From the NCBI GenBank assembly GCA_022843265.1, contig JALHNZ010000017.1, forward strand, positions 1 through 48,185: a stretch of 48,185 nucleotides of DNA, written 5' to 3'. A program made the position numbers and the translations under genes. The notes under the pieces were generated by a model, which did no database searches, was not told where the DNA came from, and saw only the letters and a list, made by a program, of their open reading frames with translations. Source of the stretch: Gemmatimonadaceae bacterium. Lineage in GTDB: Bacteria > Gemmatimonadota > Gemmatimonadetes > Gemmatimonadales > Gemmatimonadaceae. Of the stretch, positions 1-48,185 are shown piece by piece. Positions within the stretch are counted from its first letter, which is position 1. The number at the start of each line of letters is the position of its first letter.

Positions 1-2
1 GT

Positions 3-413
3 TTTGGCCATCGGGTGTACAAGAGTTACGATCCGCGGGCCCGGATCGTGAAGAAGTTGGCAGACGAGGTGTTTGCGCAGGTGGGCATGGACTCGGACCT
101 CGAGATTGCGCTGGAGCTCGAGCGCATTGCTCTTGAGGATGACTATTTCATCTCGCGCAAGTTGTACCCGAACGTGGACTTTTACACCGGACTCATCTAT
201 CGCTCGATGGCGTTTCCGGCAGACTTTTTCACCGTGCTGTTTGCTGTGGCGCGTGTATCCGGCTGGGCCGCACAGTGGGAGGAGATGGTGCTCGACAAGG
301 AACAGAAGATTGCCCGTCCGCGACAGATCTACATTGGCGCTGGCGAACGCGAGTACACCGACGCGCTGGCGGACAAGTTCCCGCGCGCGCGGAAAGACAG
401 TATCCGAAAGTGA
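3..413 (+). CDS. gltA: Citrate synthase, C-terminal part (5' end outside window)
   Basis: Type II citrate synthase, which condenses acetyl-CoA with oxaloacetate in the TCA cycle. The gene is cut by the window start. The in-frame first residues read [13 protein letters not shown], the conserved block whose histidine (codon 9-11) binds oxaloacetate in this family. Further family blocks follow: [19 protein letters not shown], then the C-terminal [13 protein letters not shown]. About 136 residues are present, so roughly two thirds of the protein lies upstream. It is a housekeeping gene, not part of the polysaccharide pathway. Its TGA overlaps the GTG start of the next gene in a GTGA, so the polysaccharide deacetylase may be translationally coupled to it. 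Identity is certain at family level. Confidence 0.95.
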
Positions 414-1300
414 CGCACGTCGGCGCCGATTCCTTGCGGCCACTCGGCGCCGAGCGGCCTGTACCAGTCTTCAGTGTTGATGTGGAAGACTGGTTTCAGG
501 TAAGCGCGTTCGACGCACACGTTGATCGAACGCGCTGGGATACCTATGAGTCCCGGGTTGTGAGCAATACTGAACGACTGCTCGACCTGATGGACGAAAG
601 CGGAGGACGCGGTACGTTCTTCACGCTTGGCTGGGTCGCACGAAAGTTTCCGTCGCTTGTACGCACGATCGCAGAGCGCGGTCACGAAGTAGCGTCGCAC
701 GGTTTCTGGCACCAGCGCATTCCCACCATTTCCGAAGCGCAGTTTCGCGACGACGTGCGCAGCGCCAAGGCCGCACTAGAAGATGCCTGCGGCCAGACGG
801 TACGGGGTTATCGAGCGCCGTCGTTTTCGCTCACCGATGATGTGCTGTGGGCCGCGCGTGTACTGGTTGAAGAAGGCCATGTGTACGATTCAAGCCGCTT
901 TCCCATTGCGCGTTCAGGGTATGGCACGGCCACCGGCCGTCGTGACCCGCACATGATCAATACGCCCTCCGGCGATTTGCTGGAGTTTCCGCCGGCGGTG
1001 TGGTTGTTTGCCGGCCAGCGTGTACCGGTCGCCGGCGGAGGGTGGTTTCGACAATTACCGCTGGCGGTAATCAAGCGCGGGCTTGGCGCGGTGCTGGCTG
1101 ACCGCATGCCGGCGGTGTTTTACATCCATCCGTGGGAGATTGACCCTGGCCAGCCGCGTATGAACGTGGGGATGATCACACGGGTTCGGCATTATCGCGG
1201 ATTGAGCGTAGCTGAGCCGCGCCTGCGCGAACTGCTCAACACGTGGAAGTTTTCAGCGTTTGATTCGTTGCTTGAAGCACCGGTGGTAGCGGCCGTATGA
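410..1300 (+). CDS. XrtA-type polysaccharide deacetylase (NodB fold, DUF3473 tail)
   Basis: Metal-dependent carbohydrate esterase family 4 type deacetylase, 296 aa from a GTG at 410 that overlaps the citrate synthase stop. An open frame extends back to 275 but lies inside citrate synthase, so I reject the longer start. Visible motifs are [14 protein letters not shown] near residue 21 (the metal-binding DVED form typical of exosortase-A-linked deacetylases), the SHGFWH metal-binding histidines, RGYRAPSFS, and a C-terminal [14 protein letters not shown] block as in DUF3473 tails. Family knowledge: these proteins sit in XrtA/PEP-CTERM exopolysaccharide loci and remove N-acetyl groups. The next gene, FemAB-like, is the usual partner in such loci. 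No exosortase is in the window. Confidence 0.88.
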
Positions 1301-2319
1301 GTGCGATCGAAATTCGCGAGGCGAATAACAGTGCCGAGTGGAACGCGTTTGTTGATCAGGCTGAAGGCGGCAGCACCTTTCATCGCTGGGAGTGGCGTGA
1401 TTTTTATCGCGCCAGCTACGGCCATGAAACGCCGTATCTGGCGGCGTATCGTGGTGCTTCGATCATTGGTGTGCTCCCGTTGGTGCGTGTGAAGTCACTG
1501 GTGTTCGGGCACTACCTCGTGTCCCTGCCCTACGTGAGCTATGGTGGGCCCCTGGGCGATGCAGATGCGCAGCGCGCCTTGAGTGCGCATGCGGCATCGA
1601 TTGCGAACGGCGCGAAGCTGGTAGAACTGCGTTCGCGCGCACCCATTGATACCGATCTCACGCTGGTGTCTCGCAAAATCACGGTGGTGCGGGATCTTGT
1701 GCCCGGCGACTACGACGCCACGTTCAAAACGTTCGACAGCAAAGTGCGCAGCCAGGTGCGGCGCGCCGAACGTGAAGGTTTGAGCGTTCGATTTGGCCAT
1801 GAGCTGTTGCCGGCGTATCATCGTGTGTTCGCCGAACACATGCGTGATCTGGGCTCACCAGCGCACGGACTCGCGTTTTTTGCGCAACTTGCGCGTACGC
1901 TCGGCGATAAAGCGTGGGTTGGCGTGGCGTTTCTTGGCGATGAGCCCGTGGCGGCCGGATTTGCCATTGAGAACGGTACCGAAGTGGAGATCTCCTGGGC
2001 GTCGGCGCTGCGCAAACATTCAAAGATTGCGCCCAACATGGCGCTGTACGGTGCGTTTATTCGCCGTGCGTGCGAGCAGGGCTTTGCGGCGTTCAACTTT
2101 GGTCGTTGCACAGTGGATTCGGGCACGCACAAGTTCAAACGGCAGTGGGGATCGCGCGATGAATCCCTCGCGTGGTACCAGTACACTCCGGGTGGTGGTG
2201 TGAGCGCGCCGCCCAATCCGGATCAGGGTGCGTACGGGACTGCCGTGAAGGTGTGGCAGAAGCTGCCGTTGTCGGTGACCACGCCACTTGGTGCGCGGCT
2301 GATTGCGGGGATTCCGTAA
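1297..2319 (+). CDS. FemAB-like acyltransferase, XrtA/PEP-CTERM-associated type
   Basis: Member of the FemAB/GNAT fold proteins, 340 aa. FemX-type members transfer amino acids from aminoacyl-tRNA to peptidoglycan, but the sub-family found in exosortase-A polysaccharide loci has no established substrate. The start ATG at 1297 overlaps the previous stop in an ATGA. Visible features are STFHRWEWRDFY near residue 25, PLVRVKSLVFGHYLVSLPYVSYGG, a GNAT-like core around VAFLGDEPVAAGFAIENG, and the C-terminal FNFGRCTVDSGTHKFKRQWG block that is characteristic of the family. Together with the preceding deacetylase it forms the pair expected from XrtA-type clusters. A role in attaching an amino-acid-like group to the polysaccharide or envelope is inference. 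Confidence 0.82.
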   Translation: MSAIEIREANNSAEWNAFVDQAEGGSTFHRWEWRDFYRASYGHETPYLAAYRGASIIGVLPLVRVKSLVFGHYLVSLPYVSYGGPLGDADAQRALSAHAASIANGAKLVELRSRAPIDTDLTLVSRKITVVRDLVPGDYDATFKTFDSKVRSQVRRAEREGLSVRFGHELLPAYHRVFAEHMRDLGSPAHGLAFFAQLARTLGDKAWVGVAFLGDEPVAAGFAIENGTEVEISWASALRKHSKIAPNMALYGAFIRRACEQGFAAFNFGRCTVDSGTHKFKRQWGSRDESLAWYQYTPGGGVSAPPNPDQGAYGTAVKVWQKLPLSVTTPLGARLIAGIP

Positions 2320-2321
2320 CC

Positions 2322-3212
2322 ATGAGCCTGCGTAGCGCGCTGCGTGGTGCGGCGGAGCATGTGTTGGTGCGGTTGCCGCGCACTACGCGGCCGGGTGACC
2401 GGCTGATCCTGGCGTACCACAATGTAGTGCCCAACGATTGGACGCCGCGCGGGGATCTGTCGCTGCATATGCCGCTGCACAAGTTTGAGGCGCAGCTCAA
2501 GATGATTCGAAATGAAGCGGAGATCGTGCCGCTCATGGACATCCTGACGCAGGATGCGCCGAACGAACGTCGAGTGGCGATCACGTTTGATGATGCGTAT
2601 GCCTCGGCCATGAAGCTTGGTGTTGGCGCGTGTGCAGCCTCGGAAGCCGCCTGCACCGTATTCGTAACTCCAGGTTTGTTGGGAACGGTGCCTCTTTGGG
2701 ATCGGCGGGCTGATGAGGGTACGTGGAGTATGCCGGATCGCGAGCACTTTTTGTGGCAGCAGCAAGGAAGATTACACAACATCCAGTTCCAGTCTCGCGC
2801 CGAAACGGCTGATGCTCCGATCGCCATTGCCACTGAGTCCGAGCTCCTCGAATCTCTCAGCTCGACTGGAGCATTGCTGTCATTGGGCAATCACACCATG
2901 ACGCACGCGAATCTTGGTGCGTTGTCGACAACGGAATTGTACGAGGAGCTGCTTGATTGCGAAGCGTGGCTTCGTACTCACGCCAACGGGCGGCACCTTC
3001 CCGTAGTTGCCTATCCTTATGGAATTGCACCTAGCAGTTCAAGCGTAATCGCCGGGGACAATAAAGGCGCTTATGGACTCATGGCGAACGGCGGATGGTA
3101 CGGCCAGCTTCCGAAGGAGAATTTCTGGTTAGTACCGCGCTATAACGTGACCGCGGGCGTCAGTCGTGAGGGTTTCGAAATCCGCCTGCGGGGACGATTC
3201 ATTCCGGGTTGA
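2322..3212 (+). CDS. Polysaccharide deacetylase (NodB-type)
   Basis: Second deacetylase of the plus-strand operon, 296 aa, starting two bases after the FemAB stop. The open frame reaches back to 2172, but that part overlaps FemAB, so the ATG at 2322 is preferred. Motifs seen: LILAYHNVVPND near residue 28, the VAITFDDAY metal/catalytic motif near residue 85, SLGNHTMTHANL (metal-binding His pair), and VVAYPYGIAPSSSSV near the C-terminus, an order typical of the NodB domain. The central insert (about residues 120-170) is variable. No signal peptide is obvious; the N-terminus RSALRGAAEHVLVRL is only weakly hydrophobic. It likely deacetylates a sugar of the polymer or its lipid-linked precursor. 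It converges with the HTTM gene at 3251. Confidence 0.85.
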   Translation: MSLRSALRGAAEHVLVRLPRTTRPGDRLILAYHNVVPNDWTPRGDLSLHMPLHKFEAQLKMIRNEAEIVPLMDILTQDAPNERRVAITFDDAYASAMKLGVGACAASEAACTVFVTPGLLGTVPLWDRRADEGTWSMPDREHFLWQQQGRLHNIQFQSRAETADAPIAIATESELLESLSSTGALLSLGNHTMTHANLGALSTTELYEELLDCEAWLRTHANGRHLPVVAYPYGIAPSSSSVIAGDNKGAYGLMANGGWYGQLPKENFWLVPRYNVTAGVSREGFEIRLRGRFIPG

Positions 3213-3250
3213 TTTGCGTGCACCAGCAAGCATGCGTCCGGAGGCGCGCC

Positions 3251-4357
3251 TCAGCGAGCAACCTCTTGTCGCCGTCGCGACGCGGCGTAGGTCCACAGCG
3301 GACAGAACACAATCAGTGCCATCAGCAGCCCGAGGCTTCGCCACCAAACATATTGTGCCTGCGAGATCGTCATGAAGATGATCGCGGCAAACGACACTGG
3401 CGCTGAATAGATCATCAGACGCTGCAACGCCGCCCAGCCCGTGAAGCGCAGCTCACCAGTGCTCACGCCAAGCGTGGCGAGTCCACTAGGAGTAGATGGA
3501 AGCCATCCAATGGTTCTATCGGCATCGAACGTTTTGAATATGCGATGTATCAGTTGGTGCGCGCGCCGAGCTGGCTCGTACGACACGGTTACAGCGTCAG
3601 GCCACTGCAGAACAACGAGATACGACGCCATGATCGCCGCCGTGTACACACCGAAATCGCGCTGTGAGAGCAAGAGCGCGCCGCTGTGAAAGTAGAGGCC
3701 AAGCCATACGGCCCTGACCCGAAAGCGCGGCATTGCAAAGCCAAGAAACAGCGCTACTTCAACAACAATGGTGGTCCAGCCCAGAATTTTTCCAGCCAGA
3801 AGTGGCGGCAGCAGTTCTGCGAGAAAAAGAAAAGGCACCTGCGGATTGAGCGTGCCCAGCCAGTAGTTGAAGTACTGCCCGCTTAGCCAATCGGGTTCGA
3901 ACAGTTTGTTGAATGCCGCGCCGAAGTACATGAGGCTCAACTGCGCGAAGAAAAAATCGGGCCGATCTTCGCGCGCTGTGAACGCGCCCAAAAAAAAGAG
4001 GCAGGCGCAAAAAATCTTGTTGTTGCTGTAGTAGAAGCGAGAGATCGTCGCGCCAATCAGAATCGTTGCCGCTGCGATGGCGCACCAGTATCGAACACGT
4101 TGTCCGTCGAACAGTATGCCGATAAGAGACAGCACGAACAACACGGTCAGCGCCTTCTGAAGCACATCGGGAAACGGAATCGCATCGATCCAATGAAAAA
4201 ACGGTGCGAATGGCTCGCGGAAGCCTTTGTAATAGCCCGAATGGTACCCCTTGAGCAGCAGCGCCAGCGCTGTCAGGCGCATCGCCAACACAACTTGAGG
4301 CGGCGATTGCAAATCTCGAAGGGCGAACGGATTGAAGTCAGCGAACCGTAGCTGCAT
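3251..4357 (-). CDS. HTTM-like (vitamin K-dependent carboxylase-related) membrane protein
   Basis: Polytopic membrane protein of 368 aa with about eight hydrophobic segments. It resembles the bacterial HTTM family, distant relatives of gamma-glutamyl carboxylase with largely unknown function. The segment QLSLMYFGAAFNKLFEPDWL followed by GQYFNYWLG matches the usual HTTM pattern in which a helix ending in a small-x-x-K motif precedes a tryptophan-rich loop. Further hydrophobic stretches are ILGWTTIVVEVALFLGFAMP and the C-terminal AAIIFMTISQAQYVWW. It overlaps the small gene upstream by 20 bases and is last of a minus-strand run after two GT4 genes. A second relative lies at 10097-11473. Whether it modifies a sugar, a lipid or a protein is not known. 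Confidence 0.6.
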   Translation of the reverse strand: MQLRFADFNPFALRDLQSPPQVVLAMRLTALALLLKGYHSGYYKGFREPFAPFFHWIDAIPFPDVLQKALTVLFVLSLIGILFDGQRVRYWCAIAAATILIGATISRFYYSNNKIFCACLFFLGAFTAREDRPDFFFAQLSLMYFGAAFNKLFEPDWLSGQYFNYWLGTLNPQVPFLFLAELLPPLLAGKILGWTTIVVEVALFLGFAMPRFRVRAVWLGLYFHSGALLLSQRDFGVYTAAIMASYLVVLQWPDAVTVSYEPARRAHQLIHRIFKTFDADRTIGWLPSTPSGLATLGVSTGELRFTGWAALQRLMIYSAPVSFAAIIFMTISQAQYVWWRSLGLLMALIVFCPLWTYAASRRRQEVAR

Positions 4358-4700
4358 GATCCGCCGGCCAGTACCAGGTGGGTTTCGTGACTCCGTTCAC
4401 TGTGTAGTCAATGGCGATGTGTGCACGGTCCGTGTAGTAGCGTTCTTCTGCATAGCGAACAATCCCGACTACATGCGCAATTGAGCGAGACTCCAAATCG
4501 ATTGCCCTGATCCGGTAACGCTCGTCAACTTCATGTTCCGTGAGGGCCTTTCCGGCAATGCGTACCGTAATACGATATTCGTTCTGCGTGTCGAACGGCG
4601 CCCAGGCGAAGTAACGCGTCTCCACCGTGCGCGCCCAGGCAATCGCGCCAGCTTGCGCGAGCAGGAATGCAGCCGCAATGAGCTTTCGAGGTGGCAACAT
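4338..4700 (-). CDS. Small secreted or membrane-anchored protein, partner of the HTTM gene
   Basis: Hypothetical protein of 120 aa. The N-terminus MLPPRKLIAAAFLLAQAGAIAWA is a signal peptide or single anchor, so the remaining ~95 residues are probably outside the cytoplasm. The mature part has alternating polar and hydrophobic residues suggesting beta strands (YRITVRIAGKALTEHEVDERY, then HIAIDYTVNGVTKPTWYWP). It overlaps the GT4 gene stop by one base (TAATG) and the HTTM gene by 20 bases, which argues for co-translation with HTTM. I have an impression that small proteins with a similar final strand pair accompany HTTM genes elsewhere, but I cannot verify it. No catalytic motif is recognised. 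Confidence 0.6.
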   Translation of the reverse strand: MLPPRKLIAAAFLLAQAGAIAWARTVETRYFAWAPFDTQNEYRITVRIAGKALTEHEVDERYRIRAIDLESRSIAHVVGIVRYAEERYYTDRAHIAIDYTVNGVTKPTWYWPADHAATVR

Positions 4701-5872
4701 TAGCTGAGCACGTCGCTCACGCTGGCTGCACCCGTTGCTCGTGCCATACCCGCTAGCGCACGAAGGAACGCCCCATCGTTGTGCTCTCGCCGAACCAGCT
4801 CAGCGCCCGATTCTCCCGCACTCTTACGAACACCGGCTTCAAGCAGGTGTTCTGTCGCCGTTACCAGACCAGGCACGGCGTCCATCCCGTCACCAAGGTG
4901 TTCGCCTACAAATGCTCCGAACCGCGCCACAAGATCTCCAGAATCGACCGTCGAAACTACGGGCACGGCATACATCAAAGCCTCAAGCCATGAGACGGGT
5001 GATTCCTCATGAATGGATGTGTTCATGAGCAGCCACGCACGCTGCAGCAGGCGCTGCTTTTCTGAACCATCGACCTGACCCAAGAACGAAACGTTTGACG
5101 GCACGTTCGCTGGTTCCCAGCCCCCCGGTCCGTCGCCGACCTGAAGCTTGCCAGCAACTGCAAAGTCAACATGAGGAAGTCTCCGCGCCGTTTCGATTAC
5201 AAGCCAGGGACGTTTAATCGGATCGAGTCTACCAAGAAAAACAACAAGCGGCTTGCTGTCTCTCGGAGTGGTGCGCACAAAATCGGTGACCAGATTCGGA
5301 TTCGGCAGCACTCCGCTCGCCTGCAGTCCGTACGTTGCTTCGCATTTGTCCGCGAGATGCGGCATTTTCGCCGCCACGGCCACGGGCAGTGCGCGCCTTT
5401 CGTTTAGAGTAGACAGCCCTCGGCAATCGATGGCTGTCACACCAAGTGGTTGGTGCGTTATCCCGGGGATTCGCAAGGACTGGATCCGGTGCCAGTCTTC
5501 AGGCGTGCGCGGATCACGAGCCCACACAACCGTTGGCACGCGATCATAATGTGCGAGTGTCGCCGCGAATGATGGCCGGTAGTCGATCGTCAGCAGCAGA
5601 TCCGGTGCGCGCGACATTAACGCTCTAATACGGCTCGAGCGTGAACGAATGGCTGCCCGAACCGTGAACCCATCGGAATGTGCGCTCGCAAACCCTCCAG
5701 CGAGCGCGCCGGGCGGTTCACCGTGCCAAAAATCAATTAATACCTTTTCGCCAAGATTCCGACGCAAACAGCGGGCGGCTTCTCGCGCTGCCCAACCGAA
5801 ACCTCCGGAGCGCCCAAGCGAAGCATCAAAAAACTCATTGGACAGAATCGTCACGCGAGCAGGCTTCCGCAT
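4700..5872 (-). CDS. Glycosyltransferase family 4
   Basis: Retaining GT-B glycosyltransferase, about 390 aa. Start chosen at the ATG giving MRKPARVTILSNEFFD, since the first beta strand of GT4 proteins normally begins here; a GTG at 5896 would add eight residues. The C-terminal nucleotide-sugar domain shows PLVVFLGRLDPIKRPWLVIE, FAVAGKLQVGDG, VSFLGQVDGSEK, and a degenerate donor-binding E-x7-E region (NTSIHEESPVSWLEALMYAVPVV). The N-terminal acceptor domain carries GRSGGFGWAAREA, a glycine-rich loop. It lies 61 bases downstream of another GT4 and is followed without gap by the small protein at 4700. Donor and acceptor sugars cannot be told from sequence. Confidence 0.85.
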   Translation of the reverse strand: MRKPARVTILSNEFFDASLGRSGGFGWAAREAARCLRRNLGEKVLIDFWHGEPPGALAGGFASAHSDGFTVRAAIRSRSSRIRALMSRAPDLLLTIDYRPSFAATLAHYDRVPTVVWARDPRTPEDWHRIQSLRIPGITHQPLGVTAIDCRGLSTLNERRALPVAVAAKMPHLADKCEATYGLQASGVLPNPNLVTDFVRTTPRDSKPLVVFLGRLDPIKRPWLVIETARRLPHVDFAVAGKLQVGDGPGGWEPANVPSNVSFLGQVDGSEKQRLLQRAWLLMNTSIHEESPVSWLEALMYAVPVVSTVDSGDLVARFGAFVGEHLGDGMDAVPGLVTATEHLLEAGVRKSAGESGAELVRREHNDGAFLRALAGMARATGAASVSDVLS

Positions 5873-5933
5873 TATCAGTCCACTTGGGTTGAACACGCGC
5901 CGACTCTACGCCGGCGCCAATTCGAAGAAACGC

Positions 5934-7085
5934 TCATGATACGATGATGGCCCGCAACTTTCGCGCATACTCTCGCGCGTTCAGCCCCTCATCTACGCGC
6001 TTTCTGGCCTCTCTCCCAAGGCGCCCTGCGAGCAACGGATCAAGCGCAATGCGCAGCATCGCATCTGCCATGGCATTCACATCTCGCTCGTCAACCAAGA
6101 GCGCGGACTCTCCATCGCGCAGTATTTCCGGTATGCCGGCATGTCGCGTGGAGACTATCGGCACACCCGCCGCCATTGCTTCCTGAATGGCCACTGGCGT
6201 ACCCTCGCAGTCTCCGCGAGCTCCCCCAAACCTCGGACTGACCGAGTGCTGTACGAAAGCGGTGGCGCGACCGAGAACATCGGCGACAGCTTCGTGCGTA
6301 AGCGCGCCTGCGCACTCCACCTTGTGCTCGAGATCGAGCGCCAGGACCATGCTTTCCACCACTTCGCGGAGTGGTCCATCGCCAACAAGGATCAATCGGG
6401 CTGCTGGTAAGCGGCTGGTAATTTTTGCGAAGGCGAGAAGCGTCAAATACGGCGCCTTTTTTTCGACCATTCGGCCTACGGCTACAAAGGTCGGCGACTC
6501 GGGCACGGGCCGCATGATCGCGTGGCTGCCTGCCTCAGGAGAGCAGCGCAAAAGGTGCAGCGTTGATTCCGCAACTCCCACGGCCATCAGCGCGTGCCGC
6601 ATAAAATCCGACACAACGATGATCGCCTTTGCCTTTTTTCCAAGCATCCGATATGCCTCGGAATGCTTCGCGACGACCGATTCTGTGTGCGCATCATAGC
6701 CGTGGAAATGCGCGATCAGAGGGAGTTTATTGGATTCACACACGCGCATCAGGCTCACGGCCGTGGGACCGTAGTTGGCAAGGACGTGGGAGACACGGGA
6801 GGCCTTGAATCGTTTCTCGAGCTCGTGCTCTTGGAGCCTCTGCACCGCCCCATGCGTGAGCACATGCCGAGCGACCCGATTCATCAGGTTTCCTCGCCCA
6901 TTTGTAAACCGGAACGCGATGCCGGGAGTTGATGAGGGGTCGTACGGCCATCCGAACACACGCAGCGCACATGGAAGCAAGCGCTCCTGGACGCGAATGA
7001 ATGTCTCCGATTTCGCGTCGGAAGCTGAGCTCGTGATTGCGAGTCGTAGCGTAGCGCCGGGTTGAGAAACGTATCTGGTAGACAA
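5934..7085 (-). CDS. Glycosyltransferase family 4
   Basis: GT-B glycosyltransferase. The core starts at LRLAITSSASDAKSETFIRVQ (first Rossmann strand plus SETF acceptor loop). The C-terminal half has FVAVGRMVEKKAPYLTLLAF, LILVGDGPLREVVE, a loop with RGDCEGTPVAIQEAMAAGVP (E-x7-E donor site), and STRHAGIPEIL. The open frame extends back to 7277, but that stretch encodes a run of seven Thr-Val-Ala repeats from a 9-bp tandem repeat and a cysteine-rich leader, both untypical of the family. No ATG or GTG lies between the repeat and the core. I suggest the TTG at 7085 (383 aa); a GTG at the end of the repeat is an alternative. The start is the uncertain part, the function is not. Confidence 0.8.
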   Translation of the reverse strand: MSTRYVSQPGATLRLAITSSASDAKSETFIRVQERLLPCALRVFGWPYDPSSTPGIAFRFTNGRGNLMNRVARHVLTHGAVQRLQEHELEKRFKASRVSHVLANYGPTAVSLMRVCESNKLPLIAHFHGYDAHTESVVAKHSEAYRMLGKKAKAIIVVSDFMRHALMAVGVAESTLHLLRCSPEAGSHAIMRPVPESPTFVAVGRMVEKKAPYLTLLAFAKITSRLPAARLILVGDGPLREVVESMVLALDLEHKVECAGALTHEAVADVLGRATAFVQHSVSPRFGGARGDCEGTPVAIQEAMAAGVPIVSTRHAGIPEILRDGESALLVDERDVNAMADAMLRIALDPLLAGRLGREARKRVDEGLNAREYARKLRAIIVS

Positions 7086-7131
7086 AGTAAAGAGTGACCT
7101 GATTGTCAGACATATTAGAGGCGCTGCTCGC

Positions 7132-7203
7132 TGCACTGTCGCCACCGTCGCCACCGTCGCCACCGTCGCCACTGTCGCCACTGTCGCCACTGTCGCCACT
7201 GTC
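7132..7203. repeat. 9-bp tandem repeat (GCCACYGTC, about 8 copies)
   Basis: Three perfect GCCACCGTC units (7141-7167) are followed by four perfect GCCACTGTC units (7168-7203), with one degenerate unit (TGCACTGTC) before them at 7132-7140. On the minus strand the array is in frame with the GT4 at 5934 and reads Thr-Val-Ala repeatedly. Because the unit is nine bases, copy-number change would not shift the frame. It lies either in an unusual N-terminal extension or in the 5' leader of that GT4. Confidence 0.95.
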
Positions 7204-7327
7204 GAGGAGACGAAGGTGTCACACTCCGAGCAACAACTGTACCACGCGGCGCTGTCACTGGATCTGACCTGCAACAATTCGCTGCGTTGTTACGACCTCT
7301 TGGCGGGAGAGTCCGGGGTTTGGGTGA

Positions 7328-7344
7328 GATCACGCAGCGTGATC
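7328..7344. promoter_or_regulatory. Perfect inverted repeat GATCACGC-A-GCGTGATC
   Basis: Eight-base arms around a single central base, in the divergent GT4/GT2 spacer about 108 bases before the GT2 start. The form (short symmetrical half-sites) fits a dimeric regulator operator. No regulator gene is nearby, so the binding protein is unknown. Confidence 0.45.
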
Positions 7345-7378
7345 GATTGTGGACGCGTTCTCGGAAAGTGCATGTTTA

Positions 7379-7392
7379 GTGATTATAATCAC
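7379..7392. promoter_or_regulatory. Palindrome GTGATTATAATCAC with -10-like core
   Basis: A perfect 14-base palindrome 59 bases before the GT2 start codon. Its centre contains TATAAT, so a consensus -10 hexamer is presented on both strands. No good -35 hexamer sits 17 bases upstream on the plus strand. It could be a promoter core, an operator, or both; no data distinguish these. Confidence 0.4.
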
Positions 7393-7451
7393 AGTGTTCC
7401 CAATGTTGGCGGCCTCTGAGTGCCCTCCATTCTGCCCGCATAGCCCGCATC

Positions 7452-8405
7452 ATGCCTGGTGTTTCCGTCATCGTTGCATCGTACAACCATGGACCGTTCA
7501 TCGTCGAGGCGATTGAATCGATTCTGGGTCAATCGATGCTGCCCGAAGAGATCATCGTGATTGATGACGGATCAACTGATGGCACGAAAGAGATCGTGGC
7601 TCCGTATGTGAGCTCGAATTTTCATTACTTTCGCCAAGCCAATCAGGGAGTCTCGACGGCGCGTAATTTCGGTCTCAAGCGGGCGCACGGTCGGTATCTT
7701 GCGTTTCTTGACGCCGATGACCGCTGGCTGCCCACCATGATTGAAACACAGCTGCGGCTGATGGAATCATCGCCCGAACTGGTCTGCTGCTTTGGCAACT
7801 TCGTGCGATTCGAGCACGTGTCCGGGAAACTCCTCGAAGACCAGTTCCAGTTCTACCCAGAGGTCTCGTCCACGCCTTCCACAATGGCACCGCACGACAG
7901 TGGCCGAGTGATAGCAGGCAACGCGTTTGAGTCACTGGTGCAGTGGTATGATTTTCCTGCGTTCATGCTGACCATGCTCTTCCGGTCGGAGCGCGTGCAA
8001 GACCTGCGCTTTGACCCTCGACTCATCCGATGCCAGGACGCGCACTTTGTGCTCCGTGCCTGTATGCGCGGATCCATTGGTTACACCACGGATATCCTGG
8101 CGCAAGTTCGCAGACACTGCAGCAACGCTACACGCGATGTCGGCATGATGGCAGTCGACAAGTTGAAGGCCCTTGAATGTACAAGTGAGGACCCGATGGC
8201 CGAGCGCTGGTCTCAGCAGTTGAACGCCCGGCTTCTGCGGGCTCGCTTTGATGCTGCAACGGCATTGCTTCGTAAGCGGCGTTGGCCCGAAGCCCGTCAG
8301 TACATGGCTCAGGCACTCTCATCGCCCGGGCCAGCCGTTCGCAAAGCGAGGGGCGTGATGCGACTTGGGATCGCTGCGGTACAGAACCTTGCGCGTAGCG
8401 CGTAG
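7452..8405 (+). CDS. Glycosyltransferase family 2
   Basis: Inverting GT-A glycosyltransferase, 317 aa. The N-terminal catalytic domain is classic: VSVIVASYNHGPFIVEAIES at residue 4, EEIIVIDDGSTDGT, NQGVSTARNFGLKRAHGRYLAFLDADD, where the final aspartates form the DXD metal/nucleotide site near residue 95. The C-terminal ~120 residues are helical and arginine-rich, without membrane segments. It is a single plus-strand gene between two minus-strand GT4 genes. A strong hairpin (8421-8450) follows its stop, though the T-run of that hairpin is on the other strand. Confidence 0.88.
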   Translation: MPGVSVIVASYNHGPFIVEAIESILGQSMLPEEIIVIDDGSTDGTKEIVAPYVSSNFHYFRQANQGVSTARNFGLKRAHGRYLAFLDADDRWLPTMIETQLRLMESSPELVCCFGNFVRFEHVSGKLLEDQFQFYPEVSSTPSTMAPHDSGRVIAGNAFESLVQWYDFPAFMLTMLFRSERVQDLRFDPRLIRCQDAHFVLRACMRGSIGYTTDILAQVRRHCSNATRDVGMMAVDKLKALECTSEDPMAERWSQQLNARLLRARFDAATALLRKRRWPEARQYMAQALSSPGPAVRKARGVMRLGIAAVQNLARSA

Positions 8406-8420
8406 CACGCATGTCAGGTC

Positions 8421-8450
8421 AAAAAAACGGGATCTTGCACACAAGAACCC
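8421..8450 (-). terminator. Rho-independent terminator (minus strand)
   Basis: On the minus strand GGGTTCTTG, loop TGTG, CAAGATCCC (one internal mismatch) is followed by G and seven T. This fits an intrinsic terminator for the minus-strand GT4 ending at 8668. The IS3 remnant lies between that stop codon and this hairpin. The stem could also serve the plus-strand GT2 (stop 8405), but its plus-strand tail is only TCCCTTT. Confidence 0.7.
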
Positions 8451-8473
8451 TCCCTTTGTCCGCATCGTAACGC

Positions 8474-8657
8474 TGCATCGCCCCGGGTTTGCAGGAGACT
8501 CCAAAGTGTGAGAGGTTGGAGTCATGAGCAAGCGAGCACGGTCTTCTACTGGAACCACTCGGCTACTTTCCACCGGCCGAGTTTGAAGCACAGTATCACA
8601 CCAGCACCTCGGACCTCACCGAGCTGCTTCTCAAGTAAAACAGCCTCGGGCGATTCA
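8474..8657 (+). mobile_element. Internally deleted IS3-family remnant with both ends
   Basis: A 184-base relic. The left end starts TGCATCGCCCCGGG and leads to a leader and ATGAGCAAGCG (8524), which resemble the start of an IS3 orfA. The right end, read in reverse, starts TGAATCGCCCGAGG, an imperfect inverted repeat of the left. Just inside the right end, 8558-8638 encode LGYFPPAEFEAQYH...LLLK-stop, matching the C-terminus of IS3 OrfB transposases; the preceding VFYWNHS is in another frame. Nearly the whole element between is missing. I see no clear target duplication (flanks ACGC and GTAC differ). It is dead as a transposase source. Confidence 0.6.
8558..8638 (+). pseudogene. IS3 OrfB transposase C-terminal fragment
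   Basis: Twenty-six codons and a stop that read LGYFPPAEFEAQYH and then a short tail. LGY-x-PPAEFE is the hallmark end of IS3-family DDE transposases. The upstream VFYWNHS (from 8542) fits the preceding part of that domain in a shifted frame, so a frameshift or small deletion separates them. All catalytic residues are lost. Confidence 0.6.
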
Positions 8658-8667
8658 GTACTGCGCT

Positions 8668-9966
8668 TCATGCAGTGACGACTGATTGAAGGAGCCTGCT
8701 CATCTCCGCTCCCACCGTTGCTGCAGAAAATCGCAACTCAACCTGCGCCCGACCCTCGTGTTGCATGTTGCGAAAATGCACCTCGTCACCAGCGATGTGT
8801 TCAATTGCCATTGCGATGGCACGGTGTGAACGATCAGGCACGAGGATGCCGCTTACGCCATCTTCTATGCACTCCGGGATTCCCCCAACGGCAGAGGCAA
8901 TCGTAACGCACCCAGACGCTTGCGCCTCCTGCAACACAACGCCCTGCGTTTCAACGTGCTCTGACATACCGCTGCCCCCAACACTCGCGAGCACGAAAAT
9001 GTTGGCGCTGCCGTACATCGACCTTAACCGATCGATGGGCACTCCGATGTGGAACTGTACGACGTCGGCCAGCCCAAGCTTGACCGTCATCTGCTGCAGC
9101 GCTTCGAGCTCGGGACCAACGCCCACGAAACTCCATTCGAACTTGATGCCACGACGTTTGAGACGAGCCGCCGCGAGCAGACTGTAACGCTGACCCTTGT
9201 CTCGGTGAAACCGGGCAACGGACAGGATGCGCAGCGGCTCTCCGTGCTGCGGCAGTGGTTGCGGCGTGAAAGGAAAGTCTTCCAGGGGAAGCCCCTGAGG
9301 AAGAACCTTCAGCAACGCCGGAGCACAGCCAAGCGCCCGCGCCTGGTCGGCCGCGAACTGCGTGTTCACGATCACAAGTCTCGCCAACGAAAAAAGCATT
9401 CTCGCGCGCGTATTGGACACCTGTTGCACACCCACCGGTTCGAGTCCGTGAAAGGTGATAACGAGCGGCACGTTTCTGGCGCGAACTGCAGCGGCGATGA
9501 ATACCCCCGTGTTAAACGAGTGTATGTGAAGCACGTCTGGCTTCTTGCCTCTCGTCGCAGGCCATGCCAGCGCGAGTGATCGAGCTGATGCCTTCAACCG
9601 AGCGGTGATCGTGGGCTCACCGGAAAAAAGCGAGAACGCCGCACGAAACACCGCTTGCGCTAGTCGCGGATTCAACACGACAAGTCGCAGCGTGGCGGTA
9701 GCTTTTCCGCCTCTAGAGCCGGGAAGGAGTCGGACGCGACCTGGCTCCGCGAGTGACATCACCTTTGGCGCAAATCCCTCCTGTTTTTGATTGGCCGAGA
9801 GCACAAGCGGCTGATGCCCGGCAATGATCAGCTGACTCAGATATGTGTCCATCCACGGCTGATTGATCGCGGGAAAGTACGCGGCCACTACATGCACGAG
9901 CAGCGTCCGCGAAGACGTCGAACTCCCGACTGCACGGCTGGTGTCGAGTGGCCTAACCGAGTCCAT
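8668..9966 (-). CDS. Glycosyltransferase family 4
   Basis: GT-B glycosyltransferase, 432 aa. Start chosen at the ATG at 9966 because AGGAG stands seven bases before it; an ATG-type start at 9999 would add 11 residues. The acceptor domain begins at LLVHVVAAYFPAINQPWMDTY and has VLHIHSFNTGVFIAAAVRAR and LVITFHGLEP. The donor domain shows LRILSVARFHRDKGQRYSLL, FVGVGPELEALQQM, then SGMSEHVETQGVVLQEAQASG, a typical E-x7-E type site, and IASAVGGIPECIEDGVSGIL. It is transcribed divergently from the HTTM-like gene at 10097 and ends just before the IS3 remnant. Specific sugar unknown. Confidence 0.88.
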   Translation of the reverse strand: MDSVRPLDTSRAVGSSTSSRTLLVHVVAAYFPAINQPWMDTYLSQLIIAGHQPLVLSANQKQEGFAPKVMSLAEPGRVRLLPGSRGGKATATLRLVVLNPRLAQAVFRAAFSLFSGEPTITARLKASARSLALAWPATRGKKPDVLHIHSFNTGVFIAAAVRARNVPLVITFHGLEPVGVQQVSNTRARMLFSLARLVIVNTQFAADQARALGCAPALLKVLPQGLPLEDFPFTPQPLPQHGEPLRILSVARFHRDKGQRYSLLAAARLKRRGIKFEWSFVGVGPELEALQQMTVKLGLADVVQFHIGVPIDRLRSMYGSANIFVLASVGGSGMSEHVETQGVVLQEAQASGCVTIASAVGGIPECIEDGVSGILVPDRSHRAIAMAIEHIAGDEVHFRNMQHEGRAQVELRFSAATVGAEMSRLLQSVVTA

Positions 9967-10096
9967 CACTTGGCTCCTGAAAACTGGTTCTCGTCGCACT
10001 TCCTGTATTAAACGAAAGATGCGAAGATTGGTGACAAACGACAGACGACGAGAGCAGAGACCCTGCGATTCAGCAACTTAGAAGAGTCGTTCCCTC

Positions 10097-11473
10097 ATGG
10101 ATACACCGGTTTCGACCAAACCAGACACTCCTGCTGCGCTCGCGCCGTTTGCCATCCTGTGGGCATTCGCGCTGTTTTTTCATCAGGTAGCATATGGATT
10201 TCTGTCGGTGTCGTGGGTCGATCAGGCACTCGCAGCTCTGGCTTTGATAACGATCGCGCTACCGCGATCCGTCCGCATTCTCTGGGTACTTTGCGCATTC
10301 CACGTTGTGGTGGTGGTTCGGCAGCTACCCGATGCTTCGAACCACTGGTTTTTTGCAGGGATTGTCTCGTTCGGACTCTGCGTTGGGATGTTCCGCTCGA
10401 TATGGCTTGCAGGCCGTGGCACGGGCGCGTCTGACGACCCATTCCAACGAGTCGTTCCTGCGGCTCAACTTTCGCTGCTGATACTCTACGCAGGCAGCGG
10501 CATCCACAAACTCAATTATGACTTCGTAGACAACTCGACAAGCTGCGCGACGTCGATGGCGCGGACACTGCTTTATTTCGTGGACGCACAGACGATTCCG
10601 ATGTGGTTCGATCACACGGTGGTGCTCTTGACCGCTATGACGGAGCTTGGACTTCCGATTCTATTGCTGGTGCCACGATGGCGAGCCGCTGGAGTGCTTC
10701 TTGCGCTGGGTTTTCACGTTCTCACGGCGCTGGCCGGCTACCCTCGCTTCAGCGCCATCTGCGGCGCGTTGATCACGCTGTTCATACCAAGCAGCGCATG
10801 GAGCAGGTTGGTGCCACCATTCCGCGCTGCACTGGGGGAGTTTACAAGAGTCGCCGGTGCGGGCGGCCTGCTGCTCAGCGCGCTGCTGATCAAATCGACT
10901 CCGTCGAAGTCGCCGCTGTTGATCGCATACCTGCTGTTGACTGCGTTGGTGGGAGTGGTCGTTGTCCGGCAGTGGGCGAACAGCGATCGCGGCTCTCAGG
11001 TTGCGTTCACGCTGCGCGGGTCGCGCCTCGCGCTCCTCGCTCCGGCCCTGATGCTCGTTGTGATTGCGGCGCCGTATCTGGGGCTTTCCACACATCGCTC
11101 GATGAGTATGTACAGCAACCTGCGGACAGAAGCGCCGCAGTCAAATCATTTGTTGTTTGATGCACGATGGCAGCCGTTCGGCTTTCAGCGCGATCTGGTG
11201 ATCGTCCATGCAACGAGCGCGCACAATCTGCAGCCTGTTGTCGACCAGGATCATGTACTTCCGTATGTCGAGTTTCGGGCTCGTCTGAGTGATGCCCTCC
11301 GCAGTGCAGATTCGACTCGTGTTTTCGTGACGTTCTCGCGTGGCGGTGAGCAGTACCGTGTGCCCGATGTCGCGCGAGATTCCATGCTGCGCTTGCCGGT
11401 GACTGCCTGGCACCGTCGCTTCTTTCGCTTTCGATCGGTGGAACGAGCCGCACCACGCGCGTGCACGATCTGA
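10097..11473 (+). CDS. HTTM-like polytopic membrane protein with C-terminal extramembrane domain
   Basis: 458 aa, about ten hydrophobic segments, then a soluble tail of ~110 residues. The central motif AAQLSLLILYAGSGIHKLNYDF followed by a helix with TAMTELGLPILLLVP and LALGFHVLTALAGY parallels the HTTM protein at 3251-4357 (QLSLMYFGAAFNKL), and both have the small-residue-then-K helix end. The tail (from about residue 350) is rich in beta-type sequence such as DLVIVHATSAHNLQPVV and may play the part of the separate small protein of the first HTTM locus, but I see no clear alignment. It stands alone on the plus strand between minus-strand operons. Function unknown; an envelope modification enzyme is a guess. 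Confidence 0.55.
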   Translation: MDTPVSTKPDTPAALAPFAILWAFALFFHQVAYGFLSVSWVDQALAALALITIALPRSVRILWVLCAFHVVVVVRQLPDASNHWFFAGIVSFGLCVGMFRSIWLAGRGTGASDDPFQRVVPAAQLSLLILYAGSGIHKLNYDFVDNSTSCATSMARTLLYFVDAQTIPMWFDHTVVLLTAMTELGLPILLLVPRWRAAGVLLALGFHVLTALAGYPRFSAICGALITLFIPSSAWSRLVPPFRAALGEFTRVAGAGGLLLSALLIKSTPSKSPLLIAYLLLTALVGVVVVRQWANSDRGSQVAFTLRGSRLALLAPALMLVVIAAPYLGLSTHRSMSMYSNLRTEAPQSNHLLFDARWQPFGFQRDLVIVHATSAHNLQPVVDQDHVLPYVEFRARLSDALRSADSTRVFVTFSRGGEQYRVPDVARDSMLRLPVTAWHRRFFRFRSVERAAPRACTI

Positions 11474-11476
11474 TCG

Positions 11477-13444
11477 CTATCGCGACGGCCAGATCACCTC
11501 AAATTTGTTGGACAAGCTGAATCCGGCTCGCATCCCACCGCCGACAACAAGAATCCGCCCGTGATCTACCACGGGAAAGACGCCGTGGCGCGCGTGCAAC
11601 AAGTCGGGAGCGCGTCGCCATGCATTCGTAGCAGGATTGAAAACATCAACACGAGCGTAGCTCCCGTATTTATCGGCGCCTTCCCCTGTTAACGTTTCGC
11701 CGCCAACTATCCAGAACTCGCCATTCAGGTAGGCGGCCTTTCCGGTACCACCTCGCGCCACCGGCAGCGACAACGGTGAGCCACTCGCGCCGTCGCTGAC
11801 CTGCCATGTGTCAGTTGCCGGATCGTAGACTTGCACGTCGTCAAATCCGTTGTCCACGACATTCGAGTCTCCACTACCCGGGCCTCGGCCGCCGAAAACA
11901 AAAAAACGCTCGCCGTCAGTGCCGGACGCGGCGTGGTTCCGGGGACGCGGCATTGGCGCGATCCGCCTCCACGTGTTGCTCTGTGGATCGTACACTGCCG
12001 CCTCAGCCGTGGTACGACCACTCACGATTCCACCAGCAACATAGACCTTGCCGTTGACTAGCGCTGAGCTGCTTGAACCGGCCGCAAACGGCATTGCCGC
12101 TCGCAACTCCCAACGACCCCAAACGGGGTCGAACATTTGCACAAGACCTTCAGACTGGTCTCCGAAGCCGCCAAACAGATACCACTTGTTGTCTACGATT
12201 TCCCCCGCATGGTGATTGCCCCGTGCCGGGCGCACTGGTGAGAGATGCAGCGGCAACCAGCGACCGAGTGCCAAATCGAAGATGAGCGTTTCATTGCTGC
12301 CGGCGCCAACAACGTACAGCGAGTCTCCGATTATTCCCGCTGCCACTTCACCCATCGGAGCAGGCAGCGAGTCGAACACATGCCAGTTGTCGCGCAATCC
12401 ACGTTTCCAGAGTTCGTGCGTGGTCGGCACGCTCCAACTCGCGGCTCCGAATCCGTAGTACAACGTGTCCCGACGCTCCATTGCCAGACCGCCGAGCATG
12501 GCGACGGGACCATTGGCCACAAAACGCCAGCGATCACTCTGTGGCGAATACCAGAGGACCTCACGATTGTTCTCTCGGCCAATCTCTCTGGACCGTCCGC
12601 CAGCGCTCATGATTCCGCCATTGTAGGCGAACGTTGAGGGCTCGGTGTGCGACAGCGAGAATGGAGGAGATCGCTTGCTGCTCCAGCTGTCAGTCGCCGC
12701 GTTGTACGCTTCGACTACACGGGAATCAACGGGCACCGGATCATGACCAACGTTGCCGCTGATGGTGAAGTAGCTATTGTCGTTGACCGCCAGACTGGAA
12801 GCGTGTCCACGAGGCGATGGTACGCGTGCCCGCGGTTTCCAGAGCGAGTCACCCGGCGCAAGCGACCAGTGATCCTCAGAATCGGTATTCCGATCGGCCA
12901 GATAGCCGCCGGCGAAGTACAGCGTGTCTCCGATTGCCACCAAGGTGCCCGCGGCCCGTGCTGAAGGAAGCGACGGGCCTTCCAACCACGCATCACTGGA
13001 AATACTGTAACGCCACACTCGGCGCGTAGCCGGACCCGGATGATCCCCTTCGAATCCGCCCACAATCCACACGGTGTCGCCAAGTCGGACTGGCGTTGCG
13101 TGCGTGATACCGACCGGCATATCACGACGGCGAGTCCATGCTCCCGTGGCCAGGTGCAGCACCTCGACACGCAGCGATGCCTTCGTCTCTTTCGAGTGAA
13201 AGCCGCCAATGATGAGTACAGAATCACCAAGCGGAATACGTGCAAACTCGTAGCGCGGAAGGTCCGTCACCGAGACCACTGACCAACCTGTCGGTGGTGC
13301 GACAGTACGGAACGCAGCGATTCGGCGGCGAACACCGTCAGCGAAACGATCGCCAAGTGCGAACCCGATCGCTGCCCAAAACACGCTCATAAGCAGCAAC
13401 GCACCAACAACGAGCAGGAAACGCGTGCGTACAGACCGTTCCAT
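11477..13444 (-). CDS. Membrane-anchored 12-motif Kelch protein (probably two beta-propellers)
   Basis: 655 aa. An N-terminal transmembrane segment (RFLLVVGALLLMSVFWAAIGFAL, residues 8-30) anchors a large extracytoplasmic region. About twelve kelch-type strand ends with a GG doublet or close variant can be counted, including VLIIGGF, VWIVGGF, LYFAGGY, IMSAGGR, WYLFGGF, VYVAGGI, FFVFGGR, FWIVGGE and ILVVGGG, each followed downstream by a tryptophan (for example NTWRRIAPMPRPRNHA). Twelve blades suggest two six-bladed propellers. No galactose-oxidase copper motif is evident. It starts 13 bases after the quinoprotein and closes the UDP-xylose synthase operon. It may bind or shape polysaccharide at the cell surface; this is inference. 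Confidence 0.75.
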   Translation of the reverse strand: MERSVRTRFLLVVGALLLMSVFWAAIGFALGDRFADGVRRRIAAFRTVAPPTGWSVVSVTDLPRYEFARIPLGDSVLIIGGFHSKETKASLRVEVLHLATGAWTRRRDMPVGITHATPVRLGDTVWIVGGFEGDHPGPATRRVWRYSISSDAWLEGPSLPSARAAGTLVAIGDTLYFAGGYLADRNTDSEDHWSLAPGDSLWKPRARVPSPRGHASSLAVNDNSYFTISGNVGHDPVPVDSRVVEAYNAATDSWSSKRSPPFSLSHTEPSTFAYNGGIMSAGGRSREIGRENNREVLWYSPQSDRWRFVANGPVAMLGGLAMERRDTLYYGFGAASWSVPTTHELWKRGLRDNWHVFDSLPAPMGEVAAGIIGDSLYVVGAGSNETLIFDLALGRWLPLHLSPVRPARGNHHAGEIVDNKWYLFGGFGDQSEGLVQMFDPVWGRWELRAAMPFAAGSSSSALVNGKVYVAGGIVSGRTTAEAAVYDPQSNTWRRIAPMPRPRNHAASGTDGERFFVFGGRGPGSGDSNVVDNGFDDVQVYDPATDTWQVSDGASGSPLSLPVARGGTGKAAYLNGEFWIVGGETLTGEGADKYGSYARVDVFNPATNAWRRAPDLLHARHGVFPVVDHGRILVVGGGMRAGFSLSNKFEVIWPSR

Positions 13445-13457
13445 GATTCGAGCGAGT

Positions 13458-15428
13458 TTAGGGAATACTTTTGTGCGGTAGCGCGAACGCCTGCAAGGTT
13501 GATCCCGCGCCGTTGCCGGTTGCGATCACGACAAACTGCCTTCCGTCTGCGGTGCGATAAGTAGCGGGGTTGCTATACCCAACCTGTCCGAGCTCAACCG
13601 ACCACATGGTACGGCCGCTCACAGACTCAATGGCATAGAGCGTGCTTCCGCCGCCTGTCAGAAAGAGCAGCCCTCCTGCCGTAGCGATCGGACCCGGAGC
13701 ACCGACTACACCCAGTGGCTCGCGTACGCGCTCGCGTAACCACGGGTGTCGGCGAACCGCCGGCATATCTCCAATTGTAACTTGCCACTTCAGCGCACCC
13801 GACACCACGTCATACGCGGTGAGCAAACCGAACGGCGGTCGGCCGAGCGGTACCGCGCTACCGGACCGGCGCGCGCCGTACCAGGTGCGATACGCAGGGA
13901 GGGTGAGTTGACTTGCCGCGTCGGGAGTTCGCGTTGAATCGATGATGAAGCGACGATCGTCGTTCGTAGCCACGAGTTTCGCGATCACGGGGGCATTCGA
14001 AGATTTGACAAACAACAGCTGTCGCAACGGATCGACCGCGGTAGCTCCCCACCCCGCACCACCGATCCATCCGGGTGCAACAACTGTACCGACGAGTGAC
14101 GGGGGCGTGAACATCGGTCCCAAGCGCAACCCCTTGATTCGCTCAAGCGCAGCGGATTGAAGCTCCGGCGACAAGTTCGACACGTCACCAGCATTGAAAC
14201 CCTGGCGAGCGAATGGTTGGGGCCATTGCACATGCGGCTGCGTGGGCGCGACCGCTTCTCCGGGCACGTCGCTGCCTGGCACCGAACGTTCTTCAATCGG
14301 CCAGATTGGCTCACCAGTTACTCTGTCAAAACCGTACACGTACCCCGTTTTCGCAGCGATAAGCACCACGTCTTGTTCGAGCTCGCCTCGCTTGACGGTG
14401 GTGAGCACAGGTGCTGCAGCAAGGTCGTAGTCCCACAAACCGTGGTGCACGATCTGATGGTACCAACGCATTTTTCCCGTGCGACCATCAAGGCACACAA
14501 TGGACTCGGCGAAGAGATTATCGCCGAGCCGAGCTCCACCATACCAATCATTGCTTGGTGTACTTACGGGCAGATACACGAGCCCGCGTACCGTGTCGAC
14601 TGAGATTGGTGCCCACACGTTGAGGTGTCCCGTCACTTCAGCGGAGCGCCCACCCCATGTTGCCCTGGCAGAATCGCCAGCTGCGGGTACCGGGTCCCAC
14701 CGCCACAAGAGTTCGCCGGTACGCGCATCGAAGGCCTGCACATCACCCGGCGGATCGCGTTCGTGAATGATTCCGTCGCCCACCGCGCTGCCAACGATGA
14801 TGATGTCGTTCCATATCGCAGGTGGCGAGGTCTGCGAAACGTGCTGTCGATTCACTGGCCAGCGAAGGTGAGCGGCAAGGTCAACTACTCCGCGCTCGCC
14901 AAAAGTTGTGTCGGCGACTCCGGTTCTCGCATCGAGTGAATAAAGCTCGGTGCGGGAGGCGAGAATGATCCTTAACCCTTCCGGCCCCTCCCACGCGCTG
15001 AGTCCGCGATGCACGAAACCAGCGTGATCATTGGAAATGGGTCCGCGTTCGGTCGCGCGTGGATCAAATACCCACAGCTCTCGACCAGTGGCGGCATCAA
15101 GTGCCATCGCGCGATTGTACGGTGTCACCACGTACATCGTATCGCGAATTACGAGCGGCGTCGCCTCGAACTTGTCGGGTCTCACGTTGACACCCGTCAG
15201 GGAGTCCTGCAGCGGGATTTCATTCGCGGCCCACGTCCAGGCGCGCCGTAGCGTTGGCACGGTTTCAGCGGTTATATCGGACAGCGGCGACCAGCGCTGC
15301 GAGCCTGCGTCGCCGGCGTACGATGGCCATCCCACCACGTTCGCGGATGAGCTCGCCTGAAGCGGCGTGCGATCGGAGCATGCAAAGAGCGCGAGCAGCA
15401 GCAACGCCCCGGACATCCTTACCATCAT
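13458..15428 (-). CDS. PQQ-type quinoprotein dehydrogenase, probable lipoprotein
   Basis: 656 aa in the eight-bladed quinoprotein family, close in motif order to the catalytic part of membrane glucose dehydrogenase. Start taken at the ATG at 15428 (GAGG eight bases upstream); longer frames run into the previous gene. MSGALLLLALFACSD is a lipoprotein signal with lipobox LFAC. Then WPSYAGDAGSQRWSPL, AMDAATG-like blades (MALDAATGRELWVFDP, AFDARTGELLWRWDP), WAPISVDTVRGLVYLPV, the WYHQIVHHGLWDYD block, and WGATAVDPLRQ, equivalent to the VDP segment that bears the catalytic aspartate in glucose dehydrogenases as I recall. It lacks the N-terminal membrane domain of Gcd. Substrate may be a sugar or alcohol; its place in a UDP-xylose operon is unusual. 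Confidence 0.8.
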   Translation of the reverse strand: MMVRMSGALLLLALFACSDRTPLQASSSANVVGWPSYAGDAGSQRWSPLSDITAETVPTLRRAWTWAANEIPLQDSLTGVNVRPDKFEATPLVIRDTMYVVTPYNRAMALDAATGRELWVFDPRATERGPISNDHAGFVHRGLSAWEGPEGLRIILASRTELYSLDARTGVADTTFGERGVVDLAAHLRWPVNRQHVSQTSPPAIWNDIIIVGSAVGDGIIHERDPPGDVQAFDARTGELLWRWDPVPAAGDSARATWGGRSAEVTGHLNVWAPISVDTVRGLVYLPVSTPSNDWYGGARLGDNLFAESIVCLDGRTGKMRWYHQIVHHGLWDYDLAAAPVLTTVKRGELEQDVVLIAAKTGYVYGFDRVTGEPIWPIEERSVPGSDVPGEAVAPTQPHVQWPQPFARQGFNAGDVSNLSPELQSAALERIKGLRLGPMFTPPSLVGTVVAPGWIGGAGWGATAVDPLRQLLFVKSSNAPVIAKLVATNDDRRFIIDSTRTPDAASQLTLPAYRTWYGARRSGSAVPLGRPPFGLLTAYDVVSGALKWQVTIGDMPAVRRHPWLRERVREPLGVVGAPGPIATAGGLLFLTGGGSTLYAIESVSGRTMWSVELGQVGYSNPATYRTADGRQFVVIATGNGAGSTLQAFALPHKSIP

Positions 15429-15438
15429 GTTGCGAGCC

Positions 15439-16425
15439 TCAGTCTGCACGATGTTCGGCGGTGTTACTGAGCAACTCGTCAAAGTATCGCACGGTGTGCT
15501 CCAGACCTACTTCAAGCGGTACTTTCGGCTGCCAGCCAAGAGCGGCGTGCGCGAGCCTGATATCGGGTTGGCGCTGCCTCGGGTCATCTTGCGGCAGAGG
15601 TCGGTACACGATCTTCGAAGACGACCCGCACATGTCAATCACTTTCTGCGCGAGCTCGCGCATACTGAACTCGCCGGGATTGCCGAGATTGATCGGACCG
15701 GTAATTTCATCGCCGGAGTCCATGAGCGACATCAAACCCTCGATGAGATCAGAGACATAACAGAACGATCGTGTTTGCTCGCCATCACCAAACACCGTGA
15801 TATCTTCACCTTTGAGCGCCTGGACCACGAAGTTCGAGACCACACGACCGTCGTTGGGGTGCATGCGCGGACCATACGTGTTAAAAATGCGCGCGACTTT
15901 GATTCGAAGCGCGTGCTGGCGATGATAGTCGAAAAAGAGCGTTTCGGCGCAACGTTTCCCTTCGTCGTAACAGCTGCGGATGCCGATGGGGTTCACGTTG
16001 CCCCAGTATTTCTCGGTCTGCGGGTGCTCGACGGGATCGCCGTACACTTCCGAGGTGGAGCTCTGCAATATTTTGGCGCGCACACGCTTGGCGAGGCCAA
16101 GCATGTTGATGGCGCCGTGCACTGACGTTTTGGTAGTCTGGACCGGGTCGCGCTGATAGTGCACGGGTGAAGCAGGGCAGGCGAGATTGTAGATCTCATC
16201 GACCTCCACATAGAGCGGAAACGTGACATCGTGCCGCATGAGCTCAAATCGGGGATGGCCGAGCAGATGCTCAACATTGCGACGGGTGCTCGTGAAGAAG
16301 TTGTCAACACAGAGGACCTCGTGGCCTTCGGCGAGCAAGGCTTCGCACAGATGGCTCCCAAGGAACCCGGCCCCCCCCGTGACCAAAATGCGGCGATCCA
16401 GTCCTACAGCAGTACGGTTCGACAC
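15439..16425 (-). CDS. uxs: UDP-glucuronate decarboxylase (UDP-xylose synthase)
   Basis: Extended short-chain dehydrogenase, 328 aa, that converts UDP-glucuronate to UDP-xylose with NAD. Motifs: [20 protein letters not shown] (GxxGxxG NAD site, residues 12-24), [28 protein letters not shown], the catalytic SCYDEGKR (YxxxK), [20 protein letters not shown] and [17 protein letters not shown], an order characteristic of bacterial UXS. The start is a GTG at 16425. It is the first gene of a minus-strand operon with the quinoprotein (10-base gap) and the Kelch protein. It implies that xylose, or a sugar made from it, is part of the polymer. UDP-glucose dehydrogenase, which supplies its substrate, is not in the window. 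Confidence 0.92.
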
Positions 16426-16507
16426 GAAATATCTCGCTCAGTGAGAGTCTGCGAATCGGATGTTTTCTACGTGTTCTTGACGAGCTATACCGAGTGACAA
16501 CGAACGC

Positions 16508-17488
16508 ATGGCGCACATTACCTCGAAACACAACAGCCCGCCGTCTGGTGCCCGACCAAAGATGAGCTCGCCACGTGTGAGTGTGATCATACCAACCCAC
16601 CGGGACCGCGGGTACATCACGGAGACGCTTGCTTCGGTTCTTCGAAACATTGAACCACAAGACGAAGTGTTGATTGTGGCGAATGGTTCTGATGCAGCAT
16701 ACATATCAAAGCTGAAGCAGATGGCGGTGTTTCCGATTCGATTGATCGAAAATACAACGCCGTGCGTTTCAACTGCGCGCAACGCGGGAATGCATGAAGC
16801 CGAGGGTGAGTTTCTCCAGTTTCTCGACGACGATGACCTATTGCAGGATGGTGGGTTGGCATCACTGCGAACAGCGCTGGCCGCCAACGACGCGTGGCTA
16901 GCCGCAGTTGGCGACGTCGAATGTTTTGGTGAGCCCGCCGATGAAGATTGGATTCGCCACCCTCACGGCCACGGCCAATATGACTCGGTGCAGATCCTTC
17001 GGCATTGCATCCGGTCTCCAGGCGCCGGCCTCGTGCGTCGTTCTGCCATGATTGAATGCGACGGATTCGATTCGCGATATGTGCCCACCGAGGACTACGA
17101 CGCGTGGCTTCGCCTCTCATTGTCAGGTCCGATTGTGTGGATACCGGCGCACACCTTACGCTATCGGGTGCACCGAGAGGCTGTTTCGCGACAGGAGTCG
17201 CGCATGGCGCTCGGCACTCTGCGTGTGATCCGCCGACACATTGCCGCCGTCAGGCAGCGCGCGGGAGCGCGACATTGTTTTTGGGCGCTGCTCAACGTGT
17301 ACAACTGGTACAACCCTCGGCTTCGCGCGATCTGCGTCAGCGCCTTGCGGCGGCGCGAAATGCGAACGCTGGCACAAATCGCCCGAACATATCTTCTTTT
17401 CGGTTCAGTTATGACTGTTCTCGCCGCATTCGCGACACTTGAACGATATACGCAACACGCCAAGGCCGTGCTGCCGCGGGCGAGCTGA
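16508..17488 (+). CDS. Glycosyltransferase family 2
   Basis: GT-A fold glycosyltransferase, 326 aa from the ATG at 16508; the ATG at 16562 (MSSPRVSVIIPTHRDRG) is an equally possible start since neither has a clear ribosome site. Motifs: RVSVIIPTHRDRGYITETL, EDEVLIV-like strand (QDEVLIVANGSD), VSTARNAGMHEAEGEFLQFLDDDDLL (DXD site near residue 118), and GFDSRYVPTEDYDAWLRLS (the ED catalytic-base region). The final 80 residues are arginine-rich helices with one weak hydrophobic segment. It lies divergent to uxs with an 82-base spacer and is followed after 3 bases by a GT4, so the two are probably cotranscribed. Confidence 0.88.
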   Translation: MAHITSKHNSPPSGARPKMSSPRVSVIIPTHRDRGYITETLASVLRNIEPQDEVLIVANGSDAAYISKLKQMAVFPIRLIENTTPCVSTARNAGMHEAEGEFLQFLDDDDLLQDGGLASLRTALAANDAWLAAVGDVECFGEPADEDWIRHPHGHGQYDSVQILRHCIRSPGAGLVRRSAMIECDGFDSRYVPTEDYDAWLRLSLSGPIVWIPAHTLRYRVHREAVSRQESRMALGTLRVIRRHIAAVRQRAGARHCFWALLNVYNWYNPRLRAICVSALRRREMRTLAQIARTYLLFGSVMTVLAAFATLERYTQHAKAVLPRAS

Positions 17489-17491
17489 GCC

Positions 17492-18724
17492 ATGATGGAG
17501 GTAGGAAGCTCGTCGTTGTCTTTGATGATCGTCGCTGACACCAGCGCGGGTAGCTTTGGCGGCGCGGAGAATAACGCCCTCGAGGCGGCACGAGCAAACG
17601 CGGCCAGTGGTGGGCGGACAATTCTCGTTGAGGTGGGTCAGCCTGTAATCGCCAACGTCGCGGCGCCGCACGGTGTTGAGCTGGTTCACATTGAAAGCGT
17701 CGGCATGGACCGTGTGCCGCTTCGGAAGTGGCGGGCACTTCTTGCAGAGTATCGCGTGCAGGCCGTGATTCGATCCAAAAACTGGGTAGGCAGCGTTAGC
17801 TGGAAACTGGACCTTGCCGTACGGCAAACACGGCGATTGTACCTGTCGTGGGAACATCACCCCGGCGATCTGAACCTCGCGGTCAAAAGCAATTTTATAG
17901 TCGCCGACTCAATGGTTCGCGGACTGAAGCGGTCCATGCGCAACAAGTTGCACGTTCGTTCAGTACAAAAAACCATCTGTGCAAGTCACGCGGTTCGCAC
18001 CCCGCTGATCGAGCAGTTTGGTTTCGCGCCAGACACCGTGGATGTGGTGTATCCTGGCGTTGACTTCGAGAAATTTCGATTCGACGCGCAACGACGCGCT
18101 GCAATGCGCGCGCAGTGGGAGGTACCGGCTTCAGCTATCGTTATCGGTACGATGGGCCGGCTGGTCGCGTACAAAGGGAATGACCTTGTTTTGCAGGTTT
18201 TTGCGTCTCTTCGCAAGCAGCGCCCGTCGATTGAGATGTACTGCGTGATTGCCGGAACCGGAGAGGATCTGCCTCGCCTGAAGGAAATCGCGGAATCGCT
18301 CGAAGTGGCCGATCGAACCCGCTTTGTCGGCTGGCAGGCTCACGCACCGAGTGTTTGGAGCGCGATTGATATCTTCCCCCTCGCATCTCGCGACGAAGGG
18401 CTGGGAATGGCGCTTATTGAATCCATCGCGTGCGGCGGCATCGCGCTTGCGAGAAATGTTGGTGGAACATCTGAGGTGCTGGGCGTGGCCGACCGTTCAC
18501 TGTTAATTGAATCTGAACAACACGAAGACTGGACTCGCCGGATAACGCAGCTGCTGGATCAGAGTGAGGCGGAGCGACGCGCGTATCACTGTATGCTGTA
18601 CGAACGAATGCGTTCGCGATTCGACGGAGCCACGCAATGGCCCGCAATGCTTCACTGGATCTCTGATCAGCTGCCCCCTGCAAACGGCGCGCGAGTCGCG
18701 CTAACCGTTCAACCGGCCGTCTGA
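17492..18724 (+). CDS. Glycosyltransferase family 4
   Basis: GT-B glycosyltransferase, 410 aa. The N-terminal half has SLMIVADTSAGSFGGAENN, with the GGAE acceptor loop of the family. The C-terminal half has IVIGTMGRLVAYKGNDLVLQ, YCVIAGTGEDLPRLKEIA, RFVGWQAHAPSVWSAIDIF, and SRDEGLGMALIESIACGGI, the donor-sugar E-x7-E site. VVYPGVDFEKFRFD is the usual interdomain linker. Three bases separate it from the upstream GT2. Its last 16 bases overlap, tail to tail, the GT4 on the other strand. Confidence 0.9.
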   Translation: MMEVGSSSLSLMIVADTSAGSFGGAENNALEAARANAASGGRTILVEVGQPVIANVAAPHGVELVHIESVGMDRVPLRKWRALLAEYRVQAVIRSKNWVGSVSWKLDLAVRQTRRLYLSWEHHPGDLNLAVKSNFIVADSMVRGLKRSMRNKLHVRSVQKTICASHAVRTPLIEQFGFAPDTVDVVYPGVDFEKFRFDAQRRAAMRAQWEVPASAIVIGTMGRLVAYKGNDLVLQVFASLRKQRPSIEMYCVIAGTGEDLPRLKEIAESLEVADRTRFVGWQAHAPSVWSAIDIFPLASRDEGLGMALIESIACGGIALARNVGGTSEVLGVADRSLLIESEQHEDWTRRITQLLDQSEAERRAYHCMLYERMRSRFDGATQWPAMLHWISDQLPPANGARVALTVQPAV

Positions 18725-19893
18725 CTCTCGACCGAGGCGCGCATAATCTGTTCGAGGCGATGCACGTATGCTTCGGTCGTAAAGTTGCGGGCTATACGTT
18801 CCCGAGCGCGCCTCGACATTGAGCGGCGAAGGTCGGAATTCGCCGCGAGTGACGTCAAGCAATCGGCCAAGGCATCAGCATTGCCTGTAGGGAAAACCAG
18901 CCCCGTCACACCCGCCTCGATGGTTTCCGGCACGCCCTGCAAATCACTGACAACCATTGGCAAACCGCACGCCTGCATTTCCAGCGACGACATTGGGAAC
19001 GAATCCCACCCGCTGGAAGGAATGCAACCGATCGCACAGCCGGCGAGCAGCGAGGGCACATCGGATTGATAGCCGCCAAACGTTACGTAGCCACTTTCGA
19101 CTGCCGGTCCAAACGTGCTCGAGAGTTGCGTGACTTCGTGATCGCGCGTTCCAAGAAACAGGAAATGCAGATCAGTCTGTTCGTCGCGTGACACAATCCG
19201 ATCGGCGGCGTGAAGGAGCACCGTGACGCCCTTGCGCTCGTGAAAGTGGCCCATGTACACCACGATTTTCCGGTGGTCCGGTATGCCAAAGCGGCGGAAA
19301 ACAGTTGAGGTCTCGCTCGGTAGTGGCTTGAAAACTTCGATATCGGTGCCGGTGGGCGCAACACACGTCTGTTCTCTTGGCACGCCCCTGCCCAACACTG
19401 CGAGATCCTGCATCGCGAGCGACTCAAACACGAACATATCCGGTCGCTGCGGTCGCAACAATCGCACCTCGGCGCGCTTGGCGAGCAGCTTGAGCCCCGA
19501 GTTTCTGGCACTCATGGGCGCTCCCCAATAGGAAATCACCTTTTGCGCGCCCGCCCGGCGAAGCGTTTGCAGACACTTCGCTTGTACCGGCAGATCCAAT
19601 GCGAAGACCGTGGTAATCCTGCTGTGCTGTACGAACTGGCCGAGCTCAGCGAGCTGCGACGGCGACTGACCAGAAACATCCAGCCCCACCACGTTACGAA
19701 AGTTGGCTGGCAGATACTTGCTCGGTCCTGGGGAAGTATCGGTGAAGCAGAAATGCACGTGCTCTGCCCCGCCAGCCACTCGTTTAGCCGCTTCGAAAAA
19801 ACTCGTGATGAGCCGTCCGATGGCAAAGCCTATGTCGCTCGGATACGGGATCATCACGAGTATGCGGCAACGCGGCTGATTCATTCGGCGCAT
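18709..19893 (-). CDS. Glycosyltransferase family 4
   Basis: GT-B glycosyltransferase, about 394 aa. The frame extends to 20091, but the first 66 codons overlap the MBOAT gene, so I take the ATG at 19893 (MRRMNQPRCRILVMIPYPSD); the ATG at 19884 is also possible. Motifs: CRILVMIPYPSDIGFAIGR, RKIVVYMGHFHERKGVTVL, HFLFLGTRDHEVTQLSS, GYVTFGGYQSDVPSLLAGC, and SSGWDSFPMSSLEMQACGLP (donor site with one Glu replaced by Asp: D-x-FPMSSLE), VSDLQGVPETI. It follows the MBOAT gene by 56 bases and ends the long minus-strand operon that begins with asnB or the ABC transporter. Confidence 0.87.
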   Translation of the reverse strand: MRRMNQPRCRILVMIPYPSDIGFAIGRLITSFFEAAKRVAGGAEHVHFCFTDTSPGPSKYLPANFRNVVGLDVSGQSPSQLAELGQFVQHSRITTVFALDLPVQAKCLQTLRRAGAQKVISYWGAPMSARNSGLKLLAKRAEVRLLRPQRPDMFVFESLAMQDLAVLGRGVPREQTCVAPTGTDIEVFKPLPSETSTVFRRFGIPDHRKIVVYMGHFHERKGVTVLLHAADRIVSRDEQTDLHFLFLGTRDHEVTQLSSTFGPAVESGYVTFGGYQSDVPSLLAGCAIGCIPSSGWDSFPMSSLEMQACGLPMVVSDLQGVPETIEAGVTGLVFPTGNADALADCLTSLAANSDLRRSMSRRARERIARNFTTEAYVHRLEQIMRASVESQTAG

Positions 19894-19949
19894 CGGGAGC
19901 TGGAATGTTGCGTTGTCGACATGGGGCTTACCGGGGTTCTCAGGTCTGA

Positions 19950-21374
19950 TCAGAACTGAAAATAGATGAAGACCTGGGGGGTTCCCGGCACAAACGCAAT
20001 CATCATCAAAATGAAGTACACATACAAGGCTGCCTGCACCACAATCGGCTGACTGAGTAGCGCCAACTGATCCCCTTTGCGCTCGAGCCACAATTCATAG
20101 GTTTGATACGGAAGGACAAAAAACGCAATCATCGCGGCAGCATAGCTCACAAACGGAGCGTTCCACCCATCGAAGGAGCCGAGCGTTGCGATCATGCCAA
20201 CTGCCTGGCCAATATTTTCGGCACGAAAGAAAATCCACGTGACGCACACGATGTGAAAGAAAACAAACGCTCTAAGCACAGTGAGCAATCGTGCCTGCGC
20301 TCCCGCTGCCTGAGGGGAGACACCGAGTCGGGGATACACTCGGTAAATGATCAGTACGAAGCCATGCAACGCGCCCCACGCGATGTAGGTCCAGTTGGCG
20401 CCATGCCAGAGACCGCCGAGCAACATGGTGAGCGACAGGTTGCGTGCGGTCGCGAATTTTCCGTGCCGATTGCCGCCGAGCGGGATGTACAGGTAGTCGC
20501 GCAGCCAGCTCGAGAGGCTGATGTGCCACCGTTGCCAGAAATCGCTCGGCGATACGGCAAAGTAGGGCATGCGGAAGTTCCACATGAGCTTGAAGCCCAG
20601 CATGCGCGCCAGGCCCTGCGCGATCGACGAGTAGCCTGAGAAATCGCCGTAGATCTGAAACGCAAATGCGTATGCGCCGATCAGCACTTCCGCGGCCGTC
20701 AGCTCGGCGAGTGATTGCGAGAAGATCGAGTTTGCAAGGACCGCCATGTTGTCGGCCACCACAACTTTCTTGAACAGGCCAAACACAATGTGGTACAGCC
20801 CTTCCCGCACATCACCCTTCGTAACAGTGCGCGGGTTTTCTACCTGTGGAAGCAGGTCGGTCGAGCGCTCAATCGGACCGGCAACAAGCTGCGGAAAGAA
20901 CGAGACGTAGAGCGCAAAGTCGAAGATCGAACGCGCCGGAATGGTCTGGCGCCGGTACACATCAACCGTATAACTGATGGTCTGAAACGTGTAAAACGAA
21001 ATACCCACCGGAAGCACGATCTTCAGCATGGGCAGGTAGCCGTTGAGCCCAACGCTCAGCAGCAGATCGTTCATTTCGTTCGCAAAAAAGCCGTAATACT
21101 TGAAAAAGCCTAACAGCGTGAGATTGACGGCTAGCGAGACTCGGAGCAGCAGTTTTCGCTTGTTTTCTTCCGTGATGTTGTGGAGCCAGCGGGCCACGTA
21201 AAAATCAGTAACCGTGGAAAACAACATCAGGAACAGAAAGCGCCAGTCCCACCAGCCGTAAAAAACGTAGCTCGCCACGAGCAACAACCGATTCTGCGCC
21301 TTATGGCCCGAGAACCGGTACGCCGTGAGCACCACAGCAAAAAACACCCAGAATACGAAACTGTTAAATAGCAT
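19950..21374 (-). CDS. MBOAT family O-acyltransferase (AlgI/DltB-like)
   Basis: Membrane-bound O-acyltransferase, 474 aa, with about eleven hydrophobic segments. Start MLFNSFVFWVFFAVV is the usual AlgI-type N-terminus. Motifs: FKYYGFFANEMN, LPVGISFYTFQTISYTVDVYR, FFPQLVAGPIERSTDLLPQ, DFSGYSSIAQGLARMLGF, SDFWQRWHISLSSWLRDYLYIPLGGNR and LLGGLWHGANWTYIAWGALHG, where the His of LWHG (near residue 321) is the conserved catalytic residue. In alginate and related systems this protein passes acyl groups across the membrane for polymer O-acetylation. The gene upstream in the operon (SGNH-like) is the expected partner that transfers the acyl group in the periplasm. Confidence 0.93.
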   Translation of the reverse strand: MLFNSFVFWVFFAVVLTAYRFSGHKAQNRLLLVASYVFYGWWDWRFLFLMLFSTVTDFYVARWLHNITEENKRKLLLRVSLAVNLTLLGFFKYYGFFANEMNDLLLSVGLNGYLPMLKIVLPVGISFYTFQTISYTVDVYRRQTIPARSIFDFALYVSFFPQLVAGPIERSTDLLPQVENPRTVTKGDVREGLYHIVFGLFKKVVVADNMAVLANSIFSQSLAELTAAEVLIGAYAFAFQIYGDFSGYSSIAQGLARMLGFKLMWNFRMPYFAVSPSDFWQRWHISLSSWLRDYLYIPLGGNRHGKFATARNLSLTMLLGGLWHGANWTYIAWGALHGFVLIIYRVYPRLGVSPQAAGAQARLLTVLRAFVFFHIVCVTWIFFRAENIGQAVGMIATLGSFDGWNAPFVSYAAAMIAFFVLPYQTYELWLERKGDQLALLSQPIVVQAALYVYFILMMIAFVPGTPQVFIYFQF

Positions 21375-21395
21375 CTGTTCGCGATCGAGACTGGG

Positions 21396-22379
21396 TCAGT
21401 TGAGGCAGGGCGATTGCTTGGGGCTTTTGCCCGCCAACTGTGCCGCGAGCACGGTCGAAAGCCTGCGTGCTCCCTCGTCGTTCAGATGGATTGCGTCCCG
21501 GTAAAGTGCCGGGTCGGGCGGCACGGCGGTGCGCAGATCAAGGAACAGGTCGTTGGGCCCGAGGATATCGCAGATGGCGCGATCAATCTGGTATGGCGCC
21601 TGCACTGGCATGGCAACGAGCACGGCGCTGGTGCCGACGCCGCCCAGCTCGCCGAGGAGCGCGGCGGCGGCGCGATAGTGCACGGCGGTTGCGCCTGCTG
21701 TGTTTGACGCAACAGGTGCCGTCTGGCGGGCATTATTCCGTTCATTCAGTTGCTGCGTCTCCGCTTCGTAGTGCGGAATGATGCGCGAGAAGATTTTCTG
21801 CCGAATAGGTTCGCGGTGAGTAAACAATTTTGATGTCGTTACCGCCGCTACGTCGAGCCAAGTTTCCGTTTCAACACTGGGGGAAAATTGGCTGAAGTAC
21901 GCAAGTTTTGCCGGCGGGCAAAGATTGTTGAAGTTGCGTCGGAGGTTCAGCGTGGCCACATCCGACAGCTGATCCCACGCAAAGCCAATGATCACGCGAT
22001 CAGCTGGCGGCGTTCGGGAAATCAGGTGAGTTTCCACGACGCATGTCCAATCCCAGATGGTTGAATTGTCAGGGGCGAGTTTAACTACCAGAGGTGTGTC
22101 CCCCGCTGGCGTCAGTGCTGCCGTGAGGACGACTGAGTCGATGCCGCGGTCGATAAGCGAACTTCCCACCGCGGCCAGTAGCGGTTGCCCCGGATTGGCG
22201 CTCGTCTGCCGCATGACCTCAAGGAAACGCTGCTTATTGGCAACATCGCCTGAGAGGCGTGCTTCGGCGCTACGAACGAAGAGATCAAGGCCAACCACGC
22301 AGGCCAGCGCGAGCAGCAGTGCGGCGGTGACGTTGCGGTATCGTGTTGGTCCGGTGCTGTCGTTTGGCGCAGCGCTCAT
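21396..22379 (-). CDS. SGNH-like membrane-anchored protein, probable MBOAT partner
   Basis: 327 aa. One N-terminal transmembrane helix (AALLLALACVVGLDLFV, about residues 17-33) places the rest in the periplasm. LLAAVGSSLIDRGIDSVVL holds a GSS in place of the GDS serine block, and DAIHLNDEGARRLS near the C-terminus gives the D-x-x-H of the SGNH hydrolase/acyltransferase fold. Length and topology resemble AlgJ/AlgX-type or DltD-like partners of MBOAT proteins. It overlaps the ABC transporter stop by 4 bases (ATGA) and is followed by the MBOAT gene after 21 bases, so it likely completes polymer O-acylation with it. The overall sequence is divergent, so exact family assignment is uncertain. Confidence 0.72.
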   Translation of the reverse strand: MSAAPNDSTGPTRYRNVTAALLLALACVVGLDLFVRSAEARLSGDVANKQRFLEVMRQTSANPGQPLLAAVGSSLIDRGIDSVVLTAALTPAGDTPLVVKLAPDNSTIWDWTCVVETHLISRTPPADRVIIGFAWDQLSDVATLNLRRNFNNLCPPAKLAYFSQFSPSVETETWLDVAAVTTSKLFTHREPIRQKIFSRIIPHYEAETQQLNERNNARQTAPVASNTAGATAVHYRAAAALLGELGGVGTSAVLVAMPVQAPYQIDRAICDILGPNDLFLDLRTAVPPDPALYRDAIHLNDEGARRLSTVLAAQLAGKSPKQSPCLN

Positions 22380-24178
22380 GCCACGCCTGCCATTGCGCGG
22401 AACCGCTCGTGTTGCTCGACGAGCTCATCGTAGGTTCCCGAACCCGTTACGACCCCGTCTTCCAACATAAAAATACAATCGCAGTTGCGCACGGTACTCA
22501 GGCGATGTGCAATCAGGATGATTGTTTTCCGACGACTCAGATTGTGCACGGCCTCCATTACGGCGTGTTCGGTCAGGTTGTCGAGCGCGCTTGTGGCTTC
22601 GTCCATGATCAACACTGACGGATCGCGATACAGCGCGCGCGCGATTCCAATGCGTTGACGTTGTCCACCCGATAACCGCACACCGCGCTCGCCGATTTCC
22701 GTGTCGTAGCCGAGTGGCAGATCTCGCATCACAAAATCGTGAAGGTTGGCAATAACGCCAGCGCGTTCAACGGCCACGCGATCGATGTCCCGGGTTGGTA
22801 TTCCGAAGGCGATATTTTCGGCAATACTACCGTCCACCAGGAAGATCTGCTGGGGTACGTAGCCGACGCTTCGACGCCAGGCGCTCTCCGATTCGGGCTG
22901 AATTGCCATCCCGTCTACGAGGAGTTCGCCCTGCGCGGGGCGGAGCAGACCAAGCAGAATGTCGGCCGTGGTGGACTTGCCAGAGCCGGTGGGCCCGACG
23001 AATGCCACGGTAGTGTTGGCCGCGATGCTCAATGAAACGGCGTTAACAGCGGGACGCTCTGCTGACGGGTATTTGTACGTCACATTGTGCAGCGCGATGG
23101 CGTCGCGAAGCTGTAGCGGTGTATTTGCTGCCGTGCGGTCGACGTCGGTCGACGGAAGAGGGGGCGCGCCTTCGAGCTCGGCTTTCAGCGAGTTTATGGC
23201 GGCCTCACGGTAACGCAGCTCGGACACATTGCTGGAGATACCCTGCACTGCGGGGAGCAGTCGGTACGCCGCAAATGCGTACAATGCAACGATTGGCACC
23301 ACTTCCGCAAAGCTGCCCAGTACCGTCATCAGATACAGAAGAACCACCAGCATGCCGCCAAAGAGCAATCCCTGCATGGCGATCGGTGGCAGTTTCGAGA
23401 TCAGGTGGGATTGGATGCCCACCCGGGCCAGCTCCTTGGAAGGGTGCGTGAACCGACGCACAAACGATTCTTCCAGTCCGAGCACCTTTACATCCTTTAC
23501 GCCGCCGAAGGCTTCCTGAACAATTTTGTACCGTTCGCGTGTTGTTTCCTGGCGAAGTTCGCCGAGTGCAGTCAGTCGCTTTCCGACCGCGAGCTGCACC
23601 AGCCAGAAACCGCCTCCGAGCACCGCGGCCACGCTCAGGGAAAGCACCGGGTCCACCGAGAGCAACAATCCCACGAGCAGCACCGCCACTAGCGCATTGG
23701 CACAAATCTGCAGTGCGGGCATGAGGGCACCGTTGATGACCTCATTGACTTCGGAAAGGATGGACGTGGTGAGGTTTGCGGTGTGCCTGTTGAGATACCA
23801 TTCGTATGGATGGCGAAGATAGGCCGCCATCAATCGCGTGCTCCAGCGATAGCCGCGATTGTGCACGAAGCGCAGCTGCGCCCAGAGGCCAAGCGCTCGA
23901 ACGGAAAGTGAAGCAATTGTCACGAACAGAAACGCAAATCCCAGTACGAACAGAAACTGCTTTCTGCCTGTAAAGCCAAATGTTCTGTAAGCCCACGATA
24001 GGTATTCGTTCGTCTCGACGACGTCGGGATTGGCCAGGACCGCAATGAAGGGCATCACCGACGCCACACCCAGCGTTTCAGCGATGGCGACCAACAGCAG
24101 CACTACCAACAGCGCACCTGTACGCCGTCGCTCAGATACATCCAGAATAGCGTAGAGCTTTCGGTACAGTTCTAACAT
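22376..24178 (-). CDS. ABC transporter, fused permease and ATPase (PglK/MsbA-like flippase)
   Basis: Half-size exporter of 600 aa that probably flips the lipid-linked oligosaccharide across the inner membrane. The first ~330 residues form a six-helix domain (for example TGALLVVLLLVAIAETLGVASVMPF). The ATPase domain has TVAFVGPTGSGKSTTADIL (Walker A near residue 396), VGYVPQQIFLVDGSIAENI (Q-loop), RLSGGQRQRIGIARAL (signature), VLIMDEATSALD (Walker B) and ILIAHRLSTVRNCD (switch His). The FGGVKDVKVLGLEESF region is typical of PglK-like proteins. Start ATG with AAGGG close upstream. It is the only clear export component in the window, since no Wzx-like or Wza/Wzc gene is seen. Confidence 0.9.
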   Translation of the reverse strand: MLELYRKLYAILDVSERRRTGALLVVLLLVAIAETLGVASVMPFIAVLANPDVVETNEYLSWAYRTFGFTGRKQFLFVLGFAFLFVTIASLSVRALGLWAQLRFVHNRGYRWSTRLMAAYLRHPYEWYLNRHTANLTTSILSEVNEVINGALMPALQICANALVAVLLVGLLLSVDPVLSLSVAAVLGGGFWLVQLAVGKRLTALGELRQETTRERYKIVQEAFGGVKDVKVLGLEESFVRRFTHPSKELARVGIQSHLISKLPPIAMQGLLFGGMLVVLLYLMTVLGSFAEVVPIVALYAFAAYRLLPAVQGISSNVSELRYREAAINSLKAELEGAPPLPSTDVDRTAANTPLQLRDAIALHNVTYKYPSAERPAVNAVSLSIAANTTVAFVGPTGSGKSTTADILLGLLRPAQGELLVDGMAIQPESESAWRRSVGYVPQQIFLVDGSIAENIAFGIPTRDIDRVAVERAGVIANLHDFVMRDLPLGYDTEIGERGVRLSGGQRQRIGIARALYRDPSVLIMDEATSALDNLTEHAVMEAVHNLSRRKTIILIAHRLSTVRNCDCIFMLEDGVVTGSGTYDELVEQHERFRAMAGVA

Positions 24179-24352
24179 GTCCCTTGATTTTGACCCTCAG
24201 AATGACCGCTGTGTACAACAAATACGACGGGCTCACCCGGCTTCTCGACTGCGCAACATAACCAGCGTGTGCGGGCCTGACGAAGAGATGCTCTTACCCG
24301 GACGACGGGAACAAGTGTGTCGTCACCCGAACGCTACACTCGGGGATCTCGA
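24179..24352. other. Spacer between asnB tail and ABC transporter gene
   Basis: 174 bases between the end of the out-of-frame asnB tail and the ABC transporter start. No gene, hairpin or tandem repeat that I can support. It may hold a promoter for the minus-strand ABC-SGNH-MBOAT-GT4 operon, but no clear -35/-10 pair is seen. Confidence 0.4.
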
Positions 24353-24541
24353 TCAGACGAGCCACCACTTGCTCCACGCCAGAAACGTGAGGCTCGCCCA
24401 CACACCTGCCGCAGCATCGTCATGACTGTTTGGGAGCCGGCGCCAAGTCGCCACAACATCGTTGGCGGGTAGCGGGCCGTTCGTGAGCTCGGGGGTTTCA
24501 CCAAACTTTCGGCCTAGGGCCTTAGCGGGCCACGCAGCCAC
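24353..24541 (-). pseudogene. asnB: Out-of-frame C-terminal tail of asnB
   Basis: Reading in the -1 frame relative to asnB gives KALGRKFGETPELTNG, then NDVVATWRRLPNSHDD and GVWASLTFLAWSKWW before a stop at 24353. This matches the normal end of asparagine synthases (an R-x-LW-x-EH segment, then LW-x-LL-x-F-x-x-W). Its length, about 55 codons after LRGPLR, is what the family lacks in the main frame. The frame switch must fall around 24515-24530, near the AAGGCCCTAGGCC stretch on the minus strand. I do not see a classic slippery heptamer, so programmed frameshifting is less likely than mutation or error. Confidence 0.75.
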
Positions 24542-26295
24542 GCTGCCAAGGGCACACTGAACCCGGTCTTAGGCCGATCAAGCAACTTCTGTGGCACGTA
24601 TTTGTTGGCGATATGGCGGAGGGCAACCTGCCCCACACCGTTGCGAACAAGCCAACGTTCAGGCAACTGCCACGAAAGTTTGACCACGCGATGATCAAGC
24701 AGCGGAGCACGTGCTTCCAGACCGACTGACATACTAGCGCGGTCGACTTTCGTCATCTTATTGTCTGGAAGATACGAGAGCTGGTCCGCCAGTAGCATGC
24801 GGTCAAGCCGCGTGGCGTCAGGCATAACTTGTTCGAACGCTTGCGCGATGGCGCCCGACACAGGAAGCGCCTGCTCACCAATCGGTACAAGGCCAGTTGA
24901 CACGAGCCGCTGATAGCGGTCAATGGACCGCGATAACATGGGCAACGCACCGAGTTTTCGTATTTTTTCTTCGACCCGACGCTCCTGCACACTTCCTGGC
25001 AGCCGTTGGAGCTGCTGAAACGCTCGGTCGATGAAGCCGAAAGGCCCCACGTTAATCATGGCGCAAAAACCTTGCCGAATGAGTTTGGGCAGTCTGCTCA
25101 GTCGCTCCAGCATGTGCTTCCCGTAGAGATACCGGTTGTATCCAGCGAACAACTCATCGCCTCCGTCGCCGGTGAGCCCAACCGTCATGTGACGCCGTGC
25201 TGCTGCTGATACAAGAATCCGCGGGAGCTGTGACGCATCAGCAAAGAGCTCGTCGTACACCTCAACAAGTTGGGGGATCAGGTCGAGCGCATCCGAGCCG
25301 ACAATGGAGATGGTCGTGTGATCTGTGCCCAAGCGTGAGGCGACCGCCTCGGCATGCACCCCCTTGTCGTGCACCGGGTCGTCAAAACGAATAGTGAAAG
25401 TTTTGATCGGACGGTTGAAGTGTTCCCGCATGAGTGCCACGACGGTGGTCGAATCGATGCCACCGGACAAAAAGGCCCTTAATGGGACATCCGATTCAAG
25501 GTGCGAACTCACCGCCAGCGAGAGCACGTTTTCAATGGTCGCAGGAATATCCTCCTCGCGAAGTACATGACCGCCGGGTCGGCCGGACTGAGCCACTGAT
25601 ACGATTGACCAATATGCCCGTGGCGCGGGAGGTGGCTGCGTCGGGTCGCTGAGTTCGAGGAGCGTGCCTGGCGGCATCTTCATGACGTCACGCCAGATAC
25701 TCCGTGGTCCGGGCACGTGCAACATGGCCGCGAATTCTCTGGCCGCATCGTCTTTAAGCCGCCGCTGGGACTTGGGTCCGGCAGCGACTGTCTTCAGCTC
25801 CGAGCCAAAGCTTACGTAGCCCGCTTCACAATAGACGTGCAGCGGCTTGATGCCAATGCGGTCGCGAGCCATCGTCAGCCGCTGCCGAGTTGCGTCCCAG
25901 GCAGCGATGGCAAACATGCCCACGGCTCGGCGCAGCGTTTCCTCGATGACCCACACCTGAAAGCTAGCGGTAAGCGCCTCGGTGTCGGAGCGTCCAACGA
26001 ACGTTATCCCCTGTGCTTCAAGATCGCGCCGCAGCTCACGGTGGTTGTAGATCTCTCCGTTGAACACAAGATGGTACTGGCCTTTTGGACTGGCCATCGG
26101 CTGATGGCCTCGTGGCGACAGTTCGATGATCGCCAGCCGACGGAAGCTGAGTGCTACCCCTGACTCCGGAGAGACAAAGACGCCGTCGTCGTCGGGGCCT
26201 CGATGTTGCAACGTGCCGGCCATTCGTCGCACGGCCGACTGTGCGTCATCTACACGAATGCCGCCAGCTTGCCAAAATCCGGCGATTCCGCACAT
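24514..26295 (-). CDS. asnB: Asparagine synthase (glutamine-hydrolysing), frameshifted near its C-terminus
   Basis: Class II glutamine amidotransferase plus synthetase, 593 aa before an early stop. MCGIAGFW carries the Cys2 nucleophile; LQHRGPDDDGVF, LVFNGEIYNHRELR and GRSDTEALTASFQVW complete the glutaminase domain (residues 1-~215). FLSGGIDSTTVVALM (~residue 275) is the ATP pyrophosphatase loop and LTGDGGDELFAGYNRY the second nucleotide site; YLPDNKMTKVDRASM follows. Paralogues in polysaccharide loci amidate sugar acids instead of making free asparagine. The frame ends right after SVPLAAWLRGPLRP, about 55 residues short; the missing C-terminus lies in another frame at 24353-24541. Either a real single-base loss or a sequence error. 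Confidence 0.9.
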   Translation of the reverse strand: MCGIAGFWQAGGIRVDDAQSAVRRMAGTLQHRGPDDDGVFVSPESGVALSFRRLAIIELSPRGHQPMASPKGQYHLVFNGEIYNHRELRRDLEAQGITFVGRSDTEALTASFQVWVIEETLRRAVGMFAIAAWDATRQRLTMARDRIGIKPLHVYCEAGYVSFGSELKTVAAGPKSQRRLKDDAAREFAAMLHVPGPRSIWRDVMKMPPGTLLELSDPTQPPPAPRAYWSIVSVAQSGRPGGHVLREEDIPATIENVLSLAVSSHLESDVPLRAFLSGGIDSTTVVALMREHFNRPIKTFTIRFDDPVHDKGVHAEAVASRLGTDHTTISIVGSDALDLIPQLVEVYDELFADASQLPRILVSAAARRHMTVGLTGDGGDELFAGYNRYLYGKHMLERLSRLPKLIRQGFCAMINVGPFGFIDRAFQQLQRLPGSVQERRVEEKIRKLGALPMLSRSIDRYQRLVSTGLVPIGEQALPVSGAIAQAFEQVMPDATRLDRMLLADQLSYLPDNKMTKVDRASMSVGLEARAPLLDHRVVKLSWQLPERWLVRNGVGQVALRHIANKYVPQKLLDRPKTGFSVPLAAWLRGPLRP

Positions 26296-26816
26296 GCCAG
26301 AGGGGTGAGTTTAGATGAAGGGGAATCGCTGAAGAGGGGGCGCCGACACCGCATGCCGTCCTAGTTGCAACCGTAAATGTCGTCGCTTACTGACGCGGCA
26401 TACACAAAGCCGCGCCAAGTGCTTAAAAAGTGTGGGCGCCATCGGCCACGTGCGAGGGGGGTTGTAGCTGTCTTGGTGATAACCGACACTCTTCCGCCAG
26501 AATATTCCAGGGGCATGATGATCGTGCCCGCAGGGCGGCTATTAACGCGTGCCTTATATTCCACAAGCCGTTGGCCCAATGATGGTCGTTTATCACTTTC
26601 ATCCGGTTCTGCCAGCGTTACGCGATCCCGCGGAAGAAGTCCTTGATTAAGACTTTCGAGGGCACTTCGGCAACGATGGTCCCGAACACGCTTACCACGG
26701 GCAACGCCACAGGAATAGGCGCTCACGTTGGCAGTGCTCCGCTCCCACGTCGTGCGCTGGTTGCGCGCAACATCTCCAATGTCGTCCTGCCAACTGAGCT
26801 TAATTTAGAATTGCAG
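26296..26816. other. 521-base spacer without a recognised gene
   Basis: Lies between divergent asnB and the acyltransferase-3 gene. Open frames exist on both strands: minus 26361-26726 (121 codons, ending SVSDDIYGCN) and plus 26377-26646 (89 codons, ending SGSASVTRSRGRSP). They overlap each other, so at most one is real; neither matches a family I know. The frame of the acyltransferase also stays open back to 26643. Both promoters of the divergent units must be here. Confidence 0.45.
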
Positions 26817-28019
26817 ATGTCAGACGAATCGGGCAAGACTTCCTTACGTACGCACGAGACGGGGCGTAGCGGGCGCCGCTTGGCGGCTCTCGATGCTTTA
26901 CGGGGCATCGCCGCGGTGGCGGTTGTATTCTTTCATCTGGAGGGGGCGTTCTTGAGAGCCCCTCAGCCTTGGATGCCCGGGTGGCTGTCCACTTTGTTTC
27001 AGCACGGGCACCTTGGCGTCAATATTTTTTTTGCGATCAGTGGCTTCGTCATCGCGATGTCCGTGAAGCATGAGGCGGACAGCTGGGCGTACGCTGGACG
27101 CTTTACGATCAGGAGATCAATACGACTGGATCCGCCGATGTGGATGGCGATCGCCGTTGAAATGGCGCTGATTTTTGTGGGGTTGAAGTACATGGGCAAC
27201 GTGAGTTCGGCCGAATTGCCCTCCGTGCCTCAGGTGTTGACCAACATGGTCTATCTACAGGAGTTTTTCGGCTACGCCCACATAAGCCCCGTTTTCTGGA
27301 CGCTCTGCTACGAAATACAATTCTACTTGACGTTCGTTTTCGTCTTGGTGCTTGGCGCAAAGTTCAGCGATTTAACTACGAAGTCGGCGGGATCGTCAGC
27401 TGTTTTCATAATGTTCACCGCACTCTTCGTCGCGTCATTGCTGGCTTCAGCTGGCCTTATTAGTTCGCCGCCACGCGGTGTTGGCCTCCACCGGTGGAAC
27501 GAGTTTTTTCTAGGCGCGCTAACATACTGGGTGTGCACGAGAAGAACTCGACCGTGGATGCTCGTAGTTGGCACTTCAATGGTCGTGGCGGCTACATTGC
27601 ACACTGGCAGAGCGCTCGAAGCAACCATTCTGATCATCACTTGTCTTACGTGCGCGTTGAGCTATCTCAGGCCCTCGTTCGACGCGCTCGCCAACGCAAA
27701 AGTCTGGCAGCGCTTGGGGCTTATATCGTATAGCGTGTACCTGTATCACGGTTCTTTGGGGTATCGCACCGTATCTCTAGGCCAGCATTTCCTGGGTTCA
27801 ACACTAAGCTCAGTGACTGGCCCGCTCTTGTGGGTTTTCTCGCTCGGGGTAGCGGTGGGCGGATCCGCTATTCTGTGGTACTTCGTGGAACGACCGACGG
27901 TGACGTGGTCTCGTCAAATCTCGTTGAAGCCTGCTCCGACAACGCGCCTGTCGACGAAACAATCGACGTTCGCCGTTTCGGCCCAAACTGATGACGTCGA
28001 ATCTTTCCAAGCTCCCTAA
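26817..28019 (+). CDS. Acyltransferase 3 family membrane protein
   Basis: Integral membrane acyltransferase, 400 aa from the ATG at 26817. The frame extends to 26643, but the added 58 residues have no hydrophobic or family character. Motifs: RRLAALDALRGIAAVAVVFFHLEG (start helix with the conserved R and H), GHLGVNIFFAISGFVIAMSV (the F-F-x-x-SGF motif), FTIRRSIRLDPPMWM (R-x-x-R-x-x-P), ISPVFWTLCYEIQFYLTF, and a final YSVYLYHGSLGYR helix. Family members move acetyl or other acyl groups onto sugars of O-antigen and exopolysaccharide. About 100 bases downstream come the ACP and MaoC-SDR genes, which suggests a non-acetyl acyl donor. Base composition looks lower in GC than neighbours. Confidence 0.87.
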   Translation: MSDESGKTSLRTHETGRSGRRLAALDALRGIAAVAVVFFHLEGAFLRAPQPWMPGWLSTLFQHGHLGVNIFFAISGFVIAMSVKHEADSWAYAGRFTIRRSIRLDPPMWMAIAVEMALIFVGLKYMGNVSSAELPSVPQVLTNMVYLQEFFGYAHISPVFWTLCYEIQFYLTFVFVLVLGAKFSDLTTKSAGSSAVFIMFTALFVASLLASAGLISSPPRGVGLHRWNEFFLGALTYWVCTRRTRPWMLVVGTSMVVAATLHTGRALEATILIITCLTCALSYLRPSFDALANAKVWQRLGLISYSVYLYHGSLGYRTVSLGQHFLGSTLSSVTGPLLWVFSLGVAVGGSAILWYFVERPTVTWSRQISLKPAPTTRLSTKQSTFAVSAQTDDVESFQAP

Positions 28020-28122
28020 CCTGTGAACGGAGATATTGTGCTTCGCCGCTGACGCTTTGGGCATTGTCAACTTAGCGAATTTTGCGACTTTGAATTTCGA
28101 CTTACAGCCACTCCCACCTCGC

Positions 28123-28362
28123 ATGACAAAGGATTTCGAACCTTCACTTCAGCTTATCTTTCAGGCGGTCCTTGAACTCGATGCGGGGACCGATGCATCA
28201 GAGATTCGCCAGCTTACGTTCCCCCGATGGGATTCACTGGCACACGTGTCACTGATCTCGGCGATCGAAAGTGAGTTCGGCATTGAGATCGACGTGAACG
28301 ACCAGCTCGAACTCACGTCATTCGCGATGATGCTCGAGTATCTCAAGGAAAACGTGCGGTGA
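28123..28362 (+). CDS. Dedicated acyl carrier protein
   Basis: 79 aa, acidic four-helix carrier protein. The start ATG at 28123 gives MTKDFEPSLQLIFQAVLEL; the frame is open further upstream but without ACP character. FPRWDSLAHVSLISAIESEF contains the DSL phosphopantetheine attachment site, serine 38. The sequence FGIEIDVNDQLELTSFAMM then follows, as in ACPs for special acyl pathways. Its stop overlaps the GTG of the MaoC-SDR gene (GTGA), so the two are translationally coupled. With FkbH, MaoC-SDR and two acyltransferases nearby it is probably the carrier for a polysaccharide acyl group, not the general fatty-acid ACP, which usually sits with fab genes. Confidence 0.88.
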   Translation: MTKDFEPSLQLIFQAVLELDAGTDASEIRQLTFPRWDSLAHVSLISAIESEFGIEIDVNDQLELTSFAMMLEYLKENVR

Positions 28363-29462
28363 CTTCCGCGTCGTTCGAAGTCGAAGTCACCGATTCGTCG
28401 GCCACCCAGTTTGCTGAGCTGTCCGGCGACTGGAACCCGCTGCATACCGACGTTGAGTACGCGGCCCGAAGCTCGTACGGAAAGCGCGTGTTACACGGCG
28501 CCTTCTCCGCCGGCCTCGTCTCCCGCATGGCAGGAATGCACGTGCCCGGTACGGCATGCCTGTTGCACGGCATCCAGCTGCGTTTTGTCGCACCCATTCT
28601 CCCGCCGGCGCGCCTGCTGGTGCATGGACAGCTGAGCCGCGGTAGTATGGAGCAGGGCGTCGTTGACGTTACAGTTGTCGACGCCGCCAGCGGTATGCGT
28701 TACGTGGAAGGCTCGTACTCCTTTGGGCTGCACGATACGCCCGACAACTCCGCGCCAGCCTCAGCACTGGCGAGCCCCCCAGAAGCGGAGCAACACCTCG
28801 AGGCGGTGGTGCTCGTGACAGGAGCCAATGGCGCGTTAGGATCGGCCGTACTCGCCAGTCTTGGTGCGCGAGCACTGGGAGTAAGCAGGCACGCTGGCAC
28901 CTCCGGGATTTTGGTTCCGGATCTTGCCGAGATCTCGCAAGCAGTGGGCGCGCGAAAGCTTGCTGGCGTGGTACACTGCGCCTGGCCGCCTCCTGACAAC
29001 ACACGATTGGTAGACTTGCAAGCGGCAGCAGCGCCCGTTGATCACTACGTTGGTGCGCCCCTCAGGCAGGTGCTCGCGCTCGCACAACTGCTCAAAACCA
29101 ACGGAACGGCGGGCGCACCGCTGATTCTCGTGGGATCGACTGCGGCGATGCCCGGACGGCACAACTATCGAATGCCGTTGTACTCGCTCGGCAAAGCGCT
29201 GGTGCCCGAACTCACGCGCATGCTCGCACTGGAGCTCGCCCCTACAGGCGGCCGCTGTCTGTCGGCGATTTTCGACGTGCTGGATGGTGGAATGAATGCA
29301 CAGATGCCCAAGACGGCTCGCCTGGCGCACATGAATCGCATTCCGGCAGGACGCATCGCGACAACCGACGAGGCGGCACAACAGCTTGTGTGGATGCTCG
29401 ACAATGCAAGCCACCTGGCAACTGGAGCGGTGATATCGCTATCGGGCGGCGCAATGCCGTGA
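28359..29462 (+). CDS. MaoC-like hydratase fused to short-chain dehydrogenase
   Basis: 367 aa with two domains. Residues 1-~125 form a hotdog-fold (R)-enoyl hydratase: SGDWNPLHTDVEYA carries the Asp and His of the hydratase active site, SYGKRVLHGAFSAGLVS follows. Residues ~148-367 form an SDR: VVLVTGANGALGSAV (TGxxGxxG cofactor site), LILVGSTAAMPGR (Ser) and YSLGKALVPELTRMLALELA (YxxxK), ending TGAVISLSGGAMP. The start is a GTG at 28359 overlapping the ACP stop. The pair of activities would interconvert enoyl-, 3-hydroxy- and 3-keto-acyl thioesters, most simply on the neighbouring ACP. It ends 6 bases from the convergent FkbH gene. Substrate chain length is unknown. Confidence 0.82.
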   Translation: MTSASFEVEVTDSSATQFAELSGDWNPLHTDVEYAARSSYGKRVLHGAFSAGLVSRMAGMHVPGTACLLHGIQLRFVAPILPPARLLVHGQLSRGSMEQGVVDVTVVDAASGMRYVEGSYSFGLHDTPDNSAPASALASPPEAEQHLEAVVLVTGANGALGSAVLASLGARALGVSRHAGTSGILVPDLAEISQAVGARKLAGVVHCAWPPPDNTRLVDLQAAAAPVDHYVGAPLRQVLALAQLLKTNGTAGAPLILVGSTAAMPGRHNYRMPLYSLGKALVPELTRMLALELAPTGGRCLSAIFDVLDGGMNAQMPKTARLAHMNRIPAGRIATTDEAAQQLVWMLDNASHLATGAVISLSGGAMP

Positions 29463-29468
29463 GCGGCG

Positions 29469-31106
29469 CTACAGCGCTTCGGACAAATCGAAGAGGCTCA
29501 GGTCGTTGGCGAAGCGTTCCCGGCATGAGGCCACATCCAGCGTAACAACGCCTTCGTCTGGCTCCCGCCCAAGACACTCCACGAGAAAGCGTCGCGTTGG
29601 TTCATTTTTTTCTGTTACGGCATACTCAATGCTGGCGACTGCCGCATTCTGACGCAGCAGCCATGCGAGAAACGCAAACTCGACGCGGCGCTGAAATACG
29701 CGGCAGGACATGACGAGCGCGCGAACGATACCCCCGCCATCAACCAGCGCCACCAGAATCTCGCCGTGCTCTCCCGTGCGATCACTCAGCGTAACGCCGT
29801 ACAGTTTACCACCCGCGTCCAGTGTCGCTTGCACTTCTTCGCTGGTAAAACGACGGCCGTTCGCGTTGAACTGGTTGGTTTTGTTCAAGAGCTGCACAGC
29901 GCGCGCGCGATCACCGGTTGATCGATCGGCGATGACCAGCGTCATGTTCAGCTCGCGCAGGAACAGTGTGAGATCCGCGCCCGCGACATTGCTCGGCGCC
30001 ATACCCTCCAATCGGCGCCTGTACATTTGCGTGCGCTGCTGGTCCTCCGCCGTTACGCTGTTGCGGCGAAAGTGATGCGCAAGCGCGTCGAGCAATGCGG
30101 GAAGCTCTGAGGCGGAATCCGGAAACCTCAAACACGTGACTTGCGGCAGTTCGCGCGCAACTTCTGCCAACTCGACCGGATTGTCGTCTACAAACACAAA
30201 CGCATCCAGTCCAAGATTAAGCTGCTCTGCCAGCAGTTTGATTTGCGCGGACTTGGCATTCCACGACGCCAGGATTGCCACAAAGTCTTCTTCTTTCAGC
30301 ACCATTTCTCCGCTCTGAAATGGTGCCAGCGCGGTGCTTGCATCGTTCTTGGATACGGCCGCCAGCAGCACGCCTGCCTCGCGAAGCCGACGCAGCATTG
30401 TCTGATAAATGAAATGCTGGTAGCCCTTGCCTTCGGCGCGATGCGAGATTCCCTGCAATCCATCGTCACCAATAATTCCCGACCAGAGTGTCTGATCGAG
30501 ATCCGTAACAACGACTTTTCCCACGGCTGTTTCGCGGCTACGGACACGGCGCACTATGCACTCCGCCACCGTGCCCAAGGCACCACCACCAAACGGTGCG
30601 CCAGACGCGATGTACGTGCCCAGCGAAAAAAGCTCGCGAGGCAGTACGACCGCCCGCGCTGAACGCGCCATTGATTCGAGCATTCCTTCAAATGCGGCAT
30701 TGCGCTCTGATTCGATCCAGAGCGGAGGACATGGTGCGGGTACAAAAACGATGTGGCCGCCCCGCGCCGTTACGCGACCAAGAAATGATTCCACCTGTGG
30801 CAGCAGATCAGATTCGCTCTTAGCTGCGCCCGATGTAACACCGGTACGCCAGTCCATCTCGGGCACCAAGTCCCATGGAAAGAGCAGGAATACCTCGGCC
30901 ATTTCAGACGGCACCGCACTCACGACTGTCTGCTGCAGCGTATTAAACGGCAGAAACTGCGTTTCAGCTTGCCATCCCTGCTTTGCCGCAGCCGCGCGCA
31001 GGTACAGCGTGAGGGTGTCCGGCGTTCCCGACATGGCAAGTCGGAATGGAATTGTTGTTCCGCCAGAGAACTCTCGCAGAATTCGCGTGGCCTCAAGAAA
31101 GTTCAC
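29469..31106 (-). CDS. FkbH-like HAD-IIIC phosphatase/acyltransferase
   Basis: 545 aa from a GTG at 31106. FkbH-type proteins dephosphorylate 1,3-bisphosphoglycerate and load glyceryl onto an ACP in polyketide pathways; relatives occur in polysaccharide loci with unproven substrates. The N-terminal ~190 residues are an FkbH-specific domain. GKVVVTDLDQTLWSGIIGDDG (near residue 200) is the HAD motif I with DxD; AAVSKNDASTA is motif II; FVFVDDNPVELAEV is motif IV. The C-terminal third (LTLFLRELNMTLVIAD ... LLNKTNQFNANGRRF) matches the end of FkbH proteins and resembles a GNAT fold. It is last in a minus-strand operon and faces the ACP gene tail to tail. Loading of that ACP is the simplest role. 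Confidence 0.88.
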   Translation of the reverse strand: MNFLEATRILREFSGGTTIPFRLAMSGTPDTLTLYLRAAAAKQGWQAETQFLPFNTLQQTVVSAVPSEMAEVFLLFPWDLVPEMDWRTGVTSGAAKSESDLLPQVESFLGRVTARGGHIVFVPAPCPPLWIESERNAAFEGMLESMARSARAVVLPRELFSLGTYIASGAPFGGGALGTVAECIVRRVRSRETAVGKVVVTDLDQTLWSGIIGDDGLQGISHRAEGKGYQHFIYQTMLRRLREAGVLLAAVSKNDASTALAPFQSGEMVLKEEDFVAILASWNAKSAQIKLLAEQLNLGLDAFVFVDDNPVELAEVARELPQVTCLRFPDSASELPALLDALAHHFRRNSVTAEDQQRTQMYRRRLEGMAPSNVAGADLTLFLRELNMTLVIADRSTGDRARAVQLLNKTNQFNANGRRFTSEEVQATLDAGGKLYGVTLSDRTGEHGEILVALVDGGGIVRALVMSCRVFQRRVEFAFLAWLLRQNAAVASIEYAVTEKNEPTRRFLVECLGREPDEGVVTLDVASCRERFANDLSLFDLSEAL

Positions 31107-31158
31107 GAGTGCGACTCACCAGAAAAGTTTGATCTACGACGTATGCGTGTGACAAGCT

Positions 31159-32316
31159 TCAAAAAGTAGCATCCGATTCACCATCACCGCGCGCAAGCCA
31201 CCATTCACCAAGCGTTAACGGCCAACCCGGCTCCGCCTCGTTTCGCTTGAGAAAAAAATGTACGTTACCGGCAAAGTTCAGAAAGCCTCGTCTACGCAGA
31301 TGTTTACGCGTCGATTCATGAGGGATGCTGCACAAAATCGCATCGCTTCCCATTGCCCGGGCTGCCTTTTCGGCGGTAGCCAACAGTGCGTTTAAGGTAC
31401 CCGCGTCGGAAGGCCGCACGATCAGATCCGATAGACTGCAAACACGAACGCCACCGAGTCGTTCGTCGCCCGAGCCGCGCGGGCGCTTGAGAATGGCGAG
31501 CCCGCTAAGTTGATGCGCAGCGTCGTGGATGGTGGCAAAACTGTAGTCGGAGTTTCGCGATCCATTGCCGTAGCGTGCCAAAACTGCTGCACTATCTCTG
31601 ACGATCGCACCACGTAGCTCTGTGCGCGTGTCTCGCCACAGTGCATCGACGGCTTCCGGATCGAGCGTGGCCTCAATCGCTGCATGAAAGCGCCGCGACA
31701 CGCGTGGCATGCCAAGCCGAATGGGGACATCTGCCATCGCTCCGATCGCACCGGCGAGGCCTGCCTGCTGCGAGAAACCGAGCGCCTTTGCGACTGCGCG
31801 TGGAACGCCCGCTTGCGCGGCGCGGGCAGTGTCCAATCGTGGCAGCGTATCACGGAGCGACAGCGGTCGAATCGCGTTAGGCAACGCTCCCCAATCGGTG
31901 TAGCCGAGTGCTGCAAACAAACGGCGAGACGCGGGATTCACTGTTAGCGCACCAATCAGCGGCTCGGAGTTGCTCAGCGCACGCAGCACATGAAAGCCAA
32001 TTGGGCCGTTGCGGAATTCCGACAGAACCCAGAGACCTTTTGCCAGATACGCCGGAACTTCTGCACTGCCATTCCATAACCGAATGCTCAACGTGCTGCA
32101 GTATCCGATGACCCGATCACCCTGAAGCGCCACGAAGGTCGGCAGGGGGCGCCCGGGTTCGGCCAGGTTGCCTGCTGCGGCTGTGGTGATTCCCTCACAC
32201 ACGGATTCCGGAGTACTGCTCGATCCCCAATTTTGATTAAAGAACTCGGCCATACCCTGGGCATGCTCGGGCGTTGCCGGAATAACGCGCACGCGATTGG
32301 ACACCGCCTGCGTCAC
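31159..32316 (-). CDS. GNAT-family acyltransferase (probably two GNAT-like halves)
   Basis: 385 aa. Start chosen at the GTG at 32316: it overlaps the GT2 stop in a GTGA and has AAGGAG six bases upstream; the frame stays open to 32595 only because it overlaps GT2. The first half has VRVIPATPEHAQGMAEFFNQNWG and FVALQGDRVIGYCSTLSIRLW, LWVLSEFRNGPIGFHVLRAL and NPASRRLFAALGY, a GNAT core. The second half repeats a weaker pattern (LSGLAILKRP, DLIVRPSDAGTLNALLATAEKAA, STRKHLRRRGFLNF). Such proteins in polysaccharide loci often acylate amino sugars, here perhaps from the acyl-ACP of the neighbouring module. It lies 52 bases upstream of FkbH. Confidence 0.75.
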   Translation of the reverse strand: MTQAVSNRVRVIPATPEHAQGMAEFFNQNWGSSSTPESVCEGITTAAAGNLAEPGRPLPTFVALQGDRVIGYCSTLSIRLWNGSAEVPAYLAKGLWVLSEFRNGPIGFHVLRALSNSEPLIGALTVNPASRRLFAALGYTDWGALPNAIRPLSLRDTLPRLDTARAAQAGVPRAVAKALGFSQQAGLAGAIGAMADVPIRLGMPRVSRRFHAAIEATLDPEAVDALWRDTRTELRGAIVRDSAAVLARYGNGSRNSDYSFATIHDAAHQLSGLAILKRPRGSGDERLGGVRVCSLSDLIVRPSDAGTLNALLATAEKAARAMGSDAILCSIPHESTRKHLRRRGFLNFAGNVHFFLKRNEAEPGWPLTLGEWWLARGDGESDATF

Positions 32317-33518
32317 GCCTGACTCCTTGAGTTCACCGTGGGCAGTTCGGTCGCTGGACGTTTGGTTGGTTCCCATGTTGCGAGCTTCTCCCCTTTCAGG
32401 AGCTGCAGCCAGGCGAGCCAGCCCGCCACGATGCTCACAAAAATGTAGCCCGGAAACGCGACCAGTTTTGGCAGGCGTTTGTCGTCGGGCCATGTGAGCG
32501 TGAGGCGTGCCAACGCCAGCCCGACCAGCATGCCGACCGTGAGCAGCAACGTGTACGGCGCCGCCTTGATGAGCAGCAGTGGCCCAAACACCCATCCCAG
32601 CAAGGCCGGAAAAAGCAGCCAGCGCGCGAGTTTATGCGACGCCATCATGAGCGCGTAGCTGCCGTATTTGAACGGATTCATCATGCCGCGCAGGTAGACG
32701 AGCGTACCAAGTCCGCGCGCCATGGTACGGCTCTTTCGGCGCAGTTCAGCCTTGAGCGTCGGCGTGCGCGGCACGAGACAGGTGGCATCATCGACACTCA
32801 CGGCCCGATAACCGTGCGCGCGCGCCACGCTAGCGGCGGCAAAATCGCGGGAGAGATGCTCCGGCAGTGGCAACGCGTGCAGGTCGCGTCGCGCCGCGTA
32901 AAAGCAGCCACTCGCGCCCACAATACTGTGCACGCGCGTTTCGTACGACCGCAGTGTCATTTCCAGGCCGACATAGCTCGACTCGGCCTTATTTCCCTCG
33001 CGCGCCTCGTCTCCTACACTAATGTCGCGTCCGGAGGCGAGGCCAACGCCAGGCACGAGCAGGGCACGCACCAACGGCTTCAGGGAGTCGCGTGGAATGA
33101 GAATGGAGGCATCGATGCTCACCACGTACTCACCGCGAACATGCGCGCCAGATGCGTTTTCGCCCGCAGGTTTCCCTCGCCTCGATGGCTGCCGCAGTAG
33201 CCGAACGCGCTCATCACCGTAGTTGCGGACGAGGTCATCCGTACCGTCGCTGGAGGCGTCGGAGACGACGAGGATATCCAGCAACTCGGGCGGATAGTCG
33301 ACCGTCAACGCCGTTTCGATCGTGCGCCGCAGCCGATGCTCCTCGTTGTATGCGACAATCAAAATCGTCACTGCAGGCCAATGCTCCGGCTCAGCGGCGA
33401 GCGTGAACGAAGGCCGGAGGCGCGACCAGATCCATACCAGCGCCGGGTAGATCACAAACGCGTAGACCCCGAGCACCAGCGGTGCGGCAATCAGGATCCT
33501 TCCGATCGCATCGATCAT
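32313..33518 (-). CDS. Membrane glycosyltransferase family 2
   Basis: 401 aa GT-A enzyme with membrane anchors: one N-terminal helix (ILIAAPLVLGVYAFVIYPALVWIW) and three to four helices after residue 290 (LLFPALLGWVFGPLLLI, LLLTVGMLVGLALARL, LVAFPGYIFVSIVAGWL). The catalytic domain shows AVTILIVAYNEEHRLRRTI, LLDILVVSDASSDGT, GEYVVSIDASILIP (D-x-S in place of DXD), GASGCFYAARRDL and a KSRTMARGL segment corresponding to the Q/R-x-x-R-W region. This layout fits processive or polyprenyl-linked sugar transferases. It is coupled by 4-base overlaps to the acyltransferase upstream and the GNAT gene downstream, so sugar transfer and acylation are likely sequential. Confidence 0.87.
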   Translation of the reverse strand: MIDAIGRILIAAPLVLGVYAFVIYPALVWIWSRLRPSFTLAAEPEHWPAVTILIVAYNEEHRLRRTIETALTVDYPPELLDILVVSDASSDGTDDLVRNYGDERVRLLRQPSRRGKPAGENASGAHVRGEYVVSIDASILIPRDSLKPLVRALLVPGVGLASGRDISVGDEAREGNKAESSYVGLEMTLRSYETRVHSIVGASGCFYAARRDLHALPLPEHLSRDFAAASVARAHGYRAVSVDDATCLVPRTPTLKAELRRKSRTMARGLGTLVYLRGMMNPFKYGSYALMMASHKLARWLLFPALLGWVFGPLLLIKAAPYTLLLTVGMLVGLALARLTLTWPDDKRLPKLVAFPGYIFVSIVAGWLAWLQLLKGEKLATWEPTKRPATELPTVNSRSQA

Positions 33519-34651
33519 CGAGATATCTCTCCGCCACCCTCAGTGGGCGTCACAAATGAACCCTGTTTTGCTTTCGCACCCCTAGGGAGTGCAGAAAGAA
33601 GCGGAAGTGTGTCCAGGATACCTGCGAGCAATCGCCGCACTGGGCCCGTCCCTAACCTCATAGCCACGTAAGCCGCGCAAATCGAGAAAATAGTGGCAGA
33701 AAGAACCAACGCAGGCGTGCCGCCTGAAGCCGAACAGCGGAGGAATAGCTCCTTTCCGGTATTGTGCAGCAGATACAATGGATAGGTGAGTGAGCCGATT
33801 GTTGCAGCCACCGCAACAGAAAGCCGCAGCTTTACTCTGCCAACGACGGCGACGCTGATCAAGGCGAACGCGACACAAACTATGCCCACCGTAGAGAAAC
33901 GTGCGATATCCGTAATGTCGCTCGAATCCATAAAACCCTGCATGGCACGTACAGCGTGATAGGAGCTCAGCACCAACGCAAGAGCGATCGCTGCTATTCT
34001 GCGAGCACTCCATCCCGACTCATAAACCAGAAAGAATATCCCGCCTGCCGCGAATAGAGCACCGTACGGAAATATGATGAGGGACCGCACCACTGCGCCG
34101 GTATCAGTCACGCTGGAAACGGCCAGCGTAAATATCCACGCGTAGATCCACGCTTCAATCCGTCGCATCTGACCGAGCGCAAGCAGCGTCCACGTGATTA
34201 CGTAGAACTTGATTTCCACTCCAAGCGTCCAATAAACATCGTCTACGTACTCTGCGCCGAGATACTGTGGCACCATGGTCAGATTCAGCAAGATCGCTTT
34301 TAGCGTAAGCGAATCTCCGAAGCCGCCTGGGGCCCGCGTGAAGATCAGCGCCGAAATGACCACTGAAATCCAAAACTCCGGGTAGAGTCTGAGCAACCGC
34401 GCCCGAACGAACGAGCGGGGCTGTCGACCGCGTGCGCTCCAGAGGATCACAAACCCGCTGATAATGAAAAACAGGTGCACACCTAGGTAGCCGTGCTTTA
34501 CAACTGGTTGCCATGCCACTAACCATGGCTGCGGCTCTCGAACGGCTATATAAGTAAAGTGATAAACCATCACCGCGGCGGCTGCTAAAAAACGAAGCAG
34601 ATCCAGAGCAACAAATCTCGGGTTAGCCGTATCTTTGATTGCGGCAATCAT
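33515..34651 (-). CDS. Acyltransferase 3 family membrane protein
   Basis: Second acyltransferase-3 protein of the acyl module, 378 aa from the ATG at 34651; a GTG at 34762 would add 37 polar residues that look like leader sequence. Motifs: NPRFVALDLLRFLAAAAVMVYHF (R and catalytic H in the first helix), GYLGVHLFFIISGFVILWSA, SFVRARLLRLYPEFWIS (R-x-x-R-LYP), VYWTLGVEIKFYVITW, and SLTYPLYLLHNTGKELF near the end. About ten membrane helices. It begins the minus-strand run acyltransferase-GT2-GNAT-FkbH, joined by 4-base overlaps. Like the gene at 26817 it appears poorer in GC than its neighbours. Confidence 0.88.
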   Translation of the reverse strand: MIAAIKDTANPRFVALDLLRFLAAAAVMVYHFTYIAVREPQPWLVAWQPVVKHGYLGVHLFFIISGFVILWSARGRQPRSFVRARLLRLYPEFWISVVISALIFTRAPGGFGDSLTLKAILLNLTMVPQYLGAEYVDDVYWTLGVEIKFYVITWTLLALGQMRRIEAWIYAWIFTLAVSSVTDTGAVVRSLIIFPYGALFAAGGIFFLVYESGWSARRIAAIALALVLSSYHAVRAMQGFMDSSDITDIARFSTVGIVCVAFALISVAVVGRVKLRLSVAVAATIGSLTYPLYLLHNTGKELFLRCSASGGTPALVLSATIFSICAAYVAMRLGTGPVRRLLAGILDTLPLLSALPRGAKAKQGSFVTPTEGGGEISR

Positions 34652-34798
34652 CACAATTGGACCAGGTTCGCGGAGGAGTAGGAACTCCGAGCCGCCATAA
34701 GTTGCCCTGACTCTTGGACTAGGATTCTCATTCAGGTACAGGACGCGGGTCTGGAAAAGCACGCAACAATGACGAACAGCCTTTGCTAGATTAAGTTA

Positions 34799-34815
34799 CC
34801 CCGGGCCTACCGGGG
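34799..34815. promoter_or_regulatory. GC-rich hairpin in FemAB leader (CCCCGG-GCCTA-CCGGGG)
   Basis: A perfect 6-bp stem with a 5-base loop, 25 bases before the FemAB-like start codon, in the spacer shared with the divergent acyltransferase. No T-run follows. It may be a leader structure or an operator; evidence is the symmetry only. Confidence 0.3.
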
Positions 34816-34840
34816 AATCTCCTCGAGTTACTGAAATGCC

Positions 34841-35911
34841 GTGGACATGCGCCTCAATATTTGCGACGTCGGATCTCATGGCCACCAGGAAGGGCTGCAA
34901 CAGCTCGAGGCATTAGGCGCGGCACTACCCGCGAGCTGGCACTGGCGGCACGTGGTGAGCTCGGCTGGGGAGCGGCTGAACGAGCGAGCGTTCTGGGTAA
35001 GTGTGCCTCACCCCACTGCTCCGTTGGGAGTCCTGATCAGCGTTGCTCGCAGCCGACGCGTGCCATGGGCAAACATCGCACATGTTGAGCAGCTGGGAGA
35101 TGCATACTTTGCCGAACACGCGGCGCGCGTAGCCCGCATGCTTCTGCTTGGCGTTCAGTCGCTCGGCCGCGTAATGCGATTGAACATTCGGCTGCTTCAT
35201 CTGAACGAACAGGTGCGCGGTAGCCTGGGCACGGCGTTCGCCGATGAGGGTGGCGAGCGGGTGTCGTCGCCCTCGATGTACACCCAGACGCATGTGCTGG
35301 ATGTGCAGGACACAGCTGCACAGATGTTCACCAGACTTCCCGCGCGCACAAAACGGCGCATTCGTGAACCGGGTAAGCACGGGCTCGTCGTGCGCACCAA
35401 CGCTGTGGTTTTGCAGGATATTCCTCGCTTGATCGCGCTCATGGACGCGTCGTTTGCACGGACAGGTGGACAGCTGGGGCAAAAGCAGCGGGTGCATGAT
35501 CTCTCACGCGCCGTGCACAATCCGCAACATTATCCGCTGGTCACGCTTGAGCACGCCGAGCGTACGGACAATGAGCGTATCGTTGCGTTCGCGCTTGGGG
35601 CGTATAATGGCGATCACGTGACCTACTGTCACGGTGCTTCAGCTCGGGGCGAAGGGCTGAGCGGCGGACTCTCGTTGAGCGACGCGCCCGTGTGGGCGCT
35701 GGTTGAATGGGGAGTGAATCGCGGCGTGTCCTGGGTTGATCTGGGCGGCATTTCCCCGGTCGATAGTCCTGACGATCCGCTGGCCGGCATCTCGGCATTC
35801 AAGCGCAACTTCGGTGGGCGCGACGCACATGTGGCCGATGAGTGGCGCCTTACTCTGAATCGGTTCAACGTGCGGCTGGAAACGTACATCGGCAAACTGC
35901 GAGGCGCGTGA
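34841..35911 (+). CDS. FemAB-like (GNAT-fold) acyltransferase
   Basis: 356 aa, second protein of the FemAB/lipid II aminoacyltransferase-like group in the window. Start GTG at 34841 or ATG at 34847; no clear ribosome site. The latter half fits the family: MFTRLPARTKRRIREPGKHG (K/R-rich motif near residue 165), LIALMDASFARTG, IVAFALGAYNGDHVTYCHGAS, LSLSDAPVWALVEWGVNRGVSWVDLGGISP and ISAFKRNFGGRD, the last equal to the KFKR-x-WG block of the 1297 protein. It stands alone on the plus strand, opposite the acyltransferase operon. A role in adding an amino acid or acyl group to an amino sugar is inference. Confidence 0.75.
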   Translation: MDMRLNICDVGSHGHQEGLQQLEALGAALPASWHWRHVVSSAGERLNERAFWVSVPHPTAPLGVLISVARSRRVPWANIAHVEQLGDAYFAEHAARVARMLLLGVQSLGRVMRLNIRLLHLNEQVRGSLGTAFADEGGERVSSPSMYTQTHVLDVQDTAAQMFTRLPARTKRRIREPGKHGLVVRTNAVVLQDIPRLIALMDASFARTGGQLGQKQRVHDLSRAVHNPQHYPLVTLEHAERTDNERIVAFALGAYNGDHVTYCHGASARGEGLSGGLSLSDAPVWALVEWGVNRGVSWVDLGGISPVDSPDDPLAGISAFKRNFGGRDAHVADEWRLTLNRFNVRLETYIGKLRGA

Positions 35912-35935
35912 TAGCAACGCGAGTGGTGCAAACCG

Positions 35936-37108
35936 CTAGCGTAACTGACGAGCTCGTGACAATCGGCTCATATACAACGCCTCGTATTTGCGCATGGTCG
36001 CTTTGATGCTGTAATCCCGCCGAACGCGCTCAAAGGCCGCGTTGCCCATTCGTGTACGCGCTTCCGCGTCTCCGAGCACGATGTTCACCGCTTTCGCGAT
36101 TTCCTCTGGCAACTGCGGCGGCACCAGCACACCGCACGTACCGTGCTCCAGCACATCGGGAACTGCTCCCACCGCCGTTGAAACAATGCATCGACGTGCA
36201 GCCATGGCTTCAAGAATGGATATGGGCAACCCCTCAGCTTCCGATGGCATCACAAACACATCCAACGCCCACAGCACATCGACCACATCAGAGCGTTTAC
36301 CGATAAATCGCACATTCGCTTCAATGCCCAAAGCGCGCGCCTGATCCTTGAGCTGCTGCGCGAGCGGCCCACCTCCGGCGATGATAAAGCCAGTGCGCGG
36401 GTGCTGCGCCACAATCAAGGGCACCGCATTCAACAAGTGATCCAACCCTTTTCGATTGCGATGCATGGCGACGACACCAACGCGTTGGTCAAAATGAGTG
36501 GCGTCAATCTCTGCCAGCCATGCACTGGTCGGTTTTGATGGGCGTGAAAATCGATCCAGATCAATTCCGTTGTCGACAACTTCTATCGTGTCGAGCGGAA
36601 TCTTTTCATAGCGGTGCAGATTATTGCGTGCATCTTCGGACACGGCCACCACGCCCCCAAATCGCTTGGCCGCCAGCCGTTCGAGCAGCATGCGATCGGC
36701 GCGATCGGGCCACGTCACGCGATTGTGATCGGTGTGCACCACGGGTATCGCGGCGCGCTGTGTGGATTGGGCGAGAAATGCGTCGAGAAAGGGCCCGCTG
36801 TTGTGCGTGTGCAGCACGTCAATGCCCTCGGAGCGCACCAGTTGCTGAAGCCTGCGGAACGAGGAGTACCTGGCCAGTCCGGTTGATTCCGTCGCGAGCA
36901 GGTGTACTGCTATTCCCGCGTCTCTGGCCTCCGCCGCCAGTGTCCCTTCACGTGACAAACACGCGATGGCTGGTTCAAATCGCTCGCGGTCTACGTGCAG
37001 GCACAAATCCACTACGAGCCGCTCGAGTCCGCCCAGGTTGAGCGAGTTGGTGACCTGCAACACGCGCACCCGACCGCGCAGTTCAGTCGCTCCGCTCGCT
37101 ACGGTCAA
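35936..37108 (-). CDS. Glycosyltransferase family 4
   Basis: GT-B glycosyltransferase, 390 aa if started at the TTG at 37108, which overlaps the phosphatase stop (TTGA); a GTG at 37069 would also leave the first strand intact. Motifs: VRVLQVTNSLNLGGLERLVVDL (G-x-x-R acceptor loop), LHTHNSGPFLDAFL, VVDNGIDLDRFSRPSKP linker, VGVVAMHRNRKGLDHLLNAV, FIIAGGGPLAQQLKDQA, VRFIGKRSDVVDVLWALDVFVMPSEAEGLPISILEAMAA with the E-x7-E donor site. Last gene of a minus operon with phosphatase, deacetylase and aminotransferase. Sugar specificity unknown. Confidence 0.9.
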   Translation of the reverse strand: MTVASGATELRGRVRVLQVTNSLNLGGLERLVVDLCLHVDRERFEPAIACLSREGTLAAEARDAGIAVHLLATESTGLARYSSFRRLQQLVRSEGIDVLHTHNSGPFLDAFLAQSTQRAAIPVVHTDHNRVTWPDRADRMLLERLAAKRFGGVVAVSEDARNNLHRYEKIPLDTIEVVDNGIDLDRFSRPSKPTSAWLAEIDATHFDQRVGVVAMHRNRKGLDHLLNAVPLIVAQHPRTGFIIAGGGPLAQQLKDQARALGIEANVRFIGKRSDVVDVLWALDVFVMPSEAEGLPISILEAMAARRCIVSTAVGAVPDVLEHGTCGVLVPPQLPEEIAKAVNIVLGDAEARTRMGNAAFERVRRDYSIKATMRKYEALYMSRLSRARQLR

Positions 37109-37662
37109 GTAAGTGCCCGTCGCGATTTCGCTGCTCGTATGTCAGCGATGAGACGCCCGGTCGCCGCATCAATCGTTTCCGCGCTCTTTCGATAGTACTC
37201 GGGAATCGACATATACGGGTCGTGAATGTAAGTGCGCGCGGGGCGAGCCCAACGCCCGAGGGGTACGCTCCGCGCAGAGGGTAACAGCGCACGAACTTGC
37301 TGCAGTTGGCCAAGTTCGAACACAAGCACCAGATCACCTGCTGCGGGCTGATATCTATCGATACGCGCCGTTTGGTGCGCCGACAAATCGTGACCGAGCG
37401 ATCGCGCAGCTGCGGTCATCCCTGTATCGGCCGGTTTGCCGTTATGCGTGTCGAGACCGAACGACACCGCGTCAAAGCCCTGTGCGCGTGAGACTGATTC
37501 TGCAAAGGCGCTGCGACAAATGTTTCCGCGGCACACAAAAACAAGGCGAGAGACCTCGCTCAGGCGCAGCGCGGCCGTGCGTCCGGCCCCGGTGAGCCAC
37601 TGCATCTCCTCAAGCACCAGCCGCGCCAGCCCACGACGCGATCCAAAGCGCTCGCGAATCAT
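37105..37662 (-). CDS. Low-molecular-weight protein tyrosine phosphatase
   Basis: 185 aa from the ATG at 37662, which overlaps the deacetylase stop in an ATGA (a longer frame to 37710 lies inside that gene). LVFVCRGNICRSAFAE is the P-loop C-x5-R-S with nucleophile near Cys44. DPYMSIPEYYRKS near residue 147 supplies the general-acid aspartate of the family. About 40 residues precede the P-loop, more than in typical Wzb. In other systems such phosphatases dephosphorylate the Wzc-type BY-kinase to control polymer export. No BY-kinase is present here, so its target would be encoded elsewhere. Confidence 0.88.
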   Translation of the reverse strand: MIRERFGSRRGLARLVLEEMQWLTGAGRTAALRLSEVSRLVFVCRGNICRSAFAESVSRAQGFDAVSFGLDTHNGKPADTGMTAAARSLGHDLSAHQTARIDRYQPAAGDLVLVFELGQLQQVRALLPSARSVPLGRWARPARTYIHDPYMSIPEYYRKSAETIDAATGRLIADIRAAKSRRALT

Positions 37663-38723
37663 GGGCGTGCCTTTTGGAAGCGTCGCCGAATCTGTTCCCG
37701 CATTCGACATGACTGCAACACGATGTCCTTGAATCCGACCAAAGTGTCAGGAAAGGAAAATCTGCGTAGATCAAATGGCGCTTGGGTCACAGCTGGCACC
37801 ACTACGTACCCCGGCTCCGCGCTAACAGCCGCCGTGTATGCGAGCTGTTGTACGAACTGCTTTTCGCGCGCTCCGTAATCACCGCTCCGCCCCGTAGGAT
37901 AACAAAATACGTTCGATGGGTTGGAGAGCTCGGCTCGTACGCGAGCGGTGCTCTCCTCCAGCTCTTCCAGTGCCGTTGCATCGTTCTCGCGGGCCAGCGT
38001 TACATGTCGCACGGTGTGCGCACCAAAGGACACGCCACGCGCTTCCAGTCGCCGTGCGTCAGACCATGACAACGGTGCAAAATTCTCGGGCGGTGACTGC
38101 GGCAGCTCGATACCGAGCGCGCAGGCGACCTGATCCAACCGGTCAATGGCGGAGGCGATTGGCATGCCCTTGAGTTCGTTCACGAACGCCCGCCGAGCCA
38201 GCCGCATGGCACGCAAGTCGGTAGGGTCCATGCGGCGCGTGACGTTCGCAATGGTAAGCTGGGTACCGGGTGTCAGCTGCGCGAACAGATAGGCCACTTT
38301 GGCCTCAAGGAGCCAAAACCACCCATCGATAAAACCAGTGGCGAGGAAAAACGTTACTGGGCAATCGTATTGAAGGAACAGTTCAGCACCCACTGCGCCT
38401 TGTTCGGCGTATCCGTCATCGATGGTGAAGGACACCGCGCGCGGCGGAACCGTTCCGTTCATTGAGCGCTCACAGAGCTCGTCGAGACTCAATGTGACAA
38501 AGTTGTGTTCCCGTAAGAACTCAAGTGCCGTTCGTAGCAGCGCGGGTTCGTGCCCTGTAATGCGGCCGTCGGGCGTGCTGAAACGGTGGAGCATGAACAC
38601 CGGCACATGATCAGCATGCACAAGTACATCCGGCCAACGCCGGAAGTACGATTCTGCGATGCTGACCGAGGCGAGGTTCACGCCGGCCTTGAGCCGTGCC
38701 ACCGTATGCAACATGAACTCCAT
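37659..38723 (-). CDS. Polysaccharide deacetylase (NodB-type)
   Basis: About 354 aa. ATG at 38723 preferred; a GTG at 38759 and an ATG at 38714 are alternatives. Motifs: VFMLHRFSTPDGRI, VSFTIDDGYAEQGAV (metal-binding DD, near residue 100), CPVTFFLATGFIDG, SFGAHTVRHVTLA (metal-binding His pair), and VFCYPTGRSGDYGAREK, in the right order for a canonical NodB domain. A helical insert of ~100 residues lies between the second and third motifs. It sits between the DegT aminotransferase and the tyrosine phosphatase, joined to the latter by 4 bases. It may act on an N-acetylated amino sugar made with that aminotransferase. Confidence 0.87.
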   Translation of the reverse strand: MEFMLHTVARLKAGVNLASVSIAESYFRRWPDVLVHADHVPVFMLHRFSTPDGRITGHEPALLRTALEFLREHNFVTLSLDELCERSMNGTVPPRAVSFTIDDGYAEQGAVGAELFLQYDCPVTFFLATGFIDGWFWLLEAKVAYLFAQLTPGTQLTIANVTRRMDPTDLRAMRLARRAFVNELKGMPIASAIDRLDQVACALGIELPQSPPENFAPLSWSDARRLEARGVSFGAHTVRHVTLARENDATALEELEESTARVRAELSNPSNVFCYPTGRSGDYGAREKQFVQQLAYTAAVSAEPGYVVVPAVTQAPFDLRRFSFPDTLVGFKDIVLQSCRMREQIRRRFQKARP

Positions 38724-38792
38724 TCTGGAACCGGTTTTAGTCTGGGAGCTCACCAACACCGGACGATCGGAGCGAGAGCTCGTTTCGGTATC

Positions 38793-40085
38793 TCATCCAT
38801 TTTCGCCTGTGACGGAACGCACAATTCTTACCCTGTCATGCTCTCGCAAAAGACCATGGGTGGGCAGCGTGTGCAAGGTACCAGCGAGCTCTGTGGCGCC
38901 AGGCATGGGCGATTTCACACTTAATACTGCATTAATCGCGGGATAGTCACTCAGGGTGCGTGGATATGACCGTGCCACACCGAGTGGGGCGAGAGGATCC
39001 GCTCGCCCTGTTTTAATACGCAACGGATATCTCAGGGCGCCGCTCACACAGCCGCCCAAGTTGGCCACGCGCAGCGCATGGTGGTCGGACAACTCCCGCT
39101 CATACCAATCCTCATTGCGCTGTCTCTCCTGAAGAGCCGCTGGCTCAGCCGCAAGCGTCGCCACCAACAGCGCTGCCGTCGCCGCATGCATTGCCCTTGG
39201 CGGCTGCGGTGCATGGTAACGAGTTTCTCCAAGAGCGAGAGCCGGAATATTCCTCGGGATCGAATACAGCATGGGATTCGATAACACGCTTGCCGCAGCC
39301 GCTGCGAGCAACTGTTTACCGGCTGGCGAAGCCGGCGCCAGCGTGAACGAATACTCACCTTGAACCGAGGAGTCCCACAGCAAGGCACCGCCTCCACCCG
39401 CATTCAGGCCCTTGCCTCTGCCGAAGCTGAGCACGGACAGCGGCGCCAGTGCGCCACCGCGTACTCCCCGCAGCGTGGCACCCGCGTGTTGCGCCGCATC
39501 TTCAATTACTACTGAACCAAACTCCGACGCGATGTTGCTCACAGCCTGAACATCAACAAGGCGTCCGAACAAGTGCGCCGCTACCACGTGAGTAGCTCCC
39601 GCCTTGAGCGCACGCACCAGTGACGAGTAGTCTGGCTGCAAGGTTAAGGGGTCAACGTCATAGAGCTGCGCAGCAAATCCTGCTCCGATTGTTGCCGAGC
39701 CGAGGTCTGGGCAGCAATAGGCGGGGAGCGCGACGCACGGCCGCCCCACACCGTCACGTGTGGCGGTCAGCGCCAGCTGGAGGGCAGTGGTACCGCTAGC
39801 CACCAGCAGTAGCTCACGGTTGGGATACAGCCTTTTCAGGGCGAGCTGCGCCTGATCGAGGGCGGAAGCCGCATGCTGGTGCGTAAGGGCGCGAACAGCC
39901 GAGCGAAGCGCCGCCGCAGGCAGCGCCGTATGCACGGGGGGGTAGGAGCGCCAGGCTGGCATATAATCCGGAAAATGTTTTACGAGAACATGCAATCTCT
40001 TCGCACGGCGTACACTTGACAATGCGCTACGCAAAAGGTTGCGTGACAAGTGTTTACTGCGTCCTTTACCTGATGTCTTTTCCAT
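38793..40085 (-). CDS. DegT/DnrJ/EryC1-type PLP aminotransferase
   Basis: About 430 aa; ATG at 40085 chosen, because further upstream the frame overlaps the divergent ATP-grasp gene; an ATG at 39962 (MPAWRSYPPVH) is also possible. LLLVASGTTALQLALTATRDG is the cofactor phosphate-binding loop, HVVAAHLFGRLVDVQAV and VVIEDAAQHAGATL give the Asp-x-Ala-x-x-x-Gly type block that contacts the PLP ring. The lysine expected for the Schiff base is in the segment FGRGKGLNAGGGGAL. These enzymes make amino sugars from keto-sugar nucleotides. The C-terminal part is divergent from typical sugar aminotransferases, so the substrate may be unusual. Confidence 0.8.
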   Translation of the reverse strand: MEKTSGKGRSKHLSRNLLRSALSSVRRAKRLHVLVKHFPDYMPAWRSYPPVHTALPAAALRSAVRALTHQHAASALDQAQLALKRLYPNRELLLVASGTTALQLALTATRDGVGRPCVALPAYCCPDLGSATIGAGFAAQLYDVDPLTLQPDYSSLVRALKAGATHVVAAHLFGRLVDVQAVSNIASEFGSVVIEDAAQHAGATLRGVRGGALAPLSVLSFGRGKGLNAGGGGALLWDSSVQGEYSFTLAPASPAGKQLLAAAAASVLSNPMLYSIPRNIPALALGETRYHAPQPPRAMHAATAALLVATLAAEPAALQERQRNEDWYERELSDHHALRVANLGGCVSGALRYPLRIKTGRADPLAPLGVARSYPRTLSDYPAINAVLSVKSPMPGATELAGTLHTLPTHGLLREHDRVRIVRSVTGENG

Positions 40086-40119
40086 TGAGTCGTCCCCGTC
40101 CCGCCGGACATCGGCAGCC

Positions 40120-41292
40120 GTGGCTGTTGTCCTCGTAACTGATCCTGAGCAACGCGCGTCTCTCGCGGCGGTGCGTTCAATCGCGCGTGCGGGCCACCGA
40201 GTGCTCACGATCGGTTCATCGGTTGGTCTGGCCGGCGTATCGCGCGCTGTTTCGCGGCACGTTGCAATCCCGAAGCCAGTCGCGGGGGAGTCTGAGCCGT
40301 TTACGCAGGCGGTATCTCACGCAGTTTGGGAGCACGGTGTTCAGGTTGTGATTCCGGTTACCGATTTCGCATCGCGCGTTTTGCTTGGGCGAGACGACAG
40401 GATCGGCGCTCCCGTCGCTGGGCCAAGCGCAGCAGCATATGCGCGAGCGAGTGACAAGGCGTCATTGTTGCGGATAGCGGAGCGACTCGGAGTTCGCGTT
40501 CCCCGACAGCAGGTGTTGAGTGCCCGCGGAGAAGCGCTGGCACTGCACGCAGAACTTGCGGTGGTGGTAAAGCCTGCTCGGTCGGAAGTGTCGATCAATG
40601 GGCGGTCGCTGAAGATGGGTGTTGCGTTCGCGGTTGGCGAGGAAGAAACGCAACGTGCCGTAGCGGCGTACCCTGACGCGGCGTATCCGCTCCTCGTGCA
40701 GGAGCGAACGGTCGGCGACGGTGTTGGTGTGTTTTTGTTGCGCAGTGCAGGAGTAACGCTCCTCTCGTTTGCGCACAGGCGCCTTCGAGAGAAGCCGCCT
40801 GCTGGTGGCGTGAGTACGTATCGTGAGGCCATTGCGGTGCCAGAAAAGCTCGGTGCACAGTGCGAACGGCTGCTGGAGGAGCTGAACTATTCAGGTGCCG
40901 CGATGTTGGAGTTCAAAGAGGATCAGCAGACAGGTGAGTATGTGTTGATGGAGATCAACGCCCGATTGTGGGGTTCGTTACAACTCGCCGTTGATGCTGG
41001 TGTAGACTTTCCAAGCGCGCTTGTAGCGATGTGCTTGGGTGAGCCGTTCCCGCGATCTACACCGCTCGTTGGAGTACGTACGGCATGGGAGTTCGGCGAA
41101 ATCGATCATGCATTGGCTTTGGCTCGTCGGAGCAGAGAAACGCTGCACTTGCCCGCCGGGATGGAGGCAGGTTTGGGCGCGGCGTTGCGTGCGCTCGTTT
41201 CTCGCCGGTTGAGTGATCGCGCTGAAGTGTTCCGCTGGTCCGACCCTCGCCCGTTTTTCAGGGAAGCACGGTTATGGCTCACTCGGAGTTAG
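40120..41292 (+). CDS. ATP-grasp domain protein (ligase)
   Basis: 390 aa from a GTG at 40120 (first strand VAVVLVTDPEQRASLAAVRS). The frame is open to a TTG at 40039, but that part overlaps the divergent aminotransferase. An N-terminal Rossmann-like domain is followed by the ATP-grasp: SDKASLLRIAERLGVRVPRQ, ELAVVVKPARSEV, PLLVQERTVGDGVGVFLLRSAG, then SGAAMLEFKEDQQTGEYVLMEINARLWGSLQLAVDAGVDFP with the metal-binding E and N. Enzymes of this type form amide or ester bonds between a carboxylate and an amine. In a polysaccharide locus it may attach an amino acid to a sugar acid. It is followed by the ligase/polymerase after 25 bases. Confidence 0.85.
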   Translation: MAVVLVTDPEQRASLAAVRSIARAGHRVLTIGSSVGLAGVSRAVSRHVAIPKPVAGESEPFTQAVSHAVWEHGVQVVIPVTDFASRVLLGRDDRIGAPVAGPSAAAYARASDKASLLRIAERLGVRVPRQQVLSARGEALALHAELAVVVKPARSEVSINGRSLKMGVAFAVGEEETQRAVAAYPDAAYPLLVQERTVGDGVGVFLLRSAGVTLLSFAHRRLREKPPAGGVSTYREAIAVPEKLGAQCERLLEELNYSGAAMLEFKEDQQTGEYVLMEINARLWGSLQLAVDAGVDFPSALVAMCLGEPFPRSTPLVGVRTAWEFGEIDHALALARRSRETLHLPAGMEAGLGAALRALVSRRLSDRAEVFRWSDPRPFFREARLWLTRS

Positions 41293-41317
41293 TTCGAATG
41301 CACAGCGAGCGTGATTC

Positions 41318-42745
41318 ATGGAAGTAGCGAGTCCAGCGGCGGAGCCGGCCCACCGGCCCCTGCGACGTCAGCGTGCGGGCAAGCCCGCGGAGCTAGCTGC
41401 AAAGGACCTGACGCTTAGGTCGTTCTGGAACGGGCTCAAGGCTGAGTCGATCGGACTGATTTTGCTGTGCGTGTACATGACATTTGAGTATGTACGTCCG
41501 CAGCAGATGTATTCGTTCATTGATGTGCTGCCGTGGGGCTTGATCAGCATTGTGCTGTGCACGATCAGCGCCGCAGTCAGTCAAGGCCGCTCACACGGCC
41601 TGAACTTTCTCGATGTGCTGTGCGGGATCTTCCTTATCGTGTTGGCGCTCTCCATGGTCACTGCATATGACCCGGCGGCCGCGATTGCCTCGTGGCTAAC
41701 GGTAGCATCTACCGTAATGCTGTTTTTTTGCGTGCGCTCGATACTGTCGACGGCAAACCGCATTCTCATTTTTACTATTTGTTTCGCGATTATCAACCTT
41801 AAGTTCTCTCAGTACAGCGCCAGAGCATTTTTATCAGGCCGTTACGGGTCTAAAGGCGCGGGCTGGTTCTCAAACTCCGGAGAACTGGCAATGCAAATGG
41901 GCGTTGCGTTTTTCCTGAGCCTTTGTGTTTTGCTTGCTCTGCGCCCGTACGTTGCACAGCGCTGGCGTTGGTGGTTATTGATGGCACTGTTCCCTGGAAC
42001 GGCTTTGCTCGCAGTTCTAGGATCGGCGTCGCGTGCGAGTCAACTGGGGCTGGCTGTTGCAGCCACGCTGATGTTGATCAAACCACCGCAACTACTCCGA
42101 AAAATTGTGAGTTTGTCGGTACTTGTGGCCTTGGTCGCTGTGCTCTTGCCTGAATCCCAAAAGGAGCGATTCCGGTCAGCGGGTGAGGACGACACTTCCA
42201 AATCCAGACTTGCGTATTTCGAAATTGGCAAGACGATTGTTCGAGACAATCCCCAAGGTATTGGTTATGCAAACTGGCGCAGTTACTACAGCACGTACCA
42301 CTGGGATACCTCAGTTTTTTCGAGGATCGAAGTAAGTCATAACAGCTACATCGATGCATTCGCCGAGCTGGGTTATCACGGCGGAGGTTTATTCGTGATT
42401 CTGCTACTCGCATCGTTTGGCATGAACCTCAAAACGCAGCTTCGCCTCAAGCGGAGAGAAGACGTTTCGAGTATCGTGACACGCGGTGTAGCTCGCGGAT
42501 TAAACTTAGGTTTACTCTCAACATGCATCGCAGCGTACTTCATGTCGGTGCTCTACTACCCTGTTTTTTGGCTGGGATTTGCGATGACGTCGGCGGCCTA
42601 TCAGGTATCAAGAAGCCTGGTTCAGGGCCAAGCTGATTTCCGAGTCAGGAAAGATGGTCGTTCCGTGGCGCCGCGAAGCGCGCTGCGTGCTGTGAGTGCG
42701 CGACCCGTACAGCGCTTTGGCCCGGATCCTCGGATTGCGAGCTAA
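41318..42745 (+). CDS. O-antigen ligase/polymerase (Wzy/WaaL-like)
   Basis: 475 aa with about eleven hydrophobic helices. The Wzy_C-type core is visible: LGSASRASQLGLAVAATLML near residue 240 and, after a large periplasmic loop, SRIEVSHNSYIDAFAELGYHGG (the HN-x-Y block with conserved His) followed by a helix. The loop contains SRLAYFEIGKTIVRDNPQGIGYANW, usual for this group. FEYVRPQQMYSFIDVLPWG in the first third resembles exopolysaccharide-type members (sometimes annotated in exosortase loci). It would polymerise lipid-linked repeats or ligate them to an acceptor. The C-terminal 50 residues are arginine-rich and cytoplasmic. Stop TAA overlaps the next ATG. Confidence 0.88.
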   Translation: MEVASPAAEPAHRPLRRQRAGKPAELAAKDLTLRSFWNGLKAESIGLILLCVYMTFEYVRPQQMYSFIDVLPWGLISIVLCTISAAVSQGRSHGLNFLDVLCGIFLIVLALSMVTAYDPAAAIASWLTVASTVMLFFCVRSILSTANRILIFTICFAIINLKFSQYSARAFLSGRYGSKGAGWFSNSGELAMQMGVAFFLSLCVLLALRPYVAQRWRWWLLMALFPGTALLAVLGSASRASQLGLAVAATLMLIKPPQLLRKIVSLSVLVALVAVLLPESQKERFRSAGEDDTSKSRLAYFEIGKTIVRDNPQGIGYANWRSYYSTYHWDTSVFSRIEVSHNSYIDAFAELGYHGGGLFVILLLASFGMNLKTQLRLKRREDVSSIVTRGVARGLNLGLLSTCIAAYFMSVLYYPVFWLGFAMTSAAYQVSRSLVQGQADFRVRKDGRSVAPRSALRAVSARPVQRFGPDPRIAS

Positions 42746-43671
42746 TGTTTCCTAACGGCGCCGAGTTTGCATTTACCATTCTGGATGACACAGATGACAC
42801 GACACTGGTTAACGGTCCACCGGTGTACGAGTTGTTGCGCGCGAATGGGCTTCGTACGACAAAAACCGTCTGGACCGTTGATGTGCCTCCCGAACGCCGG
42901 GGGATTTTTCACGCCGGGGAAACTCTCGCCACTCCAGGCTATCGGGAATGGGTAGGGCAACTCCAGCGCGCAGGCTTTGAGATCGCGTTTCACAACGCCG
43001 CAATGTCGTCGTCAACACGAGATACAACGATTCGTGCACTCGACGAACTGCGGGAGCTCTTAGGGGATCAGGTTCGTCTGCACTGCAACCACGGTCAGAA
43101 CCGGGAAAATCTGTTTTGGGGAGCGGCCCGGTATCAATCATTGCCCTTCAACTTGCTAGCGCGACTGCGAGGTGGCGAGTGGCGAAGAAGTGCATATGAG
43201 GGAGAACTCGTAGGCTCACCGTACTACTGGGCAGACGTTGCCAACGAGACGTTTGCCTATATCCGCAGCATGGCATTTCAAATACTCGATTGCTCGGAAA
43301 TCCAGCCAGAACGCCCGTTCCGCGACCTCGCCAAGCTCTCGAAGCCAGTGTTTTTCAACACTGCCGATGCCCCAGACTGCACCGCATTCAATCGCCTAGT
43401 TAACAAGCAGTCCATCAACGAGCTGCATCGCAATGGCGGGTGGTCTATCGTGTCCACACACATCGGCAAGGGCTTCTGTACACACGGGCAAGTTGATGCG
43501 CAATTCGCTGAAACAATCCGATACCTTGCCCAACTGCCGGGGTGGTTCGTGCCCGCTAGCGAGCTTCTGGATTTCTTGGTGGATCGTGACGGCTGTGCGC
43601 CGCTTTCTTTTGCCGAGCGGCTTCGCATGGAGGGATTCCACGCAGTTGATCGCCTTAAGGCCCGCAGCTAG
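42745..43671 (+). CDS. Divergent NodB-like deacetylase-fold protein
   Basis: 308 aa, start ATG shares one base with the previous stop. FAFTILDDTDDTTLVN at residue 8 is like the catalytic/metal aspartates of NodB deacetylases (TFDDG), shifted close to the N-terminus. GFEIAFHNAAMSSSTRDT has only the first of the two metal-binding histidines where H-x3-H is expected. CNHGQNRENLFWGAARY and SIVSTHIGKGFCTHGQVDAQF carry further histidines that could complete the site. No signal peptide or membrane segment. Likely a relative of deacetylases with altered active site or substrate. Activity is not established. Its position after the polymerase suggests a late modification or a regulatory role. Confidence 0.6.
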   Translation: MFPNGAEFAFTILDDTDDTTLVNGPPVYELLRANGLRTTKTVWTVDVPPERRGIFHAGETLATPGYREWVGQLQRAGFEIAFHNAAMSSSTRDTTIRALDELRELLGDQVRLHCNHGQNRENLFWGAARYQSLPFNLLARLRGGEWRRSAYEGELVGSPYYWADVANETFAYIRSMAFQILDCSEIQPERPFRDLAKLSKPVFFNTADAPDCTAFNRLVNKQSINELHRNGGWSIVSTHIGKGFCTHGQVDAQFAETIRYLAQLPGWFVPASELLDFLVDRDGCAPLSFAERLRMEGFHAVDRLKARS

Positions 43672-43681
43672 CGATAGAGTT

Positions 43682-44638
43682 TTAGCCCTGCAGCGTTTTC
43701 TCGATATCCTCTTTTCGGCGATTCCAATCCTGTCGCAATTTGCAGGCCAGATTCTCAATGCCCGATGTAAGTAGAGGCAGTTGCGCCAGTGCGGAGTTAA
43801 TCTGTAGCGCCAGGTCTTGTGCAGAGTTGTCGGTGTAAAGCGTTCCCTCATTAAAGTACGTGCGGTTTGCCTGTGTATCCGACAGAATTAGCGGTTTCTT
43901 GGCAGACACACCTTCGTACGCGCCGCAAACCAGACAATCCTCGCGTGTTGTCAGGTCTACCACAACATCAGAAGCACAGAGAAGCGCATCATACTCGCTC
44001 TCCGGAAGGAAACCCGTGAGTCGGATATTCACGGGCATGTTGTCTGGGAGCTGAATTCCCTTTTTGAGATGGTTGCCAGTCATGTGTATAACAACATCTG
44101 GCGAGATCAACCGTGCGGCCTCTATCACATTGTAGAAGGGTTCGTCATCGGCCCAGCTGCAGATGAATAGAACGTTTTGCGATGATAGCGAGTCAGACGG
44201 CGCGAGACAGTTTATATGCGGCAGTGGATCCGGCAACGATGCGACAACCGCCTCAGAGCTCGTGTCGGCGAGTTTCAGCTGATCGTTTGAGACAATAAGT
44301 ATAGTCGCTGCGCCGTGCAACTTTCGAGTTGCCCAATTGAGAACGCGCGATCTACCGTACAGCGGAAAAACGCCGGAGTTGTGCGCATCGATCACCAGCT
44401 GAAACTTTGTGATAGATCGAACGAGAGACGCCACGAGTACCAGTACAAACGATGGGTTTTGTACAAATACTATTGACGGCTTTGTGTCGAGTATTGTTCT
44501 AACCGTGCGGGTGGCACACGTCGCGTAGCGAACGAGCGGCGACCCGATAACATCTATTTCAACTAGGTGCGCGCCAAACGCCGCAGCCATCGATTGATTT
44601 CGGCGCTGGCGCTCCCAGGTAATCCAAATCCTTGACAT
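43682..44638 (-). CDS. GT4-like glycosyltransferase (divergent)
   Basis: 318 aa, shorter than typical GT4. MSRIWITWERQRRNQSMAAAFG is an unusual start with W-x-x-x-R-R-N-x-S, known to me from some cell-surface sugar transferases. QLVIDAHNSGVFPLYG and ATILIVSNDQLKLAD form the acceptor domain; NVLFICSWADDEPFYNVIEAA, VVIHMTGNHLKKGIQLP, IRLTGFLPESEYDALLCASDVVVDLTTREDCLVCGAYEGVSAKKP form the donor domain, with the terminal E-x-x-x near GAYE. AAGG six bases before the ATG is a good ribosome site, with a hairpin further upstream. Composition appears lower in GC than in the left half of the window. Confidence 0.78.
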   Translation of the reverse strand: MSRIWITWERQRRNQSMAAAFGAHLVEIDVIGSPLVRYATCATRTVRTILDTKPSIVFVQNPSFVLVLVASLVRSITKFQLVIDAHNSGVFPLYGRSRVLNWATRKLHGAATILIVSNDQLKLADTSSEAVVASLPDPLPHINCLAPSDSLSSQNVLFICSWADDEPFYNVIEAARLISPDVVIHMTGNHLKKGIQLPDNMPVNIRLTGFLPESEYDALLCASDVVVDLTTREDCLVCGAYEGVSAKKPLILSDTQANRTYFNEGTLYTDNSAQDLALQINSALAQLPLLTSGIENLACKLRQDWNRRKEDIEKTLQG

Positions 44639-44977
44639 AGTAGACCTTGTGCTGAGACCTATACTGGCGGAAAGATACCGGCAGTATGAAAGCTTACCAT
44701 GTCGGATAGCTGAGATAGCAAGAGTTCGAGTGTTGGTAGCACGGCGAGCATTCCACTGCTAAGCAAAACTCTCCATTTTGCACTCGTATCCGTCTAGCTC
44801 TATTTTTCACAAGCTCACCGCGCGTGCGCCATCAGCCGGTGGGCGAGCTGCGCCTTCAAGGCAGAACACGTCCGCGTGTGTACCGGCGCCGTACCCGTTA
44901 TGGCAGTGCTGTCCGCGACGTGTTTCCTATTGCTCTTGCGATAACCGAGCTGCAGGAAGGGAAAACGTCGAAGATGG
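44639..44977. other. 339-base spacer without a recognised gene
   Basis: Lies between the end of the GT25 gene and the start of the next minus-strand gene. It holds an imperfect inverted repeat at 44661-44687 (annotated). Short open frames in both directions (plus 44778-45002, minus 44815-45042) run into GT25 in another frame and show no family resemblance. I take the spacer as the promoter and leader of the 43682-44638 gene plus, possibly, decayed sequence. Confidence 0.5.
44661..44687. promoter_or_regulatory. Imperfect inverted repeat ATACTG-N15-CAGTAT upstream of GT4-like gene
   Basis: Outer arms ATACTG and CAGTAT pair perfectly; after one G-G mismatch CGG and CCG pair, with a seven-base loop AAAGATA. 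It starts 23 bases before the minus-strand ATG at 44638. No T-run follows on that strand. It could be an operator or a leader hairpin near the ribosome site. Confidence 0.4.
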
Positions 44978-45787
44978 CTACCGGATAGTCGTTGAATGGT
45001 AATGTTCCGTCGAGCCGTTGGTAACAGCTTCTGGATACACAATTGCTGCGCTGAGCGTGAGCGACACGCCTCGTTGTCGAAATGGATGAGAGCTACCGGA
45101 AGGCAGTGCCAAAACTCGCCCGGTCAGCCCGTCAGCCGCGTGTACAACCGGGAGAGCTGCCTCCAGCAGTCGCTCAGCAGCGCTCGTTGTAACCATGTAC
45201 GCTGCAGTTGACCCCTGGTACGAAGTATCAGCGAATACATTTAGGGATATCGGGTCCAATGGCGGAGTTTTATCGAGAAACGCATTCAGAAATAACATGT
45301 CGATCCCATCGGGTATCGACTCTTGGTTCAGCCTCATGATCCTACTCGTTCGAAAGAGCGCATCATCTTCAACGATCAGAGCCCAAGGATGTGCGCGCTC
45401 TACGATCAGTCGGTACACCGCCGCATGCGATAGACTGCATGCAATCTGATTCATCGAAAGGTCGCGCGAATGGTATTTCAGGCACGTTGCGGAATCGTAC
45501 AAGCCTTCAGCGCGTACCTTTTCCGCCGTGAGTGATCTCGAGTCGACCGCATCCACGAAGTCGAAATGCCGTAATCCCATATTTTTCACTTGTACTTCCA
45601 TCAAGCGGCGCCGCTGAACGGCTCTCGCCAAGCTAATACAATAAACCGGGACGTCCGCGAGCCAATGCTCTTTGAGCGAACCCACTGGCCAAATGCCGAG
45701 GCGTGCAAACACAACATTCCGGAGTACCGGCAACCCTCGACGCGCGATTGCCCGTCCTTTTGTGAAAACAGCGTTTAGAGTCGGCAT
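44978..45787 (-). CDS. Glycosyltransferase family 25 (LPS-type)
   Basis: 269 aa from the ATG at 45787; an ATG at 45877 would add 30 residues with no family character. VPVYCISLARAVQRRRLMEVQ is the family's first block (v-y-x-I-N-L-x-R-x-x-R-R), followed by FDFVDAVDSRSLTAEKV and LSMNQIACSLSHAAVYRLIVERAHPWALIVEDDALF, the GC-x-LSH-type motif and the EDD metal site near residue 140. The C-terminus has the AAYMVTTSAAERLLEAALPV segment usual for Lex2B/LgtB relatives. It adds a hexose to surface glycan in other bacteria. It is transcribed toward the minus-strand GT4-like gene, divergent from FkbM. Confidence 0.85.
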   Translation of the reverse strand: MPTLNAVFTKGRAIARRGLPVLRNVVFARLGIWPVGSLKEHWLADVPVYCISLARAVQRRRLMEVQVKNMGLRHFDFVDAVDSRSLTAEKVRAEGLYDSATCLKYHSRDLSMNQIACSLSHAAVYRLIVERAHPWALIVEDDALFRTSRIMRLNQESIPDGIDMLFLNAFLDKTPPLDPISLNVFADTSYQGSTAAYMVTTSAAERLLEAALPVVHAADGLTGRVLALPSGSSHPFRQRGVSLTLSAAIVYPEAVTNGSTEHYHSTTIR

Positions 45788-45963
45788 GCAGTCCCGAGTG
45801 AAGCAAGCAAAGGAAGCCAGCGTGGAGTATGGCGGTACCGTGAAGGTTATCTGAATGTCAGCGCAAGTGCCAATCATGCTTTAGTGCACGCCTGTGCCCA
45901 GTCGCAGCTTGCGTCGTCATAGCTGGACCCCTCGCGCTTCTGCCACATTGAATCGTAGAATCA

Positions 45964-46006
45964 GCTGCTCGAGGCCCCCCCCACGGGGGCTTTAAACCAG
46001 AGCAGC
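45964..46006. promoter_or_regulatory. Nested inverted repeat before FkbM gene
   Basis: Outer arms GCTGCTC (45964-45970) and GAGCAGC (46000-46006) enclose an inner hairpin of GCCCCC and GGGGGC separated by CCCAC or similar. The structure ends 8 bases before the FkbM ribosome site AGAGGAG (46014-46020). Transcribed into RNA it could act as attenuator or protective leader. As DNA it may be an operator. Confidence 0.45.
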
Positions 46007-46025
46007 ACAGCCTTAGAGGAGCCAA

Positions 46026-46805
46026 ATGCCGCAGAAGAGCGCGTTAGAAGCAGTTTTGCAACGATTGTATTCGTTGAAAGATGCTCGCAAAAATCTCGGA
46101 CTCACCCATCTTTTCGGCTACGCTGTACAGCGCGCGCGGGCAAAACTACTTCCGATTACATCGTACACCGTTCGAAGCCGATACGCGGAGCACGCCCTCT
46201 ATGTTCGTAATGGGACCAGTGACGTCGAAGTGTTCGGCCAGATCTTCGTGCATCGAGAGTATCGGTGTCTTGACCCCCTGCGTGATGTCCGCCGAATTCT
46301 TGATCTTGGTGCGAACGTAGGCTACGCCTCCGCGTACTTTCTATCGCGATTCCCGGATGCGCTGGTTACTTCGGTGGAGCCGGATGCCCGCAATTACGCT
46401 GCACTAGTGCGAAACGTGGCTCCGTATGGCTCGCGTTGCACCACCGTCAACGCTGCAGTCTGGTCTGAGAGCGTACCGCTTGCTTTCGCCGAGCACTACG
46501 GCGACGGACGTGAGTGGGCGGTAGCTGTACGCGAAACGAGACACAGGGAGCACGGGACCGTACGGGGCGTAGACATGCGGACTCTAGTCGATAGCCAGAC
46601 TATCGACCTTCTCAAGATTGATATCGAAGGAGCGGAGCTCGAAGTATTCTCTGGTGACTGTTCTTGGCTCCAAAACGTTAAGAACATCGTAATAGAGCTC
46701 CACGGTCCAAGCTGCCGAACCGCATTTGACACGGCGGTGTCCCCTCATTCCTTTTTGCGGTCAAGGTGCGACGAACTCGACGTCCTGCTTTCGCCGGCTC
46801 AGTGA
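46026..46805 (+). CDS. FkbM family methyltransferase
   Basis: 259 aa, S-adenosylmethionine-dependent methyltransferase of the FkbM type, which O-methylates sugars in several polysaccharides. A strong ribosome site AGAGGAG stands five bases before the ATG. RRILDLGANVGYASAYFLSRF (near residue 88) is the SAM motif I with D-x-G-x-N-x-G; VTSVEPDARNYAALVRNV is motif II; TIDLLKIDIEGAELEVFSG is the family hallmark; NIVIELHG follows. The stop codon is 1 base before the left end of the IS30 element. Length is normal for the family, so the gene appears intact, though a slightly shortened tail cannot be excluded. Confidence 0.9.
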   Translation: MPQKSALEAVLQRLYSLKDARKNLGLTHLFGYAVQRARAKLLPITSYTVRSRYAEHALYVRNGTSDVEVFGQIFVHREYRCLDPLRDVRRILDLGANVGYASAYFLSRFPDALVTSVEPDARNYAALVRNVAPYGSRCTTVNAAVWSESVPLAFAEHYGDGREWAVAVRETRHREHGTVRGVDMRTLVDSQTIDLLKIDIEGAELEVFSGDCSWLQNVKNIVIELHGPSCRTAFDTAVSPHSFLRSRCDELDVLLSPAQ

Positions 46806-46806
46806 G

Positions 46807-46847
46807 GGTAATCCCCCCGTTATTGACGGGGGTGGATTCAACTGGTG
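46807..46847. repeat. IS30 left terminal inverted repeat with internal hairpin
   Basis: 41 bases matching the right end with three mismatches; a weaker match continues nine bases further (AGCGCAACA against GGCGCAACA). The CCCCCGT-TATTG-ACGGGGG hairpin inside would hinder transcription entering the element from FkbM, as is common for IS ends. Confidence 0.9.
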
Positions 46848-46890
46848 AGCGCAACAGTGCTTGATTGTTGTGACTCATACAGGAGTGCGG

Positions 46891-48069
46891 ATGGCAAGAG
46901 GAGTGGACGTCGCGATGACGGCAGCGGAGAAGGACACGGTGTGGTCGCAGTACAAAGCGGGCGCGACTTGCGCAACAATCGGTCGCGTCCTTGGCAAGCC
47001 TGTGAGCACCATCTACTCCATCGTGTCTTCGCATGGAGGGATCGCCCCCCGGCGACGCAAGCGTGCGGAGGATGCCCTGAGCGCGAAGGAACGTGAGCAT
47101 ATCTCGCGCGGGCTGGCGGCCGGTGACTCAATTCGTACGATGGCTGGATCGCTCCATCGCGCGCCGTCGACGGTCAGTCGTGAGATTGCACGGAATGGTG
47201 GGCCGAGTAACTATCGCGCCGTGGATGCGGAGCGGAACGCGTGGCGCCGCGCTCGACGGCCGAAGTCAGCGCGCCTGGTACAGCGCTCGCAGTTGCAATC
47301 TGTGGTGCACGCGAAGCTCCGGCTGCACTGGTCACCGGAGCAGATCAGCGGCTGGCTCGCGCGTGAGTTTCCAGACACGATGGACATGCGGGTCTCACAC
47401 GAAACGATCTATCGCAGCCTCTATATACAGACGCGCGGAGAGAAGAAACGCGAGTTGGCGTCGCATCTCCGAACGCGTCGGCAGATGCGCCGAAGCCAGT
47501 ACGCGCGTCGCACAGACGACGGTCGTGGCCGAATCGTGGATGCCGTCTCCATCGCTGCGCGCCCCGACTGCGTCGAAAAGCGAGTGATCCCGGGACACCG
47601 GGAAGGCGATCTGATCTCTGGATCGAAACACTCGCACATCGCGACGCTCGTCGAGCGTCGGTCGCGCTATGTCCTGCTAGTGCACGTGCGCGGGAAAGAC
47701 ACGACCTCCGTTGTCGACGCCCTCATTCGTGAAGTGCAGCGACTACCTGACGGCGCGATGGCGTCCTTGACATGGGATCGCGGCATGGAGATGGCGCAGC
47801 ATGGCCGGTTTAGCGCGGCCACCGGCGTCGCCGTGTACTTCTGTGATCCGAAAAGTCCATGGCAACGGGGCACCAACGAAAACACGAATGGTCTTTTGCG
47901 GCAGTACTATCCCGACGGCACCGATCTGTCGCTGTCTACGCAGGCGGCGCTTGCGGCGGTTGCGGCGGTTGCGGCGGTTGCGGAGCAACTCAACACACGA
48001 CCCCGAAAGAAGCTCGACTTTCGTACTCCAGCGGGGATATTTGCGGAGGGTGTTGCGCCCACCAGTTGA
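46891..48069 (+). CDS. IS30-family DDE transposase
   Basis: 392 aa from the ATG at 46891, which has AGGAG five bases upstream; the frame is open to a TTG at 46861 without a site. The N-terminal third has two helix-turn-helix regions (TIGRVLGKPVSTIYSIVS and RTMAGSLHRAPSTVSREIARNG, the IS30 hallmark). The catalytic residues are in GHREGDLISG (D240), LTWDRGMEM (D296) and GTNENTNGLLRQYYP (E330), with the D-33-E spacing usual for IS30. Near the end, AALAAVAAVAAVAEQLNTRPRK shows a threefold AAV expansion not normal for the family (9-bp repeat, 47944-47979). All catalytic residues are intact, so it could be active. Confidence 0.95.
   Translation: MARGVDVAMTAAEKDTVWSQYKAGATCATIGRVLGKPVSTIYSIVSSHGGIAPRRRKRAEDALSAKEREHISRGLAAGDSIRTMAGSLHRAPSTVSREIARNGGPSNYRAVDAERNAWRRARRPKSARLVQRSQLQSVVHAKLRLHWSPEQISGWLAREFPDTMDMRVSHETIYRSLYIQTRGEKKRELASHLRTRRQMRRSQYARRTDDGRGRIVDAVSIAARPDCVEKRVIPGHREGDLISGSKHSHIATLVERRSRYVLLVHVRGKDTTSVVDALIREVQRLPDGAMASLTWDRGMEMAQHGRFSAATGVAVYFCDPKSPWQRGTNENTNGLLRQYYPDGTDLSLSTQAALAAVAAVAAVAEQLNTRPRKKLDFRTPAGIFAEGVAPTS
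47944..47979. repeat. 9-bp tandem repeat in transposase (GCGGCGSTT, 4 copies)
   Basis: One GCGGCGCTT followed by three perfect GCGGCGGTT units, in frame, coding AAL then AAV three times. It lies just before the conserved LN-x-RPRK block where IS30 transposases normally have no such run. It is of the same period (nine bases, three codons) as the array at 7132-7203, but the unit differs. Confidence 0.9.
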
Positions 48070-48100
48070 ATCCGCCCCCGTCAAAAACGGGGGGACTACC
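48060..48100. repeat. IS30 right terminal inverted repeat with internal hairpin
   Basis: Reverse complement of the left end with three mismatches. It overlaps the last codons of the transposase (stop 48069). The hairpin is CCCCCGT-CAAAA-ACGGGGG. Confidence 0.9.
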
Positions 48101-48185
48101 ATTTCATCAACCCCGTAAGGTGCGCGATTGAGCTTGCTTTTTTCCAGCAACCAATGGCAATGCGGCGCGCCGATATAAGGCGCGC
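48101..48185. other. Window end, right flank of IS30
   Basis: 85 bases with no gene. GCGCGCC (48165-48171) and GGCGCGC (48179-48185) form a 7-bp inverted repeat around GATATAA at the very edge; what follows is not visible. Confidence 0.4.

Follow-up and report, generated by a model that had tools for sequence, protein, structure and literature searches.

A recurrent acyl carrier protein cassette in a Gemmatimonadaceae exopolysaccharide locus, predicted to exchange N-acyl groups on surface sugars

Introduction

What do an acyl carrier protein (ACP) and its associated enzymes do inside a bacterial polysaccharide locus? The question is raised by seven genes of a Gemmatimonadaceae genome, which lie in a polysaccharide locus of the exosortase (XrtA) kind within the 48,185-nt stretch of DNA analyzed here (the window). 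An initial annotation had read them as a self-contained module that could make a special acyl group and hand it to a sugar, with no described polysaccharide pathway having exactly this set known to the annotator. Our analysis suggests that a cassette drawn from these genes probably assembles an unusual acid of three carbons on the ACP and exchanges it onto an amino sugar in the sugar coat of the cell surface, and that this cassette has apparently moved between very different bacteria.

Results

All seven genes are present, as judged from open reading frame calls, profile matches and, for the GNAT fold, AlphaFold2. The forward strand carries an acyltransferase-3 (AT3) gene, the ACP and a MaoC-SDR fusion, and the reverse strand a second AT3 gene, a GT2 glycosyltransferase, a GNAT-type protein and an FkbH-family protein. 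The two operons are convergent, as originally described, but they do not overlap: several neighboring genes of the same operon share 4 to 64 nt, whereas the ends of the two operons lie 6 nt apart, so that they abut. A promoter and terminator scan did no better than shuffles.

The ACP (28123..28362, forward strand, from ATG or from TTG at 28036; PF00550, E 2.4e-5) has its phosphopantetheine serine in a WDSL motif, with W36-D37-S38 invariant in 12 relatives. The fusion (28359..29462, forward strand; relatives at about 45-59% identity) joins an R-hydratase type MaoC domain (PF01575, E 2.5e-17), whose hydratase-2 motif GDWNPLH follows the G-D-x-N-P-L-H pattern with D24 and H29 conserved, to a short SDR reductase domain (PF13561, E 1.8e-12) with a glycine-rich TGANGALG and a conserved S260-Y275-K279 triad. 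The FkbH-family protein (HAD-IIIC; 29469..31106, reverse strand), a predicted glyceryl loader, scores 234 bits against TIGR01686 (curated cut-off 146.65), and D202, D204 and C468, which make up the HAD motif DxDx(T/V) and the cysteine, are invariant in 10 members. Judged from the sequences, the cassette FkbH proteins form a distinct, supported subfamily (a clade of 26 rows, support 100/97).

The ACP-[MaoC-SDR]-FkbH set recurs in 24 loci from several phyla. In 23 of the 24 the gene directly upstream of MaoC-SDR encodes the ACP, and FkbH directly adjoins the fusion in as many, being inverted only in the window; the junctions are mostly ATGA or GTGA stop-start overlaps. This recurrence across phyla, together with the co-occurrence of partner families with FkbH among 288 genomes of the host's order, led us to reject a chance association, and for these three genes the idea of a self-contained acyl-ACP module holds. 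The set is not invariable. One locus (L021) has the ACP, MaoC-SDR, an AAC(3) and a methyltransferase without FkbH, which was not found anywhere in that genome, and the acyl unit may thus have another source there. MaoC-SDR is a decayed remnant in the cassette L060 and absent from L062-L064, and is therefore not essential to the logic of the cassette. We also considered MaoC-SDR as phage or plasmid cargo and rejected this, with no match in plasmids at E 1e-40 and none in viral contigs.

Around this core, two kinds of partner recur. One is an N-acyltransferase, of the tandem GNAT type or, replacing it in some loci, of the AAC(3) type; the other resembles sugar de-N-acetylases and is either a CE4-fold protein or DUF4910. 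In the window the transferase is the GNAT-type protein (31159..32376, reverse strand). Its Pfam GNAT matches are sub-threshold, but its AlphaFold2 model (pLDDT 84) has two GNAT folds in tandem and matches N-myristoyltransferase over its whole length (Z 22, 315 residues). The family occurs in 12 of 288 genomes of the host's order, 11 of which carry FkbH (P about 1e-9, uncorrected for relatedness). The conserved transferase of the module is the tandem GNAT and not the AT3 proteins. Its gene linkage to the ACP is the basis on which we predict acyl-ACP as its donor; GNATs usually use acyl-CoA, which counts against an acyl-ACP scheme.

A CE4-fold, polysaccharide deacetylase-like protein (42745..43671, forward strand), encoded about 11 kb from the module and outside the region initially annotated, is likely a missing part of it that would free the sugar amine. 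It was not recognized at Pfam thresholds; its model (pLDDT 74) has a NodB-type fold (Z 14 with 3rxz and related deacetylases). Members of this family were found in 11 of the 288 genomes, all with FkbH (P about 1e-10, uncorrected for relatedness) and in 7 of the 11 within about 1.2 kb of it. The D-H-H metal triad is altered in the family, where 7 of 7 members have HxxxM in place of HxxxH; with methionine at the second metal histidine, deacetylase activity is unsure and we do not file the family as a classical CE4 enzyme. A DegT/DnrJ-type aminotransferase (38793..40208, reverse strand; best match E 9.5e-16, under the equivalog cut-off) is a possible source of an amino sugar in the locus.

That the acyl group is handed to a sugar, as had been proposed, is made likely by the neighbors of relatives. 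In L095, L097 and L098, which are of alphaproteobacterial type, PseB- and PseC-type genes adjoin the module and occur together with DUF4910, AAC(3), FkbH and ACP; family models confirm PseB in L097 and PseC in L097 and L098. Within the window, none of PseB, PseC, DUF4910 or AAC(3) was recognized. We take DUF4910 to be PIRSF015244, the Cj1295 family, an assumption that also leans on a C. acetobutylicum-type relative, 3k9t.

Discussion

We propose a scheme in which the core of ACP, MaoC-SDR and FkbH is served by the adjacent tandem GNAT and probably also by the CE4-fold protein. By analogy with its family, 1,3-bisphosphoglycerate would supply the three-carbon unit that FkbH puts on the ACP as glyceryl. 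From their domain chemistry, the MaoC domain may dehydrate the glyceryl thioester to enol-pyruvyl- or pyruvyl-ACP and the SDR domain may reduce this to lactyl-ACP. The CE4-fold protein would liberate the amine of an N-acetylated sugar, to which the tandem GNAT would move the acyl group from the ACP, and the end product would be an exopolysaccharide or sugar precursor bearing a small hydroxyacyl in place of N-acetyl. Our confidence differs between the parts of this scheme. We lean, short of conviction, towards an FkbH-derived acyl-ACP being used to N-acylate a sugar. Lactyl as the exact product of the MaoC-SDR step is tentative and has less than an even chance; we deduce it from the chemistry of the two domains and from finding no ketosynthase among the window's module genes, which leads us to expect a C3 unit. 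The complete picture, in which a glycolytic intermediate becomes lactyl-ACP through the FkbH, MaoC and SDR of a mobile cassette spread across phyla and a tandem GNAT swaps the lactyl for the N-acetyl of a surface polysaccharide sugar, is rather doubtful in all its details. Read as lactyl-ACP, it would give N-lactyl sugars by a route with a carrier protein of its own, which is not described in the literature we searched.

The same N-acylation could take place with glyceryl itself, MaoC-SDR setting stereochemistry in an epimerase-like manner or oxidizing and reducing without net loss of water; we hold this to be somewhat unlikely. Among the genes with which Campylobacter jejuni makes a glyceroyl amide are an FkbH gene and cj1301, an "epimerase" gene; strain 12661 has no cj1301 and lacks the methylglyceroyl modification (PMC3068675, PMC7099621). 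That the C. jejuni product is glyceroyl also counts against lactyl, and the methyltransferase adjoining AAC(3) in L017, L018, L020 and L021 fits an O-methyl glyceroyl. On the other side, a MaoC domain whose D/H motif is intact is a hydratase or dehydratase, and the fusion of MaoC to SDR suggests a two-step dehydration and reduction. A longer 3-hydroxyacyl group such as 3-hydroxybutyryl, with MaoC hydrating an enoyl-ACP and SDR reducing a 3-keto group on intermediates of fatty acid synthesis and FkbH as an accessory, is improbable. The closest PDB structures to MaoC-SDR, an (R)-specific enoyl-CoA hydratase and FabG-type SDRs, would suit it, as would the missing FkbH of L021 and the viosamine island of Pseudomonas syringae, where an ACP, the reductase VioR, the acyltransferase VioB and the ketosynthase III VioS yield 3-hydroxybutyryl. 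The module is however without a ketosynthase, FkbH adjoins in nearly all loci, and where a cluster of the ketosynthase type was seen in the order, once only (L068), its MaoC-SDR is a different one, at 25% identity.

The initial annotation also counted both AT3 proteins and the GT2 as module parts; in such a version the two membrane AT3 proteins would O-acylate the polysaccharide from acyl-ACP. Operon structure speaks for this: AT3a (26817..28019, forward strand, from ATG at 26817 in an ORF from 26643; PF01757, E 3.9e-15) shares an operon with the ACP and MaoC-SDR, and AT3b (33515..34762, reverse strand, inner starts being possible and 34651 having been given initially; PF01757, E 2.6e-22) shares one with FkbH and the GT2 (32313..33518, reverse strand; PF00535, E 3.9e-21). 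Near other copies of the module, however, we found no homologues of AT3a, AT3b or the GT2, whereas GNAT or AAC(3) N-acyltransferases recur, and known AT3 proteins use acyl-CoA. We therefore reject the AT3 proteins as module parts and regard AT3-mediated O-acylation as quite improbable; the co-occurrence suggested as a check bears out ACP, MaoC-SDR and FkbH but not AT3. A small natural-product pathway lying by accident in a polysaccharide locus would recall the polyketide pathways from which FkbH is best known, and is very improbable: no PKS or NRPS genes were seen in the window, and relatives adjoin PseB, PseC, NeuB/PseI-type, WbuX and exosortase EPS genes.

The proposed N-acyl swapping on surface sugars joins poorly annotated genes (the MaoC-SDR fusion, the FkbH subfamily, the unnamed tandem GNAT family, the CE4-fold family, DUF4910 and AAC(3)) in one testable scheme. 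It suggests that several phyla decorate glycans by FkbH chemistry, which is mainly known from polyketides. It also gives a genomic context to the methylglyceroyl modification of C. jejuni, for which the enzymes were not worked out in the studies consulted (PMC3068675, PMC7099621).

We found no description of this gene set in the mainly non-subscription literature on FkbH with O-antigen, exopolysaccharide, flagellin or MaoC, but several known systems share parts of it. ArnD and the CE4 polysaccharide deacetylases share the fold of the 42745-43671 protein, whose family differs by Met at the second His of the usual metal triad. Tetronate and methoxymalonyl pathways (e.g., tetromadurin) also pair FkbH with a standalone ACP and leave the tailoring of the glyceryl-ACP to separate enzymes, but these are two dehydrogenases or a FabH-like protein rather than MaoC-SDR and GNAT, and the pathway feeds polyketide synthases (PMC7489565). 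The viosamine island (vioA, vioB, vioR, vioS, vioM, acp) follows a similar logic, with ACP, reductase, N-acyltransferase and methyltransferase giving an N-hydroxyacyl amino sugar that is abolished by vioR deletion (PMC3927599); it is without FkbH or MaoC, and its chain is built by VioS, a ketosynthase III source that the window's module genes do not have.

The closest likeness, judged from published descriptions rather than from C. jejuni sequences, is to the dimethylglyceroyl-pseudaminic acid toolkit of C. jejuni, and the claim that no pathway had been described was too strong. The flagellin locus Cj1293-Cj1302 has an FkbH-domain gene and the N-acetyltransferase Cj1296/7, as in the cassette toolkit, and strain 12664, in which cj1302, the gene with the fkbH domain, is a pseudogene, lacks the methylglyceroyl modification (PMC3068675, PMC7099621). 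Cj1295 (PIRSF015244), which adjoins Cj1293/Cj1294, is required for 5-(2,3-di-O-methylglyceroyl)amino-Pse; the proposal is that it takes off the N-acetyl before a glyceroyl-type group is added (PMC3068675, PMC7099621), an order of steps like that of the cassette scheme. The window has the tandem GNAT and the CE4-fold protein, to which AAC(3) and the Cj1295 family are alternative parts, and its module lies in an exosortase EPS locus rather than a flagellin locus. The cassette thus resembles C. jejuni flagellar decoration, with the MaoC-SDR fusion, for which the C. jejuni locus has no described counterpart, as a putative dehydratase-reductase and new element.

Results

The window lies in a 4.6 Mb, 95% complete genome and holds an exosortase/XrtA-type polysaccharide locus. 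Family models place the XrtA deacetylase (TIGR03006) and FemAB (TIGR03019) above cut-off, with weaker matches to O-ligase and amidotransferase families. An MBOAT O-acyltransferase beside a 327 aa protein (19950-22379) resembles an alginate-type O-acetylation pair. An IS30 transposase (46861-48069) marks the edge of the locus; beyond it, L015 carries PEP-CTERM-like proteins and two genes of methionine-synthase type.

The initial annotation had proposed a self-contained acyl-ACP decoration module of seven genes, all of which we found. The plus-strand operon reads AT3a (acyltransferase-3, 26817-28019), ACP (28123-28362) and MaoC-SDR fusion (28359-29462), and the minus-strand operon AT3b (33515-34762), GT2 (32313-33518), tandem GNAT (31159-32376) and FkbH (29469-31106). 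The operons are convergent as described but do not overlap, their ends being separated by 6 nt.

Within the order, just 3 of 288 genomes carry the MaoC-SDR fusion. When 84,980 species genomes were scanned, the fusion also turned up in Alphaproteobacteria, Magnetococcales, Gammaproteobacteria, an Acidobacteria MAG and a Micavibrio MAG (labelled as Bdellovibrionota in the FkbH tree); further copies occur in the order of Magnetospirillum (7/297 genomes) and the class of the Magnetococcales MAG (9/48). Counting one locus per genome gives 24 loci. The expected co-occurrence was borne out: ACP lies directly upstream of MaoC-SDR in 23/24 (exception L100) and FkbH adjoins it in 23/24 (exception L021). 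L021 carries ACP-MaoC/SDR-AAC(3)-methyltransferase (9753-13048), and FkbH was not found anywhere in its genome. In L106 MaoC-SDR is split into two frames (6602-7667) between otherwise intact ACP and FkbH, a frameshift or assembly error. At L019 an LnmK-family acyltransferase/decarboxylase (698-1711; TIGR04098, above cut-off) is divergent from the cassette.

The MaoC-SDR stop overlaps the FkbH start as ATGA or GTGA in most loci, and FkbH is inverted in the window only. In the window, MaoC-SDR retains a terminal CC-GTGA, which in relatives contains the FkbH start; a rearrangement may therefore have moved the window FkbH.

With a model built from ten cassette FkbH proteins, cassette members score 636-859 bits, except one contig-truncated copy, and non-cassette FkbH proteins of the order at most about 272 bits. 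Cassette FkbH forms a clade of 26 rows (support 100/97) representing several phyla, consistent with horizontal spread. Cassettes lacking MaoC-SDR nest within this clade, and L060 (G206:C1) retains a decayed C-terminal MaoC-SDR piece (SLTGGALP, 7049-7130) directly before FkbH; at least one loss of the MaoC-SDR step has thus taken place, and such a loss would alter the acyl group. A VOC/glyoxalase-like gene and an ACP-GNAT pair lie nearby in L060 on the opposite strand.

No homologue of AT3a, AT3b or GT2 stands in any other module locus, and their place in the module is not supported. Tandem GNAT homologues occur at module loci in the window, L014, L022 and L016 (G182, a MAG named Gemmatimonas phototrophica, of the same family as the window genome, which places the host in Gemmatimonadaceae), and in L060-L066, there without MaoC-SDR. 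The tandem GNAT is found in 12/288 genomes of the order, 11 of them with FkbH, and a CE4-fold protein (42745-43671, plus strand) in 11/288, all with FkbH and seven with the two genes within about 1.2 kb (hypergeometric P ~1e-9 and ~1e-10, respectively, uncorrected for relatedness). The window GNAT model (pLDDT 84) aligns along its whole length with N-myristoyltransferase (315 residues, Z 22, rmsd 4.4); by Foldseek it also matches the clavulanate tandem GNAT 2wpx. The CE4-fold model (pLDDT 74) matches 3rxz and PuuE (both Z 14.2) and ArnD (Z 11.7); Met replaces the second metal His in 7/7 family members.

An AAC(3) protein is the transferase instead in L017, L018, L020, L021 and L095-L100, with a methyltransferase coming straight after it in the first four of these. 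L018, L020 and L095-L098 also have DUF4910 proteins in the neighborhood. PseB-like and PseC-like genes neighbor L095, L097 and L098: family models support L097 PseB (522 bits, cut-off 408), L097 PseC (451, cut-off 424) and L098 PseC (461, above cut-off), and the others were called because their gene order matches and their sequences are similar. A NeuB/PseI-type synthase (under cut-off) is present in L096, and a WbuX amidotransferase (above cut-off) in L025.

Discussion

The cassette is real, conserved and apparently mobile. As it contains no ketosynthase, the simplest substrate would be a C3 unit supplied by FkbH; in published pathways FkbH-like proteins transfer glyceryl from 1,3-bisphosphoglycerate onto a standalone ACP (PMC7489565). 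From domain chemistry, MaoC, with its intact D/H pair, could strip glyceryl-ACP of its 3-OH by elimination, leaving pyruvyl-ACP that the SDR could reduce to lactyl-ACP. The main rival to a lactyl product is a glyceryl group with altered stereochemistry.

Published work on C. jejuni NCTC 11168 identified the sugar CMP-7-acetamido-5-(2,3-di-O-methylglyceroyl)amino nonulosonic acid; the modification requires Cj1295, directly after the pseudaminic acid genes Cj1293 and Cj1294, and Cj1295 was proposed to remove the C5 N-acetyl before methylglyceroyl addition (PMC3068675). The modification is absent from strains 12664, whose fkbH-domain gene cj1302 is a pseudogene, and 12661, which lacks the cj1301 'epimerase' (PMC7099621). 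For the N-3-hydroxybutyryl sugar of P. syringae, an ACP, reductase, ketosynthase III and acyltransferase were assigned (PMC3927599). A separate cluster at L068 (G207:C28, 3505-13862), with KAS III, a different MaoC-SDR (25% identity), SDR, two ACPs, GNAT, methyltransferase, FkbH, AMP ligase and sugar ketoisomerase/aminotransferase-like genes, resembles a pathway of viosamine type for an N-hydroxyacyl sugar.

The C. jejuni locus presumably also includes genes for an ACP and a methyltransferase. The most probable role of our cassette is to exchange the N-acyl group of a surface sugar, in the manner proposed for C. jejuni, with MaoC-SDR as an added step.
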